NCBI GenBank assembly: GCA_030052745.1
Contig: JANBVO010000001.1
Coordinates: 868,001-932,000, forward strand
Length of the DNA stretch: 64,000 nucleotides
Direction of reading: 5' to 3'
From: Pleurostoma richardsiae
Lineage: Eukaryota > Ascomycota > Sordariomycetes > Calosphaeriales > Pleurostomataceae
Shown here: positions 1 to 64,000 of the stretch, piece after piece
How the letters are laid out: each line of letters opens with the position of its first letter
Position numbering within the stretch: the stretch's first letter is position 1
Position numbers and translations under genes: made by a program
The notes under the pieces: generated by a model
Told to the model about the DNA's origin: nothing
Database searches by the model: none
Seen by the model: the letters and a program-made list of their open reading frames with translations, nothing else

Positions 1-676
1 AGACGATCTGGTACTGCAGGTGGGAGGCGGCGACGTGCAGAAGGCAAGCGTAGACGACAAAAACGCTGACCGTCAGGCTGAGAAGCATTACCACGCTGAA
101 CCAGACGCTCAGGAGCCCTCGCGTCTCCGTAGGTGCAATTTCGACGATGGACATTGGCCCCGTGACAGTCAGGGGGCCGATGCCGAGGCCTGATATGAAG
201 CGGGCAGTGTAGAGGGCGCCGAGATGGCCGAAGGAGAGGGTCGCAATCAACTGGCCGATGATCCATATCGTCATGTAAAGACGAAGAGACCACAGGCGGC
301 CGATGCGATCATTGATGAAGAAGGACAGACCAGCGCCGACTCCCGCAGTGAGGTAGACGAAGGAGATGAAGTTGGACACCTCCTTCGGATTCGTGGCGGA
401 GGAGATGCCAAATGCATTCTTGAAGCCGGGCAGAGAGGGGACGACGGAACTTGAGCCTTGGTCCCACGCTGGAAAGTCATCAAATCTTAGCTATTGCTTC
501 CTTACCGGGAAAATTGGGCAGTCGATGGGTGACTTACTGATGGGGATACCCGACATAGCATACAGCGCAGCGGTCAGGAGCAGCCGGTGGTTGCATATGA
601 GCGGTCGCGGTGAGTTCCTGATAGCCGTGACATACTTGGCGAAGGTCGACTCCTTGAGAATGTTTGTGATGCCCAT
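1..676 (-). CDS. MFS sugar/quinate-type transporter, C-terminally cut by the window edge
   Basis: Two exons: 538-676 (starts MGITNILKESTF) and a second from 468 down to the window edge at base 1. The 69-bp intron 469-537 has a GTAAGTC donor and TTTCCAG acceptor and joins in phase to give GIPITWDQGSSSVV. The second exon reads as transmembrane MFS sequence with the RIGRLWSLR loop and GIGPLTVTGPMSIVEIAPTE, the sugar-porter signature between helices 4 and 5. Family knowledge: such proteins are 12-helix plasma-membrane proton symporters for sugars, quinate or related polyols. About 200 residues are visible of a usual ~530. It is divergent from the FAD oxidase at 1277 with 600 bp between, so they may share a promoter and a substrate path. 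The exact substrate cannot be told. Confidence 0.85.
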
Positions 677-1276
677 CGTGATATCAAGGTGAGATCGAGT
701 ATCGACGATCTTCGGCTTGTTGCTTCGCACGAAGTAGAGGTCCGGAAATAGCAAGAGTGTTTCCTTAAATCATTGGCGAGTCTCACCTGCAGTAGATATG
801 TGATATCGCTTATCATTCTGCCATGGGCTCGACAGCACAGCAGTTGCCGGATACCTATCTGTGTCCCCTGTCTTTGGAGAGACCGATGATCCCACAAGTC
901 TGGCTTCTCTGCGGGAACTCCTGTCCCGGGAGTCCCCATGACTCGTTTGGGCGTATCATCCCGAACTAGTGCAACTGTTATCTCTCCAGCCCGGCAACTG
1001 CCAATTGATCGCTGGTGGGGACTGGCAGTCAACTGACGAATGCCGGGAGAATCCGAGTTCTCTACAAGGAGCTGATTTGCTGGATTGACGCAGACAAATA
1101 GGGTAAGCTAAGCCGACTCCGACAGTGGTGTTATTGGGTTAAACGTAGGGATGGAGAATATTCGGGGTCTGGACACTTGTACGTTTCCATCGCGATAGTC
1201 TCACTCTCTAATGCGCTGCGTTGTTGGGCGTCAAACACTGTCTGAGTTACTGTAGACTGCGTGATTGAAACTTGAA
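677..1276. promoter_or_regulatory. Divergent intergenic region between carrier and FAD oxidase
   Basis: 600 bp between two start codons pointing away from each other, so it must hold both promoters. Short ORFs here are chance frames. No copy of the CGG-N10-CCG core motif of the aromatic cluster was seen. Confidence 0.5.
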
Positions 1277-2794
1277 ATGGACTCCCAAGCTCCTGGCAAG
1301 AATGATGCCATCATAATTGTCGGAGCAGGCGTCTTTGGCTTGAGCACTGCGCTGCATCTAGCAAAAAGGGGCTACACAAACGTCACCGTGTTCGATCGGC
1401 AACCCTACGATCAGACCCTGTATTCCTACTTGAGCGGCTGCGACGCAGCTTCAGCTGGTATTTTGATTCCGATCCCAGCTTGTCAACATCCATACTGACG
1501 GCTGACAGATATCAACAAGATCATTCGGAATGCCTATGGAACACAAACGGAATATCAAGAGCTGGGCTTCAGGGCTGTGGCAGAATGGAAGAAGTGGAAT
1601 GAGGAGCTGGAGGTTGGTGAACTGGTGCCACCGGGTATGAAGAAAGGTGATGTGGTCTTCTATAACAACGGCAATCTGTCTCTCAACGAAGGCGACACAC
1701 TGCATCCTTTTGAAGTTGCGACGATCAAGGCAATGGAAGAGTGTGGCCACAGAGACACGCAGCTGGTTACGTCGAATCCCCGCCAGGTTGCCATTGCGGA
1801 GGAGAGAGGCCTAGGATTCGCCATCGATCCATTCAGGAGGAAGGTCAGAGGAAAGTCTAACCTGGGTGTGCTGGACTCCAGTGGTGGCATGGCTGTTGCC
1901 GACAAGGCCTGTCGCTTTGCCCTCCACAAAGCCCGGCATCTCGGTGCGCGTTTCGTATTCGGACCTACAGCTGGAGCTTTCGAGTCGCTCATCCACGGTC
2001 CGTCGGGTGAGGTCACCGGGATCAAGACCAAGGACGGGAAGACGTACTGCGCTGCCCTAACCATTATGGCATGTGGTGGCTGGACGCCGACTCTCGTCCC
2101 GCAGCTCGACGGCCTCTGCGAGGCAACGGGCGGCTCTGTCGTCCTCATTAAGATCCCGCGGGATTCGCCGCTGTTTGCTCGCTTTGCGCCCGAGTCCTTC
2201 CCTACATGGATGTACAGGATGCGCGACGGCGCTGTAGGCGGTCTGTACGGGTTTCCGAGGGATGAGAGAGGTTACTTCAAGATCGGATACCGCGGATCGA
2301 AGTATACCAACCCAAAGGCTCAGGCCGACGGCGTCGAGCGCAGTGTTCCCGTCACGCGCTACACGGAAGGGGAGAAGCTTGAGCAGATACCGAAGCAGGC
2401 AATGTCTGTCATCAAGAAGTTCTTAGCTGAGTACCTGCCAGAGATTGGGGCAGAAGGACTTGGAATTGATCTCACCCGCGTGTGCTGGTACACCGACACA
2501 TTCGATAACCACTACGTTGTCGACCGAGTTCCTGGACAGAGGAGCTTGATGGTTGCGACGGGCGGTAGTGGCCACGCATTCAAGTATTTGCCCATCTTAG
2601 GCAGTCTAGTCGTGGATATCATCGAAGGAATTGAGACGGACCGGCCCGTCGTGAGAGCGTGGAAGTGGAGGAAGCTTGGTGAGACGTCACCAGTCAACGT
2701 GCTTATGGAGGGCAAGAAAGGCTCGCGAGCGCTGCAGAATATCACCTTGACGTCAGACACCGATCTCAAACTAGGAACAGAGTCGAAATTGTAG
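1277..2794 (+). CDS. FAD-dependent amine/amino-acid oxidase (fructosyl-amine / saccharopine / pipecolate oxidase type)
   Basis: Exons 1277-1457 and 1509-2794, intron 1458-1508 (51 bp), 488 aa. The N-terminus has the Rossmann FAD motif [18 protein letters not shown] near residue 15. The C-terminal part has [17 protein letters not shown] and [13 protein letters not shown]. In the monomeric sarcosine oxidase / Amadoriase family the cysteine of the CWYT motif carries FAD covalently and the GGSGHAFK loop binds the cofactor. The enzyme would oxidise a secondary amine (N-alkylated amino acid, fructosyl amino acid, saccharopine or pipecolate) to imine with release of peroxide. Such fungal enzymes are often peroxisomal, but the C-terminal TESKL is only a weak PTS1-like end. 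Start chosen at the first ATG ahead of the dinucleotide fold. Divergent from the MFS carrier at left. Confidence 0.87.
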
Positions 2795-4193
2795 ATATGC
2801 GGTACTCACCTTCATCGTACAGTAGCTAGGCGGTGGCTCTGCGGAGAGATGTGCTCGACCGAGCAGAAAGAGAACTAGGTATACACAGGGACACATGTGA
2901 GACGACCGTGATAGAGAGAGAGAGTATCATTAACGTAAGTAGATATGGTAAACTATCCAGGCAAACATAGAAAGGTGTACAATGTATGTTGGATCTAACC
3001 TCTAATCGCCACCCGTGGGTAGGAGTGACGATGCCTGAGGTCGTGATCCTATTTGATCTGTCTGGTATCTGTACATCGTTGATGTGGAAGGCCCTGCCTT
3101 GCGCCAGGGCAGTATCAAGATGCAATCTTTACCAGATCCAACTTGAAATCCGGCCGATGAAGTGGGATCCGATTCCTCTGCCTGGGCACCATTGTTGTGG
3201 GTGGTAGGCGGTTGAGGGACTACGATCCAGTTTGTGTAAGAAGGAAAATGGAGGAAAGGGAAGAGGCATCGCGAGGTGCCTCTTTTATAAGAATTCAAGG
3301 CGGTCTGTGCGAGCGTGAAGTGCTTTTCTGCCACCATTAATCGCTTTTGGGATGCTTCCTTCTGACTTTGTGGCTCGATGGTGATGATTTGGTCTCCAGC
3401 CGCATCATGCGGCTGAAGTGGTTGCGTTTAAGGAGTGAGTCGCGGATAGGGGGGATGGTGCAAAGAGTAGAGCCGGGCAAGAAGATTTGAGCCGGCACCC
3501 ACGTCGACTTTTAAAAACCTTATCATCACTTTCACTGAGTAAGAATACCGAAGTTGTAGCTGATATCTCCTGTCTTCTTATGGTAGGATCACTCTCTAAA
3601 GAGCTGATAGCTGAAGAACAATGCCTAACAGGATATTCACAGTCTTGGTCTACTCACCATTGCTAAGGGGTTTAGGGACAGGCCCATAAATCATATCTGA
3701 AAGCAACTGGAATTATTTACAAAACTATTTATTATCTATCCTTTCGGGGTAGCTGACAGTGGTGGTAAGCGCGGAATTTACTTATCAACACTGTGGTCCA
3801 TCTCTTTGCCCTAGGATAGGTCCGTCAAGTTATCTCGCGACTGTGAGATGAGGGGATACCACGAGTCAGAAAGAACCCTTTTAAAAGACCGCTCGTGTCT
3901 TCTTGGTCACATTTGACAGTCCTGATTCCTTCGGAAGGTCACTCTGCCCAGTCGGTTACCCGCGCTACATGCCGAGCTCCGAATGCAAGTTTGAGATACC
4001 AAGTCTGTGTTCACCATAATGCACCCTTTCTTTGCAACATCGAACCTTTCCTCCATGTTAGAATTTACAGGGCACAATATTTATGTGGCACCTCACTTTC
4101 TTAGACGGTTAGGCGGTACGGGGCTTAAGCTAGAATCTGAATACTAAGAACTCATGTTGTGATGGGATATAAAGCGTAATTACAAGCTCTCTT
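2795..4193. other. Intergenic, 1.4 kb, no gene seen
   Basis: Convergent ends of the FAD oxidase (+) and the GNAT-like gene (-). Short ORFs at 2826-3337 and 3895-4104 lack family features and credible splice partners. There is a short GA-rich run near 2910-2930. I see nothing else. Confidence 0.5.
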
Positions 4194-5069
4194 CTATTTG
4201 TTGCTACTCTGCTCCTCGTACAATGTGACCAAGATTCTTGTTGCACGCTCTTGAGACGGCGCAAACGGTCTCCTTACCTCCCCATCTACCACCTCCTCAA
4301 ACTCGCCAACGTTGTCAATGGCGCCAAGCAACTTTGATATGAACGGCGCCGGCGGGTTGAGCCATGCTTTAGTCACCGCATCGTGAATACAGTCGATCTG
4401 GATGCGTTTAAATCCTTGGGTCCCTGCCTTCGCCATCAACCAGTGCGCCAAGTTCTTCATTATCCCGCGACCTTCGTAGTCTGCCCGCGTGACGGTACCG
4501 CTACGGAAAAGAAGCTCGTGGGAATCCTTGGGCTTCAACGTCGTAGGATCGCGATCGTCGAGAGAATCAAGTGCCCGAGTGATATCAGCAAGTGCTGGAA
4601 GCACCCCAAATGTCGGAGCCAACTGGGCCGGGCCAAGGCCGGGGACAGCGTCAACGCTAAGCGCTATGGAAACGAGAGGGAAATCCATGGCCTCGAGCAA
4701 ATCCTCCCCGGTTGCGGACGTGTCATTCGAGTTCCAGTACAATTTGCCTTCGGTAACAGCTGACTCCGGTCTCTTGAACTCGTACTCTGTGTCGAACACT
4801 CCATAAGAGAGGCCCTCCTCCAGCTGTGGCCTGATCAGATTGTCGGTAGCAGCGAAGGTACGGTACACTCGCCCAGTTTTCTCTGTCGGATATATGGCGC
4901 CGAAGAAACTGGAGCGAAACAGCATGCCATGCGCTATGATGGCTTTCACCCAATGGATATGTTCAAGAGTCAACTGGCGGATTTCATAACGAGGGGCAAG
5001 GCTAGCAGCTTGTTCGAGAGGGTTTGTCATGATGGTTGTCAAAGAGAAGAATCTAGGCAGGTTGTTCAT
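4194..5069 (-). CDS. GNAT-superfamily N-acetyltransferase-like protein
   Basis: Single exon, 291 aa (278 if the second ATG, MTNPLEQ at 5030, is used). The stretch TRADYEGRGIMKNLAHWLM near residue 200 fits GNAT motif A, where a basic-glycine turn (RxxGxG/A-like) binds acetyl-CoA pyrophosphate, and it is followed by a beta strand GFKRIQIDC. The rest of the chain shows weak conservation that I can judge, as is common for fungal-only GNAT groups. It would transfer an acyl group from acyl-CoA to a small amine or protein substrate; the acceptor is unknown. It lies alone between two large intergenic gaps, convergent with the FAD oxidase. Confidence 0.65.
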   Translation of the reverse strand: MNNLPRFFSLTTIMTNPLEQAASLAPRYEIRQLTLEHIHWVKAIIAHGMLFRSSFFGAIYPTEKTGRVYRTFAATDNLIRPQLEEGLSYGVFDTEYEFKRPESAVTEGKLYWNSNDTSATGEDLLEAMDFPLVSIALSVDAVPGLGPAQLAPTFGVLPALADITRALDSLDDRDPTTLKPKDSHELLFRSGTVTRADYEGRGIMKNLAHWLMAKAGTQGFKRIQIDCIHDAVTKAWLNPPAPFISKLLGAIDNVGEFEEVVDGEVRRPFAPSQERATRILVTLYEEQSSNK

Positions 5070-5758
5070 TAAGCAACTCCGGCCATCAGACTACCACACA
5101 AAGGCGCTCAATTGAATCGCAGTGCTATATATACATTATTCAAGTTGATGCACGTATGGCCGTCGGAGATGTATAACCTACCCATGGGCATTGCAATGAT
5201 TACCCACGAAGAGTCTGACATCAGCTTGAATACCCGAGGACAGTGTATGATTGGAACAGTTGACTTGATAAGCCACGAATAACACAGGCCCCGGTGTTGC
5301 TATCTCAGGGGACCTTCCTTTCTAAGAAGTGCTATATGTAAGATCCGCTGGACGTGGGATGTCAGCTTGAAGAGATGACATCGGAGCGAGACAGGTTCAA
5401 GCAAACGCATGATGTGCTGAAAGTTGCTGACTCGCTATGGGCTCAATCCAGTTCGTCATCCCTAAAAGGACGAGCCAGATCTTGCCAGCGTATCATGAGT
5501 TGGATTGACAATGAGAAGTGAGAAGTGACTTGCACGCGACTCTACGAGTGTCCGTTAGTTAGCTTGCCAATGGGATCCCTCCTTGAATCCAGCTATCGAA
5601 CTTCCTGCCCAGACGTGCTCGCTCGAGCTTTGCTAGTGACTCGCAATCGAAAGCAATCCTCAAATCTAGCAGTTCATAATATCAATCTATGCTATTGATT
5701 CAAAGATATACAACTAAAGCAGAACAAACACAAACGCGGTTGACATCAACCACGAAAC
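5070..5758. other. Intergenic, 0.7 kb
   Basis: Upstream of the GNAT-like gene (-) and downstream of the flavin monooxygenase (-). It should hold the GNAT promoter; no ORF or repeat stands out. Confidence 0.45.
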
Positions 5759-7045
5759 TCAGTGAGCCTTCACACCAGTGGGTTGAGCATTCGCATCAGC
5801 CCAGTTCGCACCCTCCTTGTTGATGTTCTCTGCATCGTGGCTAAACAGCCACTTGCGCCTATCATCGTAGCCCCAGAAGACAGGATTCTCCGCCGCGTTC
5901 CTCCGCATGCGCTCGTCCCGCGCCACCTGCTCCTCGCCATCGTCGATGTGCAGAATGTACTGGTGCTCGCGCGTCTTGGCCTGCACCAGCGTCGCCCGCG
6001 GCATCCGGATGCCCTCGTACGTCTCGAGCGCCGCCGGCAGGTCCACGTCGCTGGCCAGGCACTGCCGCAGCACGGCCGCGTCCTCGAACGCCTGCGCGGC
6101 GCCCTGTGCCAGGTACGGCAGCATGGGGTGGCACGAGTCGCCGAGCAGGACGGCCTTGCCGGAGGGGTGCGTCCAGCGGGTCAGGTTGGGCAGGTCGCAC
6201 AGCCGCCACTTCATGAAGTCACCGGTCAGCGCGCACAGCTTCTGCACGCGCGGCTCCCACTTGGCGAAGCGCTCGCACAGCTCGCGGTTGTCGCCCTTGA
6301 CGACCCAGACCTCGTCGGTCGTCTCGTTGTACGAGGTCGCGCACACGACGATGTTGTACAGCTCGCCGTTGCGGATGGGATAGCCGACGAGGTGGGCGTC
6401 GGGGCCGCACCATGAGGTCGTGCAGGGGTCGGTGATGAGGCTCGCCAGGTCCGGGTCCGCCAGCAGCTTCTCGCCGGGAATGAGGATCCGGTACGCGACA
6501 TCTCCGGTGTCGCGCGGTACGTCAGGCTTGCCGGTGAGGAGCGGGCGCGCAATCGACTTGATGCCGTCTGCGCCGATGATGAGGTCGGCCTTGTAGATCT
6601 CGCCCTCCTGGGTCTTTGCATAGGGAGCATCGAAGTCGTACTCAATCACTCTCTTCTTGGTAAAGATCTTCACGCCTGCATTCTGAGCCGCCTTGAGGAG
6701 ACCTGCGTGCAGATCGGCACGGTGGACAAGGTAGTAAGGGGCGCCGTGCGTTTCGACAATGTTCTCCATGGGCAGCTTCGTGATGGTGGAGCCATCTTCC
6801 CAGCGGACGAAGTGGTACCGCTTGGATACTGACTTCTTCATGTTCTGCAGGTCGACACCCCAGCGGAGGAGCAACCGGCTAGAGTTGGGAGGAACTCTAA
6901 TACCCGCACCAGCCTCGGCGAACTCGGGCGCCGAGTCGATGATAGTCACTCTGTGGCCATCTGTCTGCAGCGCAAGACCGGCCGCCAGCCCTCCCAGGCC
7001 AGCGCCGACAACCAAAATGTCCATAGACCGTGAAGCTTGCGGCAT
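5759..7045 (-). CDS. FAD-dependent aromatic hydroxylase, salicylate-hydroxylase type
   Basis: Intronless, 428 aa, the usual length for single-component class A flavoprotein monooxygenases. Three hallmark motifs are in order: the N-terminal FAD fold VVGAGLGGLAAGLAL (about residue 12), the DG motif ADLIIGADGIKS (about 160) and the GD motif AVLLGDSCHPMLPYLAQGA (about 300). The HPMLPYLAQGAAQAFEDA form of the GD motif is typical of fungal salicylate hydroxylases. Family role: NAD(P)H-dependent hydroxylation, for salicylate with decarboxylation to catechol. Related enzymes act on 3- or 4-hydroxybenzoate, so the substrate is inferred from motif and context. It faces the MFS carrier at 7965 across 919 bp that contain a CGG-N10-CCG site at 7414-7429. 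Confidence 0.88.
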   Translation of the reverse strand: MPQASRSMDILVVGAGLGGLAAGLALQTDGHRVTIIDSAPEFAEAGAGIRVPPNSSRLLLRWGVDLQNMKKSVSKRYHFVRWEDGSTITKLPMENIVETHGAPYYLVHRADLHAGLLKAAQNAGVKIFTKKRVIEYDFDAPYAKTQEGEIYKADLIIGADGIKSIARPLLTGKPDVPRDTGDVAYRILIPGEKLLADPDLASLITDPCTTSWCGPDAHLVGYPIRNGELYNIVVCATSYNETTDEVWVVKGDNRELCERFAKWEPRVQKLCALTGDFMKWRLCDLPNLTRWTHPSGKAVLLGDSCHPMLPYLAQGAAQAFEDAAVLRQCLASDVDLPAALETYEGIRMPRATLVQAKTREHQYILHIDDGEEQVARDERMRRNAAENPVFWGYDDRRKWLFSHDAENINKEGANWADANAQPTGVKAH

Positions 7046-7964
7046 TTTGTGCGAGGATCTCTAGTGTATTGCGAAAGGAACTGATAAAGGGTATCTCGTA
7101 TGAACTGGGAAATGCCTGAACCGCTGGTCCTTGGGCCTTCTCTTGGCGACGCCGTCAGGTCTTTCTTATATTTCTTTTCTATGGGTTTGTTGATGGAGAA
7201 GATCCCAGATTCAAAACTCGGTGTTTGAAAGACCGGCCTCGCCACAATGCCCGCCTTTGTTCCCGGAAGAGCCGCTTCAATATCTCCAGTGATGCAGCTG
7301 GATGCAGCCATCCTGTCCCGGAACAGTAAACCCGGCTGCTGAGTCTGTTTCGCTTTGAGGATGGAGTCTGCTTCCTTGTGTTGGTGAACTAAACCGACGC
7401 GAAAACCTTCGTTCCGGATCCATGCTTCCGGTGGTGGGCTTTTCCCTAGTCACGCTTCACTCTTCTCTACTTTCACCCCCCGCAGGACTCCTCCCCCGCG
7501 TAATGTGGGAACACCCTCCACAAATCCTGGGGTAGTAGTCGGCTCGTCTTATTACCCCAGGATTGGAAGGGCTGGAGGGTTGGTTCAGTTGTACGGAAGT
7601 ACAACACAACCAGTCTTATCTGTTAAGCAGTGACCGCCAGTGAGGTGACTCTCATTGTGTGTGGTCCTGCGTGGTCCCGACTGTCTCAGCTTGGCTTCCT
7701 CGTCTTTTAAACGAATCGTGCAGACCAAATTAGAAGTGTCCCTCGCGCAATGTAGCATCCCTATCATGCTTTTGTGTAGAATCTTGTACTCAAAACAAAG
7801 TGTTGGCAACCGTATATCTGCAATCTCCACCCCAGCATTCAGAAGCAAACTCGAGATATATAATCCTCGATGCCAATCACCTCGGTTGACAGGCCGCCCT
7901 TCCCTTGTTAAGGCGTTTTGCCGCTTTTGTTTTTCCGACTCGTCCATTCACCTTTGCGAAAGAG
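7046..7964. promoter_or_regulatory. Divergent promoter of flavin monooxygenase and MFS carrier
   Basis: 919 bp between two start codons. It holds the shared cluster motif at 7414-7429 and a second CGG-N10-CCG site at 7319-7334 that lacks the common core. No coding sequence is supported. Confidence 0.55.
7414..7429. promoter_or_regulatory. Candidate operator CGG-ATCCATGCTT-CCG (cluster motif copy 1)
   Basis: Gapped palindrome with 10-bp spacer, of the type bound by Zn2Cys6 dimers. It sits 369 bp upstream of the flavin monooxygenase start and 536 bp upstream of the carrier start. The core YAYGCWY is shared with copies at 12717, 16396 and 18666. Confidence 0.6.
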
Positions 7965-9551
7965 ATGTCGTCCCGTTCTGTGCATGATGATGCTGTGCTG
8001 GAGAAGCAAGATGTCGAGCATGTGGAGTCCAACTCGGTGTATGAGGAAGATGCTGTCGAGGCGAAGAAGGTCATCCGAAAGATCGACTTCCGCCTTATTC
8101 CTCTGCTGATGTTCCTTTACACCCTTACCTTTCTCGACCGTGTGAACATTGGCAATGCCAGACTCTGGCACCTCGAGCGCGACCTCGGCATGTCGGGATA
8201 TGATTACAATATCGTAGTACTCGGTGAGCACTCATCGCGTCTAAGCTTAATGAGGTACAGAACTGACATTGCGTCCCCAAGTATTTTACATACCCTACAT
8301 CCTGCTTGAAATCCCCTCCAACATGATCCTCAACCGCGTCCCGCCGCGCTACTGGGTTGGCTTCCTCACCATGGGCTGGGGCCTCTCCGTCACCTTCGCC
8401 GGCTTCTGCACCAGCATGGGCGGGCTCGTGACCGCGCGCATCTTCATCGGCATCTTCGAGGCCAGCATGTTCCCCGGCTGCCTCTTCCTCATCGGCTCCT
8501 GGTACCGTCGCCACGAGCTCGTCACTCGCATGGCCTGGTTCATGGTCTCCAATGACCTCGCCGGCACCTTCTCCGGCTTGCTCGGCGCCGGCCTTGGTTC
8601 CATGGACGGCGTCCGCGGCTACTCGGGCTGGTCGTGGATCTTCTTCGTCGAGGGCTCCGTCACCTGCTGCGCCGGGGTGCTAGCGCTGCTCTTCCTGCCG
8701 CCCTTTCCGGAGGAGTCAACCTTCCTAAAGCCGGAGGAGAAGGCCTGGGTGCTACGGCGGCTGAAGAGCGACGACAATAACCGCACCAAGGAGCAGGCGA
8801 AGATGGGCCTCAAAGGCGTCCTGAAGGCTCTTGGAGACTGGAAGGTCCTCACTGCTGGCGTACTCTACCTCGCCGTGTGCGTCACGGCATACTCACTCTC
8901 CGTCTTCCAGCCGACGGTCCTCAAGACCTTTGGATGGTCGGACCTCAAGTCCAACCTCCTCAGCGCACCCGTTCGTGCGGCATCAGGCGTGGTGTCCGTC
9001 ATCATGGGTATCTGCAGCGACAAGCTTAAGAGGAGAGGCATATTCTGCGTGTGTGGCTTTTTGGTCAGCATCATGGGCAACCTCCTGGTTATGCTCCTGA
9101 CCAACGGTAACTTGAGGTACATGGGTTTCTACTTTGCCGCAATTGGCATCTACATCTGCCAGCCGCTCGTGATTGCATGGTGGTAAGTCTCCTTCGCAAC
9201 CCTCCCTGAAACCAGGCTTCCTGACACGGAGCCACAAATAGCATCAATCAGGTCGTAGGCTACACTAAGCGTGGTACGGTGACCGCCTTTGCCGTCAGCT
9301 GCGGTCAGGTCGGCGGCATCATCTCCTCCGTCGTGTTCCCGTCCAAGGACGGGCCGCAGTATGTCCCCGGCATCTCGACCTGCATCGCCTTTCAGGTTGT
9401 GGGCCTTATTGCTGCTGTCAATATGTGGGTGTGCTGCGGCTGGGAAAACAAGCAGCGTGAGAGTGGCAAGAGAGACCACCTGCGCCAGTTAAGCGATGAG
9501 GAGCAGGAGAAGCTGGGCGAGCGCCATCCAGATTTCCGGTATACTCTTTGA
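7965..9551 (+). CDS. MFS transporter, anion:cation symporter (allantoate/nicotinate permease-like)
   Basis: Exons 7965-8223, 8282-9182 and 9242-9551; introns of 58 and 59 bp; 489 aa. The start MSSRSVHDDAVLEKQ is followed by KKVIRKIDFRLIPLLMFLYTLTFLDRVNIGNARL, the signature of the fungal Dal5/Tna1 ACS family. Further on are VFYIPYILLEIPSNMIL and AWCINQVVGYTKRG, also family typical. These carriers take up carboxylates such as allantoate, nicotinate, pantothenate or aromatic acids at the plasma membrane. The divergent pairing with a salicylate-hydroxylase-type enzyme and position inside the aromatic cluster suggest an aromatic-acid importer (inference). The C-terminal tail RDHLRQLSDEEQEKLGERHPDFRYTL is the usual cytosolic end. 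Confidence 0.9.
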
Positions 9552-9728
9552 TCGGTCACGATGCCAGGAATGGGAAGAAAGTATTGACAGCGCGGATAAA
9601 GGGGTTGACACCCTGGTCATGAATTAATGATATCATCTATCGTGCATGAACAGTCGCGTGCTCGCGTTCGCAAAGTCTGCCGGCGAACTGTGTGCCAAAT
9701 GACCCATAAGATGCACAGAACGCCCCCG

Positions 9729-12408
9729 TCACGGTGGCTGCCCATAAGTGCCGAGCATGGTCTCAATATCCGCCCAGTCCATCATCGAAGCATCAGTGCC
9801 TGCACCTAGGAATGGGCCCACCCACGAGTTGAAGTCGGGAACACCCTCAAACGTCACCAGTCCCTCTGCCGTCCATGTATCCGGCTGCGAGCTCATGCCG
9901 GGGAACTGTCCACCAACTCCTACTGCTTGATGAGATGGTAGAGACGCGGCCTGTAACTGAGGATCTATGACAGAGCCATCGGTAGGTGCACGAGCATCCG
10001 CCGTGGCGGGCGCGGGCTTCCGCGACCTCTCGTTGTAGACACTCTCCTCGAAGTTCGCCATCACCCGTGCGAAGCGTTTCATGGTCCCGCTCTTCTCGGA
10101 GCGTGTAACGGCTTCTCGGAGCTTAGTTGTGAGGTCCCTTAACGTGAGTAACAGGGCAGATTCTTTCTCGTATGCGCCTTCGTTGGCTGTGTCGCGCTGC
10201 CTCAGGGACCGCAGGATGAGGACCATGGCCGCGCAATAGGCGTAGAAGACGTCAAGGCCTGAGATGCCGTTGACAAGATTGAAGCAGTCGAGTAGCAGCA
10301 CGATCCTGCTCAGCTGGCATGCGTGTGCGACGCATATGTCGGGGAAGTCCATTAGCCCCTGGGGTTGAGTTGTCGCTATTGGTGACGCTATGTTTCTTCT
10401 GCCAGAAGCGACGCTGCGATAGAGAAATGGGCGGGTGACGAGTATGGCGATGTTGTGATACTGCAAGTGCATTAGGAGAGCGGCCCGAAGTCGGGTCCGG
10501 TTCTGCCAGCCGAGCATCAATTTGAGCTCGTCGAACCGCATTGAAAGTCCTGGCGAGGATGGGAACGGATCCCCGGCCTCAATAATAGAAGGTATGTCGA
10601 GGCCTTGGCGCTTCGCGACACCAACCTTCCAGTCTCGCAATGAATCGAGGATAGCCCTCGCGGATTCACGATGCCGCTCGAGGTCGTATCCCGGCCCAGA
10701 AGCTCCAGCTACAGAAGGCACAAGACGGGCTTTGGATAGGATCTTCTGTAGCTGCACAGAAAACGACAGAAGTTCATCGTCACCGTCCTGGCCGCCCCCG
10801 AGGAGACCCTCCCTAGGCGGCATGACCTGCACGTCCATGTCATTAAGCCCGCTAGGCCTCCCGAGGCTAGAAGCGAGAAACTGCTCGAACGTGTAGAGCG
10901 TGCAGAACACGCGCTTGCGGACTTCCCTCTCAATCGGGCGGAACGAGGTGCTGGTGTCAGTCCGATGCAGACCGAGGGCGAAGCAGATCCTGGTGGCGGT
11001 GCCGACGAGGTTCCAAGCCGCGTTACGCTCGTTATTGTTGTGCAGGAATAGGCTGAGGAGCAGCAGCGCTCGGGCGTTGTTCAGTGTGCACTTGCAGAGC
11101 AGCTGTGGAAGCAGTTTTCTGGTGATGGAAACGCAATGCCGCCGCAGAGTCGCGTGGTCAATCCCGTCGGTCTTGGCGTCAGACATGGAGCCGAACACCA
11201 ACATCATGTGCAGGCAGCCGATCCATCCGTGGTCGGGCTGCGACGAGCTTAGCACATCCCTCCGGCCGGGTGGGCCGCGTAGTTTAAAGAAATGGGATTC
11301 GAATTCTTCCTGGAATGTCCCTCGATGGAAGAGAGGGAAGTCTTCATGGACATTCCTGAAGAAGGACTGCAGTAGGAGATCGACCTTTGCCTGTGGTGGA
11401 AGAGGTCTGAGGAGTTCCTCTGTGCTGTCGAACTGTTGCCGAGTGAAGTCCTTGGCAATGGACGAATTGATCGAGCCCGGTGAGAGCCCGTCTTGGGGAA
11501 CCGCTTGGGTCAAGTGCTGCTCATGGGTGATGTCTGCCGAATCCTCGGGGTTGCCGTCCGTCTCCAGCGCCTGCGCCGTGTCGTCTTCAGCGAATCTCGA
11601 GGCCGGTGTCGGGTCGTTGACATTGTCGGCATTGCTCTCCCTGCGGCTGAGCAGGCGACGGAGCTGGCGGAAAAACTGCAGGCTGCCGGAAGGCCCGATG
11701 TAGTGTTCCCGGCCGGAGGTGTCTCGGATCAAGCCCAGAGGCTCCACCTCCTCGCCGGAGGGGCACTGCTCCTGGTCATCTTGGCGGGAAGCGACTGTCT
11801 CCGCCCTAACGGAGTTTCCTGAAGGCAGAGGCTGGCTGATGGTTGACCCAGCTTCCGAAGGAGGCGGCGTGCTGATCAGTTCCTCGAGTTTGGCATTGTT
11901 TCCGGGCCTCCGGGACAGGTCGGGCATATCATATCCCATGCGCTGACCTAGCTGCACCAAGTCTGCAGCAGTGGCAATGGGCTCGTTGGGGAACGCGCCC
12001 CGGACGATAGCCTCCAAGCACTTGTAGCTGGCGGAGTGTTAGCGGATCATGTCTACCGAGGCCGGCTGGTCCTGCCGGTAGATCAACTCGATATCTCACC
12101 GGTCGCTGAGGTCATCTAGACTCCCGTAGAAGCGGGTCTTCCGCGGCAGTGTGTACGAGCAGTCGGCATTCTGCGCCTGACAGGCCACGCATCCTTGGCC
12201 TGACGGCGCCGGAACGCATTTGCATCGTTTCTGCGCAACCAGTCAGTCTCGGATGGTGCTTGCTAGAAAACAGGACAAAATGGGACCGGAAACACCAAAG
12301 AACGTAACGTACATTGCGACAGAGATCGCAGGATTGGGAACTCCGCTTCCGCAGCTCGTCGGGTATCCGCCGAAGGCGCCTCTTCGCTGCCGCTTGACCT
12401 TCGGCCAT
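9729..12408 (-). CDS. Zn2Cys6 transcription factor, candidate regulator of the aromatic cluster
   Basis: Exons 12313-12408, 12100-12230 and 9729-12027, introns 82 and 72 bp, 841 aa. The zinc cluster is split by the first intron: CDLCRN, then KRCKCVPAPSGQGCVACQ and QNADC, giving Cys at 27, 30, 37, 46, 49 and 56 (C-x2-C-x6-C-x8-C-x2-C-x6-C). A basic stretch KRRLRRIPDELRKR precedes it. A Fungal_trans (PF04082-type) middle domain follows, around VDLLLQSFFRNVHEDFPLFHRGTF. Proteins of this class bind CGG triplets as dimers in the nucleus. A CGG-N10-CCG site lies 309 bp upstream of its own start, and three more lie upstream of the enzyme genes, so self-regulation and cluster control are likely but inferred. 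It is convergent with the MFS carrier. Confidence 0.9.
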
Positions 12409-13652
12409 GATGCCCTCACTCACCCTCACTTGGTGGATCGCTCTCGGGCCGCTAGACAGGCAGGCTGGTGGGTGGAACGGCGCTAGAACAGCAGTGGGAG
12501 AGGAGGAAGCATCGAAACGATGCATCCCCTTCTCCTGTGTGGGGTCTTTCGTCTCTTATTGTTTCCCCAGACACGCCCAAGTGCCGGTCAAGCCCTGTGA
12601 TTCCCCACGCCAGCAACTTTGCCCTAACGCCCCAGCGCGCCTAACTATGGCACGCTACCCTGGGGCTGATCTAGTCTCTCTCCGCTTTCGTAGCGTCGTT
12701 TCCCCGCAAAAGAGTCCGGAATCACGCATCCGGATCTGCCAGGCCGCTTCACACTCGAGAGAAGGGAGCAGCAAGACGAAATCTCGAGATTATTCAAAGG
12801 TACTGAAGGGTTTAGATGCTATTGAGCTTCTTCTATGTGTGTATAGATAGAAAACAAGGGTCCACAATCAGAGGCCGAGGATGCAGACGACAGGAAGAGC
12901 ATGTGAAGCGGAAAATTGAAGGGAAAACAAGCAAAAGCGGAAATAAACGCGAGGAGATTGGAGTGGCCGGGGATAAGCCATGCATAACGCCTCACCAATC
13001 TCTTTGTCTGCTCATATCTCATTTCCTCAAAGAAACTCTGTCAGTATGATAGAGCATCTCCTCAAGGCTGTCGATGTTTCACTTGCATGGCTGGCTCATC
13101 TGCTCCCTCACTTCTTCGTTATCCGCCAGGGTGATGCGCCGATCTTGACTCTACAGTTCCATAAGAAGTTTCAAGAACCAAAGAGGAGACCGCGCATCCT
13201 TCGCTGCCACTAGGGTGGTCACTAATGCTTGCTAAACCACAGCCTATGGTCACGCGTCTCCTCGCTGTCGACGCCGATGTTGTCCGGCGTCTCCAGAACC
13301 GGAGCCAGCCAAACATGAAAAGCTCCGTCGGTCGGATGGAGCAGCATGTAACCACAGAGCACACCCTCAAGGTGTAGAGGCAGGAGGCAAGGTTCCCTTG
13401 CAGATGGCTAAGAACTTGACTATCGGCATCGGCTCTATTCGCCATTCGTGCTCTCAGCCACAGTTCCACTCAGGGACCACACGTGGGCGTCGCATCACCC
13501 CCCCAGTAGCTCGTCATCTTCAGGGTCTTGCAGTTGGAGAACAAAGATTCCAATCCAGGTCGTGCTCGCTGTTGAACAGTAAGCCACCAGCAAAGTGTCT
13601 ACTTGCCCTCAGAAACGCTACGCCAACAGTTCTGCAGCTGCGTCTACACACC
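12409..13652. promoter_or_regulatory. Divergent region between regulator and enol-lactonase
   Basis: 1244 bp with no supported gene. It holds motif copy 2 at 12717-12732 and a CGG-N11-CCG site at 13285-13301 without the core. ORFs at 12407-13213 are chance frames. Confidence 0.5.
12717..12732. promoter_or_regulatory. Candidate operator CGG-AATCACGCAT-CCG (cluster motif copy 2)
   Basis: Same architecture and core (YAYGCWY = CACGCAT) as copies 1, 3 and 4. It is about 309 bp upstream of the Zn2Cys6 regulator start and 920 bp upstream of the enol-lactonase start. Confidence 0.55.
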
Positions 13653-14590
13653 ATGGCAACGTCAAACGCTTCAACACTTACCCTTTCCGACGGCCGTGTG
13701 CTTTCGTAAGTGCTCTACCATATATTACCCTGTCTGAACGCGATACTGACTGGCTGCGAAGGTACACACTGGCTTCGACGCCGGAGAAGGGACCTCTCAT
13801 CCTGCTCTCCAACTCGCTCTGCGCCGATCAGACCTCCTGGGACCTTGTCGCAGCCACACTCGCTGCCAATGGCTTCCGCGCCCTCCGCTATGACCAGCCC
13901 GGCCACGGCGGCTCGAGCGCGCCCGCTAATCTCGCCTCCACAACCTTCGAGACCCTAGCTGACGACGTCTACGCTCTGCTGAGGCACGTCAGCCTTAGCG
14001 ACGGCAGCAGCACCGTCTCGGCCTGCGGCGTGTCCATGGGCGCAGCCACCCTCGTTTACTTCGTCGCGAAGTACCCTGGCGTGCTCGACAAGGTCGTCAT
14101 CTGCGACACCATATCCAGCTCGCCCGCCCGCGTTGGCGCCCCGGACGTCTTCGGCCCTCGTGTCGCGGCTGCGCGGCAGGCAAGCTCCATGGAGCAGGTG
14201 TTGGAGGGCACGCGGGAGCGCTGGTTCGGACGGAAGTGGATAGAGGCTAACCCAGGGGAGGCGGCGCGGATGCGGACGCTCATGGCGTCCGCTACGCTCG
14301 ATGGGTTTGAAACTTGCTGCGCGGCGCTGCGGGACCCTGGGTTCGATCTGAAGCCGCTGCTTGGGAAGGTCGGGGCTGGCTGCGGGGGCGCGCTGCTCAT
14401 TGTTGGGGAGAAGGATGCGGATCTGCCGGTCAAGATGGAGGAGATGAGAAAGGGGATAGAAGAGGGATTCCGTGCTGCTGGGAAGGAGAACAAGGTGGCG
14501 CTTAAGGTTATCAAAGATGCCGGGCACGTCTGCTACATCGATGGGTTCGAGGATTTCACGAAAGAGTTGCTCAGCTTTCTGTCTTCCTAA
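13653..14590 (+). CDS. Alpha/beta hydrolase, 3-oxoadipate enol-lactonase-like
   Basis: Exons 13653-13705 and 13762-14590, intron 56 bp, 293 aa. Start MATSNASTLTLSDGRVLSYTL fits the short N-terminus of PcaD-type hydrolases. The oxyanion region is LSNSLCADQTSW, where bacterial PcaD also has an NSLG-like turn. The nucleophile elbow is CGVSMGAAT (Ser near residue 113), the acid is in IVGEKDADLP and the catalytic His in DAGHVCYIDG. The reaction would be hydrolysis of 3-oxoadipate enol-lactone to 3-oxoadipate in the cytosol, the last shared step of the catechol and bacterial protocatechuate branches. Fungal protocatechuate catabolism runs through 3-carboxymuconolactone, so this gene fits better downstream of catechol made by the salicylate-hydroxylase-type enzyme. 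It is convergent with the FMN dehydrogenase. Confidence 0.82.
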
Positions 14591-14738
14591 GAGGCGCTTT
14601 ATGATGCTGGTAGGATGTGAGAGCTACAAAGAACGAATCTTATAGAATAGACAATTAGACTTCGGCTTACCTAGCGACATCTCCCATGCTAGCGGGAGGC
14701 ATCCACACTCAGTCTCATCCACGCCAAGGTTCTCGCTC

Positions 14739-16173
14739 CTACAGTTTGCTGCCCGTCAACGTCCGCACCGGCATCAAGAGTTCTGGCCGAAGTTCGTCGA
14801 GGCTGACACACCCAGCCAGGGCCATACACGCCCTGAACTCTTCCTCCAGCAGCTTCAGTGCGTTCCGGAGTCCGCTTTCGCCGTCATATGCTATTGCCCA
14901 CAGAGCAGGCCGTCCGATCCAGACCACATCCGCCCCAAGGCACAGCGCCTTGAAGATGTCCGATCCTCTCCGCACGCCGCCATCAAAATGCTTTGTTAAC
15001 CTCTGTCAGCAAGGCGATATGTGCTAATTCTATGTGGGACGAAGCTCTTACCACGGGGACGCGGCCATCGACTGCGGCCGCTATGTCACGCAAGACCTCC
15101 AGTGTCGGCGGGGCGTGGTCCAGCTGCCTGCCGCCGTGGTTAGATATGAATATAGCATCGGCGCCGTGTTCAACAGCCAACATGGCATCGTCGACTGTAA
15201 GGATGCCCTTGAGCCAGATGGGGAGCTTGGTGATGCTCTTCAAGTACGCGACGGCGTCCCAGGTCAGGGTCGGGTCTTTCAACAGTTAATGGCCGCCTTT
15301 TCACCGCCTCAATCTTGTGGACACTTGCCGTTCTTGTTGGGAGGTGGGGCTGTAGACGTTCCTGTCGGGCTGCTCGTCGGTTCGCCTGCCTTTTCCTTCG
15401 TAAGGTCGTTCGTTCGGTGTTCAGAGCCTGTCTTCACGCCCAGTGTGTCCGGGAAGTTGGCCATCTTTAGATGCGGTGGGACCCTGAAGCGGTTCCGTAT
15501 CTCGGTCAGACGTCTTCCAAAATACGGCGTGTCAACCGTGAGAACAATTGCTTTATAACCCGCTTCTTCCTGAATATTAGTGTCGTATCCCAGTACGGTC
15601 GCGGCATACAATCTCTGAGGCGGCTTACTTTCTGCCCTGCGGATGAGATCTTCGCTGGTTGACCTGTTCTCGAAGAGATACATCTGTAGGACGCACTCAC
15701 TCTCTCCAGACAACCCGGCACTCTTTCTGGATTCATCTGTTTGGAGCTTAACATCCTCGAGAGACGTCGTGCTGAAACTGCTCAGTCCCATGACTGTTCC
15801 AAAAGACCCACACGCTCTCGCTGTGGCTTCCTCCCCGTCTGGATGAGCCATCTTTTGCATCGCCGCTGGCGCAACACAGCCTGTGGCAGCTCGAGTCAGC
15901 AGGGGTCGCCAACGCGAGCAGCTCGAACCACCACGTACAGGGGAATGGTATTTCCTTTCCATCTGGGAAAACCTTGGTGCTAATGCTTAAACCGGACACG
16001 TCTCGAAGCACACGTGGTTTGATGTACCAACTCCTGAACGCACTGAGATTGCCGCGCAGCGTGACGCTGTCTAGTGCTCCTCCGTTAAAGTAGTCCCTAA
16101 CCATTTTCGGGAGGTATTCGGAGGCATATTGCTCGAAGTCATCTATGGAATAGAGTTCTGGCTTGGAGACCAT
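14739..16173 (-). CDS. FMN-dependent 2-hydroxyacid dehydrogenase/oxidase, mandelate-dehydrogenase type
   Basis: Five exons: 15939-16173, 15629-15880, 15329-15565, 15052-15275 and 14739-14990; 399 aa. Introns are 58, 63, 53 and 61 bp. The 53-bp intron (15276-15328) uses a GC donor (GCAAGT) and restores KNDPTLTWD; the 63-bp one is stop-free and in frame but has a CACTAAT branch site, and its removal gives AEKAGYKAIVLTVDTP. The family core is complete: VAPAAMQKMAHP, VLTVDTP, LPIWLKGI (Lys), ISNHGGRQLD (catalytic His and Arg) and FDGGVRRGSDIFKALCLGA. There is no cytochrome b5 domain, so it is not a flavocytochrome b2. Where bacterial (S)-mandelate dehydrogenase has a membrane-binding loop, this one has a hydrophilic Pro/Thr/Ser-rich loop. 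Mandelate as substrate is inferred from the neighbouring ThDP enzyme and ALDH. Confidence 0.83.
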
Positions 16174-16539
16174 GTTTGCTGAAGATAGTGGCTCTATTGT
16201 ATTGGCGAGTGGGGTTGGAGTCTGATTCACAGCTTGTGATACAGGAGAACGACCTGGTGAGGCGATCACCTATGTTTTGGCCACGGTATAACGGGGGACA
16301 TTGTCCAGTCAATACAGAGCGCCATGTTACAATCAGATTAAGACTTTGGTTAGAGAGTACCTGTGGCTGGTGTCAATATCTCTAGGAGCCGTGCTCGGGT
16401 GTATGCTTCCGCTTTTCACTGCAGTAGATACTTACCAGCCCCTTGACCGGACACTAACGACTTCTCTGTGCTTCATTCACGTCGTATCTCGAACGTATGA
16501 GAGAATATGAGGTTGCAACGCGATATGATTAGCATTTAT
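16174..16539. promoter_or_regulatory. Promoter region of the FMN dehydrogenase
   Basis: 366 bp between the ThDP gene stop and the FMN gene start, both on the minus strand. It holds motif copy 3 at 16396-16411. Confidence 0.5.
16396..16411. promoter_or_regulatory. Candidate operator CGG-GTGTATGCTT-CCG (cluster motif copy 3)
   Basis: It ends with the same ATGCTTCCG as copy 1 and lies 223 bp upstream of the FMN dehydrogenase start. Confidence 0.6.
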
Positions 16540-18422
16540 TCAAATCCTCGCTATCGCAACTTCTACTAATGCGCTTCTCTTTTCCTCTCTGACCACCGAG
16601 ATGGCCTTCTTGATAACATCATCCACATCCCCAACCTGATCAACCGTAGCCCACCACGCATTGCCCGCCCCCTCTGCAATCTTTCCAAACGATGGTGAGG
16701 GCGTGATAGCAACCATCAAATCATCGCTCAGCGACGACTCTTGCGTTCTCGACTGCGCAGCTATCTCAGGATGGATCCGGAGGCACGCGTTCTTCGGCGA
16801 CGCCCACCCTCCGTTGTTCCAGATGACGGTCAAGAACGGCGTCCCGTACTTGGCGGCCATCCAGTACGCGCAGCTCGGCACGCCGAACAGCCAGGTGCCG
16901 TCTCCCGTAAACGCGATCACCAGGTCGTCACCGCGCCCCTCCGCCTGAAGACCCAATGACGCACCGACGGCGCCGCCGGAGTACCAGCCCAATGAGCCGC
17001 CACCACTGCCTATGAGCGATAGCGCACTGTCATGCCGCAAGTGGTCGGCCACGTTGCCGAGGTTCGTCGTGGATTCGTTCAGGCCGACCACGGTGATTCC
17101 CGCGCACGCTTCTCGCAACCGCGACATGAAGAAGGGGACCGTGAGGCCCTGTGCTGGAGCGGCTTCGGCTTTGAGCAGCCTTGCTTGCCTGGTTTGGAAA
17201 CGCTCTTCTAGATACGCCTGTCGTAATAAGATGCGCTGCTTTGTCTTTTCTTCTCCGAATAAGGGACTGCTCTTGACGGCTTCTGTCAACTGCGCGAGTG
17301 CCAACGATGAGTCAACCCTCCACCTCTTCTGGCACGGTAATGACCAGAGTGTAGTTCCCTCTTTTAGGGGGTCGCTGTCAAGGTGGTAGATGGCTGCCCC
17401 AGGATTGGGCTTCGACTGGGCGCCGATCCACGGAACATCTGAATCGACAACCAAAACTACGTCCGCTTCCGCAAGAGCAGGAAGCTGGCCACCACCGTTC
17501 CATTGATGTCCCTGATGCAGATGCGATGTAGTGGGGAAGTTGTTATAGATGGGTGCATTCTCATGCACCGCAATGGAGACAAGTTCCGCCAGTGTCTTCA
17601 ACGCAGTAAAGCCCTCAGATGACCTGCCGCAGTAGCTAGTCACTACCAGAGGCCTTTCGGCGCTTAGCAGGACAGTAGAGAGCTCTTCCAGCGCCTGTGG
17701 GCCGAGTCCCGTAGGTTCTACACCGAGATTTCTTTTAGGATCTTGTGATGGGATATCGCCAAGGAGGGCAGCAGGAAGAGCAACGTCTTCTTCTAGAGTC
17801 TCTCGACTTGCGATGAGATATGCCGGCCCCTGGGGATCGGACATGATAAACTGCATTGCTCTCAGAATGATCTGAGTAGCATTATGGGGCCGTCTGATCT
17901 CATGCTCATAACGCATGTACTGACGGACAATTGCACGCTGATCAGGCACGTCCTGGATCCAGTGAATGTATCTGTACCATGGGATGAGCCCACGCCAATA
18001 CGACCAAGGAAGCTATAGGGGCCCCAGACTCACTCGTTTCGGCTGCCCTTAAGCTCTCCTTCCATCGTCACAGGCACCGTTCCCGCCAGGATCATAACTG
18101 GTATACGGCCCTTACTGACATTATGAATCGCGCCGGCGAGCCCCTGAGTCCCGCACTCGACGTGGACCAGAACAGCCGCTGGCCTGCCCGTCACCTGCGC
18201 AAAGCCGGATGCCGCTGACAGAGCATTCATCTCATTTGGCGAGGTGAAAATGTGAACTTTAGAGAACTGTTTGCTCGCGAATGCGGAGAGGAATGCCGGA
18301 TGGTCCGATCCCAGGTTCACAAAGAGGTGCGTGATGCCGGCAGACTCCAGGGCCTGCAGAATGACTGCGGCTCCGGTCATGGTCTTCATCGCCTTTCCAT
18401 CCGTGTCTGTAACGGACCCCAT
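16540..18422 (-). CDS. Thiamine-diphosphate enzyme, benzoylformate-decarboxylase-like
   Basis: Exons 18034-18422 and 16540-17971, intron 62 bp, 606 aa. The N-terminal Pyr domain has VNLGSDHPAF, the ThDP-activating Glu in SPNEMNALS, and LVHVECGTQG. The PP domain has GDGTWLFGVPSCAYW followed by IWNNGGW, the classic GDG-x(24-27)-NN metal/diphosphate motif. Against bacterial benzoylformate decarboxylase, the active-site Ser (GS), Glu and first His (LVH) positions appear kept; the second active-site His (His281 in Pseudomonas) is not obvious. Other members of the fold are acetolactate synthase and oxalyl-CoA decarboxylase. Position between an FMN 2-hydroxyacid dehydrogenase and a divergent aldehyde dehydrogenase favours decarboxylation of benzoylformate (or a related aryl-glyoxylate) to the aldehyde. 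The start is the first ATG in frame; a few residues either way are possible. Confidence 0.8.
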
Positions 18423-19016
18423 ATTGTCCAACGGCGTCTCTGTGTTGAACGGAGATGAACACAGGATACGAGATGCTTCAAGGACCCTTGACTAATCTTC
18501 AAAGACTGCAAGATCTCGGCCGACCAAAGCCTCGGAGCTCGTTCAATTCGAACCTCCACGCGGCTATTGTACTTCTCCGGACGCCGCCCGCTCCGTCCCC
18601 GCTCCATCTAATTACGGCGGGTCTCTGCTGGCGGGAATTGCCAGTGTCTACCACGGCGCCGTCTCCGGATCTATGCACCCGGCGCGGGGGTTAGTAGATT
18701 CTCTGCATTACCGTTCTCCGGGGCCACACAGCCGCTACCGGAACGCTGGACGAGACTTGTGCTACAGAAACTGGTTGACCAACCCCATACGGAAAGGCCG
18801 AGATCAGGACGTCGTGGGGAACTAGTACGTCTCACCTTCGGAGTCTACTTTTCTACGCCAGAGTCCCCTTGTCAGCTGTGAAGTAGGCGCTCAGGGATTA
18901 CTCAAGCCTAGCTCAGAATCTCAAGCGCAGTCATATCGCATAAGCACTTTAGCAATCTTACCGTCCTACCGACGAATATTCCCTTTCACCTTCTTCAGCG
19001 GCAAGAGCTTGAAGTT
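18423..19016. promoter_or_regulatory. Divergent promoter of ThDP enzyme and aldehyde dehydrogenase
   Basis: 594 bp with motif copy 4 at 18666-18681 and, just beside it, a CGG-CG-CCG palindrome at 18654-18661. No coding sequence is supported. Confidence 0.55.
18666..18681. promoter_or_regulatory. Candidate operator CGG-ATCTATGCAC-CCG (cluster motif copy 4)
   Basis: Only three spacer bases differ from copy 1. It is 244 bp upstream of the ThDP gene start and 336 bp upstream of the ALDH start, so it could serve both. Confidence 0.6.
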
Positions 19017-20673
19017 ATGGCCCCTCACGCAGACTCGGACGTACAGAATGGGGGGTCGAGCGGATCGACGTTATCACAACCCCAAGAATTGTTCATCGGT
19101 GGGAAATACCGTTCGAGCTCTGACAATTCGACTTTTCCGGTGCGCAACCCTATGACGGGAAAGGTCCTCTACAACTGCGCATCGGCTACAAAAGACGACT
19201 ACTCGGCCGCGATCGAGGCAGCCCACGAGGCCTATCAGAAATGGTCCAAGACTAGCCCCTCGGCGAGGAGGCTAGTCTTCCTCAAGGCCGCCGACATCCT
19301 TGAAACATACCTAACTACAGACGGCCCTGAAGTGCTCTCGGCAGAAGTCTCAGCTACCAAAGCGTGGGTGAAGGTCAACATCCTGGCCACTGTGGGGATT
19401 CTTAGGGAAACGGCGGGGCTTGTTACTCACATCAAAGGAGAGATCGTGCCTGCTGATCGACCAGGCACCACAATTCTCGTAGAGAGACATGCTGTAGGCG
19501 TGGTTTTAGCCATCAGCCCCTGGAATGCACCGGTGAGAAACATCCTCCATGGCGAACTCAGTCATCGAAATGTGCTAATGCGAATCCCAGGTAAACCTGA
19601 CGGCGCGTGCTATCGCATGCCCCCTAGTCTGCGGAAACACCGTAGTCCTGAAGCCGTCTGAATTCAGCCCCAAGAGCCAGCACCTCGTCGTTCGGGCCCT
19701 GACCGCCGCGGGCCTCCCGGCCGGCTGCCTGAACTTCCTGCCGACGAGCCCGCAGCAGGCTCCGGCGGTGACGGAGCTGGCCGTGAAGCACCCCAAGGTC
19801 TTGCACGTCAACTTCACTGGTAGCGACCGTGTGGGCCGGATTATCGCAGGGTGGGCCGCGACGTGCGTGAAGCAGTGCGTGCTGGAGCTCGGCGGCAAGG
19901 CCCCCGTGCTCGTGCTGGAGGACGCGAACGTCGAGGACGCAGCCGAGGCTGTAATCTTTGGCGCGCTGTCCAACAGTGGACAGATCTGTATGTCAACCGA
20001 GCGCGTCTTCGTGCACAAGTCTATCGCCCCGGCATTCAGAAAGGCGCTGCTGGACCGCGTCGGGACGCTGAAGGTTGGTAACCACTTGGACGATGCGGAC
20101 GTCTCCATCTCAGGACTGTATACGCCTGAGTCCGCCACGAGAGTCTTGCAGCTTGTGAAGAGCGCTGTCGACGGCGGTGCGAAACTTCTGACGGGTGATC
20201 TCAAGATCAGCGGACCGAATAAGACAGTTATGGCGCCTCATATACTCGAGGGTGTTACCCCTAACATGGACGTCTTCCACAAGGAGTCATTCGGACCAAT
20301 CCTGTGTCTGGAAGAGTTCGACACCGATGAGGAAGCCATCGTCATGGCCAACAACAGCGAGTTCTCGCTAGCCGCCAGCGTCTTCAGTCGTGACGTGATG
20401 CGTGCTCTCGATGTAGCCCGACAGGTAAGGGCCGGTAGCTGCCACGTGAATGGCCCTACTGTCTACATTGAGGCCACCCTACCCAACGGAGGGACGGGTG
20501 GTAGCAGTGGATACGGCAGATTCGGTGGAATTGCCGGTGTTGAGGTTCGTACTCCCCAGTTGCTATTGCCGTGTAACTACGGCGCCTTTAAACGACGACT
20601 AACATTAGCACAGGAGTTTACCGAGCGGAAGATCATCAGTCTAGCCAAGCCTGGGATGAAGTATGCGTTCTGA
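19017..20673 (+). CDS. Aldehyde dehydrogenase, benzaldehyde/salicylaldehyde/vanillin type
   Basis: Exons 19017-19532, 19591-20544 and 20614-20673; introns 58 and 69 bp; 509 aa. Order of motifs: ISPWNAP, VLKPSEFSPKSQ (cofactor Lys), NFTGSDRVG (in place of the usual FTGS-x-x-x-G), the general base LELGGKAP and the nucleophile SNSGQICMSTERV. The sequence resembles the aromatic-aldehyde ALDH branch (salicylaldehyde and vanillin dehydrogenases). It would oxidise the aldehyde made by the divergent ThDP decarboxylase to benzoate or a ring-substituted benzoate with NAD(P)+ in the cytosol. The last intron separates only 20 codons (EFTERKIISLAKPGMKYAF), typical for fungal ALDHs. Confidence 0.9.
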
Positions 20674-20885
20674 AGATTTCTCCGGGTCTTCTAATGTTAG
20701 ACATGCACATAGTTCGTACACAAGCGTCTAGATCACGTATCTCTGGTCCCAACTAGCCCTGATTAAAGTAGATAAAGCAGGGCAGAAGAACCAATGGGTC
20801 CGCATCTAGAACCGAGTTAAAGCTTGTCTTGAGACATATGTAGTTTGATCCGACTCCTTTGTAACACCGCCACCATGATATCCAC

Positions 20886-21321
20886 TTAGCAGTTGTCGAC
20901 CGAGAAAGACAGCCACTTGTTCGCGTTGCTCACGCACTGCCCACTCCTCGCAGCAGTCGCATCATTGCTGCAGCTGGTGTCGCTGTACACCGTCACTATA
21001 AGCGAGACCCATCAGTATTCGGTTTCTCGCTATGTGTACTCAAGGATTCTCTAAGTGACTCACGGGTACAAGTCCCGCTGATTCCGCCAGCTGTCAGAGA
21101 CTCGACGGCTATATCACTGTTGAAAAGCTCAGAGAAGACGATGCAGCCGTCGGAGGGTAGTTGAGATTGCGTGATGGTCGATACGCCCTCGTTATCAGCA
21201 CTGCAGCCAGTCTCGCTGAAAGTCCGGAAGTCGACAAGGTGTGCGTCTTGGCTCGAAGGCTCGCCGCCGTTGAGACGCCCGCAGCGGCGAGAAAGGTGAG
21301 CGTAGCAGTGGTGAAATGCAT
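20886..21321 (-). pseudogene. Small secreted cysteine-rich protein gene, frame interrupted
   Basis: The start at 21321 codes a clear signal peptide (MHFTTATLTFLAAAGVSTAAS). Downstream, another frame carries a mature-type sequence with evenly spaced cysteines (VDFRTFSETGCS, PSDGCIVFSE, GTCT) and, after a normal 68-bp intron (20996-21063), YSDTSCSNDATA and LSFSVDNC up to a stop at 20886. Signal peptide and mature part are not in one frame and no sound intron joins them. It may be a pseudogene, an assembly error or an unseen splice. The mature part resembles fungal small secreted proteins of about 120 residues; the role is unknown. Confidence 0.5.
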
Positions 21322-22115
21322 CTTGATAATGATATCTATGCGACAGGACTGGGAATAATGATTGCGTTGAGATGCTGGATACGTTCGACAGGAGAATGAA
21401 GAGTGAATATGTTGTGAATGCTGTTGAGCATGAGGACCCAAATCCTTGAGAAGCACAACTCCTTTATACCCCTCGAAGTTACAGAAGTCTCATTGCCTAC
21501 ATGATGATGTCGCTGACTTGATCACTGGAGGATCTTCAAGGCCTGTAAGACGAAATACCAAAAATACTCACCGCAAGTCAGCGTTACCATGCGACCCCAA
21601 TCGTATTACTCGTGACCAGCCCACTAACCCTCAGATTCTCTGTCACCCTCCAGAAGAGAGGAGCAGCAACCCGCTCTACGAGCTGCCACTCGCCACACAT
21701 GCTGTGTGACCACAATTACGAACTCAATACGACAGTCATATTCTCCGCAAATTCGGCAGTCAGCCGGCTTTTGTACGGCCATATTCACCAGCGTTGGTCA
21801 GTCACTGCAAGGTCCCTTCTGGGGCTGAGGCTGACAGTATGCAGGACCGGGACGGACGGCGATCTCGAGCCAGGCACTCGACATGCACATTCGTATAACT
21901 CAATGTAGTCAGACTCCGGGACATTCTGAGACGGAAACCCTGTAACTTCTTAGGTAGTCAGCGCCAGTGTCTGCTTTCACTGCTTCTTCCTTATTATCGA
22001 TCCAGCTTTTCAACTGCTCTCCACAGGTAATCAATCAACATCAGCTCTTTGCTTATCCTTTTCTTTTATTCACAAAACAAAGGTATATTAACCCCGTCGT
22101 TAATCAGTTCGCGTC
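21322..22115. other. Intergenic, 0.8 kb
   Basis: Between the broken secreted-protein gene and the 3' end of the oxidoreductase. Short ORFs at 21446-21908 are chance frames. Nothing else seen. Confidence 0.45.
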
Positions 22116-23387
22116 CTAGAGCTTGGACTTCTCGATAGGTTGACCAGTTTCGTCGAAGTAAAGTTTCTTCCCGGTCGTAAGTGCCTCTTGCAGATAAGAA
22201 CCAATCTCGACAGCCCTCAGGGCGCCTCCAATACGTAGCGGCAGCTTCGTCCCATCCAGGGCGGCCGCGGTGAACTCATTCGCCTCCTGTATGGTTGATA
22301 TCCTGTTAGCAATGAGCAAGTCCCATTTGGGAATCACCCAGCAGGGGTGCTGGGACTGATGTGGCATACCGTGACGAAAGCATATTCAAATCTGCCGTAA
22401 TAATGGGGCGGTACCTCCCGCGTAATACCGGCAGACGAGTAGATGTTGACGAAGTTGGCCTGCGGGTTGCCATTCACGACGAGCTTGCCGCTGGTGCCAA
22501 TGATCTCAGTCGTGTCCTCTTGACCATGGGCCATCATACGTGAGTTGTAGAAATAGGCGATCTTGCCACCCCAAAACTCGACGATGCCGACCGCGTTATC
22601 GTAGTCATTGTGCTCACGGAGGGCCGGTTGTACTACTGCCACGCCCGAGGCCGCAACAGACTTGATGATAGAATCCTCGCCGAAGAACCATAGGGCTAGA
22701 TCAATATCGTGAACTGAGAACGAGACGCAAGTCAGCCTGGAATACGCGCGGAGGACAGTGTGTCGTGCACGAACCGCTCATATCCACGAAACAGCCACCA
22801 TTCAGGGCAGCATACTGGACAAAGAAGCCGCTGGGGTCATGCTTGTCGCATGTCTGCGATCGGAATATTGCAGGCCGGCCGATGACTCCCGCTTCCATCT
22901 TTTCGTGAGCATCCCTGTATGAAGAATCGAAGCGTCGTGAAAAGCCACACATCACCTTGAGATGAGGCTTTGCTCTTGCTGCGTTGACGACTTCTAGAGA
23001 CTGTTGTGACCGGTGTTACAAGCTGTAGACATATGTAAGAACAATGACGAGCTATTGTCTGACCTTTTCAATACTGAGTGATATTGGCTTCTCACACAGA
23101 ACGTGCAGATCCTTGGCGATGGCCGAAAGGGTCTCATCGGCATGCACTTTAGTCACTGTGGCGATGACGACAGCTTGCAAACCGGGGTAGTTGAGCATTT
23201 CTTCGTAGTCCGAGTACAGCTTGACGCCATATGGTTCTAAGTTAGCTTTGGCCCAGGCCATCTCGCCCTCATCGGGGGTGAAGGCGGCGACGAGCTCGGC
23301 CCGTGGCGTCCGATGGAGGAAGTTGACGGCATGTCGCTTGCCCATGCGGCCGAGGCCAGCTGCGGCAATCTTGAGCTTATGCACCAT
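22116..23387 (-). CDS. Gfo/Idh/MocA-family NAD(P)-dependent oxidoreductase
   Basis: Exons 23064-23387, 22775-23000, 22370-22713 and 22116-22286; introns 63, 61 and 83 bp; 354 aa. The N-terminal Rossmann motif is AAAGLGRMGKRHAVN. It is followed by LHVLCEKPISLSIEK, the EKP motif of the family (Lys is catalytic), and by VMCGFSRRFDSSY and SVHDIDLALWFFGED, where His-Asp side chains line the active site. The C-terminal domain is the usual alpha/beta sheet. Members act on inositol, sugars or dihydrodiols; inositol 2-dehydrogenase is the nearest impression. It is adjacent to the aromatic cluster but lacks the cluster motif upstream, so membership is doubtful. An inositol-transporter-like gene lies 18 kb to the right. 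Confidence 0.85.
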
Positions 23388-24523
23388 CTTGAACGTTCCG
23401 GATGATCTCGGCTAGGTTAGGGCTGACGGTGCTGAGCCGGGAAAGGGAGGCGCGGATGAAGAGGAGGAAGACGAGAGTGACGGATCCGAGGCTTTTGGTC
23501 CTGTACATGCGCTGAAATCCCGAGTGCTTGTGCAGACAAAACAGGTGTCAATGCAATTAGGAGAACCGGAAGGCCTTATATGAGTGCGAGCACTTCAGCT
23601 GATGAGGTGCCTTCTGTCGCCCCATCGTGGAGAATAGCAGGTCATGCAGCTGATGGCGTTGCGTATCCATCACCAGCACAGCACCGGCCGCAGCGGGTTT
23701 GCGGGTCGCTGCACGTAGGCTGCAGGATACAGGGACCGATAAAAGGCTCAAGAGACAGGTCATGGACGATCTTGGACTACCATGCTCCTAGACTGGCGAT
23801 GTAGTTCGGTGTAGGTCGATGTTGACATGTATGGATTGCCGCCGTGACCAATTTAGGAAGAATATGGCCGACGTGGCCGTCGTGTCTTATTGCCGAGTGT
23901 GTCCTCTTGGGTAAAAGATCCCCGAAGTGGACCTGAGCCCCCCACGCTTTCAATGTTTCCGCCTGTTCCCCTGTCGCTTGCCCGGAACGCCGTGATGTTG
24001 ACTCTCCCCGACAAGGCACTGCCCCGCGTTTCTCCGCAAGGCCGCACCTACAAGCAATGCGGGGTTGGGCGGCAGCACAAGCAGGACAAGGAGCTGGACT
24101 GCAGATGCACCTGGTTCTCAGATACATGCCAGGTCGTGTGGAGAAGGTATGGCAATATCGCGGCATCCTGAGTCGGGACCGAAGCAGCTGCCCAGTCACC
24201 CGCCTGTTGCGCTTGGAGCATTTTCATCACCTGGCTCGATTTTTGTTTCGCGTCTTGATCAGTTCCAGTTTACTTCAACTCTCTGTTTATTCTTTTGGCT
24301 GAGCGGCGGCCTAGCGGCTCTCAATTCTATTCCCAAGTCCTGGACTCTGAAGTCTTTCCTGATTGTGGCTTTAACTGGTGAACAGTATCTAGACAGTAGG
24401 GAATCCCTAGCTTGTGAGATAAGATTGTTATTACTCTGCTATTCATGAGTCTGATCTGATGTATGTTCCAGCTCTGATCACTCTTATTATTGTGCTCATG
24501 CTGACGTACAAACGCACCCTGCG
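23388..24523. other. Intergenic, 1.1 kb, no gene seen
   Basis: It holds the oxidoreductase promoter and short chance ORFs on both strands (23557-24448). No repeat or RNA gene was recognised. Confidence 0.45.
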
Positions 24524-24961
24524 TCACGCGCCTCCCATGATATCAGGCTGATTCCCCTCGAACCCCAGTAGCTTGCATTCCTTCAGTGCGTTCTTCATGT
24601 CTTCGTTCGACAGCGCTGTGGTGATGATGATATTGACAGCGTATTTGGTTACGTTGAGAGCATGAACCTTGCATTTGCCCGTCTTGAGGAGCTCGCCCAC
24701 CCGCACGAGATACTCGCTCACTTGTAGGAGTGAGGCGCCAGAAAACCCGAAGAACTGGTCGTCACGACCCGTGAGAGTCCGGTTATGCCAGTAGACGTCG
24801 ATGGCTGGTGGACCGCCAGTCACTAACTCTCCCGGTTCTAGCTGCTTAATCTCGCCCGTAGTGCGCTCGATATACTTGCCGTCGACAATGGGGGAACCGC
24901 TTTGCGTCCATGGCTGTGTAGGTGGAAGATTATTCACTATTTCTTGGAATTGTGCTTCCAT
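24524..24961 (-). CDS. Uncharacterised 145-aa protein
   Basis: Single exon from ATG at 24961. It has no signal peptide or membrane helix. The N-terminal half is polar with GKYIERTTGEIKQLEPGELV and IDVYWHNRTLTGRDDQFF. The C-terminal half alternates strand- and helix-like segments (KVHALNVTKYAVNIIITTAL, SNEDMKNALKECKLLGFEG). The composition and lack of gaps suggest a real small soluble protein. I do not recognise the family. It stands alone between two large gaps. Confidence 0.5.
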   Translation of the reverse strand: MEAQFQEIVNNLPPTQPWTQSGSPIVDGKYIERTTGEIKQLEPGELVTGGPPAIDVYWHNRTLTGRDDQFFGFSGASLLQVSEYLVRVGELLKTGKCKVHALNVTKYAVNIIITTALSNEDMKNALKECKLLGFEGNQPDIMGGA

Positions 24962-26229
24962 CGCGGTTGGTTTCCTAACCCACGGCCGGTTATGATTGGG
25001 TTATGTATGACGAGAAAGCATGAAAGTTATGAAGAGGTTCCGACCTTTGGGCAGTGCAGCGAAGATATCTAGAAGCTTTGGAGGAGATTGAGATTTTTGA
25101 CTTTGCGAAACGATCAGGGGTGCTTATTCTACTGTCTTGGAGGGCGGGTTGTGTCGGGTGGAAGGTCGTCTGTCCTTGCCGCCCTGGTCCGACCTTCAAG
25201 TTGTGGTACAGGATCCATGGATACGTTCGTAAGTATCATATGTAGGTACATAAGTATGATCTGATCTTCATCGACTCACTTTAAGCGGCATACAGTTGAG
25301 CTAACCGGACGAAATGGGCAGGCAGACACGCTGGACACATAGCCGCAGAAGCCGATTTCAGAGCGTAAATGCTCGCTCGTGCTCTACGACCTCTGTTTGT
25401 TGGGCTCGATGCCAAAAAAAAAACAGGTCCATATTGTGGCTTGAATCGGCCCTATTCCGAACCAACACATACTACCCACCTTAGGCAGTATCACTTTGGC
25501 AGGTGACACAGGCATGCTTGCTATCACTGTCTATTTCAACTACAGTATGGGAGTATACTAAACCTCGGTGGCTTGACTAACTGAACCCAAGGTAGCGAAG
25601 GGATGGGAGCATAGCACTCTTTCCCCCTTCCTACGTCAAATGTTCCCAGTCTACGTGGACAGCATCAGTACGCTGGACCCTTTCAATTAGCGATCTAATC
25701 ACCATAATACAAGACCGTGACTTTGATGTGAATGGGCGTCACGAGTTCTTGGAGCCCATGCTGGCTTGTTGGTCGCAAAAGATGGTATAGTGATGAACCT
25801 GCCATGATACAAGACTACTACTTTGATATGGATGAGCATCAGATGTGAAGGGGCTGTTGCAGCAGTTGGTTTGTTGGTTGTGAGAATGATATTCTTCGGC
25901 CCTCCCGGGCAACGCTTCGGCCACAGGCCTTCCCTGGAAAGGCAGGACAACACTCAAAGGGCAAGAGAAATGACGCGGCACTATGATGAGAGAGAGAAGG
26001 ACTGTGCCAGGGGATGAATGGATGAATCATCATGTTAGAGATGTCTAAAAAAAGCATATAAACCGCTCTCAACGAGTACCTGTAGGCGTACTATACCATC
26101 TGAAATTTGAGCATTTCCTTAATCACCTTTTCACCTCCGGAGAGCCTCGAGCAGTTGTAAACAAAGCAATACCAGGATCATGAAGGTAGACACATATTTG
26201 GTACCTTTCTAGGAGATTTCAGCTAACTA
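24962..26229. other. Intergenic, 1.3 kb, with a degenerate 100-bp duplication
   Basis: No gene supported. It contains the tandem duplication at 25703-25890 and a run of ten A at 25411-25421. Confidence 0.45.
25703..25890. repeat. Degenerate tandem duplication, period 100 bp
   Basis: Copy A starts CATAATACAAGACCG at 25703 and copy B CATGATACAAGACTA at 25803. Both continue with ACTTTGATRTG-AATGRGC-like sequence and, about 70 bp in, GGYTTGTTGGTYG. Several differences between the copies are transitions. Confidence 0.6.
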
Positions 26230-26783
26230 ATGGAGTGTTTCCAGATCTCAGCTTCCGCATTGATCCTCGCTCTAAGCGCCGGGTGTGCTCTTGCAGCACC
26301 AGCTAGTCTCCACCGACGTCCCCGAACCCCGCCTATCAGGCCAGGCGTGACATATTCTACTTGAATTGTACTCATCCGGATCTCACCAGGCTCTGCGTGC
26401 ACACTTATTCCACGTACTGTGACGCCAGTGGTGGTATGCAGAGTAGCAACTACGCGCTTTGTCGCCCTGCTTGCGATTGCTATTTTGCTGGGCCTTGCCA
26501 CCCGTACTGTGGCGAGGAGTCTGCCACAGCTTCAGCTGGAGATGTAGCTAAGGCGGAGCATGATGACGAAGGAGAGGTCAAGGACACCAACTTTGACAAG
26601 ATTGAGGAGCGCTGATGAGTGCAGCTCACTAGCAGACCCAGAAACGGTGGGCCTGAACAGGTGTGCCGAGACGGACTTAGAACGGTGCGAGTCTAGACAC
26701 GGTACATTCTGGCTTCCCAACTGTAACTGCTGTTTGCTGTACATCGGCGCGTCGTTCGAAGACCAGGCGACATGCTCATAACT
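26230..26783 (+). pseudogene. Small secreted cysteine-rich protein remnants
   Basis: ATG at 26230 opens a clean signal peptide (MECFQISASALILALSAG, then CALAAPASL). A second frame (26361-26615) has a cysteine-dense segment: LNCTHPDLTRLC, STYCDASG, ALCRPACDCYF and GPCHPYCG, followed by an acidic tail. A third frame reaching 26781 has a related pattern, NRCAETDLERC and PNCNCC. The pieces do not share one frame and no convincing intron joins them. The likely origin is a secreted, disulfide-rich small protein, now interrupted or with unrecognised splicing. Function unknown. Confidence 0.4.
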
Positions 26784-27514
26784 TGTGACGAGTCAACCAA
26801 ACGCATCAAACAGGCTTAGCCATTGTTCCATTATCCCCCTTCGTGATGTATACCAGAGCCCACGAAGTGACCGAGGAACTCCCATTTCCCATGACCCGAG
26901 AAGCAATCCTTCAGAAATGCATGAGAAGGCAAGAACAAGTCACAACACACAGGTCATTGGTTTGAGTATCTGTACATGGGGTCGCCGGCTGCATGTAAGA
27001 GTTCATCAAATCACTTACATTTCGTGCTTGATAACATATGTAAAGCGTTTACACACGCTGATGAATAGGTGAATATTTTAACTACACATAAGAACCGACA
27101 GACACAGGATCATACAAGTACTTTGAGCCAGATGCAAGTACGTGGTTTGATCAGGTTGGTGACTAAGAAAGGCGCACAAAGTGTGTGAGATACATAGGAA
27201 TCTGCGATGTGGTGAAGAGTAGACACATTGGCAAAGACTTTACCGCAAGTTAGGCCGCCAGCTTACCGTACTTACTGTCCTCCAGCACCTAAAGTCATGA
27301 CAATGTATGGAGACACGATCTATAGGGGAACAACAGTTTTATATAACGCGATAATAGGTATATATCACCGAGAGAGAAGGGTCCAATCGTAATTTAAGGT
27401 AGAGGTAGCCATCTGCATCATCAGGGTGAGAGGGGGCACCGAAAAGCCAAGCAAAGAGCGTGGTGAGAAAGAATAACCAGTCATAGAGAGTCACTCCACT
27501 ACCGCACATCATCG
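26784..27514. other. Intergenic, 0.7 kb
   Basis: Contains the P450 3' flank; no gene, repeat or RNA recognised. Confidence 0.45.
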
Positions 27515-29172
27515 TCAGATCTCTGCAGTATGCTCTACCTTCTCTCGCTGCCGCCGCCAGGCCTTAACCGGCATCGACCCAAGAATCCAGTTCATCGTCT
27601 CCTCGCGCTGCAGCTCGAAGCCCTGGGGCAGGGCGAACTCGTAACGGTGTAGCAGCGATGCGATAAGCACCGTCTGCTCGAGATACGAGATGTTTCGCCC
27701 AATGCAACCGCGTGCACCGGCCGAGAACGCCAAGAAGTACGACTGCAGCTGCTTCCCTTTGTCACCTAGCCACCGCTCGGGGATGTATCGGTCCGCCATC
27801 GGGAACACGGACTCGTCGCGGTGGGCCACCAGTGCTGAGATGCTAATATTTGTGTTGCCTGGCACCCACTCGCCCATGATCGACTGGCCCTCGGGTGGAG
27901 TCTTGCGCGGCAGGCCGTGCGGTGTTGGCGGGAACAGGCGCAGCGACTCGTCGAGACAGGCTCGTAGGTAGGGCAGATGCTTGACCTTGTCGTAGGGCGC
28001 GACCACCTCCTCTGGATCCAGGACGCCGTCGATCTCGTCGCGCAGGCGGCGAAGCGCTGTCGGGTTGCGGAGTAATTGGTACATGACATTCGTCACGGCG
28101 ATGGCTGTAGTCACACTCCCGGCGTTCATCATGATGTTGACCTCGGCGACGATCTCGCCCCACTCGAGGTTGTTGGGCATGCCGTTCTTGTCCTCCATCA
28201 GTGCCTGAAAGAAGTCGTCCAGCTTCTCGCCTGCGCGGTAGCGCTGCAGCCTCTGCGCGGCCCGCCGAAGCACGATTAGGTCCCAGGCCCGGCTCTGCTG
28301 TGTCATGCGCCTGTAGTACGGGATGATGTTGACCAACTTGTCCAGGAGCTTGTAGTGCGAGTAGGACCATACCAGATGCGACTGCTTGCGCGCATTCGGA
28401 TATAGGGCGTCGCGCAGGTTCACCTCGAACAAGGAACCGTCCGTCCTCTGGGCCACCACGCGGTCGTGGCCCTGGTCCAGGAAGCCGAGGCGCTCTGACA
28501 CTCCGATGTCCGCGATGGCGTCAAGGGTGAAGAAGTTGGTCCAGCCTCGGAAGTCGATTGTTAGGTCGCTAGGATCGATACCTGACAGGCCTCCAGGGTT
28601 AGGCGGAGCCGTGCAACGCTGATCGAACTGGGCAACCAGCCGCTGGACCTTGTCGGCGACTTTGTATTCCCACCCCTCGAGGTTCTTCAGGGCGTATGCC
28701 GAGGACAAGACCTTCCGCTTCCTAGCGTGGTCCTCTTTGTCGACCACGTCCGCGAGGTGGAAATGCGTAGACGCGGTCAGCACGTACGACTCATCCTTAG
28801 TGCATGGCGTGCCGTGGCCGTAGATATCCTTAATAGCGCGGACGCTGCCAAATGATAACGTATTGGGACCGGTCCTGAGGATGGACTTCTCCTTATGAAG
28901 CTTCGCGAGATATGATGATCGGGCTCCCTTACGGGCCAGCAGCATAAATGGAACGTTTGACATGCCCGAGAAGAGGCTCATGTTAGAGAACTTGCGAAGA
29001 CCTGGTTGTGATGTTAACAGTTGTGCAATTGCCTGGAGGGGTCATCACCATGGCAGTTCTTACCTTTGGCGTCCCAAATGTACACGATGAATGGATAGAT
29101 GAGGAAGTAAACAATCAAAGCCGCAACCACTGCTACGGCGTACGGCGCCGATCCGAGCCAGGTGACGGCCAT
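27515..29172 (-). CDS. Cytochrome P450 monooxygenase (microsomal, class II)
   Basis: Exons 29064-29172 and 27515-29001, intron 62 bp, 531 aa. The first exon codes the ER anchor (ALIVYFLIYPFIVYIW). Motifs follow in order: DHARKRKVLSSAYALKNL (C-helix WxxxR region equivalent), I-helix MMNAGSVTTAIAV (in place of AGxDTT), ExxR in DESLRLFPP, RYIPERW and the heme loop FSAGARGCIGR with the ligand Cys. The look is that of the fungal benzoate-4-monooxygenase-like / CYP53-neighbour group, but identity to true CYP53 cannot be judged by eye. In context it could hydroxylate benzoate or another product of the aromatic cluster, with electrons from the reductase at 36482-38709 (inference). Confidence 0.87.
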
Positions 29173-29589
29173 GGCGCGCGAGAATATGGGAACAGTGCAG
29201 AGATACGAAGCGGAGATTCAGGACAAGATACAGTTGAATGATCAGAAGATAAGTATAAAGCGTCACTAATGGTATTCTTTAAGGACAGTACGAGCAACGG
29301 TCTCGTACCTGTGATATGGACGGACAAGGAGAGTTAATGATTTAACAGCCATGGCGACTCTATCCGAGCTCTAATAGTCAACAGCGTCGCCCAAGATCTA
29401 AATCTACGAAACAAGTCGTACAAAAGAGGAAACTGGCTAGGTCTCCTAGCCTGTCACCCATGGGGAAGCAAAGAAAAGGAATCCAAGCCCGTCCGAGGTA
29501 GTGATTACCGAGCTGTAGGTGATAAAGCGCCACCTTGTGTGGGGTACCGGGGCCTACGGTCTGCGGAGGAGAAGGCGATCAAAGAAGCT
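29173..29589. promoter_or_regulatory. P450 promoter region
   Basis: 417 bp between the P450 start and the transposon left end. No copy of the cluster motif was found. The transposon insertion may have cut off more distant promoter sequence. Confidence 0.4.
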
Positions 29590-29591
29590 TA

Positions 29592-29689
29592 CTGTCTATT
29601 GCAAGCTCGTGTTCGCCCCCCACTTTTTTCATCTCCCCGCACATATCCTAATTCCTCATATCGCCAAAATCGCGATATTTTGGACTTCC
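29592..29689 (+). repeat. Left terminal inverted repeat of the transposon (98 bp)
   Basis: Matches the reverse complement of 33537-33634 at all but two positions. Both differences are CpA in the right copy and TpA in the left copy. Confidence 0.9.
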
Positions 29690-32600
29690 AGGCCTAGTTT
29701 GAGGGCATTCCGAGCCCTCAAACGCCGCTTTTTGGTAGGATTTTTGTAGTTGCATGGCTTCTGACCTATTATACCGGCCCTCTAAGCGCCAGTAGCCTAA
29801 ACGGGTGTGGTGGCCGGCGAAGTAGCGGTGAACGATGTACTGGGCTTGATTAACTATCATGTAGTAAACGTCTTCTAGGATGCCTTTGTACGTTCTTTTC
29901 GCCCTGTTTCTACTATGGAAGATATCTCCGGGTTTCCTAGTGATATTGGGTAGGATCTCCCTGCCCGTTCTGCCCTCCGGAAAGCTGCTCCTGACTTCCT
30001 GGCTACCGGTCGTGTACTGCGGAGTTAACCTAAACGGTTTGTCTACTTTGATGACTTACTACTTCGCGTAATAACGGTCGATATGCCTCCTAAAGGCAGG
30101 TCTAGGTCCGCCGGGAAAGAGGTTGTAAGAGTTAAGTTTACTGGGAAGGCGGTTGTAAAGGTTAAATTTAATGAAAAAGGGCTAAGGCGAGCTATTATTT
30201 CTAATAAATGCGCTGTTTAAGGGGAGGAAAGTGGATCGTAGAAAGCAAGGAAAATGTTAACTGGAAGGGCTTTTTTTCGATCTCGTAGCTTATTACGTCG
30301 GATATCGATATATAGTAGCCTAGAAGGGACCCCGGTTGTGGAAGAGGCCTCGGTTGTGGAAGAAGCCTTTGAGATCGATCTTATTAACGAGTTAAGTTCT
30401 CTAGTAGGGGTAGGGCAGTCCTTAGACTTTCCTAGGGAAACTTTATCCCTTAGGAGTAGTCCTAGGTTTATTAATAGTAACGAGGATGATCTATTCCGTA
30501 TATTATCGCTGCCGTTAATACGGTTTCGGGAGGTCGAGATAACTGGAAAGGTAACTGTTATATGGACCGGCACGGTTAAGGGTATAAAACCGCCGCCGCT
30601 ATTAACGTTCCTTTAGACTATCCCCGGCGGTAATCTCGAGTTTAAGTTAAGCTTTAAATAGAGAGAGATAACTAGCTAAACTAAAGTAATCGTTGACCGG
30701 TTTATTAGAGATAGTGAAGCTCGAGTTGAACTTGAATAGACCATAGTTACTGCCTATCGAAGAGCCCGGTTTAGTATATTAAACGCTAGATATTTAAACG
30801 TTGTTTTACCTACCGCTACTAGGGACTTCGGAAGGCTTGACTTTAACGCTATTATAAAGGCTTTCCTAGCCGGAGTTCCGTTATATTAACTCTTGTTAAC
30901 GTTTAGTTTCAAGCTGACGGCGTTATCGAAAAGGACTACCCTTTATACGTTATCCGGGAGGTTTTTAGGTAATATTAAATAGCCGTTCACACCCTCTCTA
31001 TCTCATCTTGCGAGACTTTCTATTGCCGGAACGCCAGGCTCGGTACAGTAAGAGGTCGAAGAGCTCTTCGCGCCTTCAACGTCAAAGAAGAGATCGACTT
31101 CAGAGCAAATGACGGCCCAGCACACGCAAAAGACGATACTAACGAGAGACGCGTTTACGGCCCTTCATAGGGAGAAATCGTGTCAGGACCCCTTCAGGTA
31201 CCGCAACCACCCAGGGGCTAACGCAGGGGCCCCGGGCTATTGTTACGTTGACCCCAAAAGCGGCCGCCACTTGAAGATGAACTACAAAGATATAGAGCAG
31301 TAGACAGAGGTTATATCTGACGGGTAAACGAGCTATAATAATCCCCCAGCGAGTGTTCTCATGAGAATTCTCCGAGTTAAAATCGAAAGCCAATAGAGAG
31401 GAGATGAGGGCGCTGAGAGCGTAGCCGGCCTCCCTAATCCGTTATTTAATTAAAGGGGGTAAGGCCGAGGGAAAGGAAGTCGATATAAAACTAGGACGAA
31501 CGGTACGATATATAATATTAATAACTTTTCTAGTATCGAGCTTTTTATTTAATAAAGCGTACAGTTAGCTTTTATTAAACTCTTTATCGGCGGCCGCGGG
31601 CTTTTTCTTTTAGTTCCGTAGTTCCTACCGTTAACGTCTATGCCGTCTATTACTTCCGGTTATACTCCTTCTATTAGACTCTTTCCTACTGGAACTAAGG
31701 CCCTTTTAGCTGGACCGGCGCCTGTAATAGGCGTTATAAGGAGCTTACTAAGGCCGTTTATGTTTCGGTTTTCTTTACTTATAATGCTAGAAGGAGTAGA
31801 CGTTGACGGCTTAAGGTATAAATTCTTTCGGACTTTTCGACGGACCGAGCTATTTAATTTAACTTAAGTGGATAAGAGTAAACGGCTGGAATTAACGTTA
31901 GAGACTGAAGGTATTCCGTTATCGAGATTAGGTTCTTTACTAGATCTTTAGTTTTCGTATAGGAATTTCGGCTGTTATTTTATTAAAACGTTCCGGACTT
32001 ACTTTAAGCGTTTTATCGAGGTTAAACGGGTGGTTGTAAGTGATAAGAGAGCTATAATAGCGCTAGTTGAAGTTATAACAAATGACGGTAACGGCCGGGT
32101 TAAAGGTAGTTTAACTAGGCTTAGTGAAAGTAAGTGCTTCTAAGTGCTTAGATTTTAACTTTAGTAGTAATTTCCTCCGCTTCAATAACGTTTAACGTCG
32201 ATTTAATTCGTATAGGCTCTTAATCTAAGCTTTATATTTAATAGGTTAAAAGAGATTTATATTCGCGAGCTTATATATTTATAGAAGAAGAAGTAGTAAG
32301 TATAAAAGTTAGTAAAAGTAACGTTATCTTTTACTTTCCTATAAGTAATTTTAACTGCTTCTATTTTAGTTATTTACCTTTTAATAGAGGTTATTATTTT
32401 TTTAATTCAAGTACTCGAACCTTACGAAAATAGCCCCGGATAGTTTTACGGCGCGTAAATACTACGTAAACATAATTAAGGAAGAATTACCGTTATTCTT
32501 CGTTATACGTTTAATTATTTGCTTAGTACTAGTAATAACGCCGGATATATGTCTTTAAGTCCTTAAAAAAGGCCTCGATTAAATTAAAGTCCGAGGAATA

Positions 32601-33536
32601 CGGCGGTAAATATACTAACTTAACTTTATAACCGTTATAAATGTTTCGGATTAAGTTATAATAGTGGAACGATATATTATCCAGTACTAGGACAGATTTA
32701 GGCCTGGGAAATAACGTTGTTTTAAATAAAACGTAATCTTTAAACTATAAGAAAAACCCCTAAGTATCTATATTATTCGCATATATAACGACAGTTATTA
32801 CACTTTCTAAGGTTAAGGCCAGGAGGATTTAATAGCGACGACTACGCCGTTTAAGGGTAACCTCTACCGGGTTTAGCCTTCGGGAAGCCTAACTCGTACG
32901 TTTCTTTCTATCGTATTTATCGACCTCTAACTTGTTAAGAAAGACGAATTAGTTAGGCTTATAGTCTAATATCGAGTAGAAATATTAGCCTCGTAGTTCT
33001 TCGTTATGTTTAGAAGTTATCCGCTTGAGCTTTTTGTTTATCTAGTCTACGGCCTTTAGATGGCGGTAAATCGTAGATATATAGACCCGGAAACTAAACA
33101 TTTCGTACAGATACTACTACATCTCGTCTAAGTAGCGGTCGTTCTTTTCGTAGAGGACGTTAATGAGCGCTTATATAGTAATTAGGGGGGTAAAACTATA
33201 GATTGACTCCGTTTAGGAGATAGGGCTACCTACTTTTATATGTACGTCTGTTAGTTTTTAGCTCTTTTTGAAGCTTCGGGGGATAACTATCGAGCTAGTT
33301 ATGTCTTCCTGCTTGCGAAGGATCTGTACGTAACGAACAGTACAGCCAGCTATCACGGAAATATCTTTGTTATTGAAGAGCTCGCTATGTAGACAGACCT
33401 GGATAAGGGCTTTCTGGTTGCTTGTCAGTAGCCGGACTATGGCTTCAAGCCTACGGTTAGGTCCGCAATAGCCGACTGCGCGTATAGAGAATAACCTTAC
33501 GCTTAATAGAGCCGAATTGGGCGAGAAACGCGTCTG

Positions 33537-33634
33537 GGAAGTCCAAAATATCGCGATTTTGGCGATATGAGGAATTGGGATGTGTGCGGGGAGATGAAAA
33601 AAGTGGGGGGCGAACACGAGCTTGCAATAGACAG
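33537..33634 (-). repeat. Right terminal inverted repeat of the transposon (98 bp)
   Basis: Partner of 29592-29689. A TA dinucleotide follows directly at 33635-33636. Confidence 0.9.
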
Positions 33635-33636
33635 TA

Positions 33637-34050
33637 TGATGTGTGCTGCCCGGCTTCGGGCCAGCTGGCTGGGTTCCCCGCACGCCAAATGCTGATCGAT
33701 CTTGTCGGCGGCGGGTTGCCCTTTTAGACGAGACAGCATCTATATCAGCGAGGCCGCCCCGCTCCTTCGACGAGCCTAGTTGCGTCTCTCTATCCCAAAG
33801 AGTTGCCTCTTTTCACCAACGGCGCATTTTTGCCGTCCTCAACTGGCTCTGAGGTTGCCCCCACGCCCCGGACCAAGTTTCCCCAGATGTCTGCAGCCGG
33901 ACGGAATTTCCGAGGCGGGACAGCCGGTTGTGATGTACGTGAGAGTCCCGTAGCTGCTGGTGACCCCTCTTCCAGGGACGCACAATGATTCAGCTGACGC
34001 GATGACCACCGGAAGGCTTGTCGCATAAGGCACGTACTTCTGCAAACCTG
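33637..34050. other. Short intergenic region right of the transposon
   Basis: 414 bp, GC-rich, with CGG-N5-CCG and CGG-N9-CCG overlaps at about 33898-33915. No clear coding exon; a missing first exon of the regulator at 34051 could lie here. Confidence 0.35.
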
Positions 34051-36312
34051 ATGTTTTCTGCTACTTCGCGTGCCCGGTCACAAGCTCCTGTTGCTGACCG
34101 CGAGGGCTCCATTCCCCTCGTCCAGTCATTTAAAGTGTAAGTGGGAAACGTTCTCCGAGATCTACGGCAGCATCTAATCCCTGCGCAGGTGGTAAAGGAC
34201 ACCCCTGCGCCCGGTGCGCGAGGAAAGGCATTCGTTGTGTCTACGACAGCGGGACAAACTTCCGCTTTCGCCACATCTCCACGTCCAGGTAAGGTCTCCC
34301 ACGTCGCCCAGCTATTTCCGGCCCGGTGTTGATCTTGACTACAGCGGCAACGTCAAGTCCCAGTATGCATTTCGCGAGGACCAGCAGTGGTGCCCAACTT
34401 CGAGCAAGAGGATCAGATTCGTTGATGAGAGTGAAGACGTGGCAAATATCTACGGAGATGACGATGCCGAACCAGATGAGATTGCCGAGCTCGCCAAGGA
34501 GGCAGTAGGCGACAGCAGCCCGTCTGCCACAAGCCATTCACAGCCTACGCCTACACAAGGCCCAATCTGGCCCGAAACGGGTCGTTCTGGAGTGGCCACG
34601 GAGCCTAACTGGGACGTCTCACCGCAACAAAACAGCCGAAACCGGTTCCAAGCCAGCTTTGCAGGCACGCGCTGTGCTTCCTTTTCTATCCAGGAGATCC
34701 GGAGCCCGACGGCAACGGACAGCTGTGCTTCTGGCAGCACAGAGGTCCAGAGCTCTAATCAGGCCGAGACACCGGCCCTTACTCTGCCGTGCGCCGAGCG
34801 TTGGGAGGCCGAGCTGATGCGGCACTTCACGGACCGCATTGCTCCAATCTTCGATCTCTGCAACCCGGATCAGTATTTCTCATCGACTATCCCGCAGATC
34901 GCGCTCGCGTTCCCCGTCCTACTCAACGCCGTCTTTGCCGTCTCAGAAAAGCACTTGGTCTACTCTCAGCACGCTGGTTCCCAAACTGGGAGGGCGCGAA
35001 AGTATTTCGATGAATGTACACAAAACATCGCACGTATGTCGGCGGAGCAAGCCCCAGGCGTGAACGGGAGTCTCTCCGCCGCTGTCGTTTTGCTGTCATT
35101 CTGCGAATCTATAGAAGGTACTGTATTATCGGTTGTACCTTTCCCACTTTCTTCTCGTTGACCGCGAACATGCCTTGGCTACTTCTGCCTCCTCGTAGAC
35201 TGTAGCGTGGACCGTCCTGGGAGGGAATGTTCATCGTTCTCGCAGATCACTGTCACTAATCCCTCGTCCGTCTCATACAGTGCCCTTACCCGACCCGGAC
35301 GCATTAAAGCCGCCCCAAAAAACATGCACTCTTCTACACTCAATCACAGAATCGGCTTTGGCTGGTGCGTTGCACAGCGCAGTCTTCTGGGCCGGCCTTC
35401 GCCAGGCCATCTATGCCGCCATGATCAAGCAGACTCCTATCACCCCATTCATACCATGCCACCTTCTCGACCATCCCCTCGAGCCTGCGGAAGATCACGT
35501 TTGGGCGAACAGGATGGTCGCGCACTTGTTGAGCGTCATCTCTTACTGCTTTGGCGATGACAAGCGCCCGTCTACTTACGATTCTCTTTGCAGTTACGCC
35601 GCGGCATGGACGGAAGCCAAGCCATCGTCCTTCTCGCCCGTCTTCGCGAGGCAAAAGCCGAGAGAGGGCGGGACTTTTCCTGAGATATTGCTTCTTAGCG
35701 AAGCCGCCGTGGTCGGAACGCAGTATTACCACCTCGCGCGGATTCTTCTCACCGCACACAACCCAAAGATGCCGCGACTAGGCAAGGGACAGAGGCTTGC
35801 GGCGAGCCTGATGGTTGTTAGTGCCATTGCCCCCCTTACACCTGATTTTGGTGAGAGACTGTGAGATAAGTGCTGATATGTGGTTTCCAGGATGAGATCA
35901 AGAAAGATGTTAGCGTCATCTGTGGCATAGCAGAGTCGATTGGCAAGGTCAATCCTGCCTACGTGTACGTTTCATCCCGATTACTCTCGATGAGCGAACT
36001 ACTATATACTCACTAAATGATGAAGCGCCGCGTCCATGGCTGTTGCCCTTGGTGGAGATAACTTCACCCGTCGTGACGAGCACGAAGCGCTGTTCAGCAT
36101 CCTCATAGAGACGGAAAAGGAGTATGGGTGGTCTACGTCTTTGGTGTAAGTGCCCTCCCTAGTATCTGTCAGACACGCTCAACCTACCATCCAATCTACT
36201 GGGGTCCTGACTTCATGCAAGTCAACAGCACATGAAAGAGGCATGGGAGTGGCCTAGTGATACCGTTATATATCGTCCTAGTTCGTCCAAGATATCGATA
36301 CCTGCCCGATGA
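34051..36312 (+). CDS. Zn2Cys6-type fungal transcription factor with degenerate first half-cluster
   Basis: Proposed exons 34051-34076, 34126-34136, 34189-34288, 34345-35117, 35281-35850, 35907-35964, 36026-36145 and 36222-36312, all in phase, 582 aa. The start is uncertain. The joined N-terminus reads MFSATSRARHLKCG, KGHPCARC and ARKGIRC. Cys 13, 19, 22 and 29 fit a Zn2Cys6 cluster exactly, but the first two ligands are Ser3 and Ser6 at the right spacing. It continues FRFRHIS, an acidic linker (EDVANIYGDDDAEPDE) and the middle-homology region of fungal regulators (ALTLPCAERWEAELMRHFTDRIAPIFDL), ending KEYGWSTSLV and MKEAWEWP. The 163-bp gap 35118-35280 may hide one small extra exon (about 35199-35228). 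The family is nuclear and DNA binding. It is convergent with the reductase gene. Confidence 0.7.
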
Positions 36313-36481
36313 CCAATTGGTTCCTGGGCTCCTCGCATCTGCTCCCTGTGCATGTTCTTGTAGATAGATTGCGTCCCAGATTAAGACAAGACTCCATTCA
36401 AGTGCTCGATGCGGTTTGGTACTGTACTCCTCCACAGGACTTCGTGCACAATGCGCTAGAAACTTGCTCATTCTCTGTGCA

Positions 36482-38709
36482 TTATCCCCAGACGTCCTCC
36501 TGCCACTTCCGAGTCCGCTTCATGCCCTCACTCCACTCCCGCGTCTGCGTCTCGTCCCACCCCTTCTCACTCCTCATAGCCTCGCTCACCGCCGTCCCAG
36601 CGTCGCGCGCCATCGCCGCCCGGCCGCAGAAGTACAGGTTCGCGTCATCCGTCAGCATGCTCACCACTTCGCTGCCTCGCTCCCGCACGCGGTCCTGCAC
36701 GTAGGCACGCTTTCCCTCTTCCTGCCGGGAGAAGGCCGTCACGACACGCAGCTTGCCCCGGAGCGCCGCCTCCATCTCTTCCAGTTCGTCTCTGTAAATG
36801 TAGTCCTCGTCCGGTCGCCTGCAGCCGAAGAAGAGCAGCATGGCTCCGACCGGCTTGCCCACGGTCTGCAACCGCAGCCGCTCTGCGATGAAGGCGCGGA
36901 ATGGCGCTAGGCCTGTGCCGGACGCGATCATGACGAGAGGGCACGAGGCCTGGACGGGGAGGCGGAACTTGGACTGCCGCACGTGCGCGTGCACGCGGCA
37001 ACCGGCGAGAGTGCGCACAGGGTCCGGCATGCTGTAGGTCAGGCCATCCGGATGCTGAGGGTGGCCGGCGTCATCAGCCCGAGACAGTGCGAGCAGGAAG
37101 TTTGTCGCGAGGCCCGGGATTGAGCTGGGCGTTGGACCGACTAGTAGGGTGTCAGAGACCGAGACGGTGATGGAGGGTCTGCGCGGTGAGATGACACTCG
37201 AGGAAGAAATAGAGTAGTAGCGAGGCTGGGTGCGCGGCAGCGTCTCGATGAGGTAAGAGACGGGGAGGTTCGACCAGGTGGTGCCAGCTTCGCACGCTGT
37301 GGCGAGTTCAAGCAACCTGCCGATGTTGACATGGGTGGTGGACAGGAAGTGCGAGTACGTGTCCTTGTCCTTGCTCTTTTCCAGGAGAAATGTCTTCGTA
37401 GCCGGGGATGGGGCGAACTGCACCAGGCTGCGCAGGATATCTCGAGGAATGGGAGCACAGATCTCCAGGTAATGGCGGAAGAGCGTGTCGATCGTGAGCG
37501 GCGTCGGCACCTTGACCTTGCCGGCTGGGTCGAGCGCCCGCACGGTGATAGGCACATGGCGGCGTTCCGAGAGCCCCAGCACGCTGATGAGCCGCTCAAC
37601 TTCCTGGTCTGGGTTTACTGGCCAGACGGCTAGATGGTCTCCTGTCCGGTATTTGACTTGCGGCTGGTCGTTGAGGTCAAGTTCCAGGTGCAGGCACCTT
37701 CGGCCAGCGGAGGCGAACAGGTCGCAGGATCTCTGAATCGGCAGAGCCTTGATGGGCGAAACAGCCGCAGACTTCCCGGTTCCCTTGACTAAGTGCACTG
37801 GCTCTCCGGCGTGCAGGTCAGCCAGCTGCAAGGAGTCGTCTTCCACCACTTCCAGAGATGCATCATAACTGGCTTCATGCTCCTCTAGGAGGAGTCGGTC
37901 GTGGAAGAAAGCAAAGAGCTCCTCAGTCCACGCAAGGAAATCCTCCGTGGTTGTGCCCGTGGCGTCGTCAGCCCTGCCGACAGTCGCTAGGCGCTGCGCA
38001 TCACATTTTACCAGAGCAGCGTCTGACACGTCAACAACACGATTGTAGTGAGGGTAATCGCTGTTCCCGAGCCCAAAGATGCCATAGCGAAGAGAGGACA
38101 GAGAATCCTTGGGCAAGCGTGTCAGCCAGTCCAAAAATGCCGTGGCGTTGTCGCTGGGGTCACCATCGCCGTAGGTCGAGAGGATGAAGATGGCAATCTT
38201 ATCCCGGGGAATCTGGGCGATGCTTTCTGGGTCGAAGTCTGACAGGTCTGCTGTCAGTGCCTCCAAACAGAAGCGCTGGTGCAGCTCCCGTGTGAGCCGG
38301 TGGGCAAACCTCTCTCCCCTGCCGGACTGAGAACCAAAGAAAACAACAGCGTCCTTGCCCTAAGACACGACACATTAGTCCGATAGCTAAGTGAGTGCCA
38401 AGTGATTGTGTGCCCGAGGGATCTTACGAGCTCCTCCAATCTTTGCGCGATGTTCCGGGTCGTAGCGTTTGCACCATGGCGCGCGGCATCGTCTGCCTGC
38501 GGCCTCTCGTAGTATATATAACGATAAGGGTCCGGCTTGTCCCATGTATGCTCACGAAGCAGCCAGGCCACAGAGGTCAGACCCGCTGCTGTTAGAATAG
38601 CGACGTCGGCATATCCTGACGGCACAGCGAGCTTCAGGAGGGAGGAGAGACTCCGGGTGACGTTGAAGTCGTCACTTGCAAATACGTCCATCATAACAGG
38701 GTGCGCCAT
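36482..38709 (-). CDS. NADPH-cytochrome P450 reductase-like diflavin protein
   Basis: Exons 38428-38709 and 36482-38359, intron 68 bp, 719 aa. The N-terminal anchor is YADVAILTAAGLTSVAWLL. FMN domain: VFFGSQSGRGERFAH (GSQTGTAE in the housekeeping enzyme), LSTYGDGDPSDNA and FGLGNSDYPHYN. FAD domain: QPRYYSISSSS. NADPH domain: IASGTGLAPFRAFIAERL and YFCGRAAMARDAG, ending RTRKWQEDVWG with the usual DVW near the C-terminus. It passes electrons from NADPH through FAD and FMN to microsomal P450s. Changes such as GDGDPSD for GEGDPTD suggest a paralogue rather than the main genomic copy. A P450 lies 7 kb away across the transposon, so a dedicated partnership is likely (inference). Confidence 0.9.
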
Positions 38710-39281
38710 TAGATAGAAAGCTGAACATCAACTCAAGAGCGTGTGCATCTTGAATTGTTCAGTTACGGGATAGGGAACATGCCACAGAAGAGCCAGTATA
38801 TAAGACCGCACCTAGACAGTTGGAACTATACAGCTAGAAAACCATCTAGGGGTCCAGGGAAGGACGATCTTCCCCGGCTACTCTACTGTTTGTTCGATGC
38901 TTGGTGGGTCGGCCTTGGGTGAGACGCCCGCTCATCTTCTCGATCCGGCAAGACATGCCCGGAAAACGCCAGCTGCAAAACTCGCCGAATATCACCAAAT
39001 GTGCGGGGAAATATCCCAAATTCGATCAGAGCAACGTTTCCCTTTTCCAGCAAACATCTGAGCTAGCCTTCCTACACTCTGGACTTGCCGTTCCGGTCCT
39101 CTCTCCAGTATTAACACTTGTCAACAGATCACGCATTTACCAGCCGAAGTAAGAGTGGAATAATCGATTAATATGACCAACTTCTCCGCAGAGCTAATGA
39201 CAATTGCCTGTATTCTCGCTACAAGCCATCAGACCCTGCAAGCTCTCTCGGATAATGTTTACCATTAGAGCGCTTCAACCT
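38710..39281. promoter_or_regulatory. Reductase promoter region
   Basis: 572 bp between the reductase start and the 3' end of the next regulator gene. It holds a CGG-N10-CCG palindrome at 38946-38961 (spacer CAAGACATGC), 237 bp upstream of the reductase start, without the full cluster core. Confidence 0.45.
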
Positions 39282-40999
39282 TCAAGGTGTTTTATAAGAT
39301 GTCCAGTCTCCAGAAGGGAGGCTGTTACTATCAAGAGACCACTGCGCCATCAGCTTGTTCATGATATGTCCCGTCCGCCATCCTGTCCTTTTCTCAAACC
39401 CCCTAAAAAAGTCGAGTGTCCCTTCCTGTTCCCTCCTCTCGGTCAGGCTCGGACCAACTAAAAGATTTACGTGTTAGAGGCGCACTCTTTAGATCCAGAC
39501 CGGATAACTTGCGGGATCTACGACAACGTACGCACTTGAAGTGTGTGGGACGCCGTGAAGGCGGCTGCGATGACAGAGGTGTTGCTCATAGCAAGCCCGA
39601 CCACCATGCGGAGATTATTGGCCACGATTCGCTGACATATGGTGAGCAAGGCTATGACAATGCAAGGTTTCTCTCGTTCAGGAGTCCCCTTACGTCGGCT
39701 TGTCTCCTTCTCCAGAACGCCCCAAAGGAAGGCACCCACAGCTGCGGGTTAAACATGGTGAGCAACATCCGAGCAATGTGGTAATGCTGATAGCTGATGA
39801 CTGCATTGTTCATGGTGTTAGAACTACCATGTGACTTCCTTATCCCACCGCCGGCGGTCTGGACGAAAGCTCACCATGGGCTCGTTGGGCCATCCACATG
39901 GCGGGGAACACGGATGCCCTGCTATCTTCTGAGAGGTCCACCCATAGAGGCCGGGCCTCCGGAGGTTGCAACTCGGGCCACTGCTCGACGCTCTCGTTGA
40001 GCTCCTCCCACTGGGCTAGGTCCAGGCAGCCGCCCGGCTGAAAGGAGAGGGCCAACGCTTGGGCGCAGAGAAACACAGCTCGGTTGGCAAGTGCTTCGGC
40101 GTCGTCTTCTAGAAACGAGCGTGAGCGCTTGTAGAATTCCAGGTCGATGCAGAGAGGCTGTGCGTGGGTCAGGGACCAGTAGATGTCTTGCCGGAGGACA
40201 ACCCAGCTGGCAGCTTCCCCGAGGCCCCCGGTCGCCGCAAAACTAGACATCGAGTTGAGGATCCGCGAGCTGCCGTGGAGGTGGGTACCCGTGTCGCCAT
40301 CTAGAGTGGAGGCCCATTAGGTCACCAATGCAACAGCACGGGGTTATCGGGCTGCGTTCTTACCACACATTTCCTCGTAGAGACGTAAGATGACAATGGC
40401 GGCGAGAATATCCTCAGTCAAGGCTCCGATGGGACCATCCAGGATGGGGATTAATATCCGAAGTGCCTGGCCGTAGTAGACAGCGGAGTCGTCGTCCTCC
40501 GCGTCGGAGACTAGGTTCAGTTGACGGGAGGAGAAGGCCAGTATGGAATATGTGATAAGTGGGAAATGACACGCTCTCCGAGGTACCTCTCTTCCAAAAT
40601 GCCGTTTTCGATCACAGATATCAAGCTAGGCTAGGGGTTATTCCTGGTTGTTCCGGTCAGGGAAGATCGGAGTACAAGGGTAGACGTTACCCATGAAGAG
40701 AGCTCATGGATATAGTACATGAACAGTCTTGCTTCTTTGGGATCCTCAAACGGAAGTGCCTTTATTGGCCGGGGCATGGCTTGATCGTCGATCCAGGACG
40801 AGCTTTGGAAGAGTCGGTCCCCAATCCTAGACACCGCATCAGCAGCGGTAATCTCCAGTGGCAAGTCTTAGAAAAGGTACTGCTCTTACCGGGAACCAGA
40901 GGCCTCATATTCATTGTCTGCGGCTGGCGGGGGTGTTAGGGCGTCAAACAATGAAGGCAAATTGAGTGTCCAGGGACGGTCTCCTAGGCTGTCGGGCAT
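39282..40999 (-). CDS. Fungal transcription-factor-like protein (Fungal_trans_2/DUF3468 type) lacking a zinc cluster
   Basis: Seven exons: 40890-40999, 40691-40826, 40364-40625, 39875-40300, 39694-39800, 39532-39631 and 39282-39457, all in phase, 438 aa. It begins MPDSLGDRPWTLNLPSLFDAL and runs straight into the regulator body: LFMYYIHELSSWLDICDRKRHF, FPLITYSILAFSSRQL, VYYGQALRILIPIL, ASWVVLRQDIYWSLTH, YQHYHIARMLLTMFNP and RIVANNLRMVVGLAMSN. This matches the C-terminal regulatory domain of Zn2Cys6 proteins such as those with PF11951, but no CxxC zinc-cluster exon was found upstream to 41.5 kb. It could be a co-regulator or a truncated gene. It is divergent from the inositol/sugar carrier. Confidence 0.75.
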
Positions 41000-41551
41000 G
41001 GCGGAGGAGCAGAAAGCCGATGTTGTATCGAAAGCCCGCCTGGCTATGGAGTAGTGACTGTGCCAGAGACTTTTATGAGATCACAGGAGAGTGATTGATC
41101 AATATGTCAAAGTCAAGGAAGGGAGCTCCGGATGCCATGTCGTCCACGAGTTGCCCGTATATATCAAAAGAGGTGATTTCTGTCCGAGCAAACCCCGCCA
41201 GAGACCTCCACCTCCGCACCCTCCCCCGCAATACCCCGGATCCGCCCCCGCGTATGTAACGTCTCGCAGGGCCGCAGCCAAGGACCAACAGGGATATGGT
41301 AAATGTAAGCCGAGATAGGCATCACCACAAGGGCTCAATGATAAGTACGACGCGAGTTCCGGCTGTCGTTGCGCCCGCTTTCTCTACTTGACTATGAGCA
41401 ACCTGACACGCATCGTCGCCCCATCACAGACCTGAGCACTCACTCATCCCGTTTGTTGACAACTGGCACTTATAAAATCATCCCCATATTGTCTTGTGCG
41501 CCGTGTTGAATCTTGTACATCGTGTTGCACACCGATCTGAACATATCTATC
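41000..41551. promoter_or_regulatory. Divergent promoter of regulator-like gene and MFS carrier
   Basis: 552 bp between two start codons. No zinc-cluster exon and no copy of the cluster motif were seen. Confidence 0.45.
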
Positions 41552-43436
41552 ATGTCTTCACAGTCTGACCCCAAGTCGATGGAGAAGAACCAGGCCGCCC
41601 TCGAGACCCCCTCGAAGATCGACGGTGAAGCCATCAGCGCCGTGTCACACATTGAGAAGATTGGGTCACATGGAGATGCCACATTCGACGACTCAATCGA
41701 GGAGACAAGAACCTCCCGAGCCGTCTGGCTGATCATCGCCACGGTTGCAATGGGAGGCTTCCTCTTCGGTATGGGTAACTTCTTGTTCCCGCACGTCTTG
41801 TCTTAACCCTGTATCTGCAGGTTACGATACTGGTGTCATCTCAGCCGTTCTCGTCAACTTAGGTGATGACCTCGGTCACGAGCTATCGTCCAGCGAGAAG
41901 GAGCTCGTTACCTCATTGACATCAGGGGGCGCCCTAATCGGCTCTCTCATTGCAGGTCTCCCTGCCGACAGATTCGGTCGCAAGTTTGGAATCAACGTCG
42001 GCTGCATTCTTTTCTTAGTCGGCTCCGTTATACAGGCGTCGGCATTCTCTATCGTGCAGATGTCGGTGGGTCGTTTTGTCGTTGGCTTAGGTGTTGGCTC
42101 AGCTGCCATGATCATTGTAAGTGTCTTCTAAGGCTCCTCTCTCTTCATTGGTTCTCTAAGCTCCGCAGTCACTGAGTTTATATTCCAGCCGCTGTACATA
42201 GGAGAGCTCGCGCCATCAAGACATCGAGGTCAAATGATCGCCTTCGACAACATGAGCGTGACGCTGGGCCAGCTCATCTCCTATGCTCTCGGAGCAGCCT
42301 TTACAGAGGTGAGCCGCGGCTGGCGGTACATGGTGGCTGTGGGCGGTGTGCCGCCAATCATACTCTTTGTCCTACTTATGCTCTGCCCTGAATCTCCCCG
42401 GTACCTCATCTCCCGTGACAAGATCGAAGAGGCCACCGGCGTAATCAGTCGTGTCTTTCCCGAGGCATCTCGAGAGCAGGTGAGGGCGAAGGTCAATATC
42501 ATCCTGTGGAATATTGAAACCGAAGCCCAAACGATAAGGGATAAGTCTCTGTGGTGGAAGTTCAAGCAGCTGCACTGTGTGCCTGCTAACCTACGGGCAT
42601 TGGTTGTCGCATGCACCGTGATGGCCGGTTCGTTCCCAGCACCCTTTTCTTTTGTGTCTATAACTTGAATAGAGAACCTGACCACTAATGGCGAGCAACA
42701 GTCAGTCAACTGGGTGGTTTCAACACGCTGATGTATTACTCCGCCACGATATTTTCACTTGTGGGCTTCAGCAAGGCAACCGCAGTCTCTATTGTTGTCG
42801 GCGGGACAAACTTTGTGTTCACGTTGGCGAGCATGTTTGTCCTCGATAGATTGGGAAGGCGTCTCGTTCTCCTAGTCACGCTTTTAGGCATGGTAAAACT
42901 CCCCAGTCTGAGCTCGATCTCACGCCCGGGCATGCTGCTAATTCTCCTTTGTCCCGCAGGCTCTCAGTATGGTCGTTACCGCGGCAGCATTTCACTACAT
43001 ACCCGTCTCCGAAAGCCTCGAGCTGACGACAGATTCGGTGAACTGGGCCGGTATTGTCGTCCTAGTCACCATTATATTCTACGTGGCGTTCTTTGGTGGC
43101 GGCGTGGCCACGATCGCCTGGGTGGGCACGGAGCTTTTGCCCCTCGAGGTGCGAGCCCTGGGGACCACCATGAATGCGGTTGTCTGCTGGGCTTTCAATA
43201 TAATCCTCGCTTCCACTTTTCTTACCATGATGAAGTCTCTGACTCCAAGCGGCGCTTTTGGGTTCTACGCTGGAGTATGCTTTTTCGGCTGGTTGTTTGT
43301 GCTGTTCTGCTACCCGGAGGCCAAGGGGCTGCCGCTGGAAGAGGTTGGCCAGATCTTCGAGCATGGGTTCGGTGTCAAGCGCGCTGCTCAAATGCAGCGA
43401 GAGGCTAAGACGAGACGTCAGGCGGGGGTGATATAA
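41552..43436 (+). CDS. MFS sugar porter, myo-inositol-transporter-like
   Basis: Exons 41552-41768, 41821-42116, 42189-42627, 42702-42892 and 42960-43436; 539 aa. A 60-residue polar N-terminus precedes helix 1 with GGFLFGYDTGVISAVLV, the GYDTGVIS form typical of inositol/polyol porters. Other family motifs are RFGRKFG, VPLYIGELAPSRHRG, PESPRYL, QLGGFNTLMYYSATIF and DRLGRRL. Last-exon helices include VAFFGGGVATIAWVGTELLPLEVRALG. It is a proton-coupled plasma-membrane importer; inositol or a related polyol is the best guess. Divergent from a regulator-like gene, a common pairing for carrier and regulator. Confidence 0.9.
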
Positions 43437-43809
43437 ACGTAAGTTCTCTAGAGCCAGTTCACCACACCAGAGTTGGCAATGACACGCTTAAACAATTGTT
43501 ACAATCTCTTGACACCCTTTTTCTCTCCCTGTTAGGGCTGCCATCAAGGACATAACACGAGCCACGCACTGCGTGGTGTTCAATTCTTCCAAGAGCGTTA
43601 CCAAACACAATGGCTGTCGACTCCACACTCTCCCCGCCCTATCCGACAATTTCTGACACCTTTACCTCGGAAATAGGCCACTTAGGAGCGTAGTATGCCC
43701 CAAAGACCACCTCCACAAGTGTCCTCAAGAGACGGACTGCCATGCCCGCGTCACACTAAACATCCCGAAGTCCAAATAAAAAGGAGCTGGACAAAAAGAA
43801 ACTGATTCT
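43437..43809. other. Intergenic between carrier and tRNA
   Basis: 373 bp; nothing recognised. Confidence 0.4.
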
Positions 43810-43881
43810 CGATCTTGCCAGGGGTCGAACCTGGAACCTCCTGATTCGTAGTCAGACGCTCTGCCATTGAGCCACAAGACC
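43810..43881 (-). tRNA. tRNA-Arg (anticodon ACG)
   Basis: 72 nt, intronless. Acceptor stem GGTCTTG/CAAGATC with one G-T wobble, D stem GCTC/GAGC, anticodon stem TCTGA/TCAGG around loop CTACGAA (anticodon ACG), T arm CCAGG-TTCGACC-CCTGG, discriminator G. The CCA end is not encoded, as in eukaryotes. Box A- and box B-like sequences are internal. Confidence 0.93.
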
Positions 43882-44518
43882 GGCGCTTGTTTAGCTGGAT
43901 GGTATGTTGTCACGGCGAGCCCGGAAGGCCCACTACCTGACTAGAGACGGATGCCGGACACCGACACGACTGATTTGTGGAGCAGGCTAAGGTCGCCAGA
44001 TATCGGTCTGTAATTCTGCGAAAAGGCTCACTATCTGCATTGACTTTGGAAGTGAGAACTTCTTCAATCAATAATACGCTTTTCTGGCAAAGCGACTTCA
44101 CTGGATGGTATCGTCTAGAGGTTCCTTGCCGCAGCCAGACCGGATGCGCAACTTTGTAGCTTCAAAGACGAGGGCCCCGAGAGATCAGGAAACACGTCTT
44201 TGCCCTTCTGGTGACCTCCTACCATCCATCTCCTTCCTCTAAAACCGTCGATCTATAAATGAATTTCAGACTTCATCAAATGTTCATGACGTGCAAAACG
44301 CTATGCGCTCAGGTGGCTCCTCGCTCAATCCGTCTCATCCATCCTTTCCTCCTTCTACCCCTCGTCGTCTTGTCACCATGAACCTCTGGGCAAGCAATCC
44401 GTCTGTGCCGAATCTCCCTAGTCTAGCGGTCCCAATCTTCCCAGGAGAAGAAACTTCCCTGCTTCCCTTTCTCTTCCTGCTCGCTGACTTGTCACGCGAT
44501 GCCCCAGAGAGGCCTCAC
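43882..44518. other. Intergenic, 0.6 kb
   Basis: Between the tRNA and the thioredoxin 3' end. It holds a TATA-like CTATAAATG at about 44252. No gene supported. Confidence 0.4.
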
Positions 44519-44908
44519 TCATGCGCTCCCCGCCGCCTCAGCCGCCCTCTTCTTCGCCAGGCCGCCCAGCTTGTCCGCCGCGGCCCCCAGGCTCCTGGGG
44601 TCCGCGCCCTGGATCATGGCCTGCCCGTTGACGGCGACCTGCCTGCCCTCCTTGAAGAACATGAACGTGGGCATGGCGGTGACGCGGTACGCCCGCGCCA
44701 CGTCCTGCGCGTGGTCGACGTTGACCTTGGCGAAGGCCAGCACGCCGGGTGTCGCGTGCCGGGCGGCCAGCTGCTCGAAGACGGGCGCGATGGCCTTACA
44801 GGGAGGGCACCAGTCGGCGAAGAAGTCCACGGCCACGTAGGTGGTAGAGGCGAAGAGGGACTGCAGCTCCGGGAGGGAGCTGACGTGGTGGATGTTGTCG
44901 TTGCCCAT
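44519..44908 (-). CDS. Thioredoxin with a CPPC active site
   Basis: Single exon, 129 aa, about 20 longer than usual at the C-terminus (GGLAKKRAAEAAGSA). The fold markers are all present: VAVDFFADWCPPCKAIAPVFEQLA, FAKVNVDH, the cis-proline loop VTAMPTFMFFKEG and VNGQAMIQGADP. The redox motif is WCPPC rather than WCGPC; the first proline is known to shift redox potential and stability in engineered and some natural thioredoxins. It has no targeting peptide, so it is probably cytosolic, a disulfide reductase fed by thioredoxin reductase. The start is the ATG just before the first beta strand; the longer upstream frame is not thioredoxin-like. Confidence 0.9.
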   Translation of the reverse strand: MGNDNIHHVSSLPELQSLFASTTYVAVDFFADWCPPCKAIAPVFEQLAARHATPGVLAFAKVNVDHAQDVARAYRVTAMPTFMFFKEGRQVAVNGQAMIQGADPRSLGAAADKLGGLAKKRAAEAAGSA

Positions 44909-45825
44909 TTTCCCGACGGGGTTCCTGGATTTGGCTGTTTTGCTTCTGTTTTTTCTATATCCCGTGAGCTCCGCTGGGAGTCTATTATTGTGCCTGCCTT
45001 GATTTTTCTTCTGATACAGTATGAAGTGTCTCGCTGGATGACCGATTGCGGTTATGTCGTTCGGAGTGTTTAACATTTGTATCCGGGCTGTTGGCGCCGA
45101 TTTCTAACCAGCGAGAGGTGGTCACGTGGGCTCATGATCCTCCATCGCGTTCCACGGGATTCGCAATGTCGACAGGATAAGCAGTCGCGCGCAAATCGTG
45201 TCAGCGCTTCCAAATCGACTTCATGCATGAGTCCGTACGAAATATTCAAGGGAGCTCTCGACACGATCAAATACGCCATTTAATGCATGGAGAACAGAGA
45301 CTAGTTCTTTGTCAGCTTGCAATTGCCAGTAGTCCTCGTTTCAGCGATGTACCGAGAGCCGACACTTTCCGTGTAGAAGAGGATTGATGACAGCTTTTGG
45401 GTAGCACTGGGATTCATGTACAGGGTATTATGATATACAACGGCGACGGACCGAATTACGGCCTATTTTATCGCTCCGCCTTAGCTTCGTCCAACGGGTG
45501 ACGGCTGAGCGTCTCAGTGACCGCCCTCTGCCAGACAACTTCCATCCACCGGTGCGAGGCGCGGTTCTTCTTGAGTCCTGCTGTGCGTCTCAAGCGCTCC
45601 GGAGTACTCGTTGTGTTCGGCGACTCCTAACACTCAACAAATACGCAGACGTACGCCTCGTATGCCTTCTCCTATGCGGGACTCTGAGTGAAGCAGTGCA
45701 TCGGTCGTCCATGAGCGACCAGCTGCAGTGTGAGATAGTACATCTCTCTTACCGGTCACGAGCAGCCTACGGGCCGGGCAATCGGCGAGCTTCCTCAGTA
45801 GATCTAGAGCAGCGTATAGCTAGTC
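44909..45825. other. Intergenic, 0.9 kb
   Basis: Thioredoxin promoter and the 3' flank of the next minus-strand gene. ORFs at 45070-45929 are chance frames. Confidence 0.4.
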
Positions 45826-46935
45826 TCAAAGCCAGCCGATCCCAAGGGCGAAGCCAGCGGCCAGCAAGCCAAGGGCAGCAGGGCAGTCCCATCCGGCCAG
45901 CTCGGCACCCCGCCCTTTACCTAACCTAGCCGCCGCCCCCGCCGAGGCTGTCGCCGTCGCCGTTACCGACCGCGTCGCACTCCCCGCGCTCGCTCCCGCC
46001 CCATCCTCCGTCGCCGTCGCCGTCGCCGTCGGCAGCTCTGTCGCGCCCTCCGCCGCCTCCCCGCTCGGGTACGCCGAGCCCACCAGCGTGGTGGGGATCA
46101 CATTCGTCGGCACCACCGGCGTCGTCGCGCCGCTCGGCGCGCTCATCCCCGCGCACCCGTCGCCCACGTTGCAGTACCACGTCCACAGGCTGTCCGGCTG
46201 CGTCGGGTCCGCCACCACGCCCGCGCACTCGCTGTTCCAACAGTCGAACAGGTCCTGCGTGGTCCCCGCGATGTTAGTGCCGTCGGCGTCGGAGTAGCGC
46301 AGCCCGCAGGCGCGGAAGCACGCGTAGGAGCTGCAGGGCAGGGAGTCGTAGGGCTTGACCCAGCCGCCGTACTTCTCCCACTTCGTCCAGGAGGAGACGC
46401 TGGTGTTGGCGAGGCGGAAGGGGTTGGAGGAGGCGACGCCGTCGGGAGGCATGTACATGACGGTGCCGTTGAACTCGATGGCGTCGATGGAGTAGGTGTC
46501 AGCGGGGCCGAGGTCGCTCGGGATGGTAATGTTGGGGTTGGTGGTGCCGATGGGGATCAGGTCGGTGAGGTAGCCTGCAGGAGTCGGGGGTGATATCTTA
46601 GCATTGGAACTTAGATGTCTTGCGAATGAAGGAGGGCAGAGCTGGGGTTGTAGGTCTGACGTACACATGTCCATCCACTCGCTGTAAAAGAGGTAGAGGC
46701 GGTAGTGCTGGTACAGAGCATCGGTCGAGCAGCCTGAGTCCGGCGGGTTGTAGCACACCGGCTGGACATCGCTGTACCACGGCCCGAGCTGGGCGTAGGC
46801 GTACCGCTGCTTCCAGAAGTCAAATCCAACTGTGATCTCGGTCGGTACGCCGGCCTGGACAGTCTCGGGGATGGTGAGGTTGAGCGCGGCGCAGAGAGAC
46901 GGGAGAATCAAGAGAACGACAGATACTGGCGCCAT
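45826..46935 (-). CDS. Secreted, probably GPI-anchored cell-surface protein
   Basis: Exons 46665-46935 and 45826-46574; the 90-bp intron 46575-46664 is stop-free and in frame, so both spliced (339 aa) and unspliced (369 aa) products are open. Signal peptide MAPVSVVLLILPSLCAALN. The mature part has an Ig-like start (TVQAGVPTEITVGFDFW), several N-glycosylation sites and a cysteine-rich block (SLPCSSYACFRACGLRY, LFDCWNSECAGV, TWYCNVGDGCAGM). A Thr/Ala/Ser-rich stalk and a hydrophobic tail (AALGLLAAGFALGIGWL) end it, as in GPI precursors. It would sit at the outer membrane face or wall. I do not recognise a named family. Confidence 0.8.
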   Translation of the reverse strand: MAPVSVVLLILPSLCAALNLTIPETVQAGVPTEITVGFDFWKQRYAYAQLGPWYSDVQPVCYNPPDSGCSTDALYQHYRLYLFYSEWMDMCTSDLQPQLCPPSFARHLSSNAKISPPTPAGYLTDLIPIGTTNPNITIPSDLGPADTYSIDAIEFNGTVMYMPPDGVASSNPFRLANTSVSSWTKWEKYGGWVKPYDSLPCSSYACFRACGLRYSDADGTNIAGTTQDLFDCWNSECAGVVADPTQPDSLWTWYCNVGDGCAGMSAPSGATTPVVPTNVIPTTLVGSAYPSGEAAEGATELPTATATATEDGAGASAGSATRSVTATATASAGAAARLGKGRGAELAGWDCPAALGLLAAGFALGIGWL

Positions 46936-47359
46936 GACTGAGGGGTCTGCAAGCAGAAAAAGAAAAGAAACGTCAAATGAACGATATATCCAACATGTCG
47001 ATTAGCGAGCGGGACGGCAAGACGCCTTCTCCCCGTTCTCACCAGCGAGGGAGATGCTATCCCTACTATGCAGTAGTGCAGTGAAGAATCAATGATCCAA
47101 AGGTTCTTGGGAAATTAAGGTATGGACTAGCGGACGGCGTGGGGATTGAGTCCCGGCCCGGCTTAAAAACGGCCCCGCAACGCCGTCATTGGGAATTTAA
47201 TTTACTCTTCATGTTATGTTAATCTTCCTGTTCATCAGACCGAGTCTGTATCTACATGTCGCGTCTATGTGTTGCGTTACATATAATTCATGCCTCCAAA
47301 AACCAAACCGGGACGCCTAATGATGCTTTCTCCCCTGGCTCATCTTACGAGGCCAATCC
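46936..47359. other. Intergenic, 0.4 kb
   Basis: Promoter of the GPI-type protein; nothing else recognised. Confidence 0.4.
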
Positions 47360-48179
47360 TCAAGGACTGCGACTCTGCAGCTCGTGGGCACCCACTTGCC
47401 GGCTCTGTAGCTCATGCGCAGCAGGCGACCGGCTCTGCAGTTCATGGGCACCAAGCGGCTGGCTCTGCGGGTCATAGTAGGACGGTTTCTGTTCGCCTTG
47501 GTAGATCGGTTGCGTGTACGACGGATAGCCGGTGTTCTCGTACACAGCACCCCCCTGGTACGGGTCGGTGGCCGGGGGGTACGCGTAGCCCGTGTTCTGG
47601 ACGTAGATGTGCTGCTCAGATGGATTGGCGGCGGGCACATACGTACCGCGCAGGGTGCCTTTGCGCTGGCGGTGGTAGATGACGCCGGCGTAGATGAGCA
47701 CGCCGATGAAGGACAGACTGAAACGGAGCTGCGGTGAGTAACGAGAACACAGGGCTAGACCGGACAGAGGCATGCGCCTTGACTTACTATACGATGATGT
47801 TGATTATGAAAGCTACGGCCGTTCTTGAGCCGATCATGGAGAGGATGAACAGCACCGTCCAGATCGTCGTCTGTACGACGTTGACGATCAGGAAGAACCG
47901 GGGGCTGAGGGTGCGCTTGGCGCGCTTGACGATGCAGGTGATGTCGAGGGCAAGACACAGCAAGATGATGAGCATCACCACTACCACGATTCCCAGCGCG
48001 CCGCCCACGCTCCCGCCGTCGTCCTCGAAGTCGTCGGAGTGAGACGCGATGACGCCGATGAGCAGCGCGTAGACGACGATATCGAGACACATGACGAGAA
48101 TGCGGATCACCCAGAAGGGGATCAGGACGCGCTTGAGGAAGGGCGACATGTTGTCGCCGACGACATGGTGCGTGGCCAT
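47360..48179 (-). CDS. Four-helix (MARVEL-like) membrane protein with repeat tail
   Basis: Exons 47788-48179 and 47360-47717, intron 70 bp, 249 aa. Four hydrophobic helices: VLIPFWVIRILVMCLDIVVY, LGIVVVVMLIILLCLALDI, FFLIVNVVQTTIWTVLFIL and VAFIINIIVYLSFIGVLIYAG. An acidic loop (HSDDFEDDGG) lies between helices 1 and 2. The cytosolic tail is Pro/Tyr/Gln-rich (YPPATDPYQGGAVYENTGY) and ends with three AHELQSR repeats. The layout resembles fungal MARVEL/tetraspan proteins of the plasma membrane or eisosomes, though assignment is by topology only. The GTAAGT donor with the TTTCAG acceptor is the join that keeps both frame and the fourth helix. Confidence 0.78.
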
Positions 48180-50300
48180 CTTGAAGGGGCGTTTCTGCCC
48201 TGTTGGGCTGGTGATGTGCTCGACTGGTGTTGGGCGCGTCTGGAGGCAGAGAGTCCAGCGATAAGGATCCAGACAAATCCAGAACCACAAATTCCGTCGT
48301 CCTCCAAAATCGAGAAGGAATAGAGTGCCGGATCCGAACGCCTGGCCGCTGGACTTATTAAATCATCACGCCCGGAAAATAATGAAAAAAAATAAGGTAT
48401 GGACCATGGCGAAAGGGGGCCTGCAGGGCCCCGGTTTCATGCATGAGGGAGGCGAAGAGGGCTGAGATTGCCCACTAACGAACCCTGCGAGACCGCCAAG
48501 ACCACTGCCTAAGCACCTTGGCCTTGCTCAGCCGCAGGGCCAACAGAAGTTGGCAGAGGTCTCCTGCATCTGTGGGCAGACGATTGCTCGTGTGAAGACG
48601 AGCGCGGTTGTGGCTGGTTTCACGGCGCAAAAATAGACGAGACAGCGAAGACATCGGCTGTTCCTTCTCAGGTTTCTCCCACCAGTAAACCTTCCCACCG
48701 CTCTTGAGATGCTCGACAGGCAATAACTGATGCTAAAGAAATACAGGAGTCAGCGCAACGCCTGGTAGGCGACCTTGGCGCCGAAGGATCCCGCTACTGC
48801 ACGGCTAACACGAGGGCTAATAACGCCGAAAATAGCAGAAAAATGCGGAGGCCTGTTGTCAATCTCGCTTCTCTGCTTGTGCCGCAAACCGTTTGGCCGA
48901 TGGACGCCTGCCGTCTTCGGCAACCTGGTGGGAGTTCGCGAGACCCCGAGCCGGCTTGGGACAGCTTCACCCGATTTTCGTCGGAATTGCTGAAGCCGAC
49001 CTGATGGAACGGGGCTTTCTCCTCTTGATCAACCGGCGATCGTCCGCCTAGCGACGGTCACAGCCCCGCTTTGCTCGGCTCGGCGCCGGTATGCCTTGCC
49101 CGATCTTGGTCTCCGCAAGCGTGGCTGGGCGACTGCCACCTATGACGGAGACTTGAAGAGGTCCCGGCCTGGAGAGTGAGGAGCGAGGAGGCTCTGTTGC
49201 CGCGCCTTTGTCGCGAACCGTGACCGGTCCGCAGGAATAGGCTTCTAGAAGTCGACCTAGAGAAGCAGGGCCAAGAGTTTGCCAGCTTGCTCCATCTGGC
49301 TCCGTTTCCTCCAGCCATCATCATGACATGCTCGGATGCCTAATGGCAGAGCCTGGCACTAGAAGAGACAACGTCAATCACGGGTCCTGCTAGGAGAACA
49401 CTGTGGTAGCGTCGAACAGGATGAGCGTGATCAACAGTGGCTTCAGATTCCAGTCTCGGCCATGGCCCATGATAGCCATCAACGCTCAAAGCTACTGTTC
49501 ATACACCGCTCGAGGAGCCCGAGTTGAGCTCTGTATGCTGGCCACATGGTGAGGAGCGTTAACGGGTCTGGCCCGTTCTCTTCGCCTTTCAGAGCCGCTG
49601 AAGCGTGTTCTTTCTTTCGGCATGACACGGCGAGGACGAAGTGGCCGCAGAGACTGCGGCCTCCTTTTGGCCAAGCTCAAGCTGATTTGTCGCCAAATTC
49701 GGACAAAGACCCCAAAAATGATGAAAATGGCGCCCCATAGCGTGGACACGGCGCTTAGCAGCCGTCGGCCTGTCCTCTACCTCGACGCCCATTGGCGGCT
49801 GGGCATGAATTTCGGACCAATCCGAAGAGCCAGCCGGCCAGGAAGCTATCAACACTGGCGAGACCAACAACCACCGCTCGACGACAGTCCCTCAGCGTCG
49901 CTTAATTCGTCCGCGGTCTGGACGGAGGCTTGCCGACCTGCTGGGCTATGGGGCCATGGGACGCGGGACGGGATGCGATTGATGGCCAAATGCGGATCTT
50001 GACGTATATGGGTGTGGTGACCCCCATATATCACACTGACAATCTCCGGCGTCACTGCGCGATCAGGTTATCGATAAACAAGGCTGTGGGATGGTTCTAT
50101 TTTGGACGTGCCTCTTCTAGTCCGTGGCAACCGGCAAGAGATAATTCGCGTCGAGCCGACCCTCCAGGACAGTGCCTTAAAGCTTACCGTCCCACCAGCC
50201 TGGTCCCAAGCAGCTGCCGAGGGACTGCCCTCTTCCTCGCCGACTGCCTCGACTCGATAGCGCTGTCTCCCATGTCCGGTCACTCCGCCAGGGCACCAAC
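48180..50300. other. Largest gene-free stretch, 2.1 kb
   Basis: Several ORFs of 60-130 codons (48475-48723, 49058-49324, 49589-50002) show no family motif, signal peptide or membrane helix. A 26-bp inverted repeat lies at 50005-50030. I see no RNA gene or transposon. Confidence 0.45.
50005..50030. repeat. Short inverted repeat (8-bp stem)
   Basis: TATATGGG and CCCATATA separated by 10 bp, about 270 bp upstream of the rhodopsin-fold gene start. Confidence 0.5.
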
Positions 50301-51593
50301 ATGCAGCGGGGAACACAGCTCGCGGCCGTCATGTGGGTGCTGACGGCCGTCTCCCTGACCCTGGTGGGCCTGCGACTCTACACCCGGGTCCGCATTGTGC
50401 GCTTCGTCGGCGCCGAGGATCACATGTATGCCTGGACCGGCGCCTTCCTCCTCGCCTTCACCGTCTTCATCCAGGTGTCCGTCCACAACGGCCTGGGCCG
50501 CAGCCTCTGGGCGCTCCCGCTCAACAAGTCGTCCGACGCCATCTTCTGGACTTACGTCGCCAACACCTTCGCCATCACGGGCAACGCCTTCGCCAAGCTG
50601 TCCATGGGCCTGTTCCTGCTGCGCGTGGTGCAGCTGCGGTGGCATCGCATCGCGCTCTGGGTGCTTGTCGGCGTGACGTGCAGCACGAGCGCGGCGCTGA
50701 CGATCATGCTGTGGAATCAAACCACGCCGGTGAAAGCGAGCTGGGACCCCCTGCGGACGCCGGGGAAGTGGAACATCCGGATACAGCCGATGAGCGTCGG
50801 CCTCGGTGGTAAGTACTGTATTCGATGGGCATGACGCACGAGGTCCTGCGCGGTGCTGATGGGAGACGGCAGTCTGGTCGAGCGCGTGCGACTTCTTCTT
50901 TGCGGTATTCCCGTGGCTCTTCATCTTCTCGCTGCGCATGCCCCAGCGAGAGAAGATTATGCTGGCGACTAGCATGAGCCTCGGTGTGATGTGAGTACAT
51001 GGCTATGTCCCGCTTGCTCGAATCGGAGTAACGAAACTAACATGCCGCTGTCGTCCTGCAGAGCAGGTGCTTGTGGGATCGTCAGGACTGTCGTGCTCTC
51101 GCGTTTGAACATCATGGATTACACATGTAAGCCCTCGCATGTGTTCCCTCCGAACCGTCCTAAGTCATGACATGCTGACAAGCAGACAGACAACTTTGTG
51201 CCTTACTTCGCCTGGGCCGGTGCCGAAATTGCCGTGTCCATGGTATGTCTCGGCATCCCGACACTGCGTCCGCTATATCTAAGGCACCGCCGCCGCGTGA
51301 GCGTCCATTATGGCCGTCACGGCCAGACGCCGCACCGTGAAAGTGAATTGCCGCGCTTTACAATGGTGGACCGGAAGCCCGCCGACCCGACCAACATAAT
51401 GCGCGACTCGGCTTCGTCGCATACCAGCATAGTTTCGACACCCACGAAGCCTCCCATGGCTCATACCAAACGGCCGAGCGATTGCGTGGACGAGATACTG
51501 GGGCTCTATGACCAGAACAATGCGGCTGTCTGGGTCAAGACCGAGGTGAAAGTGCAGAGGCACGAGGATGCAAATTGGCCACTGAGGAGTTGA
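50301..51593 (+). CDS. Fungal rhodopsin-fold (PTH11/SAT5-like) membrane receptor-type protein
   Basis: Exons 50301-50808, 50873-50990, 51062-51126 and 51190-51593; 364 aa. Seven hydrophobic segments follow the PF20684-type pattern: MWVLTAVSLTLVGLRLYTRVR, DHMYAWTGAFLLAFTVFI, AFAKLSMGLFLLRVVQ, WVLVGVTCSTSAALTIMLW, ACDFFFAVFPWLFIF, AGACGIVRTVVLSRLN and YFAWAGAEIAVSMVCLGIPTLRPL. The terminal segment GAEIAVSMVCLGIPTLRPLY is a strong family marker. The tail of about 100 residues is polar and Ser/Thr-rich. Members sit in the plasma membrane and some are linked to host sensing or occur in secondary-metabolite clusters. It is convergent with the SDR. Confidence 0.85.
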
Positions 51594-51791
51594 GCCTTTG
51601 GCGCAGGACATGATATAGAACACCGTCTCTCGACATCTGGTACTCTAATGAATTCACTAATGACAGTCTCCTCGCCGACAAACTGGGTCTGACTGTTCCT
51701 GTCTACTTACTCTACGCCAGCCCCGTCACGTTGACGAAGCCAGAGCAGGGGCCAAGTACTGCCACCAAGCTGTGGAGCATGCAAGGGCTAT

Positions 51792-52886
51792 CTACTCCGG
51801 CGCAGAAACGCCAGTCAGTTTCTCGCTCAGCTCCCACAGCTTCGCCGCCCCCTCCTCATCATACGCATGCGGCGCGTAACCAACCTCCAGCGCGCTCGTC
51901 ATGCTCTCCGCCGGCGGCGCGACGCTGCAGTTGGTCAGGTACTTGCCGCCCTTGCCCTCCCACGCGGCGGCGGCCGCCGCCCACACCGACGTCGCGGCGC
52001 CCTGCTCGGGCGTCATCATCAGGACCATCGTCTCCTGGTCCTCCTTCCACTGCTCCACCAGCACCGGGTCCGCGTACTTCTGCAGCCCGCTCCAGATGCC
52101 GCCCGGGTGCAGCGACAGCGCGTGCACGCCGCGGCCGCCGTAAAGGCGCTCGAGGCGCAGCGCCATCCAGATGTTGGCGGTCTTGGACTGGCCGTAGGCG
52201 AGGTAGGGGTCGTAGGAGGCGGTGAGGTTCACGTCGTCGAGGTGCACGGAGCTGTACCGGTGGGAGGAGGAGGAGACGGCGACGACGCGGGAGTTGAATG
52301 CCGGGGTGCTGCTGCGCAGGAGGGCGGGCAGGAGCAGGGCGGTCAAGGTGAAGTGGGCGAGGTGGTTGACGCCGAATTGCATCTCGAAGCCGTCGGCGGT
52401 CTGGAGCTTGGGGGTGCCCATGATGCCTGTACAGCGCGATTATGTTAGACCAGCAGGAGGGCACAGTGGAAGGGTGGGTGGCAAGAATTGGCTCTTCGCA
52501 CCGGCGTTGCAGACTAGAACGTTCAGCTTGTCCGACTTAGCCAGGAAGTCTGCGGCTGCCTTCTTGACAGAGTCGAGAGACGTCATGTCCATATAGATGA
52601 CGTCCACTGGACCCTTCCCAACGGAGTTCTTGAGAATATGCTCTACTGCGGCGTCGGCCTTCTTGGTGTCCCTGGCAGTGATGTAGATGTGGGCACCGGT
52701 GGCATGGAGTGCGCGAGCGGTCTCCAGGCCGACGGCGGAGGTACCTCCAGTGACGAGGACGACCTTGTCTGTCCACTTGTTGACGAGGCCTTCATCGTCG
52801 ATGATTTTGAGAGCTGTTGGCCTTTGGTCACCCGGGCCATGGATCTCGACGTAGAACTCCTTGTACCGGTCCAGGGGGTCGGCCAT
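51792..52886 (-). CDS. Short-chain dehydrogenase/reductase
   Basis: Exons 52502-52886 and 51792-52426, intron 75 bp, 339 aa. Cofactor motif VVLVTGGTSAVGLETARALH (TGxxxGxG form), NNAG-equivalent VCNAGIMGTP, catalytic Ser in VVAVSSSSHRYS and the YGQSK active-site pair, followed by LHPGGIWSGL. It is the size of retinol-dehydrogenase-like fungal SDRs, with a 35-residue N-terminal extension (MADPLDRYKEFYVEIHGPGD). It would be an NADP(H)-dependent carbonyl/alcohol oxidoreductase of unknown substrate. It is divergent from the Zn2Cys6 regulator at 53614, which suggests local control and a possible small biosynthetic group with the methyltransferase. Confidence 0.88.
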
Positions 52887-53613
52887 CTTTGGTGGTGGGT
52901 TGGGGCTATGAACTTGGAGATTTAGAGATAGAGGATGAGATTGTGATCAGGGCCTTTAGAGGTGCTCTGGTGATACTACAAGCATCGAGCCAGCTTGGGA
53001 CCTTGTCCCTTATTTATATCTGTTCCATCCTGCGGTCTTTTCCATCTGCGTCCCACTTCTGAAGCCACTTCGTCGACGGTCGTCCCACGGTATTTCGTGG
53101 TCCGATGAAGACCCATTTAGCCACAGAGCTGCTCCTATCTCCTCCACATTATAAATCAGGAGGATCTGTGCCACTGCCGATCGGTCTGCTACGAAGCTTT
53201 ACTCCTGTCGCGACATATTCGGGGCGGCCCTGGGTGGAGAGCGGACGGAGCGGGAGAAGCGGCCGCTCCTTAGCGTCCGGCGGCAGCCCCACTTTAATCG
53301 CCGGCGCTGGCTGTGCCTTAAGTCCATGCAGGAGCAAGTCGCCCGCCTTTGTCATTCTGCCCGTGCTTTAGCACAAACGTCCGACTCCATCTTCATGACT
53401 CTGCCATATGTGCCCAGACATGGCAGGCTTGGTTCGTGAATGACTCCCGATCGATCGGACAACGCTGTCGAGGCAATAGCGGTCCAGTCTGCAACGGACT
53501 AAACCGTCCGATTGCTCCGTAAACTCCGCCTGGCGGCTTGAATCATCTTGGGAAGATCGAGTCGCTCATCCGTCTCCTTGCACAACCGAGGCTGCGGCTA
53601 CCTTGCATCTGAG
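52887..53613. promoter_or_regulatory. Divergent promoter of SDR and regulator
   Basis: 727 bp. No gene supported; GC-rich repeats of GAGCGG/GAAGCGG occur around 53235-53265. Confidence 0.4.
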
Positions 53614-55511
53614 ATGGAATCACCACGACGTGCTCCTCAAGCGTGTCGCCCGTGCAAGTATGGCTCGCACTAATTAGAAACACCATGGGTCCTCTTTCGT
53701 GTGATCGCTGACAATGGACTAGGCGACTGAAGCGGAAATGTACGAAGGAGCTTCCGTCGTGCTCTCTGGTGAGCTGTGCCGAGTCCTGGCTCCATGAGCA
53801 CCTACTAACGCTCTCTCAGTGTATCCGCCTGGGAAAAGCCTGCCGGTACCCAGCCAAGCCGCGGCCAACGGAGCCGGAAGAGCTCGACCGCGAATCGCTT
53901 ATCGATCTGGTGCAGCACCTGAGAGAGCGGGCGGAGCAGGCGGAGCGCTCCTCTGCCGCGGCACATCTCACACCCCCTGATACTGCATCCTCTGTCGACA
54001 CCCAGCCGCTCAGCCTCCAGCCAACGGTACAACGCGGACCCTCTACGCTGCCCACCTTTCCTCCGGCGTTCTTCCTTGACCCCGACTACTTCACTCCTGT
54101 TTCCCCCGCGCGTCTCACGCCTGACATTTCCGTACCTTCGGAGGTGACGGAGCTGATCGGTCATGACGTCCACTCCATTTGTCATCGCTACTTCGCTACT
54201 ACCCATACCTGGTTTCCCTTCGTTAGTCCGAAGCGTGTGTACCAGCGTGTCGACTCCGACTCCACCACAGATGCCGGCCTGGCGCTCCTGCTGCTTTGCA
54301 TGAAGCTGGATTCGATGCCCTGTGGTGAACTCCGCCCCGCGGAGAGCACGCTTTACCAAGCTGCCAGGAGGTATGTTTCCGCACTAGAAGATACGTCGAC
54401 GGTTTCTCTCTGCCTCCTGCAGGCTCTCGTCATGATCGCACTGTATGAGCTCGGCCATGGCATATTTCCGGCCGTGTTCTTGACCGTCGGCCGTGCCGCG
54501 AGGCTAGGCGTCTTAATGAGTCTCCACTGCCGGAACTTCGCACGTTCAACACAGCTTCTCAAGCCCTCGGGAACGTGGACTCCGCGGGAGGAGGAGCGTC
54601 GGACCTGGTGGGCAACCCTGGTCCTTGAGAGGTGAGTGACGGACCGTCTAGCTCTGTAGCTATCACCGATGTGGCCTCCTGCTCATCCTGCTCGGCAAAC
54701 AGATACCTTGCGCTAGGCCCCCGAGGCATCCCCCTGAGTACACCTGAGCCTACTGGTGGAGATCTCTTACCTTCCGAAGACGCCAGATGGAACGCGGGGG
54801 AGATCGGTCATAATGACCCCCTCTACATCACTTCTTTTCCCCGGATGTCCCAAATTGGGGCCTTCGCGAAGACATGCCAGGCAGGCCACATGCTCGGGCG
54901 CGTCATTCACCACCGGGACGAGGGCGAAGTGTACCAGCTCGAGCGTTCAGCCCGGCTGGCAGAGGCCCTGCAGCTGCACTCGGCACTGACAGCCCTGGAC
55001 ACCTATCTCCTGCAGGCGGAGACGGCGGAGGCGGGCGAGGGAGACAGAGCGCTAGAGCCGTCGCGCCTGGTCAGTGTGGCCCTTTGCTGCTCGGCGATGT
55101 TGACCCTGGCCAACATGTACGGGTGTAACGAGTCCGACTGCGTGGAGCGTGTCCCGGAGGAGTCCGAGATGCAAGTCGCGGCATTAGAGAGCCTAAAGCG
55201 CGTCGTCATGAAGCAGGTGCCTACCATTGCCCGGGCGGTGCTCCAGGGCGGACAGGCAGCTTTAGACGAGACCAGCCCGTTAGTCACGCAGTGTCTCTAC
55301 CATGCCGCATCAGAGTGCCAGTGGTTCATCCGCGAGGGCTTGTACCCCGAGATGGAGACCGTCCTGCGACTTACCACGGACACGCTAGAACTGCTGGCGG
55401 GCAGGTGGACTGTTGCCGGTGAGACTTGCTCCTATGACTAGGTCACTGAGTTCACTGACACGATTTGCCATAGGCATGTACCTAAAGCTCCTACAATCCG
55501 GCCCTCCCTGA
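53614..55511 (+). CDS. Zn2Cys6 transcription factor
   Basis: Exons 53614-53657, 53723-53768, 53820-54631, 54703-55418 and 55474-55511; 551 aa. The joined zinc cluster is canonical: ACRPCKRLKRKC, TKELPSC, SLCIRLGKACRY (C-x2-C-x6-C-x6-C-x2-C-x6-C), with both early introns inside it. A short coiled coil follows (ESLIDLVQHLRERAEQAERS), then the Fungal_trans domain (ICHRYFATTHTWFPFVSPKR, RRYVSALEDTSTVSLCLLQALVMIALYELG, REEERRTWWATLVLERYLAL). Nuclear regulator, probably of the divergent SDR and the methyltransferase that follows 410 bp downstream. The last exon has only 12 codons. Confidence 0.88.
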
Positions 55512-55920
55512 CTGTAATTATGACCGGTTCCCAGCGTCCTCGAGCGTTCGCACGGATTGCTCGCTGCTTCTGTAAGACTTATTAGAAGATACCTGATTTT
55601 GACTCCATCTGCGCGACAAGCACACTCACACGCCGGGCGCGTCCGAACAAACTTGAGTTACCGTTACCATCTTCTCTAGGCAAATGTGGATAAGCATCAC
55701 TGCGGATGTCGCCGAGAGGCGCCATACTCTCGCGAAGCTGAAGATGCGGGGAAGCCTAGGCTGCGGCCTTGATTGGCTTCCTTCTGCTTACACACAGCCT
55801 GACTGCGATGTATCGGGCGCAGCTGGCATTATAAATCCGCTGCCGTCCACCTCAGCAAACCAAGAAGCTCTGTCCCATGGCAGGGCGCCATCGACATTGC
55901 CAGAAACAGAGAGCAGCATC
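55512..55920. promoter_or_regulatory. Methyltransferase promoter with TATA box
   Basis: 409 bp. TATAAA at 55830-55835 lies 91 bp upstream of the methyltransferase ATG, which argues against the longer upstream frame beginning at 55684. Confidence 0.5.
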
Positions 55921-56733
55921 ATGAACCCGCAGTACGACGCCATCGGGTCTAAGTACTCACTGTTCAAGACGCTGCCCCTCTCCATTGCTGAGCGGCAGAA
56001 CTTCAAAGATGCCGTCCAGCCCTACCTCGCCCGGCTGTCCAAGCCTCGCGTACTAGACCTAGCCTGCGGCACCGGCTACTACTCCCATAAGCTCCTGGAA
56101 TGGGGCGCCCACTCCGTCGTCGGCGTCGACCTGTCCAGCGGGATGGTCGACGCCGCCAACGCGACGCTGTCAGAAGAAGACAAATCAACCGGGCGGCTGC
56201 GCTTCCAGGTCGGCGACGCCCTGCACCTTGGCAGCAGCGCCGCGGGAGACGAAGGGCCGTTCGACATCGTCACGGGGGTATGGCTGCTGAACTACGCCGG
56301 CAGCCTGGCGGAGGTGGTGCAGATGTTCAGCAGCATCGCGGGCAGCCTGAGAGACGGCGGGGTCTTCGTCGGGATCATGCCGCACCCGGTGGAGGACCTG
56401 GACCCCTTCGCCGCGAGGGTCCAGGCGTCCGAGAGGGCGAACCCGCACCCATTCGGGGTGGGCATCAACTACTACGAGAGGCTGCCGTCGGGCGAGGGAT
56501 GGAGGACGGAGATCTCGGGCCACGGGCCCGACGGCTCCGTGGTGAGCTTCAAGAACTTCCACCTGCGGAGGAGCGTGTTCGAAGATGGGGCCAGGCAGGG
56601 CGGGATGAGGGGTAAGCTGGAGTGGAAGGAGGTGAGGATCCCGCAGGAGGCGGTGGAGACGTACGGGGAGGAGCTGGAGAAGTACTACTTCGCCATCGGG
56701 CCGCATATGGGCGTGCTCGTTGTAAAGAAGTGA
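55921..56733 (+). CDS. Class I SAM-dependent methyltransferase
   Basis: Intronless, 270 aa. Start MNPQYDAIGSKYSLFK is typical of fungal small-molecule methyltransferases. Motif I is VLDLACGTGYYSHKLLEWGA with the acidic VVGVDLSSGMVDAA after it, then FQVGDAL (motif II-like), FDIVTGVWLLNYAG and GGVFVGIMPHP. It is cytosolic; a small aromatic or polyketide-like acceptor is likely but cannot be fixed from sequence. It shares strand with the regulator upstream and could be co-regulated with the SDR. Confidence 0.85.
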   Translation: MNPQYDAIGSKYSLFKTLPLSIAERQNFKDAVQPYLARLSKPRVLDLACGTGYYSHKLLEWGAHSVVGVDLSSGMVDAANATLSEEDKSTGRLRFQVGDALHLGSSAAGDEGPFDIVTGVWLLNYAGSLAEVVQMFSSIAGSLRDGGVFVGIMPHPVEDLDPFAARVQASERANPHPFGVGINYYERLPSGEGWRTEISGHGPDGSVVSFKNFHLRRSVFEDGARQGGMRGKLEWKEVRIPQEAVETYGEELEKYYFAIGPHMGVLVVKK

Positions 56734-58095
56734 TACCAGTGCCAGCGGATTGATTGTTGTCGAGCAAGAGAGCAAGATCGGGGCGGGGAAGAGATGTATG
56801 AAAGGAGAAGAAATGGTAGGAAATGTGGAACAATGGAAAGCAAAGCTCATATCATCACTGACAACGCACTGTCGTGGGTGAGCTCAAAAAGATAGACATT
56901 CCATCTCTCTTTTCTGTGGCCTTTCCCGAGATTCATTAACAGTCCCGCGCTCCGTATTTTTGGGCGTGAAAGACCGGCGGCAGTATGCCATAAGAGCAAT
57001 GAGCGGCAACTGCATCGAGTCAATGCCGTCGGAAGACCGAAGAGCGAGGCAGTCCGGCTGCCTCTAGAGTGAAACATGCCATCTGATTCTCTGCGCTGGG
57101 GGACTGCGTCGCGGTTGTCAGGCGAGGCGAGAATGGTAGGCCGGGATCAATTCCACCCCCCGAGCGAAGGCCAACCCCACGGCCACCCAGCTTGACAGGC
57201 TGGAGATGGCCGGATAACAGCAAATCAGAAGAAGTTGTCATTACCAGTTGCAATTGAAGGTAATGACTTCATCGCCCAAGCCGCTGCAATGCTGCACTGC
57301 CCGTCGGTAAACAGGAGAAAATAAGGGCAAAAAAGGCTGACCGGAGGGTCCCGCTAGGACCCTGCGTTTTGTTTCAAGACAATCCCTTTCGGTGCCAAGG
57401 GTTTCATGTCCCGCTGGGACATCACCATTGGCCAGCTCTAAATGCTCTCCCACTCCGGAGGCCAGCTTTGGGCAAGATCACCCCTTCTCCAGATCTTGAC
57501 ACCCTGACAGGGGCTCGGCGAAGAGGGGGCTCGTGGCGGCAGCCGGGACTCGCCGGCATCTGCTGAGAACAAGGCAGACCGCCCAACGCAGGAAGAACGA
57601 AGCTAAAGTTATCGACACCCCTGACGATCTCCCACACTCGAGGAGCGCTTGGGGGTCGCTGTGGCGCTCGCCGTTGGCGCATTCTCCCGCCCTTGCCGGC
57701 TATCAAACGCGACCAACGGGGTGCCACATCCGGTTCCAGCGAGGCCTCTCGCCCATCTTGACGTCGGTTTCCCGGGATTCTTGTCACAGCGTCGTCCGGG
57801 GTCGCTCGAAATGGCCTCCGCCCATGAGCCCGCCAAGCCTTTTGGCCTCCGAGAAAAACCATGCGGCTGCGTCGATCGCGAGGGTGCTTATATCTTGGGC
57901 GCGGTCCTTGGCTTTCCTCGGCTGGGCTTCCCTTTCTCCCCTCCCTTTCCTTCTCGAAACCTCCCCCCCTCAGGCCGGTACCCAATGCCACGAATGCAGC
58001 TGGTCTGTTGGTGGTGATCTTTCTCTTCTACCACACTACATTATTCCCTCTTTTTAAGGGTGCGTTAGGGTTGTTGGACTTTGGTGGGAAGCATC
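56734..58095. other. Intergenic, 1.4 kb, with paired inverted repeats
   Basis: No gene supported despite ORFs of up to 189 codons on both strands; they lack motifs and splice partners. Two related short inverted repeats lie at 57346-57364 and 57406-57422. The right end is the promoter of the mucin-like gene. Confidence 0.45.
57346..57422. repeat. Pair of related short inverted repeats
   Basis: AGGGTCC-CGCTA-GGACCCT (57346-57364) and ATGTCCC-GCT-GGGACAT (57406-57422): each has a perfect 7-bp stem, both share GTCCCGCT, and their starts are 60 bp apart. Confidence 0.5.
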
Positions 58096-58929
58096 ATGCC
58101 TGGACTTCTGGGAGGACTCGTTGGTGGCGTCGGGAGCGCTGTGACGCCGGTGCTGGGCGACCTGCTCGGTGCTGCTACGACTTCGTCGGCGGCTGCTGAG
58201 GCGACCACCGCGACCACAACATCGAGCAGCGCTGGCAGCACGGCCACGGATGGCCTCCCGGCCGCCCTGGCTCCTGAGACCGACCCGACCCCTTTGCTGT
58301 CCATCCCCAACCTTCTGCCGACTTCTCTCCCTCCGCTGCTCAATCCTGGCGGGGCGGCAACCACTTCGACCTCAGCAGAGTCAACTTCAACGACTTCAGC
58401 TGCGGCTGCGGAGGCGACGACCTCGTCATCGCTATCTTCCGATACCCTCGTTCCGACTTCATCGACTCCAGGTGTTGTCGTGGTATCGCTTTCTTCGTCC
58501 ACTTCGTTCACGTCGTCAGCCGCCGCGGCCGCCACCACTGCTTCCTTGTCGTCATTGTCCAGCTCCTCCCTGTCCCAAACAGTCATCGTGACCTCGACAG
58601 CAGCGCCTGTCATCACTTCCGTCACCTTCACCTCGACTCCGACCCCGCTGCTCGAGACCACGAGCGCGGTATCGTCGGCATTGGCTGCGACGACGACCGC
58701 GGCGGCCGACAACGGCGTCAAGTCCAACACGGGCTCCAACGTCAAGGTGACCGCCATCGCCATCACGGCCCCCATCGTCGGCGTCGCCCTGATCGGCATC
58801 GGCGCCATGTTCTGGTGGCGCAGCCGCGGCGGGTTCAAGAAGAGGCAGCGGTCGCTGTTGGACGACGAGGAGATCGAGTCGTGGAAGAAGGTGCAGGAGA
58901 ACAAGTTCGACCCGGCCAAGAACTACTAA
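58096..58929 (+). CDS. Mucin-like Ser/Thr-rich single-pass membrane protein
   Basis: Intronless, 277 aa, from ATG at 58096. The N-terminus is Gly/Val/Leu-rich (MPGLLGGLVGGVGSAVTPVL) and is not a textbook signal peptide. Residues 27-220 are dominated by Ser, Thr and Ala, a likely O-mannosylated stalk. A single helix follows (AIAITAPIVGVALIGIGAMFW), then a basic stop-transfer (WRSRGGFKKRQR) and an acidic tail (DDEEIESWKKVQENKFDPAKNY). The layout matches fungal wall-stress-sensor-like or Mid2-like surface proteins, but the WSC or cysteine domain of true sensors is absent. Confidence 0.8.
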   Translation: MPGLLGGLVGGVGSAVTPVLGDLLGAATTSSAAAEATTATTTSSSAGSTATDGLPAALAPETDPTPLLSIPNLLPTSLPPLLNPGGAATTSTSAESTSTTSAAAAEATTSSSLSSDTLVPTSSTPGVVVVSLSSSTSFTSSAAAAATTASLSSLSSSSLSQTVIVTSTAAPVITSVTFTSTPTPLLETTSAVSSALAATTTAAADNGVKSNTGSNVKVTAIAITAPIVGVALIGIGAMFWWRSRGGFKKRQRSLLDDEEIESWKKVQENKFDPAKNY

Positions 58930-60206
58930 GGTGGTGCCCGGTCTTTGGCTTGCTGTGGGCACAGCGAGTGGAGGGACCATTGTGTCCAGCATGTCTACAG
59001 TCCAGCAAACCGCGGCATTACAAAAATGGAAAACTTCCAAAGATTTTCTCATTCAACCACATTCGTTCATCAGGTTCTGTGGAAGGCCTAGGTTTGATAG
59101 ACCCCGCTCCCTTCGCTGGGGATGGTGCGCACGCGAGGGAGTTGTGGTGGAGATACTGTAGCATAGATCTTCTTGCATACCAGTGGCATGAAGCCCGGAT
59201 TGACCGGCTTCGATATAAATCAAGAAGATACCCATTCTCTTTGCACTTCGGTTTTGTTGAAAACCCGATGACAAGCTTGTTAGAGCGTGTCTGTGTCTTC
59301 CTCGGGATCATTCGCACTGACACAGGCATCAAGGGACCAGCCTGTTCCCCGGCTGGTCATGGATTTGGTTTGAACCGTGTTGCAGACTCCTCGATTGCGC
59401 AATGAATGAATTCCACGCTACACGCACTCACGCGTGTGGATGCCTCCCATCATGCCGAGGTTCTTTCCAGCAATCTCATGTCAACCTTACCATAGGGGTG
59501 GGTTGATCTGCATGACACAAGTGGAATATCCGTGATGCCTAAGCGGAACTCTCTTAGCTTGCTTGGCGTGCCAGATACAGTAACGCACTCTGGATCAATG
59601 AAGCAATGTCACGAACAGCACTTTACATCTATTGGACAGAGATGAGGCGACAAAACGCTCACAGGCCTGGCCTGCTTTGGAACAGGGTATTCGCCACGTC
59701 TAAGCGAGCAGCTGAACCACCATGACAGTAACACTAGTGTCTGAGCATTAGTGTCCGGAAGTGCAGAAGCTCAGTTTTTGGCAATGAAATCAGTCAGATG
59801 GAACGCGTAGATGCTACCAGTCATGGTGTCTTCCGTCCTCTGTGTAGGCAGTCTCGAGAAGAATGTATCGATAACAACTGGATTAGCATCCGGTATTGAG
59901 TAATCAGTTCGCTGCATGATAACCGAGGCTCGGTTGAATTTCAATAAGACGTTCTTTTCCCTAGACTAGATTATTTACGCCTCTGTACGAAGAGTCCAGG
60001 TCTCCGACAAGCGCGTATCATCGACAACCAACATTTCTTTTTGGATGTTTTCATTTCTGAAGCGTACATATAAGACGTTATTTATGATAATTAGTGTCTA
60101 AAATGTCATGCGGTCTGGGGGATAGAATATCTTATTATGTAGGAAGTTATAACAAGACCAGCGATTGTCCATCTGTCTACTGAAGCACACTAACGGCAAT
60201 GTCGTT
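58930..60206. other. Intergenic, 1.3 kb
   Basis: Convergent region between the mucin-like gene (+) and the cysteine-rich protein (-). 59.9-60.2 kb is AT-rich. No gene, repeat or RNA recognised. Confidence 0.45.
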
Positions 60207-61176
60207 CTACAATAAATAAACAGCAAGGCTAATTGCAAGAGAAACAAGTACTATGTTAGTAAGTGCCTCCGGACGGGCTCTGTGACCCCTTGAGTTACTG
60301 CCAGTCTGTGTCGGACTGGGTGTTGTCGAGCTCGAAGAGCCGGGAGTCGCCGCAGTAGGTAGGACCGGTTTGGTGGAGGAGGTAGGCTCGGTGGGAATGC
60401 TAGCAGCGATCTAACATCCTAAATGAGCGAAGCATCTTGCCGTTCCAGAGCGACTACACTTACCGAAGCTGAGCTGACCACCGCCGCAAAGTTGGTGCAG
60501 CCAGAGTACCCATAGAGGCTCGATAGAACGGCGGGTGTCCCTAGGCATGTCGCGTTTCCGATATACTCGCACGTGTAGTCCTGCCGCAGCAGCTCGGGCC
60601 GGCAGGTGCACGAGCTGAAGCGCGCAGTGTCGGAATCGGTAACGTAGGTGAGGCACTCGTCAATAAGACTCTCGGCCGAGGCGCATGCCAGCCGTACATC
60701 TTGCATACAGAAGTCCTCTGGGTAAGCAGTATAGTCGCTGCTGGAGGCGGTTGTGGGCGAGAAGGTGACGTAAGTGTCGCAGAGGCTGTGCCAAGACAGG
60801 ATCTGCTCGTCGAAGGTGCTGTCCAGGTCGTTGTTCAGGAAGCAAAGTCTAAGCTCGTTCTCGCAACTGTCCAGCGGTCAGATGTGCTGTTGTACTGGTC
60901 GTCTCCCGATGGCTTATGTAGAACTCACTCGAAGACCGAGTCTAGGTACGGCTGGTTGCAGTAACAGCTCTGCTGACCTGCTTTATTCGTAATCGGAGGG
61001 CAAAACTGATCGGCATTGAAGTACGAGTTACATCCTGCAAACGTTGTGACTTCGGACCCGACTTGACAGGATGCCGAATAAGACGTCGTCGTTGCCGCGA
61101 CGGATGTGGCGTAGGCGACGGTGACTAACACCGGGACGTGCCGCCCCAGATGGCGTTTGCTGAACATCTGCCTCAT
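60207..61176 (-). CDS. Secreted cysteine-rich protein, probably GPI-anchored
   Basis: Exons 60929-61176, 60464-60866 and 60207-60410; introns 62 and 53 bp; 284 aa. The signal peptide lies within HLGRHVPVLVTVAYATSVAA; start 61176 or the next ATG nine bases on. About 16 cysteines follow, with pairs such as QQSCYCNQPYLD, CENELRLC, ACASAESLIDEC, SSCTCRPELL and TCEYIGNATC. The third exon gives a Ser/Thr/Pro stalk (STTPSPTQTGSNS) and a hydrophobic GPI-type tail (LTNIVLVSLAISLAVYLL). This is the plan of fungal wall or host-contact surface proteins (CFEM-like in style, though the CFEM spacing is not evident). No enzyme motif was seen. Confidence 0.8.
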
Positions 61177-61767
61177 CCTGGCTAGTGTTGGAAGAAGTCG
61201 GGCGAGGGCATTTTTTGCACTCTAAACGGAAAACATGTGTTCCGAGAATGGGGTCGACATTGTCATTTATGGTGTCTGATAGTTGTGCCGGGGTCTCTGT
61301 CTCAGCTGTTCTGACTGTGTAGAGACCGACATTTGCTTTCCCGGTAGCCACGTTTTTGGATAATGGTGGCCAGACCTTTTACTCGGGCGAGGTGTCTTGC
61401 CGCACCACCGATAAAGAAGGGTTGATCACTTGAGCCACATTCCATGATACCGCGGTCGGCAGGGAGTGATGGGCTCGTCGATTGGCTTGCCAAGACACCA
61501 GCTGAAGCCTCTTTCATGGGTTACCCATTTCGGACAGCCTCGATACCCTTCTGAGAATCAGGCACTCCTATGTTCCTTACACCATCATCAAGAGCTGAAA
61601 ACACTGGGGCGAGTTGTGGCAAAAGCAAATAATGAGCCCACCGCTCGTAGCGAAGAGGGGGAGCTACAAGTCGCGATTGATGAAAATGAAGAGGCACGTC
61701 TGCATTGATGCCCTCAAACCTCTCGTTGCCCCATAACTGACTTCCTATTTCACAGCACTCGTGAGAA
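61177..61767. other. Divergent intergenic region
   Basis: 591 bp between the cysteine-rich protein (-) and the large membrane protein (+). Short ORFs only. Confidence 0.4.
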
Positions 61768-64000
61768 ATGCGAATGATAACCGTTGAGGCGTGTCTTCTA
61801 AGTAAGTTGCTTTATGTCAGTTGAGACTCTTGTAGCACATCACTTACTCGGTCAGCTGCTTCGGATTTGGTCAGAAGCAAACTAAAGGGCGTATGGGCCG
61901 CGTTATCGGCCGTGGTTCAAGCCCTATGGCAACGGCTTCCTTCGAGGACAAATATTTGGAGATGGATCAAAGATCAAGTGCTTCGATTCCTCGCCGCCTG
62001 TAGAGGCCTAGCGACTTGGTTCGGTATACAAACAAACAAAGTTCAACTTGCATGGGTGGATTGGAAGGAAAGACTGGTTAGATGGTGGGACGGACCGCCT
62101 ATAAAACGACCTCCGTCGCTCCTCACAACGCCTTGGCTTTGCGTCCAGCTGCTCATGCAAGCGGGAATCATTGCCACTGTGTGCATTCTGTGGTTCGTTT
62201 CTCTCGCCAACAACGGTATCGCAACCGTTGGCGACAGCCAGAACGCGTACTTCGACGACAAAGGCTTCCACCCGGCATCGCTATGGAGCTCATCTATCGT
62301 GTGGACAACAGTCCCAGCGTGGATTCTGTCTGCATATTCCGCTTTCTGGTCGGCCATGCTCGAGGTGCTCACAGACGCTCATCGCACCCTCGGGCTCTAT
62401 AGAACAGAGCAGAAGCACCTCCCTGGTAGCGTCGCTTTCAGAAAGGCCATCACAGGCTTCCTGCGCCAGCTTCCCTTCTTTCGCGGCAAATTTCAGCCGG
62501 TCCGACTACCAGCGGGGGCAAAGCCAGAGTCGACGACGGCCAGGATGACAATCATGCTGGACTACGGAAACTGGCCAGTTCTCAATGCGGCTAAGGCTAT
62601 ATATTACGGTCACGGCCTATTGGGCCTCTGCATGCTGCTCAGGGCCGCTCTGTGGGCCGCTGGTGGCCTATCTGCGGCGGTGTTCTCCATCGCGACAGTG
62701 CCTTTCCACACGCCTGCGAATCTCTCGGCTAACCTATTCTACGACGAGTACCTAGGGTACTACTCTGGCAAAGGCTACAACCTCACGTCGGCCCTCACTG
62801 CCATGGATATTGTTAGCGCGACGCTCGTCAACAACGGAGCCGACTACCCCTGGACGACCGATACTCGCTCCTTCTTGCCGTTCAACCTGGATCCGCACTT
62901 GGGTCCAGGCAACTATACGGCCGACACAGAGACATACTGGGCAACTGTCAGCTGCAATGTCGTTGGTGTAGAGGACCTCGAACGCATCGGAGCGATTGAA
63001 GTTGTGAGGGACGCGGAGGACGGTTCCGTGAACGTGTACCTCTCCTATAGCTACGCCGGATGCGACGTGACGAAGTCGCTAGCAGTGACGAATGTGACCC
63101 TCCAGTACGCGAAGACGTTTGCTGTAAGGGACTGCAGTATGGCCGCGGGATACCTCCGGCTCGGCATGATATCGGGCTTCTACAACGGCAGCGACAACTA
63201 CCAGCTTTCCAACCTCACTGTCATCACCTGCCAGCCGCTCTTCTACAGGGGGAACGTCTCTCTCACCGTCACACTGGGGGATAACTCGACAGAGGCGCAG
63301 GTGCTGGGCTTCGAGGAGAAGGGTGTGGAGCAGACTTGGCCCTTCTTCATGTCGAGTTGGCTCGAGGACACTCCCCTCTACAGCGTGCTGGACCCGAACA
63401 CCTTCCTAGACCTCGACACCTTCTCCCGTCTGGTCATCACCCATGCCAGCAGCAACCGCACTGTTGATACCGGGCCCCTGCCACCTCTTAAGCTCCTCGA
63501 CTCATTCGGCAGCGTCTTCCAGGCGTACTACGCAAACTTCGTTACCCTGCAGGCCTATTATGCCGTCGACGAGATGCGAACCGTGCAGGGCACGCTCTCC
63601 CGCAACGTGCTGCGCCTGTTCGTCGTCAGCCGCGCCGAGTGGGCCGTCGTCGGCATCATGTCCTTCGCGATGCTGGTGACCATAGTGCTGACATACCAGA
63701 TGCATCGCAACCGGCACATCCTCGCGAAGCACATGGAGCCCATTCTAGGGGATGCCCTGCTATTCCGCAGGAATGACGGCCTCGAGGGCTACTTGACCAA
63801 GCTTGCGCAGAGCGCGGAGGACAGAGCCCAACAAACGAGTGTCGACCCGCGGACTATCGACCTGGTTGAGTATGCGCGGGAGGCCAAGGACGAACACAAG
63901 GAAGCCTTGAGCAGCTGGGTTGTGTGGATGGATGGTGATAAGTTCTGTATCAAGAAGCAAGCCGATGCTTGGCAGAACGGTAATGGTATCCCATTGAACT
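61768..64000 (+). CDS. Large fungal membrane protein with extracytosolic domain, cut by the window edge
   Basis: A frame stays open from about 61829 to the right edge. Proposed exon 1 61768-61801 (MRMITVEACLL), intron 61802-61855 (54 bp), exon 2 from 61856 on; over 720 residues are visible. Helices are seen at LLMQAGIIATVCILWFVSLA, SIVWTTVPAWILSAYSAFW, GLLGLCMLLRAALWAAGGLSAAVF and, near residue 630, WAVVGIMSFAMLVTIVLTY. Between the last two lies a domain of about 330 residues with many N-glycosylation sites (NLTSAL, NYTADT, NVTLQY, NGSDNY, NVSLTV). Large fungus-only integral proteins of this plan are common and uncharacterised. The first exon is the least certain part. Confidence 0.72.

What the first reader, a model, noticed from the sequence alone, without database searches (positions are those of the whole stretch)
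7414..18681. Shared operator: CGG-N3-YAYGC-WY-CCG at four upstream regions of the cluster
Spacers read ATCCATGCTT (7414), AATCACGCAT (12717), GTGTATGCTT (16396) and ATCTATGCAC (18666), each between CGG and CCG with exactly 10 bp. The sites serve the flavin monooxygenase/carrier pair, the regulator itself, the FMN dehydrogenase and the ThDP/ALDH pair. CGG-N10-CCG alone would occur by chance some 15-25 times in 64 kb; the five to seven fixed spacer positions make four hits, all in the right promoters, very unlikely by chance (rough estimate well below one). Zn2Cys6 dimers bind CGG triplets with fixed spacing (Put3 uses N10). A conserved spacer core is unusual and suggests added specificity.
Basis: partly seen in the sequence, partly recalled or inferred. 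Interest (0 to 1): 0.88.

Follow-up and report, generated by a model that had tools for sequence, protein, structure and literature searches.

The report
Shared control site in mandelate-type cluster
Four promoters of a fungal gene cluster, probably for breaking down aromatic acids, carry the same short DNA motif, likely the docking site of the cluster's own zinc-cluster regulator; it is a sound prediction of a familiar kind, and binding has not been tested.

Summary
The four sites are real (7415, 12717, 16396, 18666; the first is one base off). They are very unlikely to be chance: of 20 matches to the pattern in the 39.4 Mb genome, 4 lie in this 11.3 kb, and permutation and leave-one-out tests agree. 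The site is better written CCGG-ATCYATGCWT-CCGG; three of the four have CCGG at both ends. The only other exact copy in the genome lies 350 bp upstream of a Zn-alcohol dehydrogenase that is divergent from an MFS frame. A weaker copy lies upstream of a P450 with relatives named 3-hydroxyphenylacetate 6-hydroxylase. The likely binder is the cluster's own Gal4-type Zn2Cys6 protein; its homologs appear to share a contig with the ThDP enzyme in 12 named fungi. N10 dyads with fixed spacers, read by a cluster's own activator, are already known (qa-1F, Otf1), so the fixed core is not unusual as claimed. Conservation in orthologous promoters and binding could not be tested. Verdict: a genuine predicted operator, a new member of a known kind.

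The parts
7414..7431 (+). Operator 1, CCGGATCCATGCTTCCGG, between the divergent FMO and MFS genes; identical to the 18-base consensus
   Evidence: 370 bp from FMO ATG (7045), 535 bp from MFS ATG (7965)
12716..12733 (+). Operator 2, CCGGAATCACGCATCCGG, 309 bp upstream of the regulator's ATG; a second CGG-N10-CCG (12731-12746) overlaps its last CCGG
16396..16411 (+). Operator 3, CGGGTGTATGCTTCCG (no CCGG flanks), about 223 bp upstream of the FMN dehydrogenase candidate ATG (16173)
18665..18682 (+). Operator 4, CCGGATCTATGCACCCGG, between the divergent ThDP and ALDH genes
   Evidence: 244 bp from ATG 18422 (or 277 bp from 18389, the start in P0241), 336 bp from ALDH ATG 19017
5759..7045 (-). FAD monooxygenase; among its three nearest solved relatives are ones named 4-hydroxybenzoate decarboxylase (8gsm) and decarboxylative vanillate 1-hydroxylase (8x38); best NCBIfam model, below its cut-off, is 3-hydroxybenzoate 6-monooxygenase
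7965..9551 (+). MFS carrier, split by intron(s); downstream end taken from the last open frame, not verified
9729..12408 (-). Zn2Cys6 regulator, 841 aa; exons 12408-12313, 12230-12100, 12027-9729; zinc cluster CX2CX6CX8CX2CX6C
13653..14590 (+). Alpha/beta hydrolase, nearest NCBIfam model 3-oxoadipate enol-lactonase (below its cut-off); divergent from the regulator
14739..16173 (-). FMN-dependent 2-hydroxy-acid dehydrogenase (PF01070), several exons; stop at 14739; exon borders and start not settled
16540..18422 (-). ThDP enzyme, 606 aa (595 from the start used in P0241); exons 18422-18034 and 17971-16540; weakly benzoylformate-decarboxylase-like
19017..20673 (+). Aldehyde dehydrogenase (PF00171) in two open frames

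Best explanation
The four sites are one operator family, consensus CCGG-ATCYATGCWT-CCGG, bound by a homodimer of the cluster's own Gal4-type Zn2Cys6 protein. Each zinc cluster would read one CGG of the inverted pair; the fixed 10-bp spacer and its YRTG core would be read by the linker and/or the conserved basic stretch before the zinc cluster. When a (hydroxy)mandelate-type aromatic acid is present, the regulator would switch on the carrier, the FMN dehydrogenase (acid to keto acid), the ThDP decarboxylase (to aldehyde), the ALDH (to benzoate or 4-hydroxybenzoate), the FAD monooxygenase (oxidative decarboxylation to hydroquinone) and its own gene. Shown: the sites, their non-chance clustering, the gene families, the intact zinc-cluster sequence. 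Inferred: the binder, dimer geometry, inducer, substrate and direction of regulation.
For: Clustering: 4 of 20 genome-wide exact matches in 11.3 kb. N10 the most over-represented inverted spacing in the promoters. Permutation, resampling and leave-one-out tests. No wider similarity between the four promoters (one 19-base match at E up to 1, at the sites of the first and fourth), so not duplication. The 18-base consensus matches exactly at only two places in 39.4 Mb, operator 1 and C63:92791, with about 0.007 expected by base composition. The latter lies between a divergent MFS frame and a Zn-ADH, 350 bp from its ATG, and the best match between it and the operator-1 promoter is the 19 bases at the site. 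At 2 mismatches, C48:294725 lies about 500 bp upstream of a P450 whose relatives include proteins named 3-hydroxyphenylacetate 6-hydroxylase. Only the inverted CGG-N10-CCG reading is common to all four sites. The regulator has a complete zinc cluster, and its family profile aligns to GAL4; basic arm and zinc-cluster region are conserved in most of the 19 homologs aligned.
Against: No binding or expression data. 16 exact matches lie elsewhere, at background frequency; 11 of the 16 fall in open frames of 130 aa or more, but so do operators 1 and 2, so this measure separates them poorly. Operator 3 lacks the CCGG flanks. Operator 2 has 3 mismatches to the consensus and fits the core better in reverse. 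C48 is a weak match: 1 of 99 background spacers scores higher. No good site in the fetched ring-cleavage dioxygenase stretches. Species in both homolog lists with different contig lengths: three Sporothrix and Verticillium longisporum; also V. dahliae and Stachybotrys chartarum, where the records look like different assemblies or strains.
Confidence: 0.72

Rival explanations
1. The motif is a real shared operator, but bound by another regulator (one of the many other zinc-cluster proteins, or a heterodimer), with the local regulator acting elsewhere or downstream.
For: The genome encodes many related regulators: the local one used as a probe found 57 matching stretches, some of them exons of one gene. 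Outside copies at ADH/MFS and P450 promoters on other contigs could belong to a broader regulon. A site in the regulator's own promoter fits control by another factor as well as by itself.
Against: The best-matching sites concentrate in the cluster that carries this regulator, and the regulator appears linked to the ThDP enzyme in many fungi. The stretches fetched around two paralogs (L035, L036) hold no good site.
Confidence: 0.17
2. The dyad is read in another geometry: because CCGG is its own reverse complement, three of the four sites could also be everted CCG-N12-CGG or direct CGG-N11-CGG repeats.
For: CGG-N11-CGG is strongly over-represented in the promoters, 12 against 3.1 expected, and CCG-N12-CGG 4 against 1.4.
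Against: 10 of the 12 and 4 of the 4 are N10 dyads with C/G flanks counted again; operator 3 (TCGG-N10-CCGC) keeps only the inverted N10 reading.
Confidence: 0.08
3. Chance: the pattern was written after the sites were picked out of 35 candidates in the window, and nothing binds there.
Against: Tests that do not reuse the pattern and an exact fifth copy in a promoter on another contig.
Confidence: 0.03

Closest known systems
Candida parapsilosis Otf1 and its GGR-N10-WCC site (PMC8929692; passages seen)
   Same: Zn2Cys6 activator inside a hydroxyaromatic gene cluster; asymmetric dyad with a 10-bp gap; chief target is MNX1, a decarboxylating monooxygenase gene, the kind of enzyme nearest to this cluster's FMO among solved structures; motif found upstream of several pathway genes
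   Different: Triplets are GGR/WCC rather than CGG/CCG; binding shown by gel shift there, not here; homology of the two regulators not tested
Neurospora crassa qa-1F 16-mer GGATAATCGATTATCC (as quoted in PMC8929692)
   Same: Catabolic gene cluster with its own zinc-cluster activator and a 16-bp dyad whose spacer is fixed
   Different: Other end triplets and spacer, other pathway (quinate)
Put3-type CGG-N10-CCG site of yeast (spacing recalled; PMC5559640 passages only place Put3 among proteins that read CGG pairs)
   Same: Inverted CGG pair at the same spacing
   Different: Proline pathway (recalled); spacer sequences and proteins were not compared
Aspergillus niger SdrA and its cinnamate/sorbate cluster (PMC6776626, passages seen)
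   Same: Clustered aromatic-acid genes with a local Zn2Cys6 regulator that controls them
   Different: Different enzymes; the passages say motifs suggested for cdcA and padA do not occur in the neighbouring genes

Membership tests
Gal4-type Zn2Cys6 regulators | CX2CX6CX5-12CX2CX6-8C zinc cluster near the N-terminus (definition recalled) | tested here: met
   Spliced model gives CX2CX6CX8CX2CX6C; a profile of the regulator and 19 homologs aligns with GAL4 chains 7uik and 3coq at E 4e-4 and 7e-4. Pfam was run only on the exon with the regulatory domain.
Gal4-type Zn2Cys6 regulators | Fungal_trans regulatory domain (PF04082) | tested here: met
   E 8.7e-24
CGG-N10-CCG (Put3-spacing) operators | Inverted CGG pair with exactly 10 bp, shared by the promoters of one cluster | tested here: met
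   4 of 4 sites; N10 is the top inverted spacing among 0-25
CGG-N10-CCG (Put3-spacing) operators | Bound by the cognate zinc-cluster dimer | not testable with these tools
   Needs gel shift, footprint or ChIP
Pathway-specific operator | Conserved in orthologous promoters | not testable with these tools
   No DNA encoding a relative of the regulator was found in the two collections scanned
qa-1F / Otf1-type site (GGR-N10-WCC) | GGR and WCC at the two ends with a 10-bp gap | tested here: not met
   The shared dyad is CGG-N10-CCG; inside operator 1 GGA and TCC are 8 bp apart, not 10 (sequence)
Everted CCG-N12-CGG site | Outer CCG/CGG present at every site | tested here: not met
   3 of 4 sites; absent at 16396

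The most novel reading that the evidence does not exclude
One zinc-cluster regulator joins an otherwise unlinked regulon for side-chain aromatic acids: the mandelate-type cluster, an alcohol dehydrogenase/MFS pair on another contig, and a phenylacetate-type P450. Specificity would come from an extended 18-bp CCGG-flanked operator whose spacer core is read by the conserved basic arm before the zinc cluster.
Probability: 0.3. Interest if true: 0.5.

Novelty: new member of a known kind. Interest (0 to 1): 0.36.

Why it matters
If right, it gives a testable operator and regulon for a fungal (hydroxy)mandelate-type catabolic cluster. Five paper searches naming this pathway or the N10 site showed no such fungal cluster or site in the listings seen (2 papers; 0; 5; 10 of 1,272; 10 of 201), which is far from a full search. 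It would also give a proposed DNA site to a zinc-cluster family with relatives in Sordariomycetes and in some Aspergillus and Penicillium species; whether a site for that family is already in print was not searched. The principle itself is textbook.

Tried and rejected
Chance: judged very unlikely. Duplicated promoters: BLAST between the four promoters finds one 19-base match at E up to 1, at the sites themselves. Motif as a general aromatic-gene element: 14 fetched stretches of 3.1-3.8 kb (all 10 PF00775 matches, of which 4 are pieces of one gene; 4 of 14 HgmA_N matches) hold no N10 dyad scoring above -3.07, so not supported. Bare core with CCGG flanks: 44 strand rows, 39 places, 3 in the cluster, control 29 rows, only a mild excess overall. 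Orthologous DNA: genome contigs and viral contigs gave none. Paralog stretches L035 and L036 hold no good site. L019's P450 was judged by eye not to be the benzoate-hydroxylase type and was not tested for that. Six places outside the cluster match the consensus with 0-2 mismatches (9 strand rows in all, control 4): two are promoter-like (C63, C48), three lie in open frames of 267, 728 and 729 aa, and one (C71) is ambiguous, with no Pfam hit in the 4 of 7 frames tried. One search's background was GC-richer than the sites, so one search repeated the test with composition kept. Four other paper searches looked for comparators; one search gave the Otf1 paper.
Full report
What was checked. The four 16-mers exist as described, apart from a one-base offset at the first. 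They fall in the four upstream intervals of a compact cluster: FAD monooxygenase and MFS carrier (divergent), Zn2Cys6 regulator and alpha/beta hydrolase (divergent), FMN dehydrogenase, and ThDP enzyme and ALDH (divergent). Distances to presumed start codons are 223-535 bp, except the hydrolase, 921 bp from the regulator's site.

Host. The window lies in a 39.4 Mb assembly of 136 contigs. The ThDP protein is 100% identical over 98% of its length to a protein whose truncated name begins 'Pleuros', on a contig of 2,408,833 bases, the same length as contig C1. With the taxonomy entry this points to the sordariomycete Pleurostoma richardsiae (inference).

Is it chance? CGG-N10-CCG occurs 14,942 times in the genome, 24 per 64 kb, and 35 times in the window. 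Since the pattern was written from the sites, other tests matter more. (a) In the four promoter intervals, of all inverted spacings 0-25 the N10 pair is the most over-represented, 7 found against 1.55 expected from 172 kb of fetched background, or 1.12 from the genome rate, Poisson 1.6e-4. With 78 spacing/orientation classes tried this alone is only suggestive. The 172 kb includes 16 stretches fetched because they hold the pattern, which raises the expected value slightly. (c) Resampling 7 of 99 background spacers: 0 of 1,500. The pattern-selected sites of L009-L024 were left out of that background, and it is GC-richer than the sites; both favour the result, which is why (b) was run. (d) Leave-one-out: the left-out site is equalled or beaten by 0, 1, 2 and 1 of 99 background spacers. 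The promoters share no wider similarity.

What the site is. Three of the four sites have CCGG at both ends; so does one further dyad with an unrelated spacer, 7318-7335. With CCGG-ATCYATGCWT-CCGG, exact matches occur at two places in the genome, operator 1 and C63:92791; operator 4 has one mismatch and operator 2 three; operator 3 is not among the listed rows. At up to 2 mismatches there are 9 strand rows against 4 for the control, and at up to 3, 101 against 73, so the motif is specific only at its best scores. The C63 copy lies between an MFS frame read leftward and a Zn-ADH read rightward, 350 bp before its ATG; nearest solved relatives are ordinary alcohol dehydrogenases, so no aromatic substrate is shown. 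The C48 copy (2 mismatches) lies between an M19 dipeptidase and a P450, about 500 bp before the P450's ATG. The P450's best relatives include proteins named 3-hydroxyphenylacetate 6-hydroxylase and 'related to cytochrome P450 phenylacetate hydroxylase'. This copy is weak on the spacer matrix, 5.6 where one of 99 background spacers reaches 8.0, so its support is mainly positional. Because CCGG is self-complementary, everted and direct readings are also possible at three sites. CGG-N11-CGG is in fact the class with the strongest excess (12 against 3.1), but 10 of the 12 are N10 dyads with C/G flanks counted again, as are all 4 CCG-N12-CGG, and only the inverted N10 reading is present at operator 3.

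Other exact matches. Of the 16 outside the cluster, 11 lie in open frames of 130 aa or more. By the same rough measure operators 1 and 2 also do, so it separates them poorly. Four of the 16 have CCGG at both ends (L012, L013, L017, L019). Pfam on frames near 9 of the 16 named a Zn-ADH, a short-chain dehydrogenase, a P450 and a kinase.

Who binds. The regulator's spliced model (exons 12408-12313, 12230-12100, 12027-9729) has a regular zinc cluster, and a profile of it and 19 homologs aligns positions 27-119 with GAL4. The basic stretch RRIPD..RKR before the cluster and the PRKTRFYG..DDLSDR stretch after it are conserved in most of the rows; four rows have gaps in the zinc cluster (P0030, P0034, P0036, P0100), probably mis-spliced models. 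Three Sporothrix species and Verticillium longisporum show different contig lengths; V. dahliae and Stachybotrys chartarum do too, from what look like different assemblies or strains. One annotated protein fuses FMN_dh with ThDP domains (P0305), as neighbours would. So the regulator seems to belong to a conserved cluster, which makes it the first candidate for the binder.

What the cluster does. The FMO is nearest to proteins named 4-hydroxybenzoate decarboxylase and decarboxylative vanillate 1-hydroxylase among solved structures, with one unnamed FAD protein between them; its best NCBIfam model is 3-hydroxybenzoate 6-monooxygenase, below cut-off. The ThDP enzyme is weakly benzoylformate-decarboxylase-like; its best NCBIfam model is an unnamed thiamine-pyrophosphate enzyme, with benzoylformate decarboxylase second for the larger exon, both below cut-off, and its relatives carry names such as acetolactate synthase and pyruvate decarboxylase. 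With FMN dehydrogenase, ALDH and an enol-lactonase-like hydrolase (below cut-off), a mandelate- or 4-hydroxymandelate-type route to hydroquinone is the simplest reading, but the substrate is inferred. The mandelate route in fungi is recalled from older work and was not seen here.

Comparison with what is known. Passages of PMC8929692 show the closest precedent: C. parapsilosis Otf1, a Zn2Cys6 protein of a hydroxyaromatic cluster, binds GGR-N10-WCC in the MNX1 promoter by gel shift, and its motif is asymmetric; the same passages quote the fixed qa-1F 16-mer. A conserved spacer is therefore familiar. Put3's N10 spacing is recalled. PMC12625712 and PMC6776626 passages show other fungal aromatic clusters run by local zinc-cluster proteins.

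Verdict. A real, non-chance, shared regulatory element, most likely the operator of the cluster's own regulator: a new instance of a known kind. Binding, conservation and the wider regulon remain to be tested.

Noticed in passing
window 7318-7335, 12731-12746, 18719-18734: Three of the four promoter intervals hold a second CGG-N10-CCG with an unrelated spacer; the one at 7318 also has CCGG at both ends, and the one at 12731 overlaps operator 2.
   Followed up: partly
G000:C63:92791 (L013:4892-4909): The only other exact 18-base match in the genome lies between a divergent MFS frame and a Zn-ADH; GH7 and GH10 glycosidase frames lie within about 7 kb.
   Followed up: partly
G000, 14 matches to HgmA_N: Matches to the homogentisate dioxygenase N-terminal family at nine separate places, which looks like a large set for one fungus.
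   Followed up: no
window 9729-12408 and the P450 at L027:2544: Neither has an identical protein among the 120 listed homologs (best 63% and 75%), although the neighbouring ThDP protein does; both may be missing or mis-modelled in public annotation.
   Followed up: no
window 36482-38266: A flavodoxin/FAD/NAD reductase of P450-reductase type, in the same window as a P450 (27515-28981) and two more fungal regulator domains (34214-35161 and 53769-54635).
   Followed up: no
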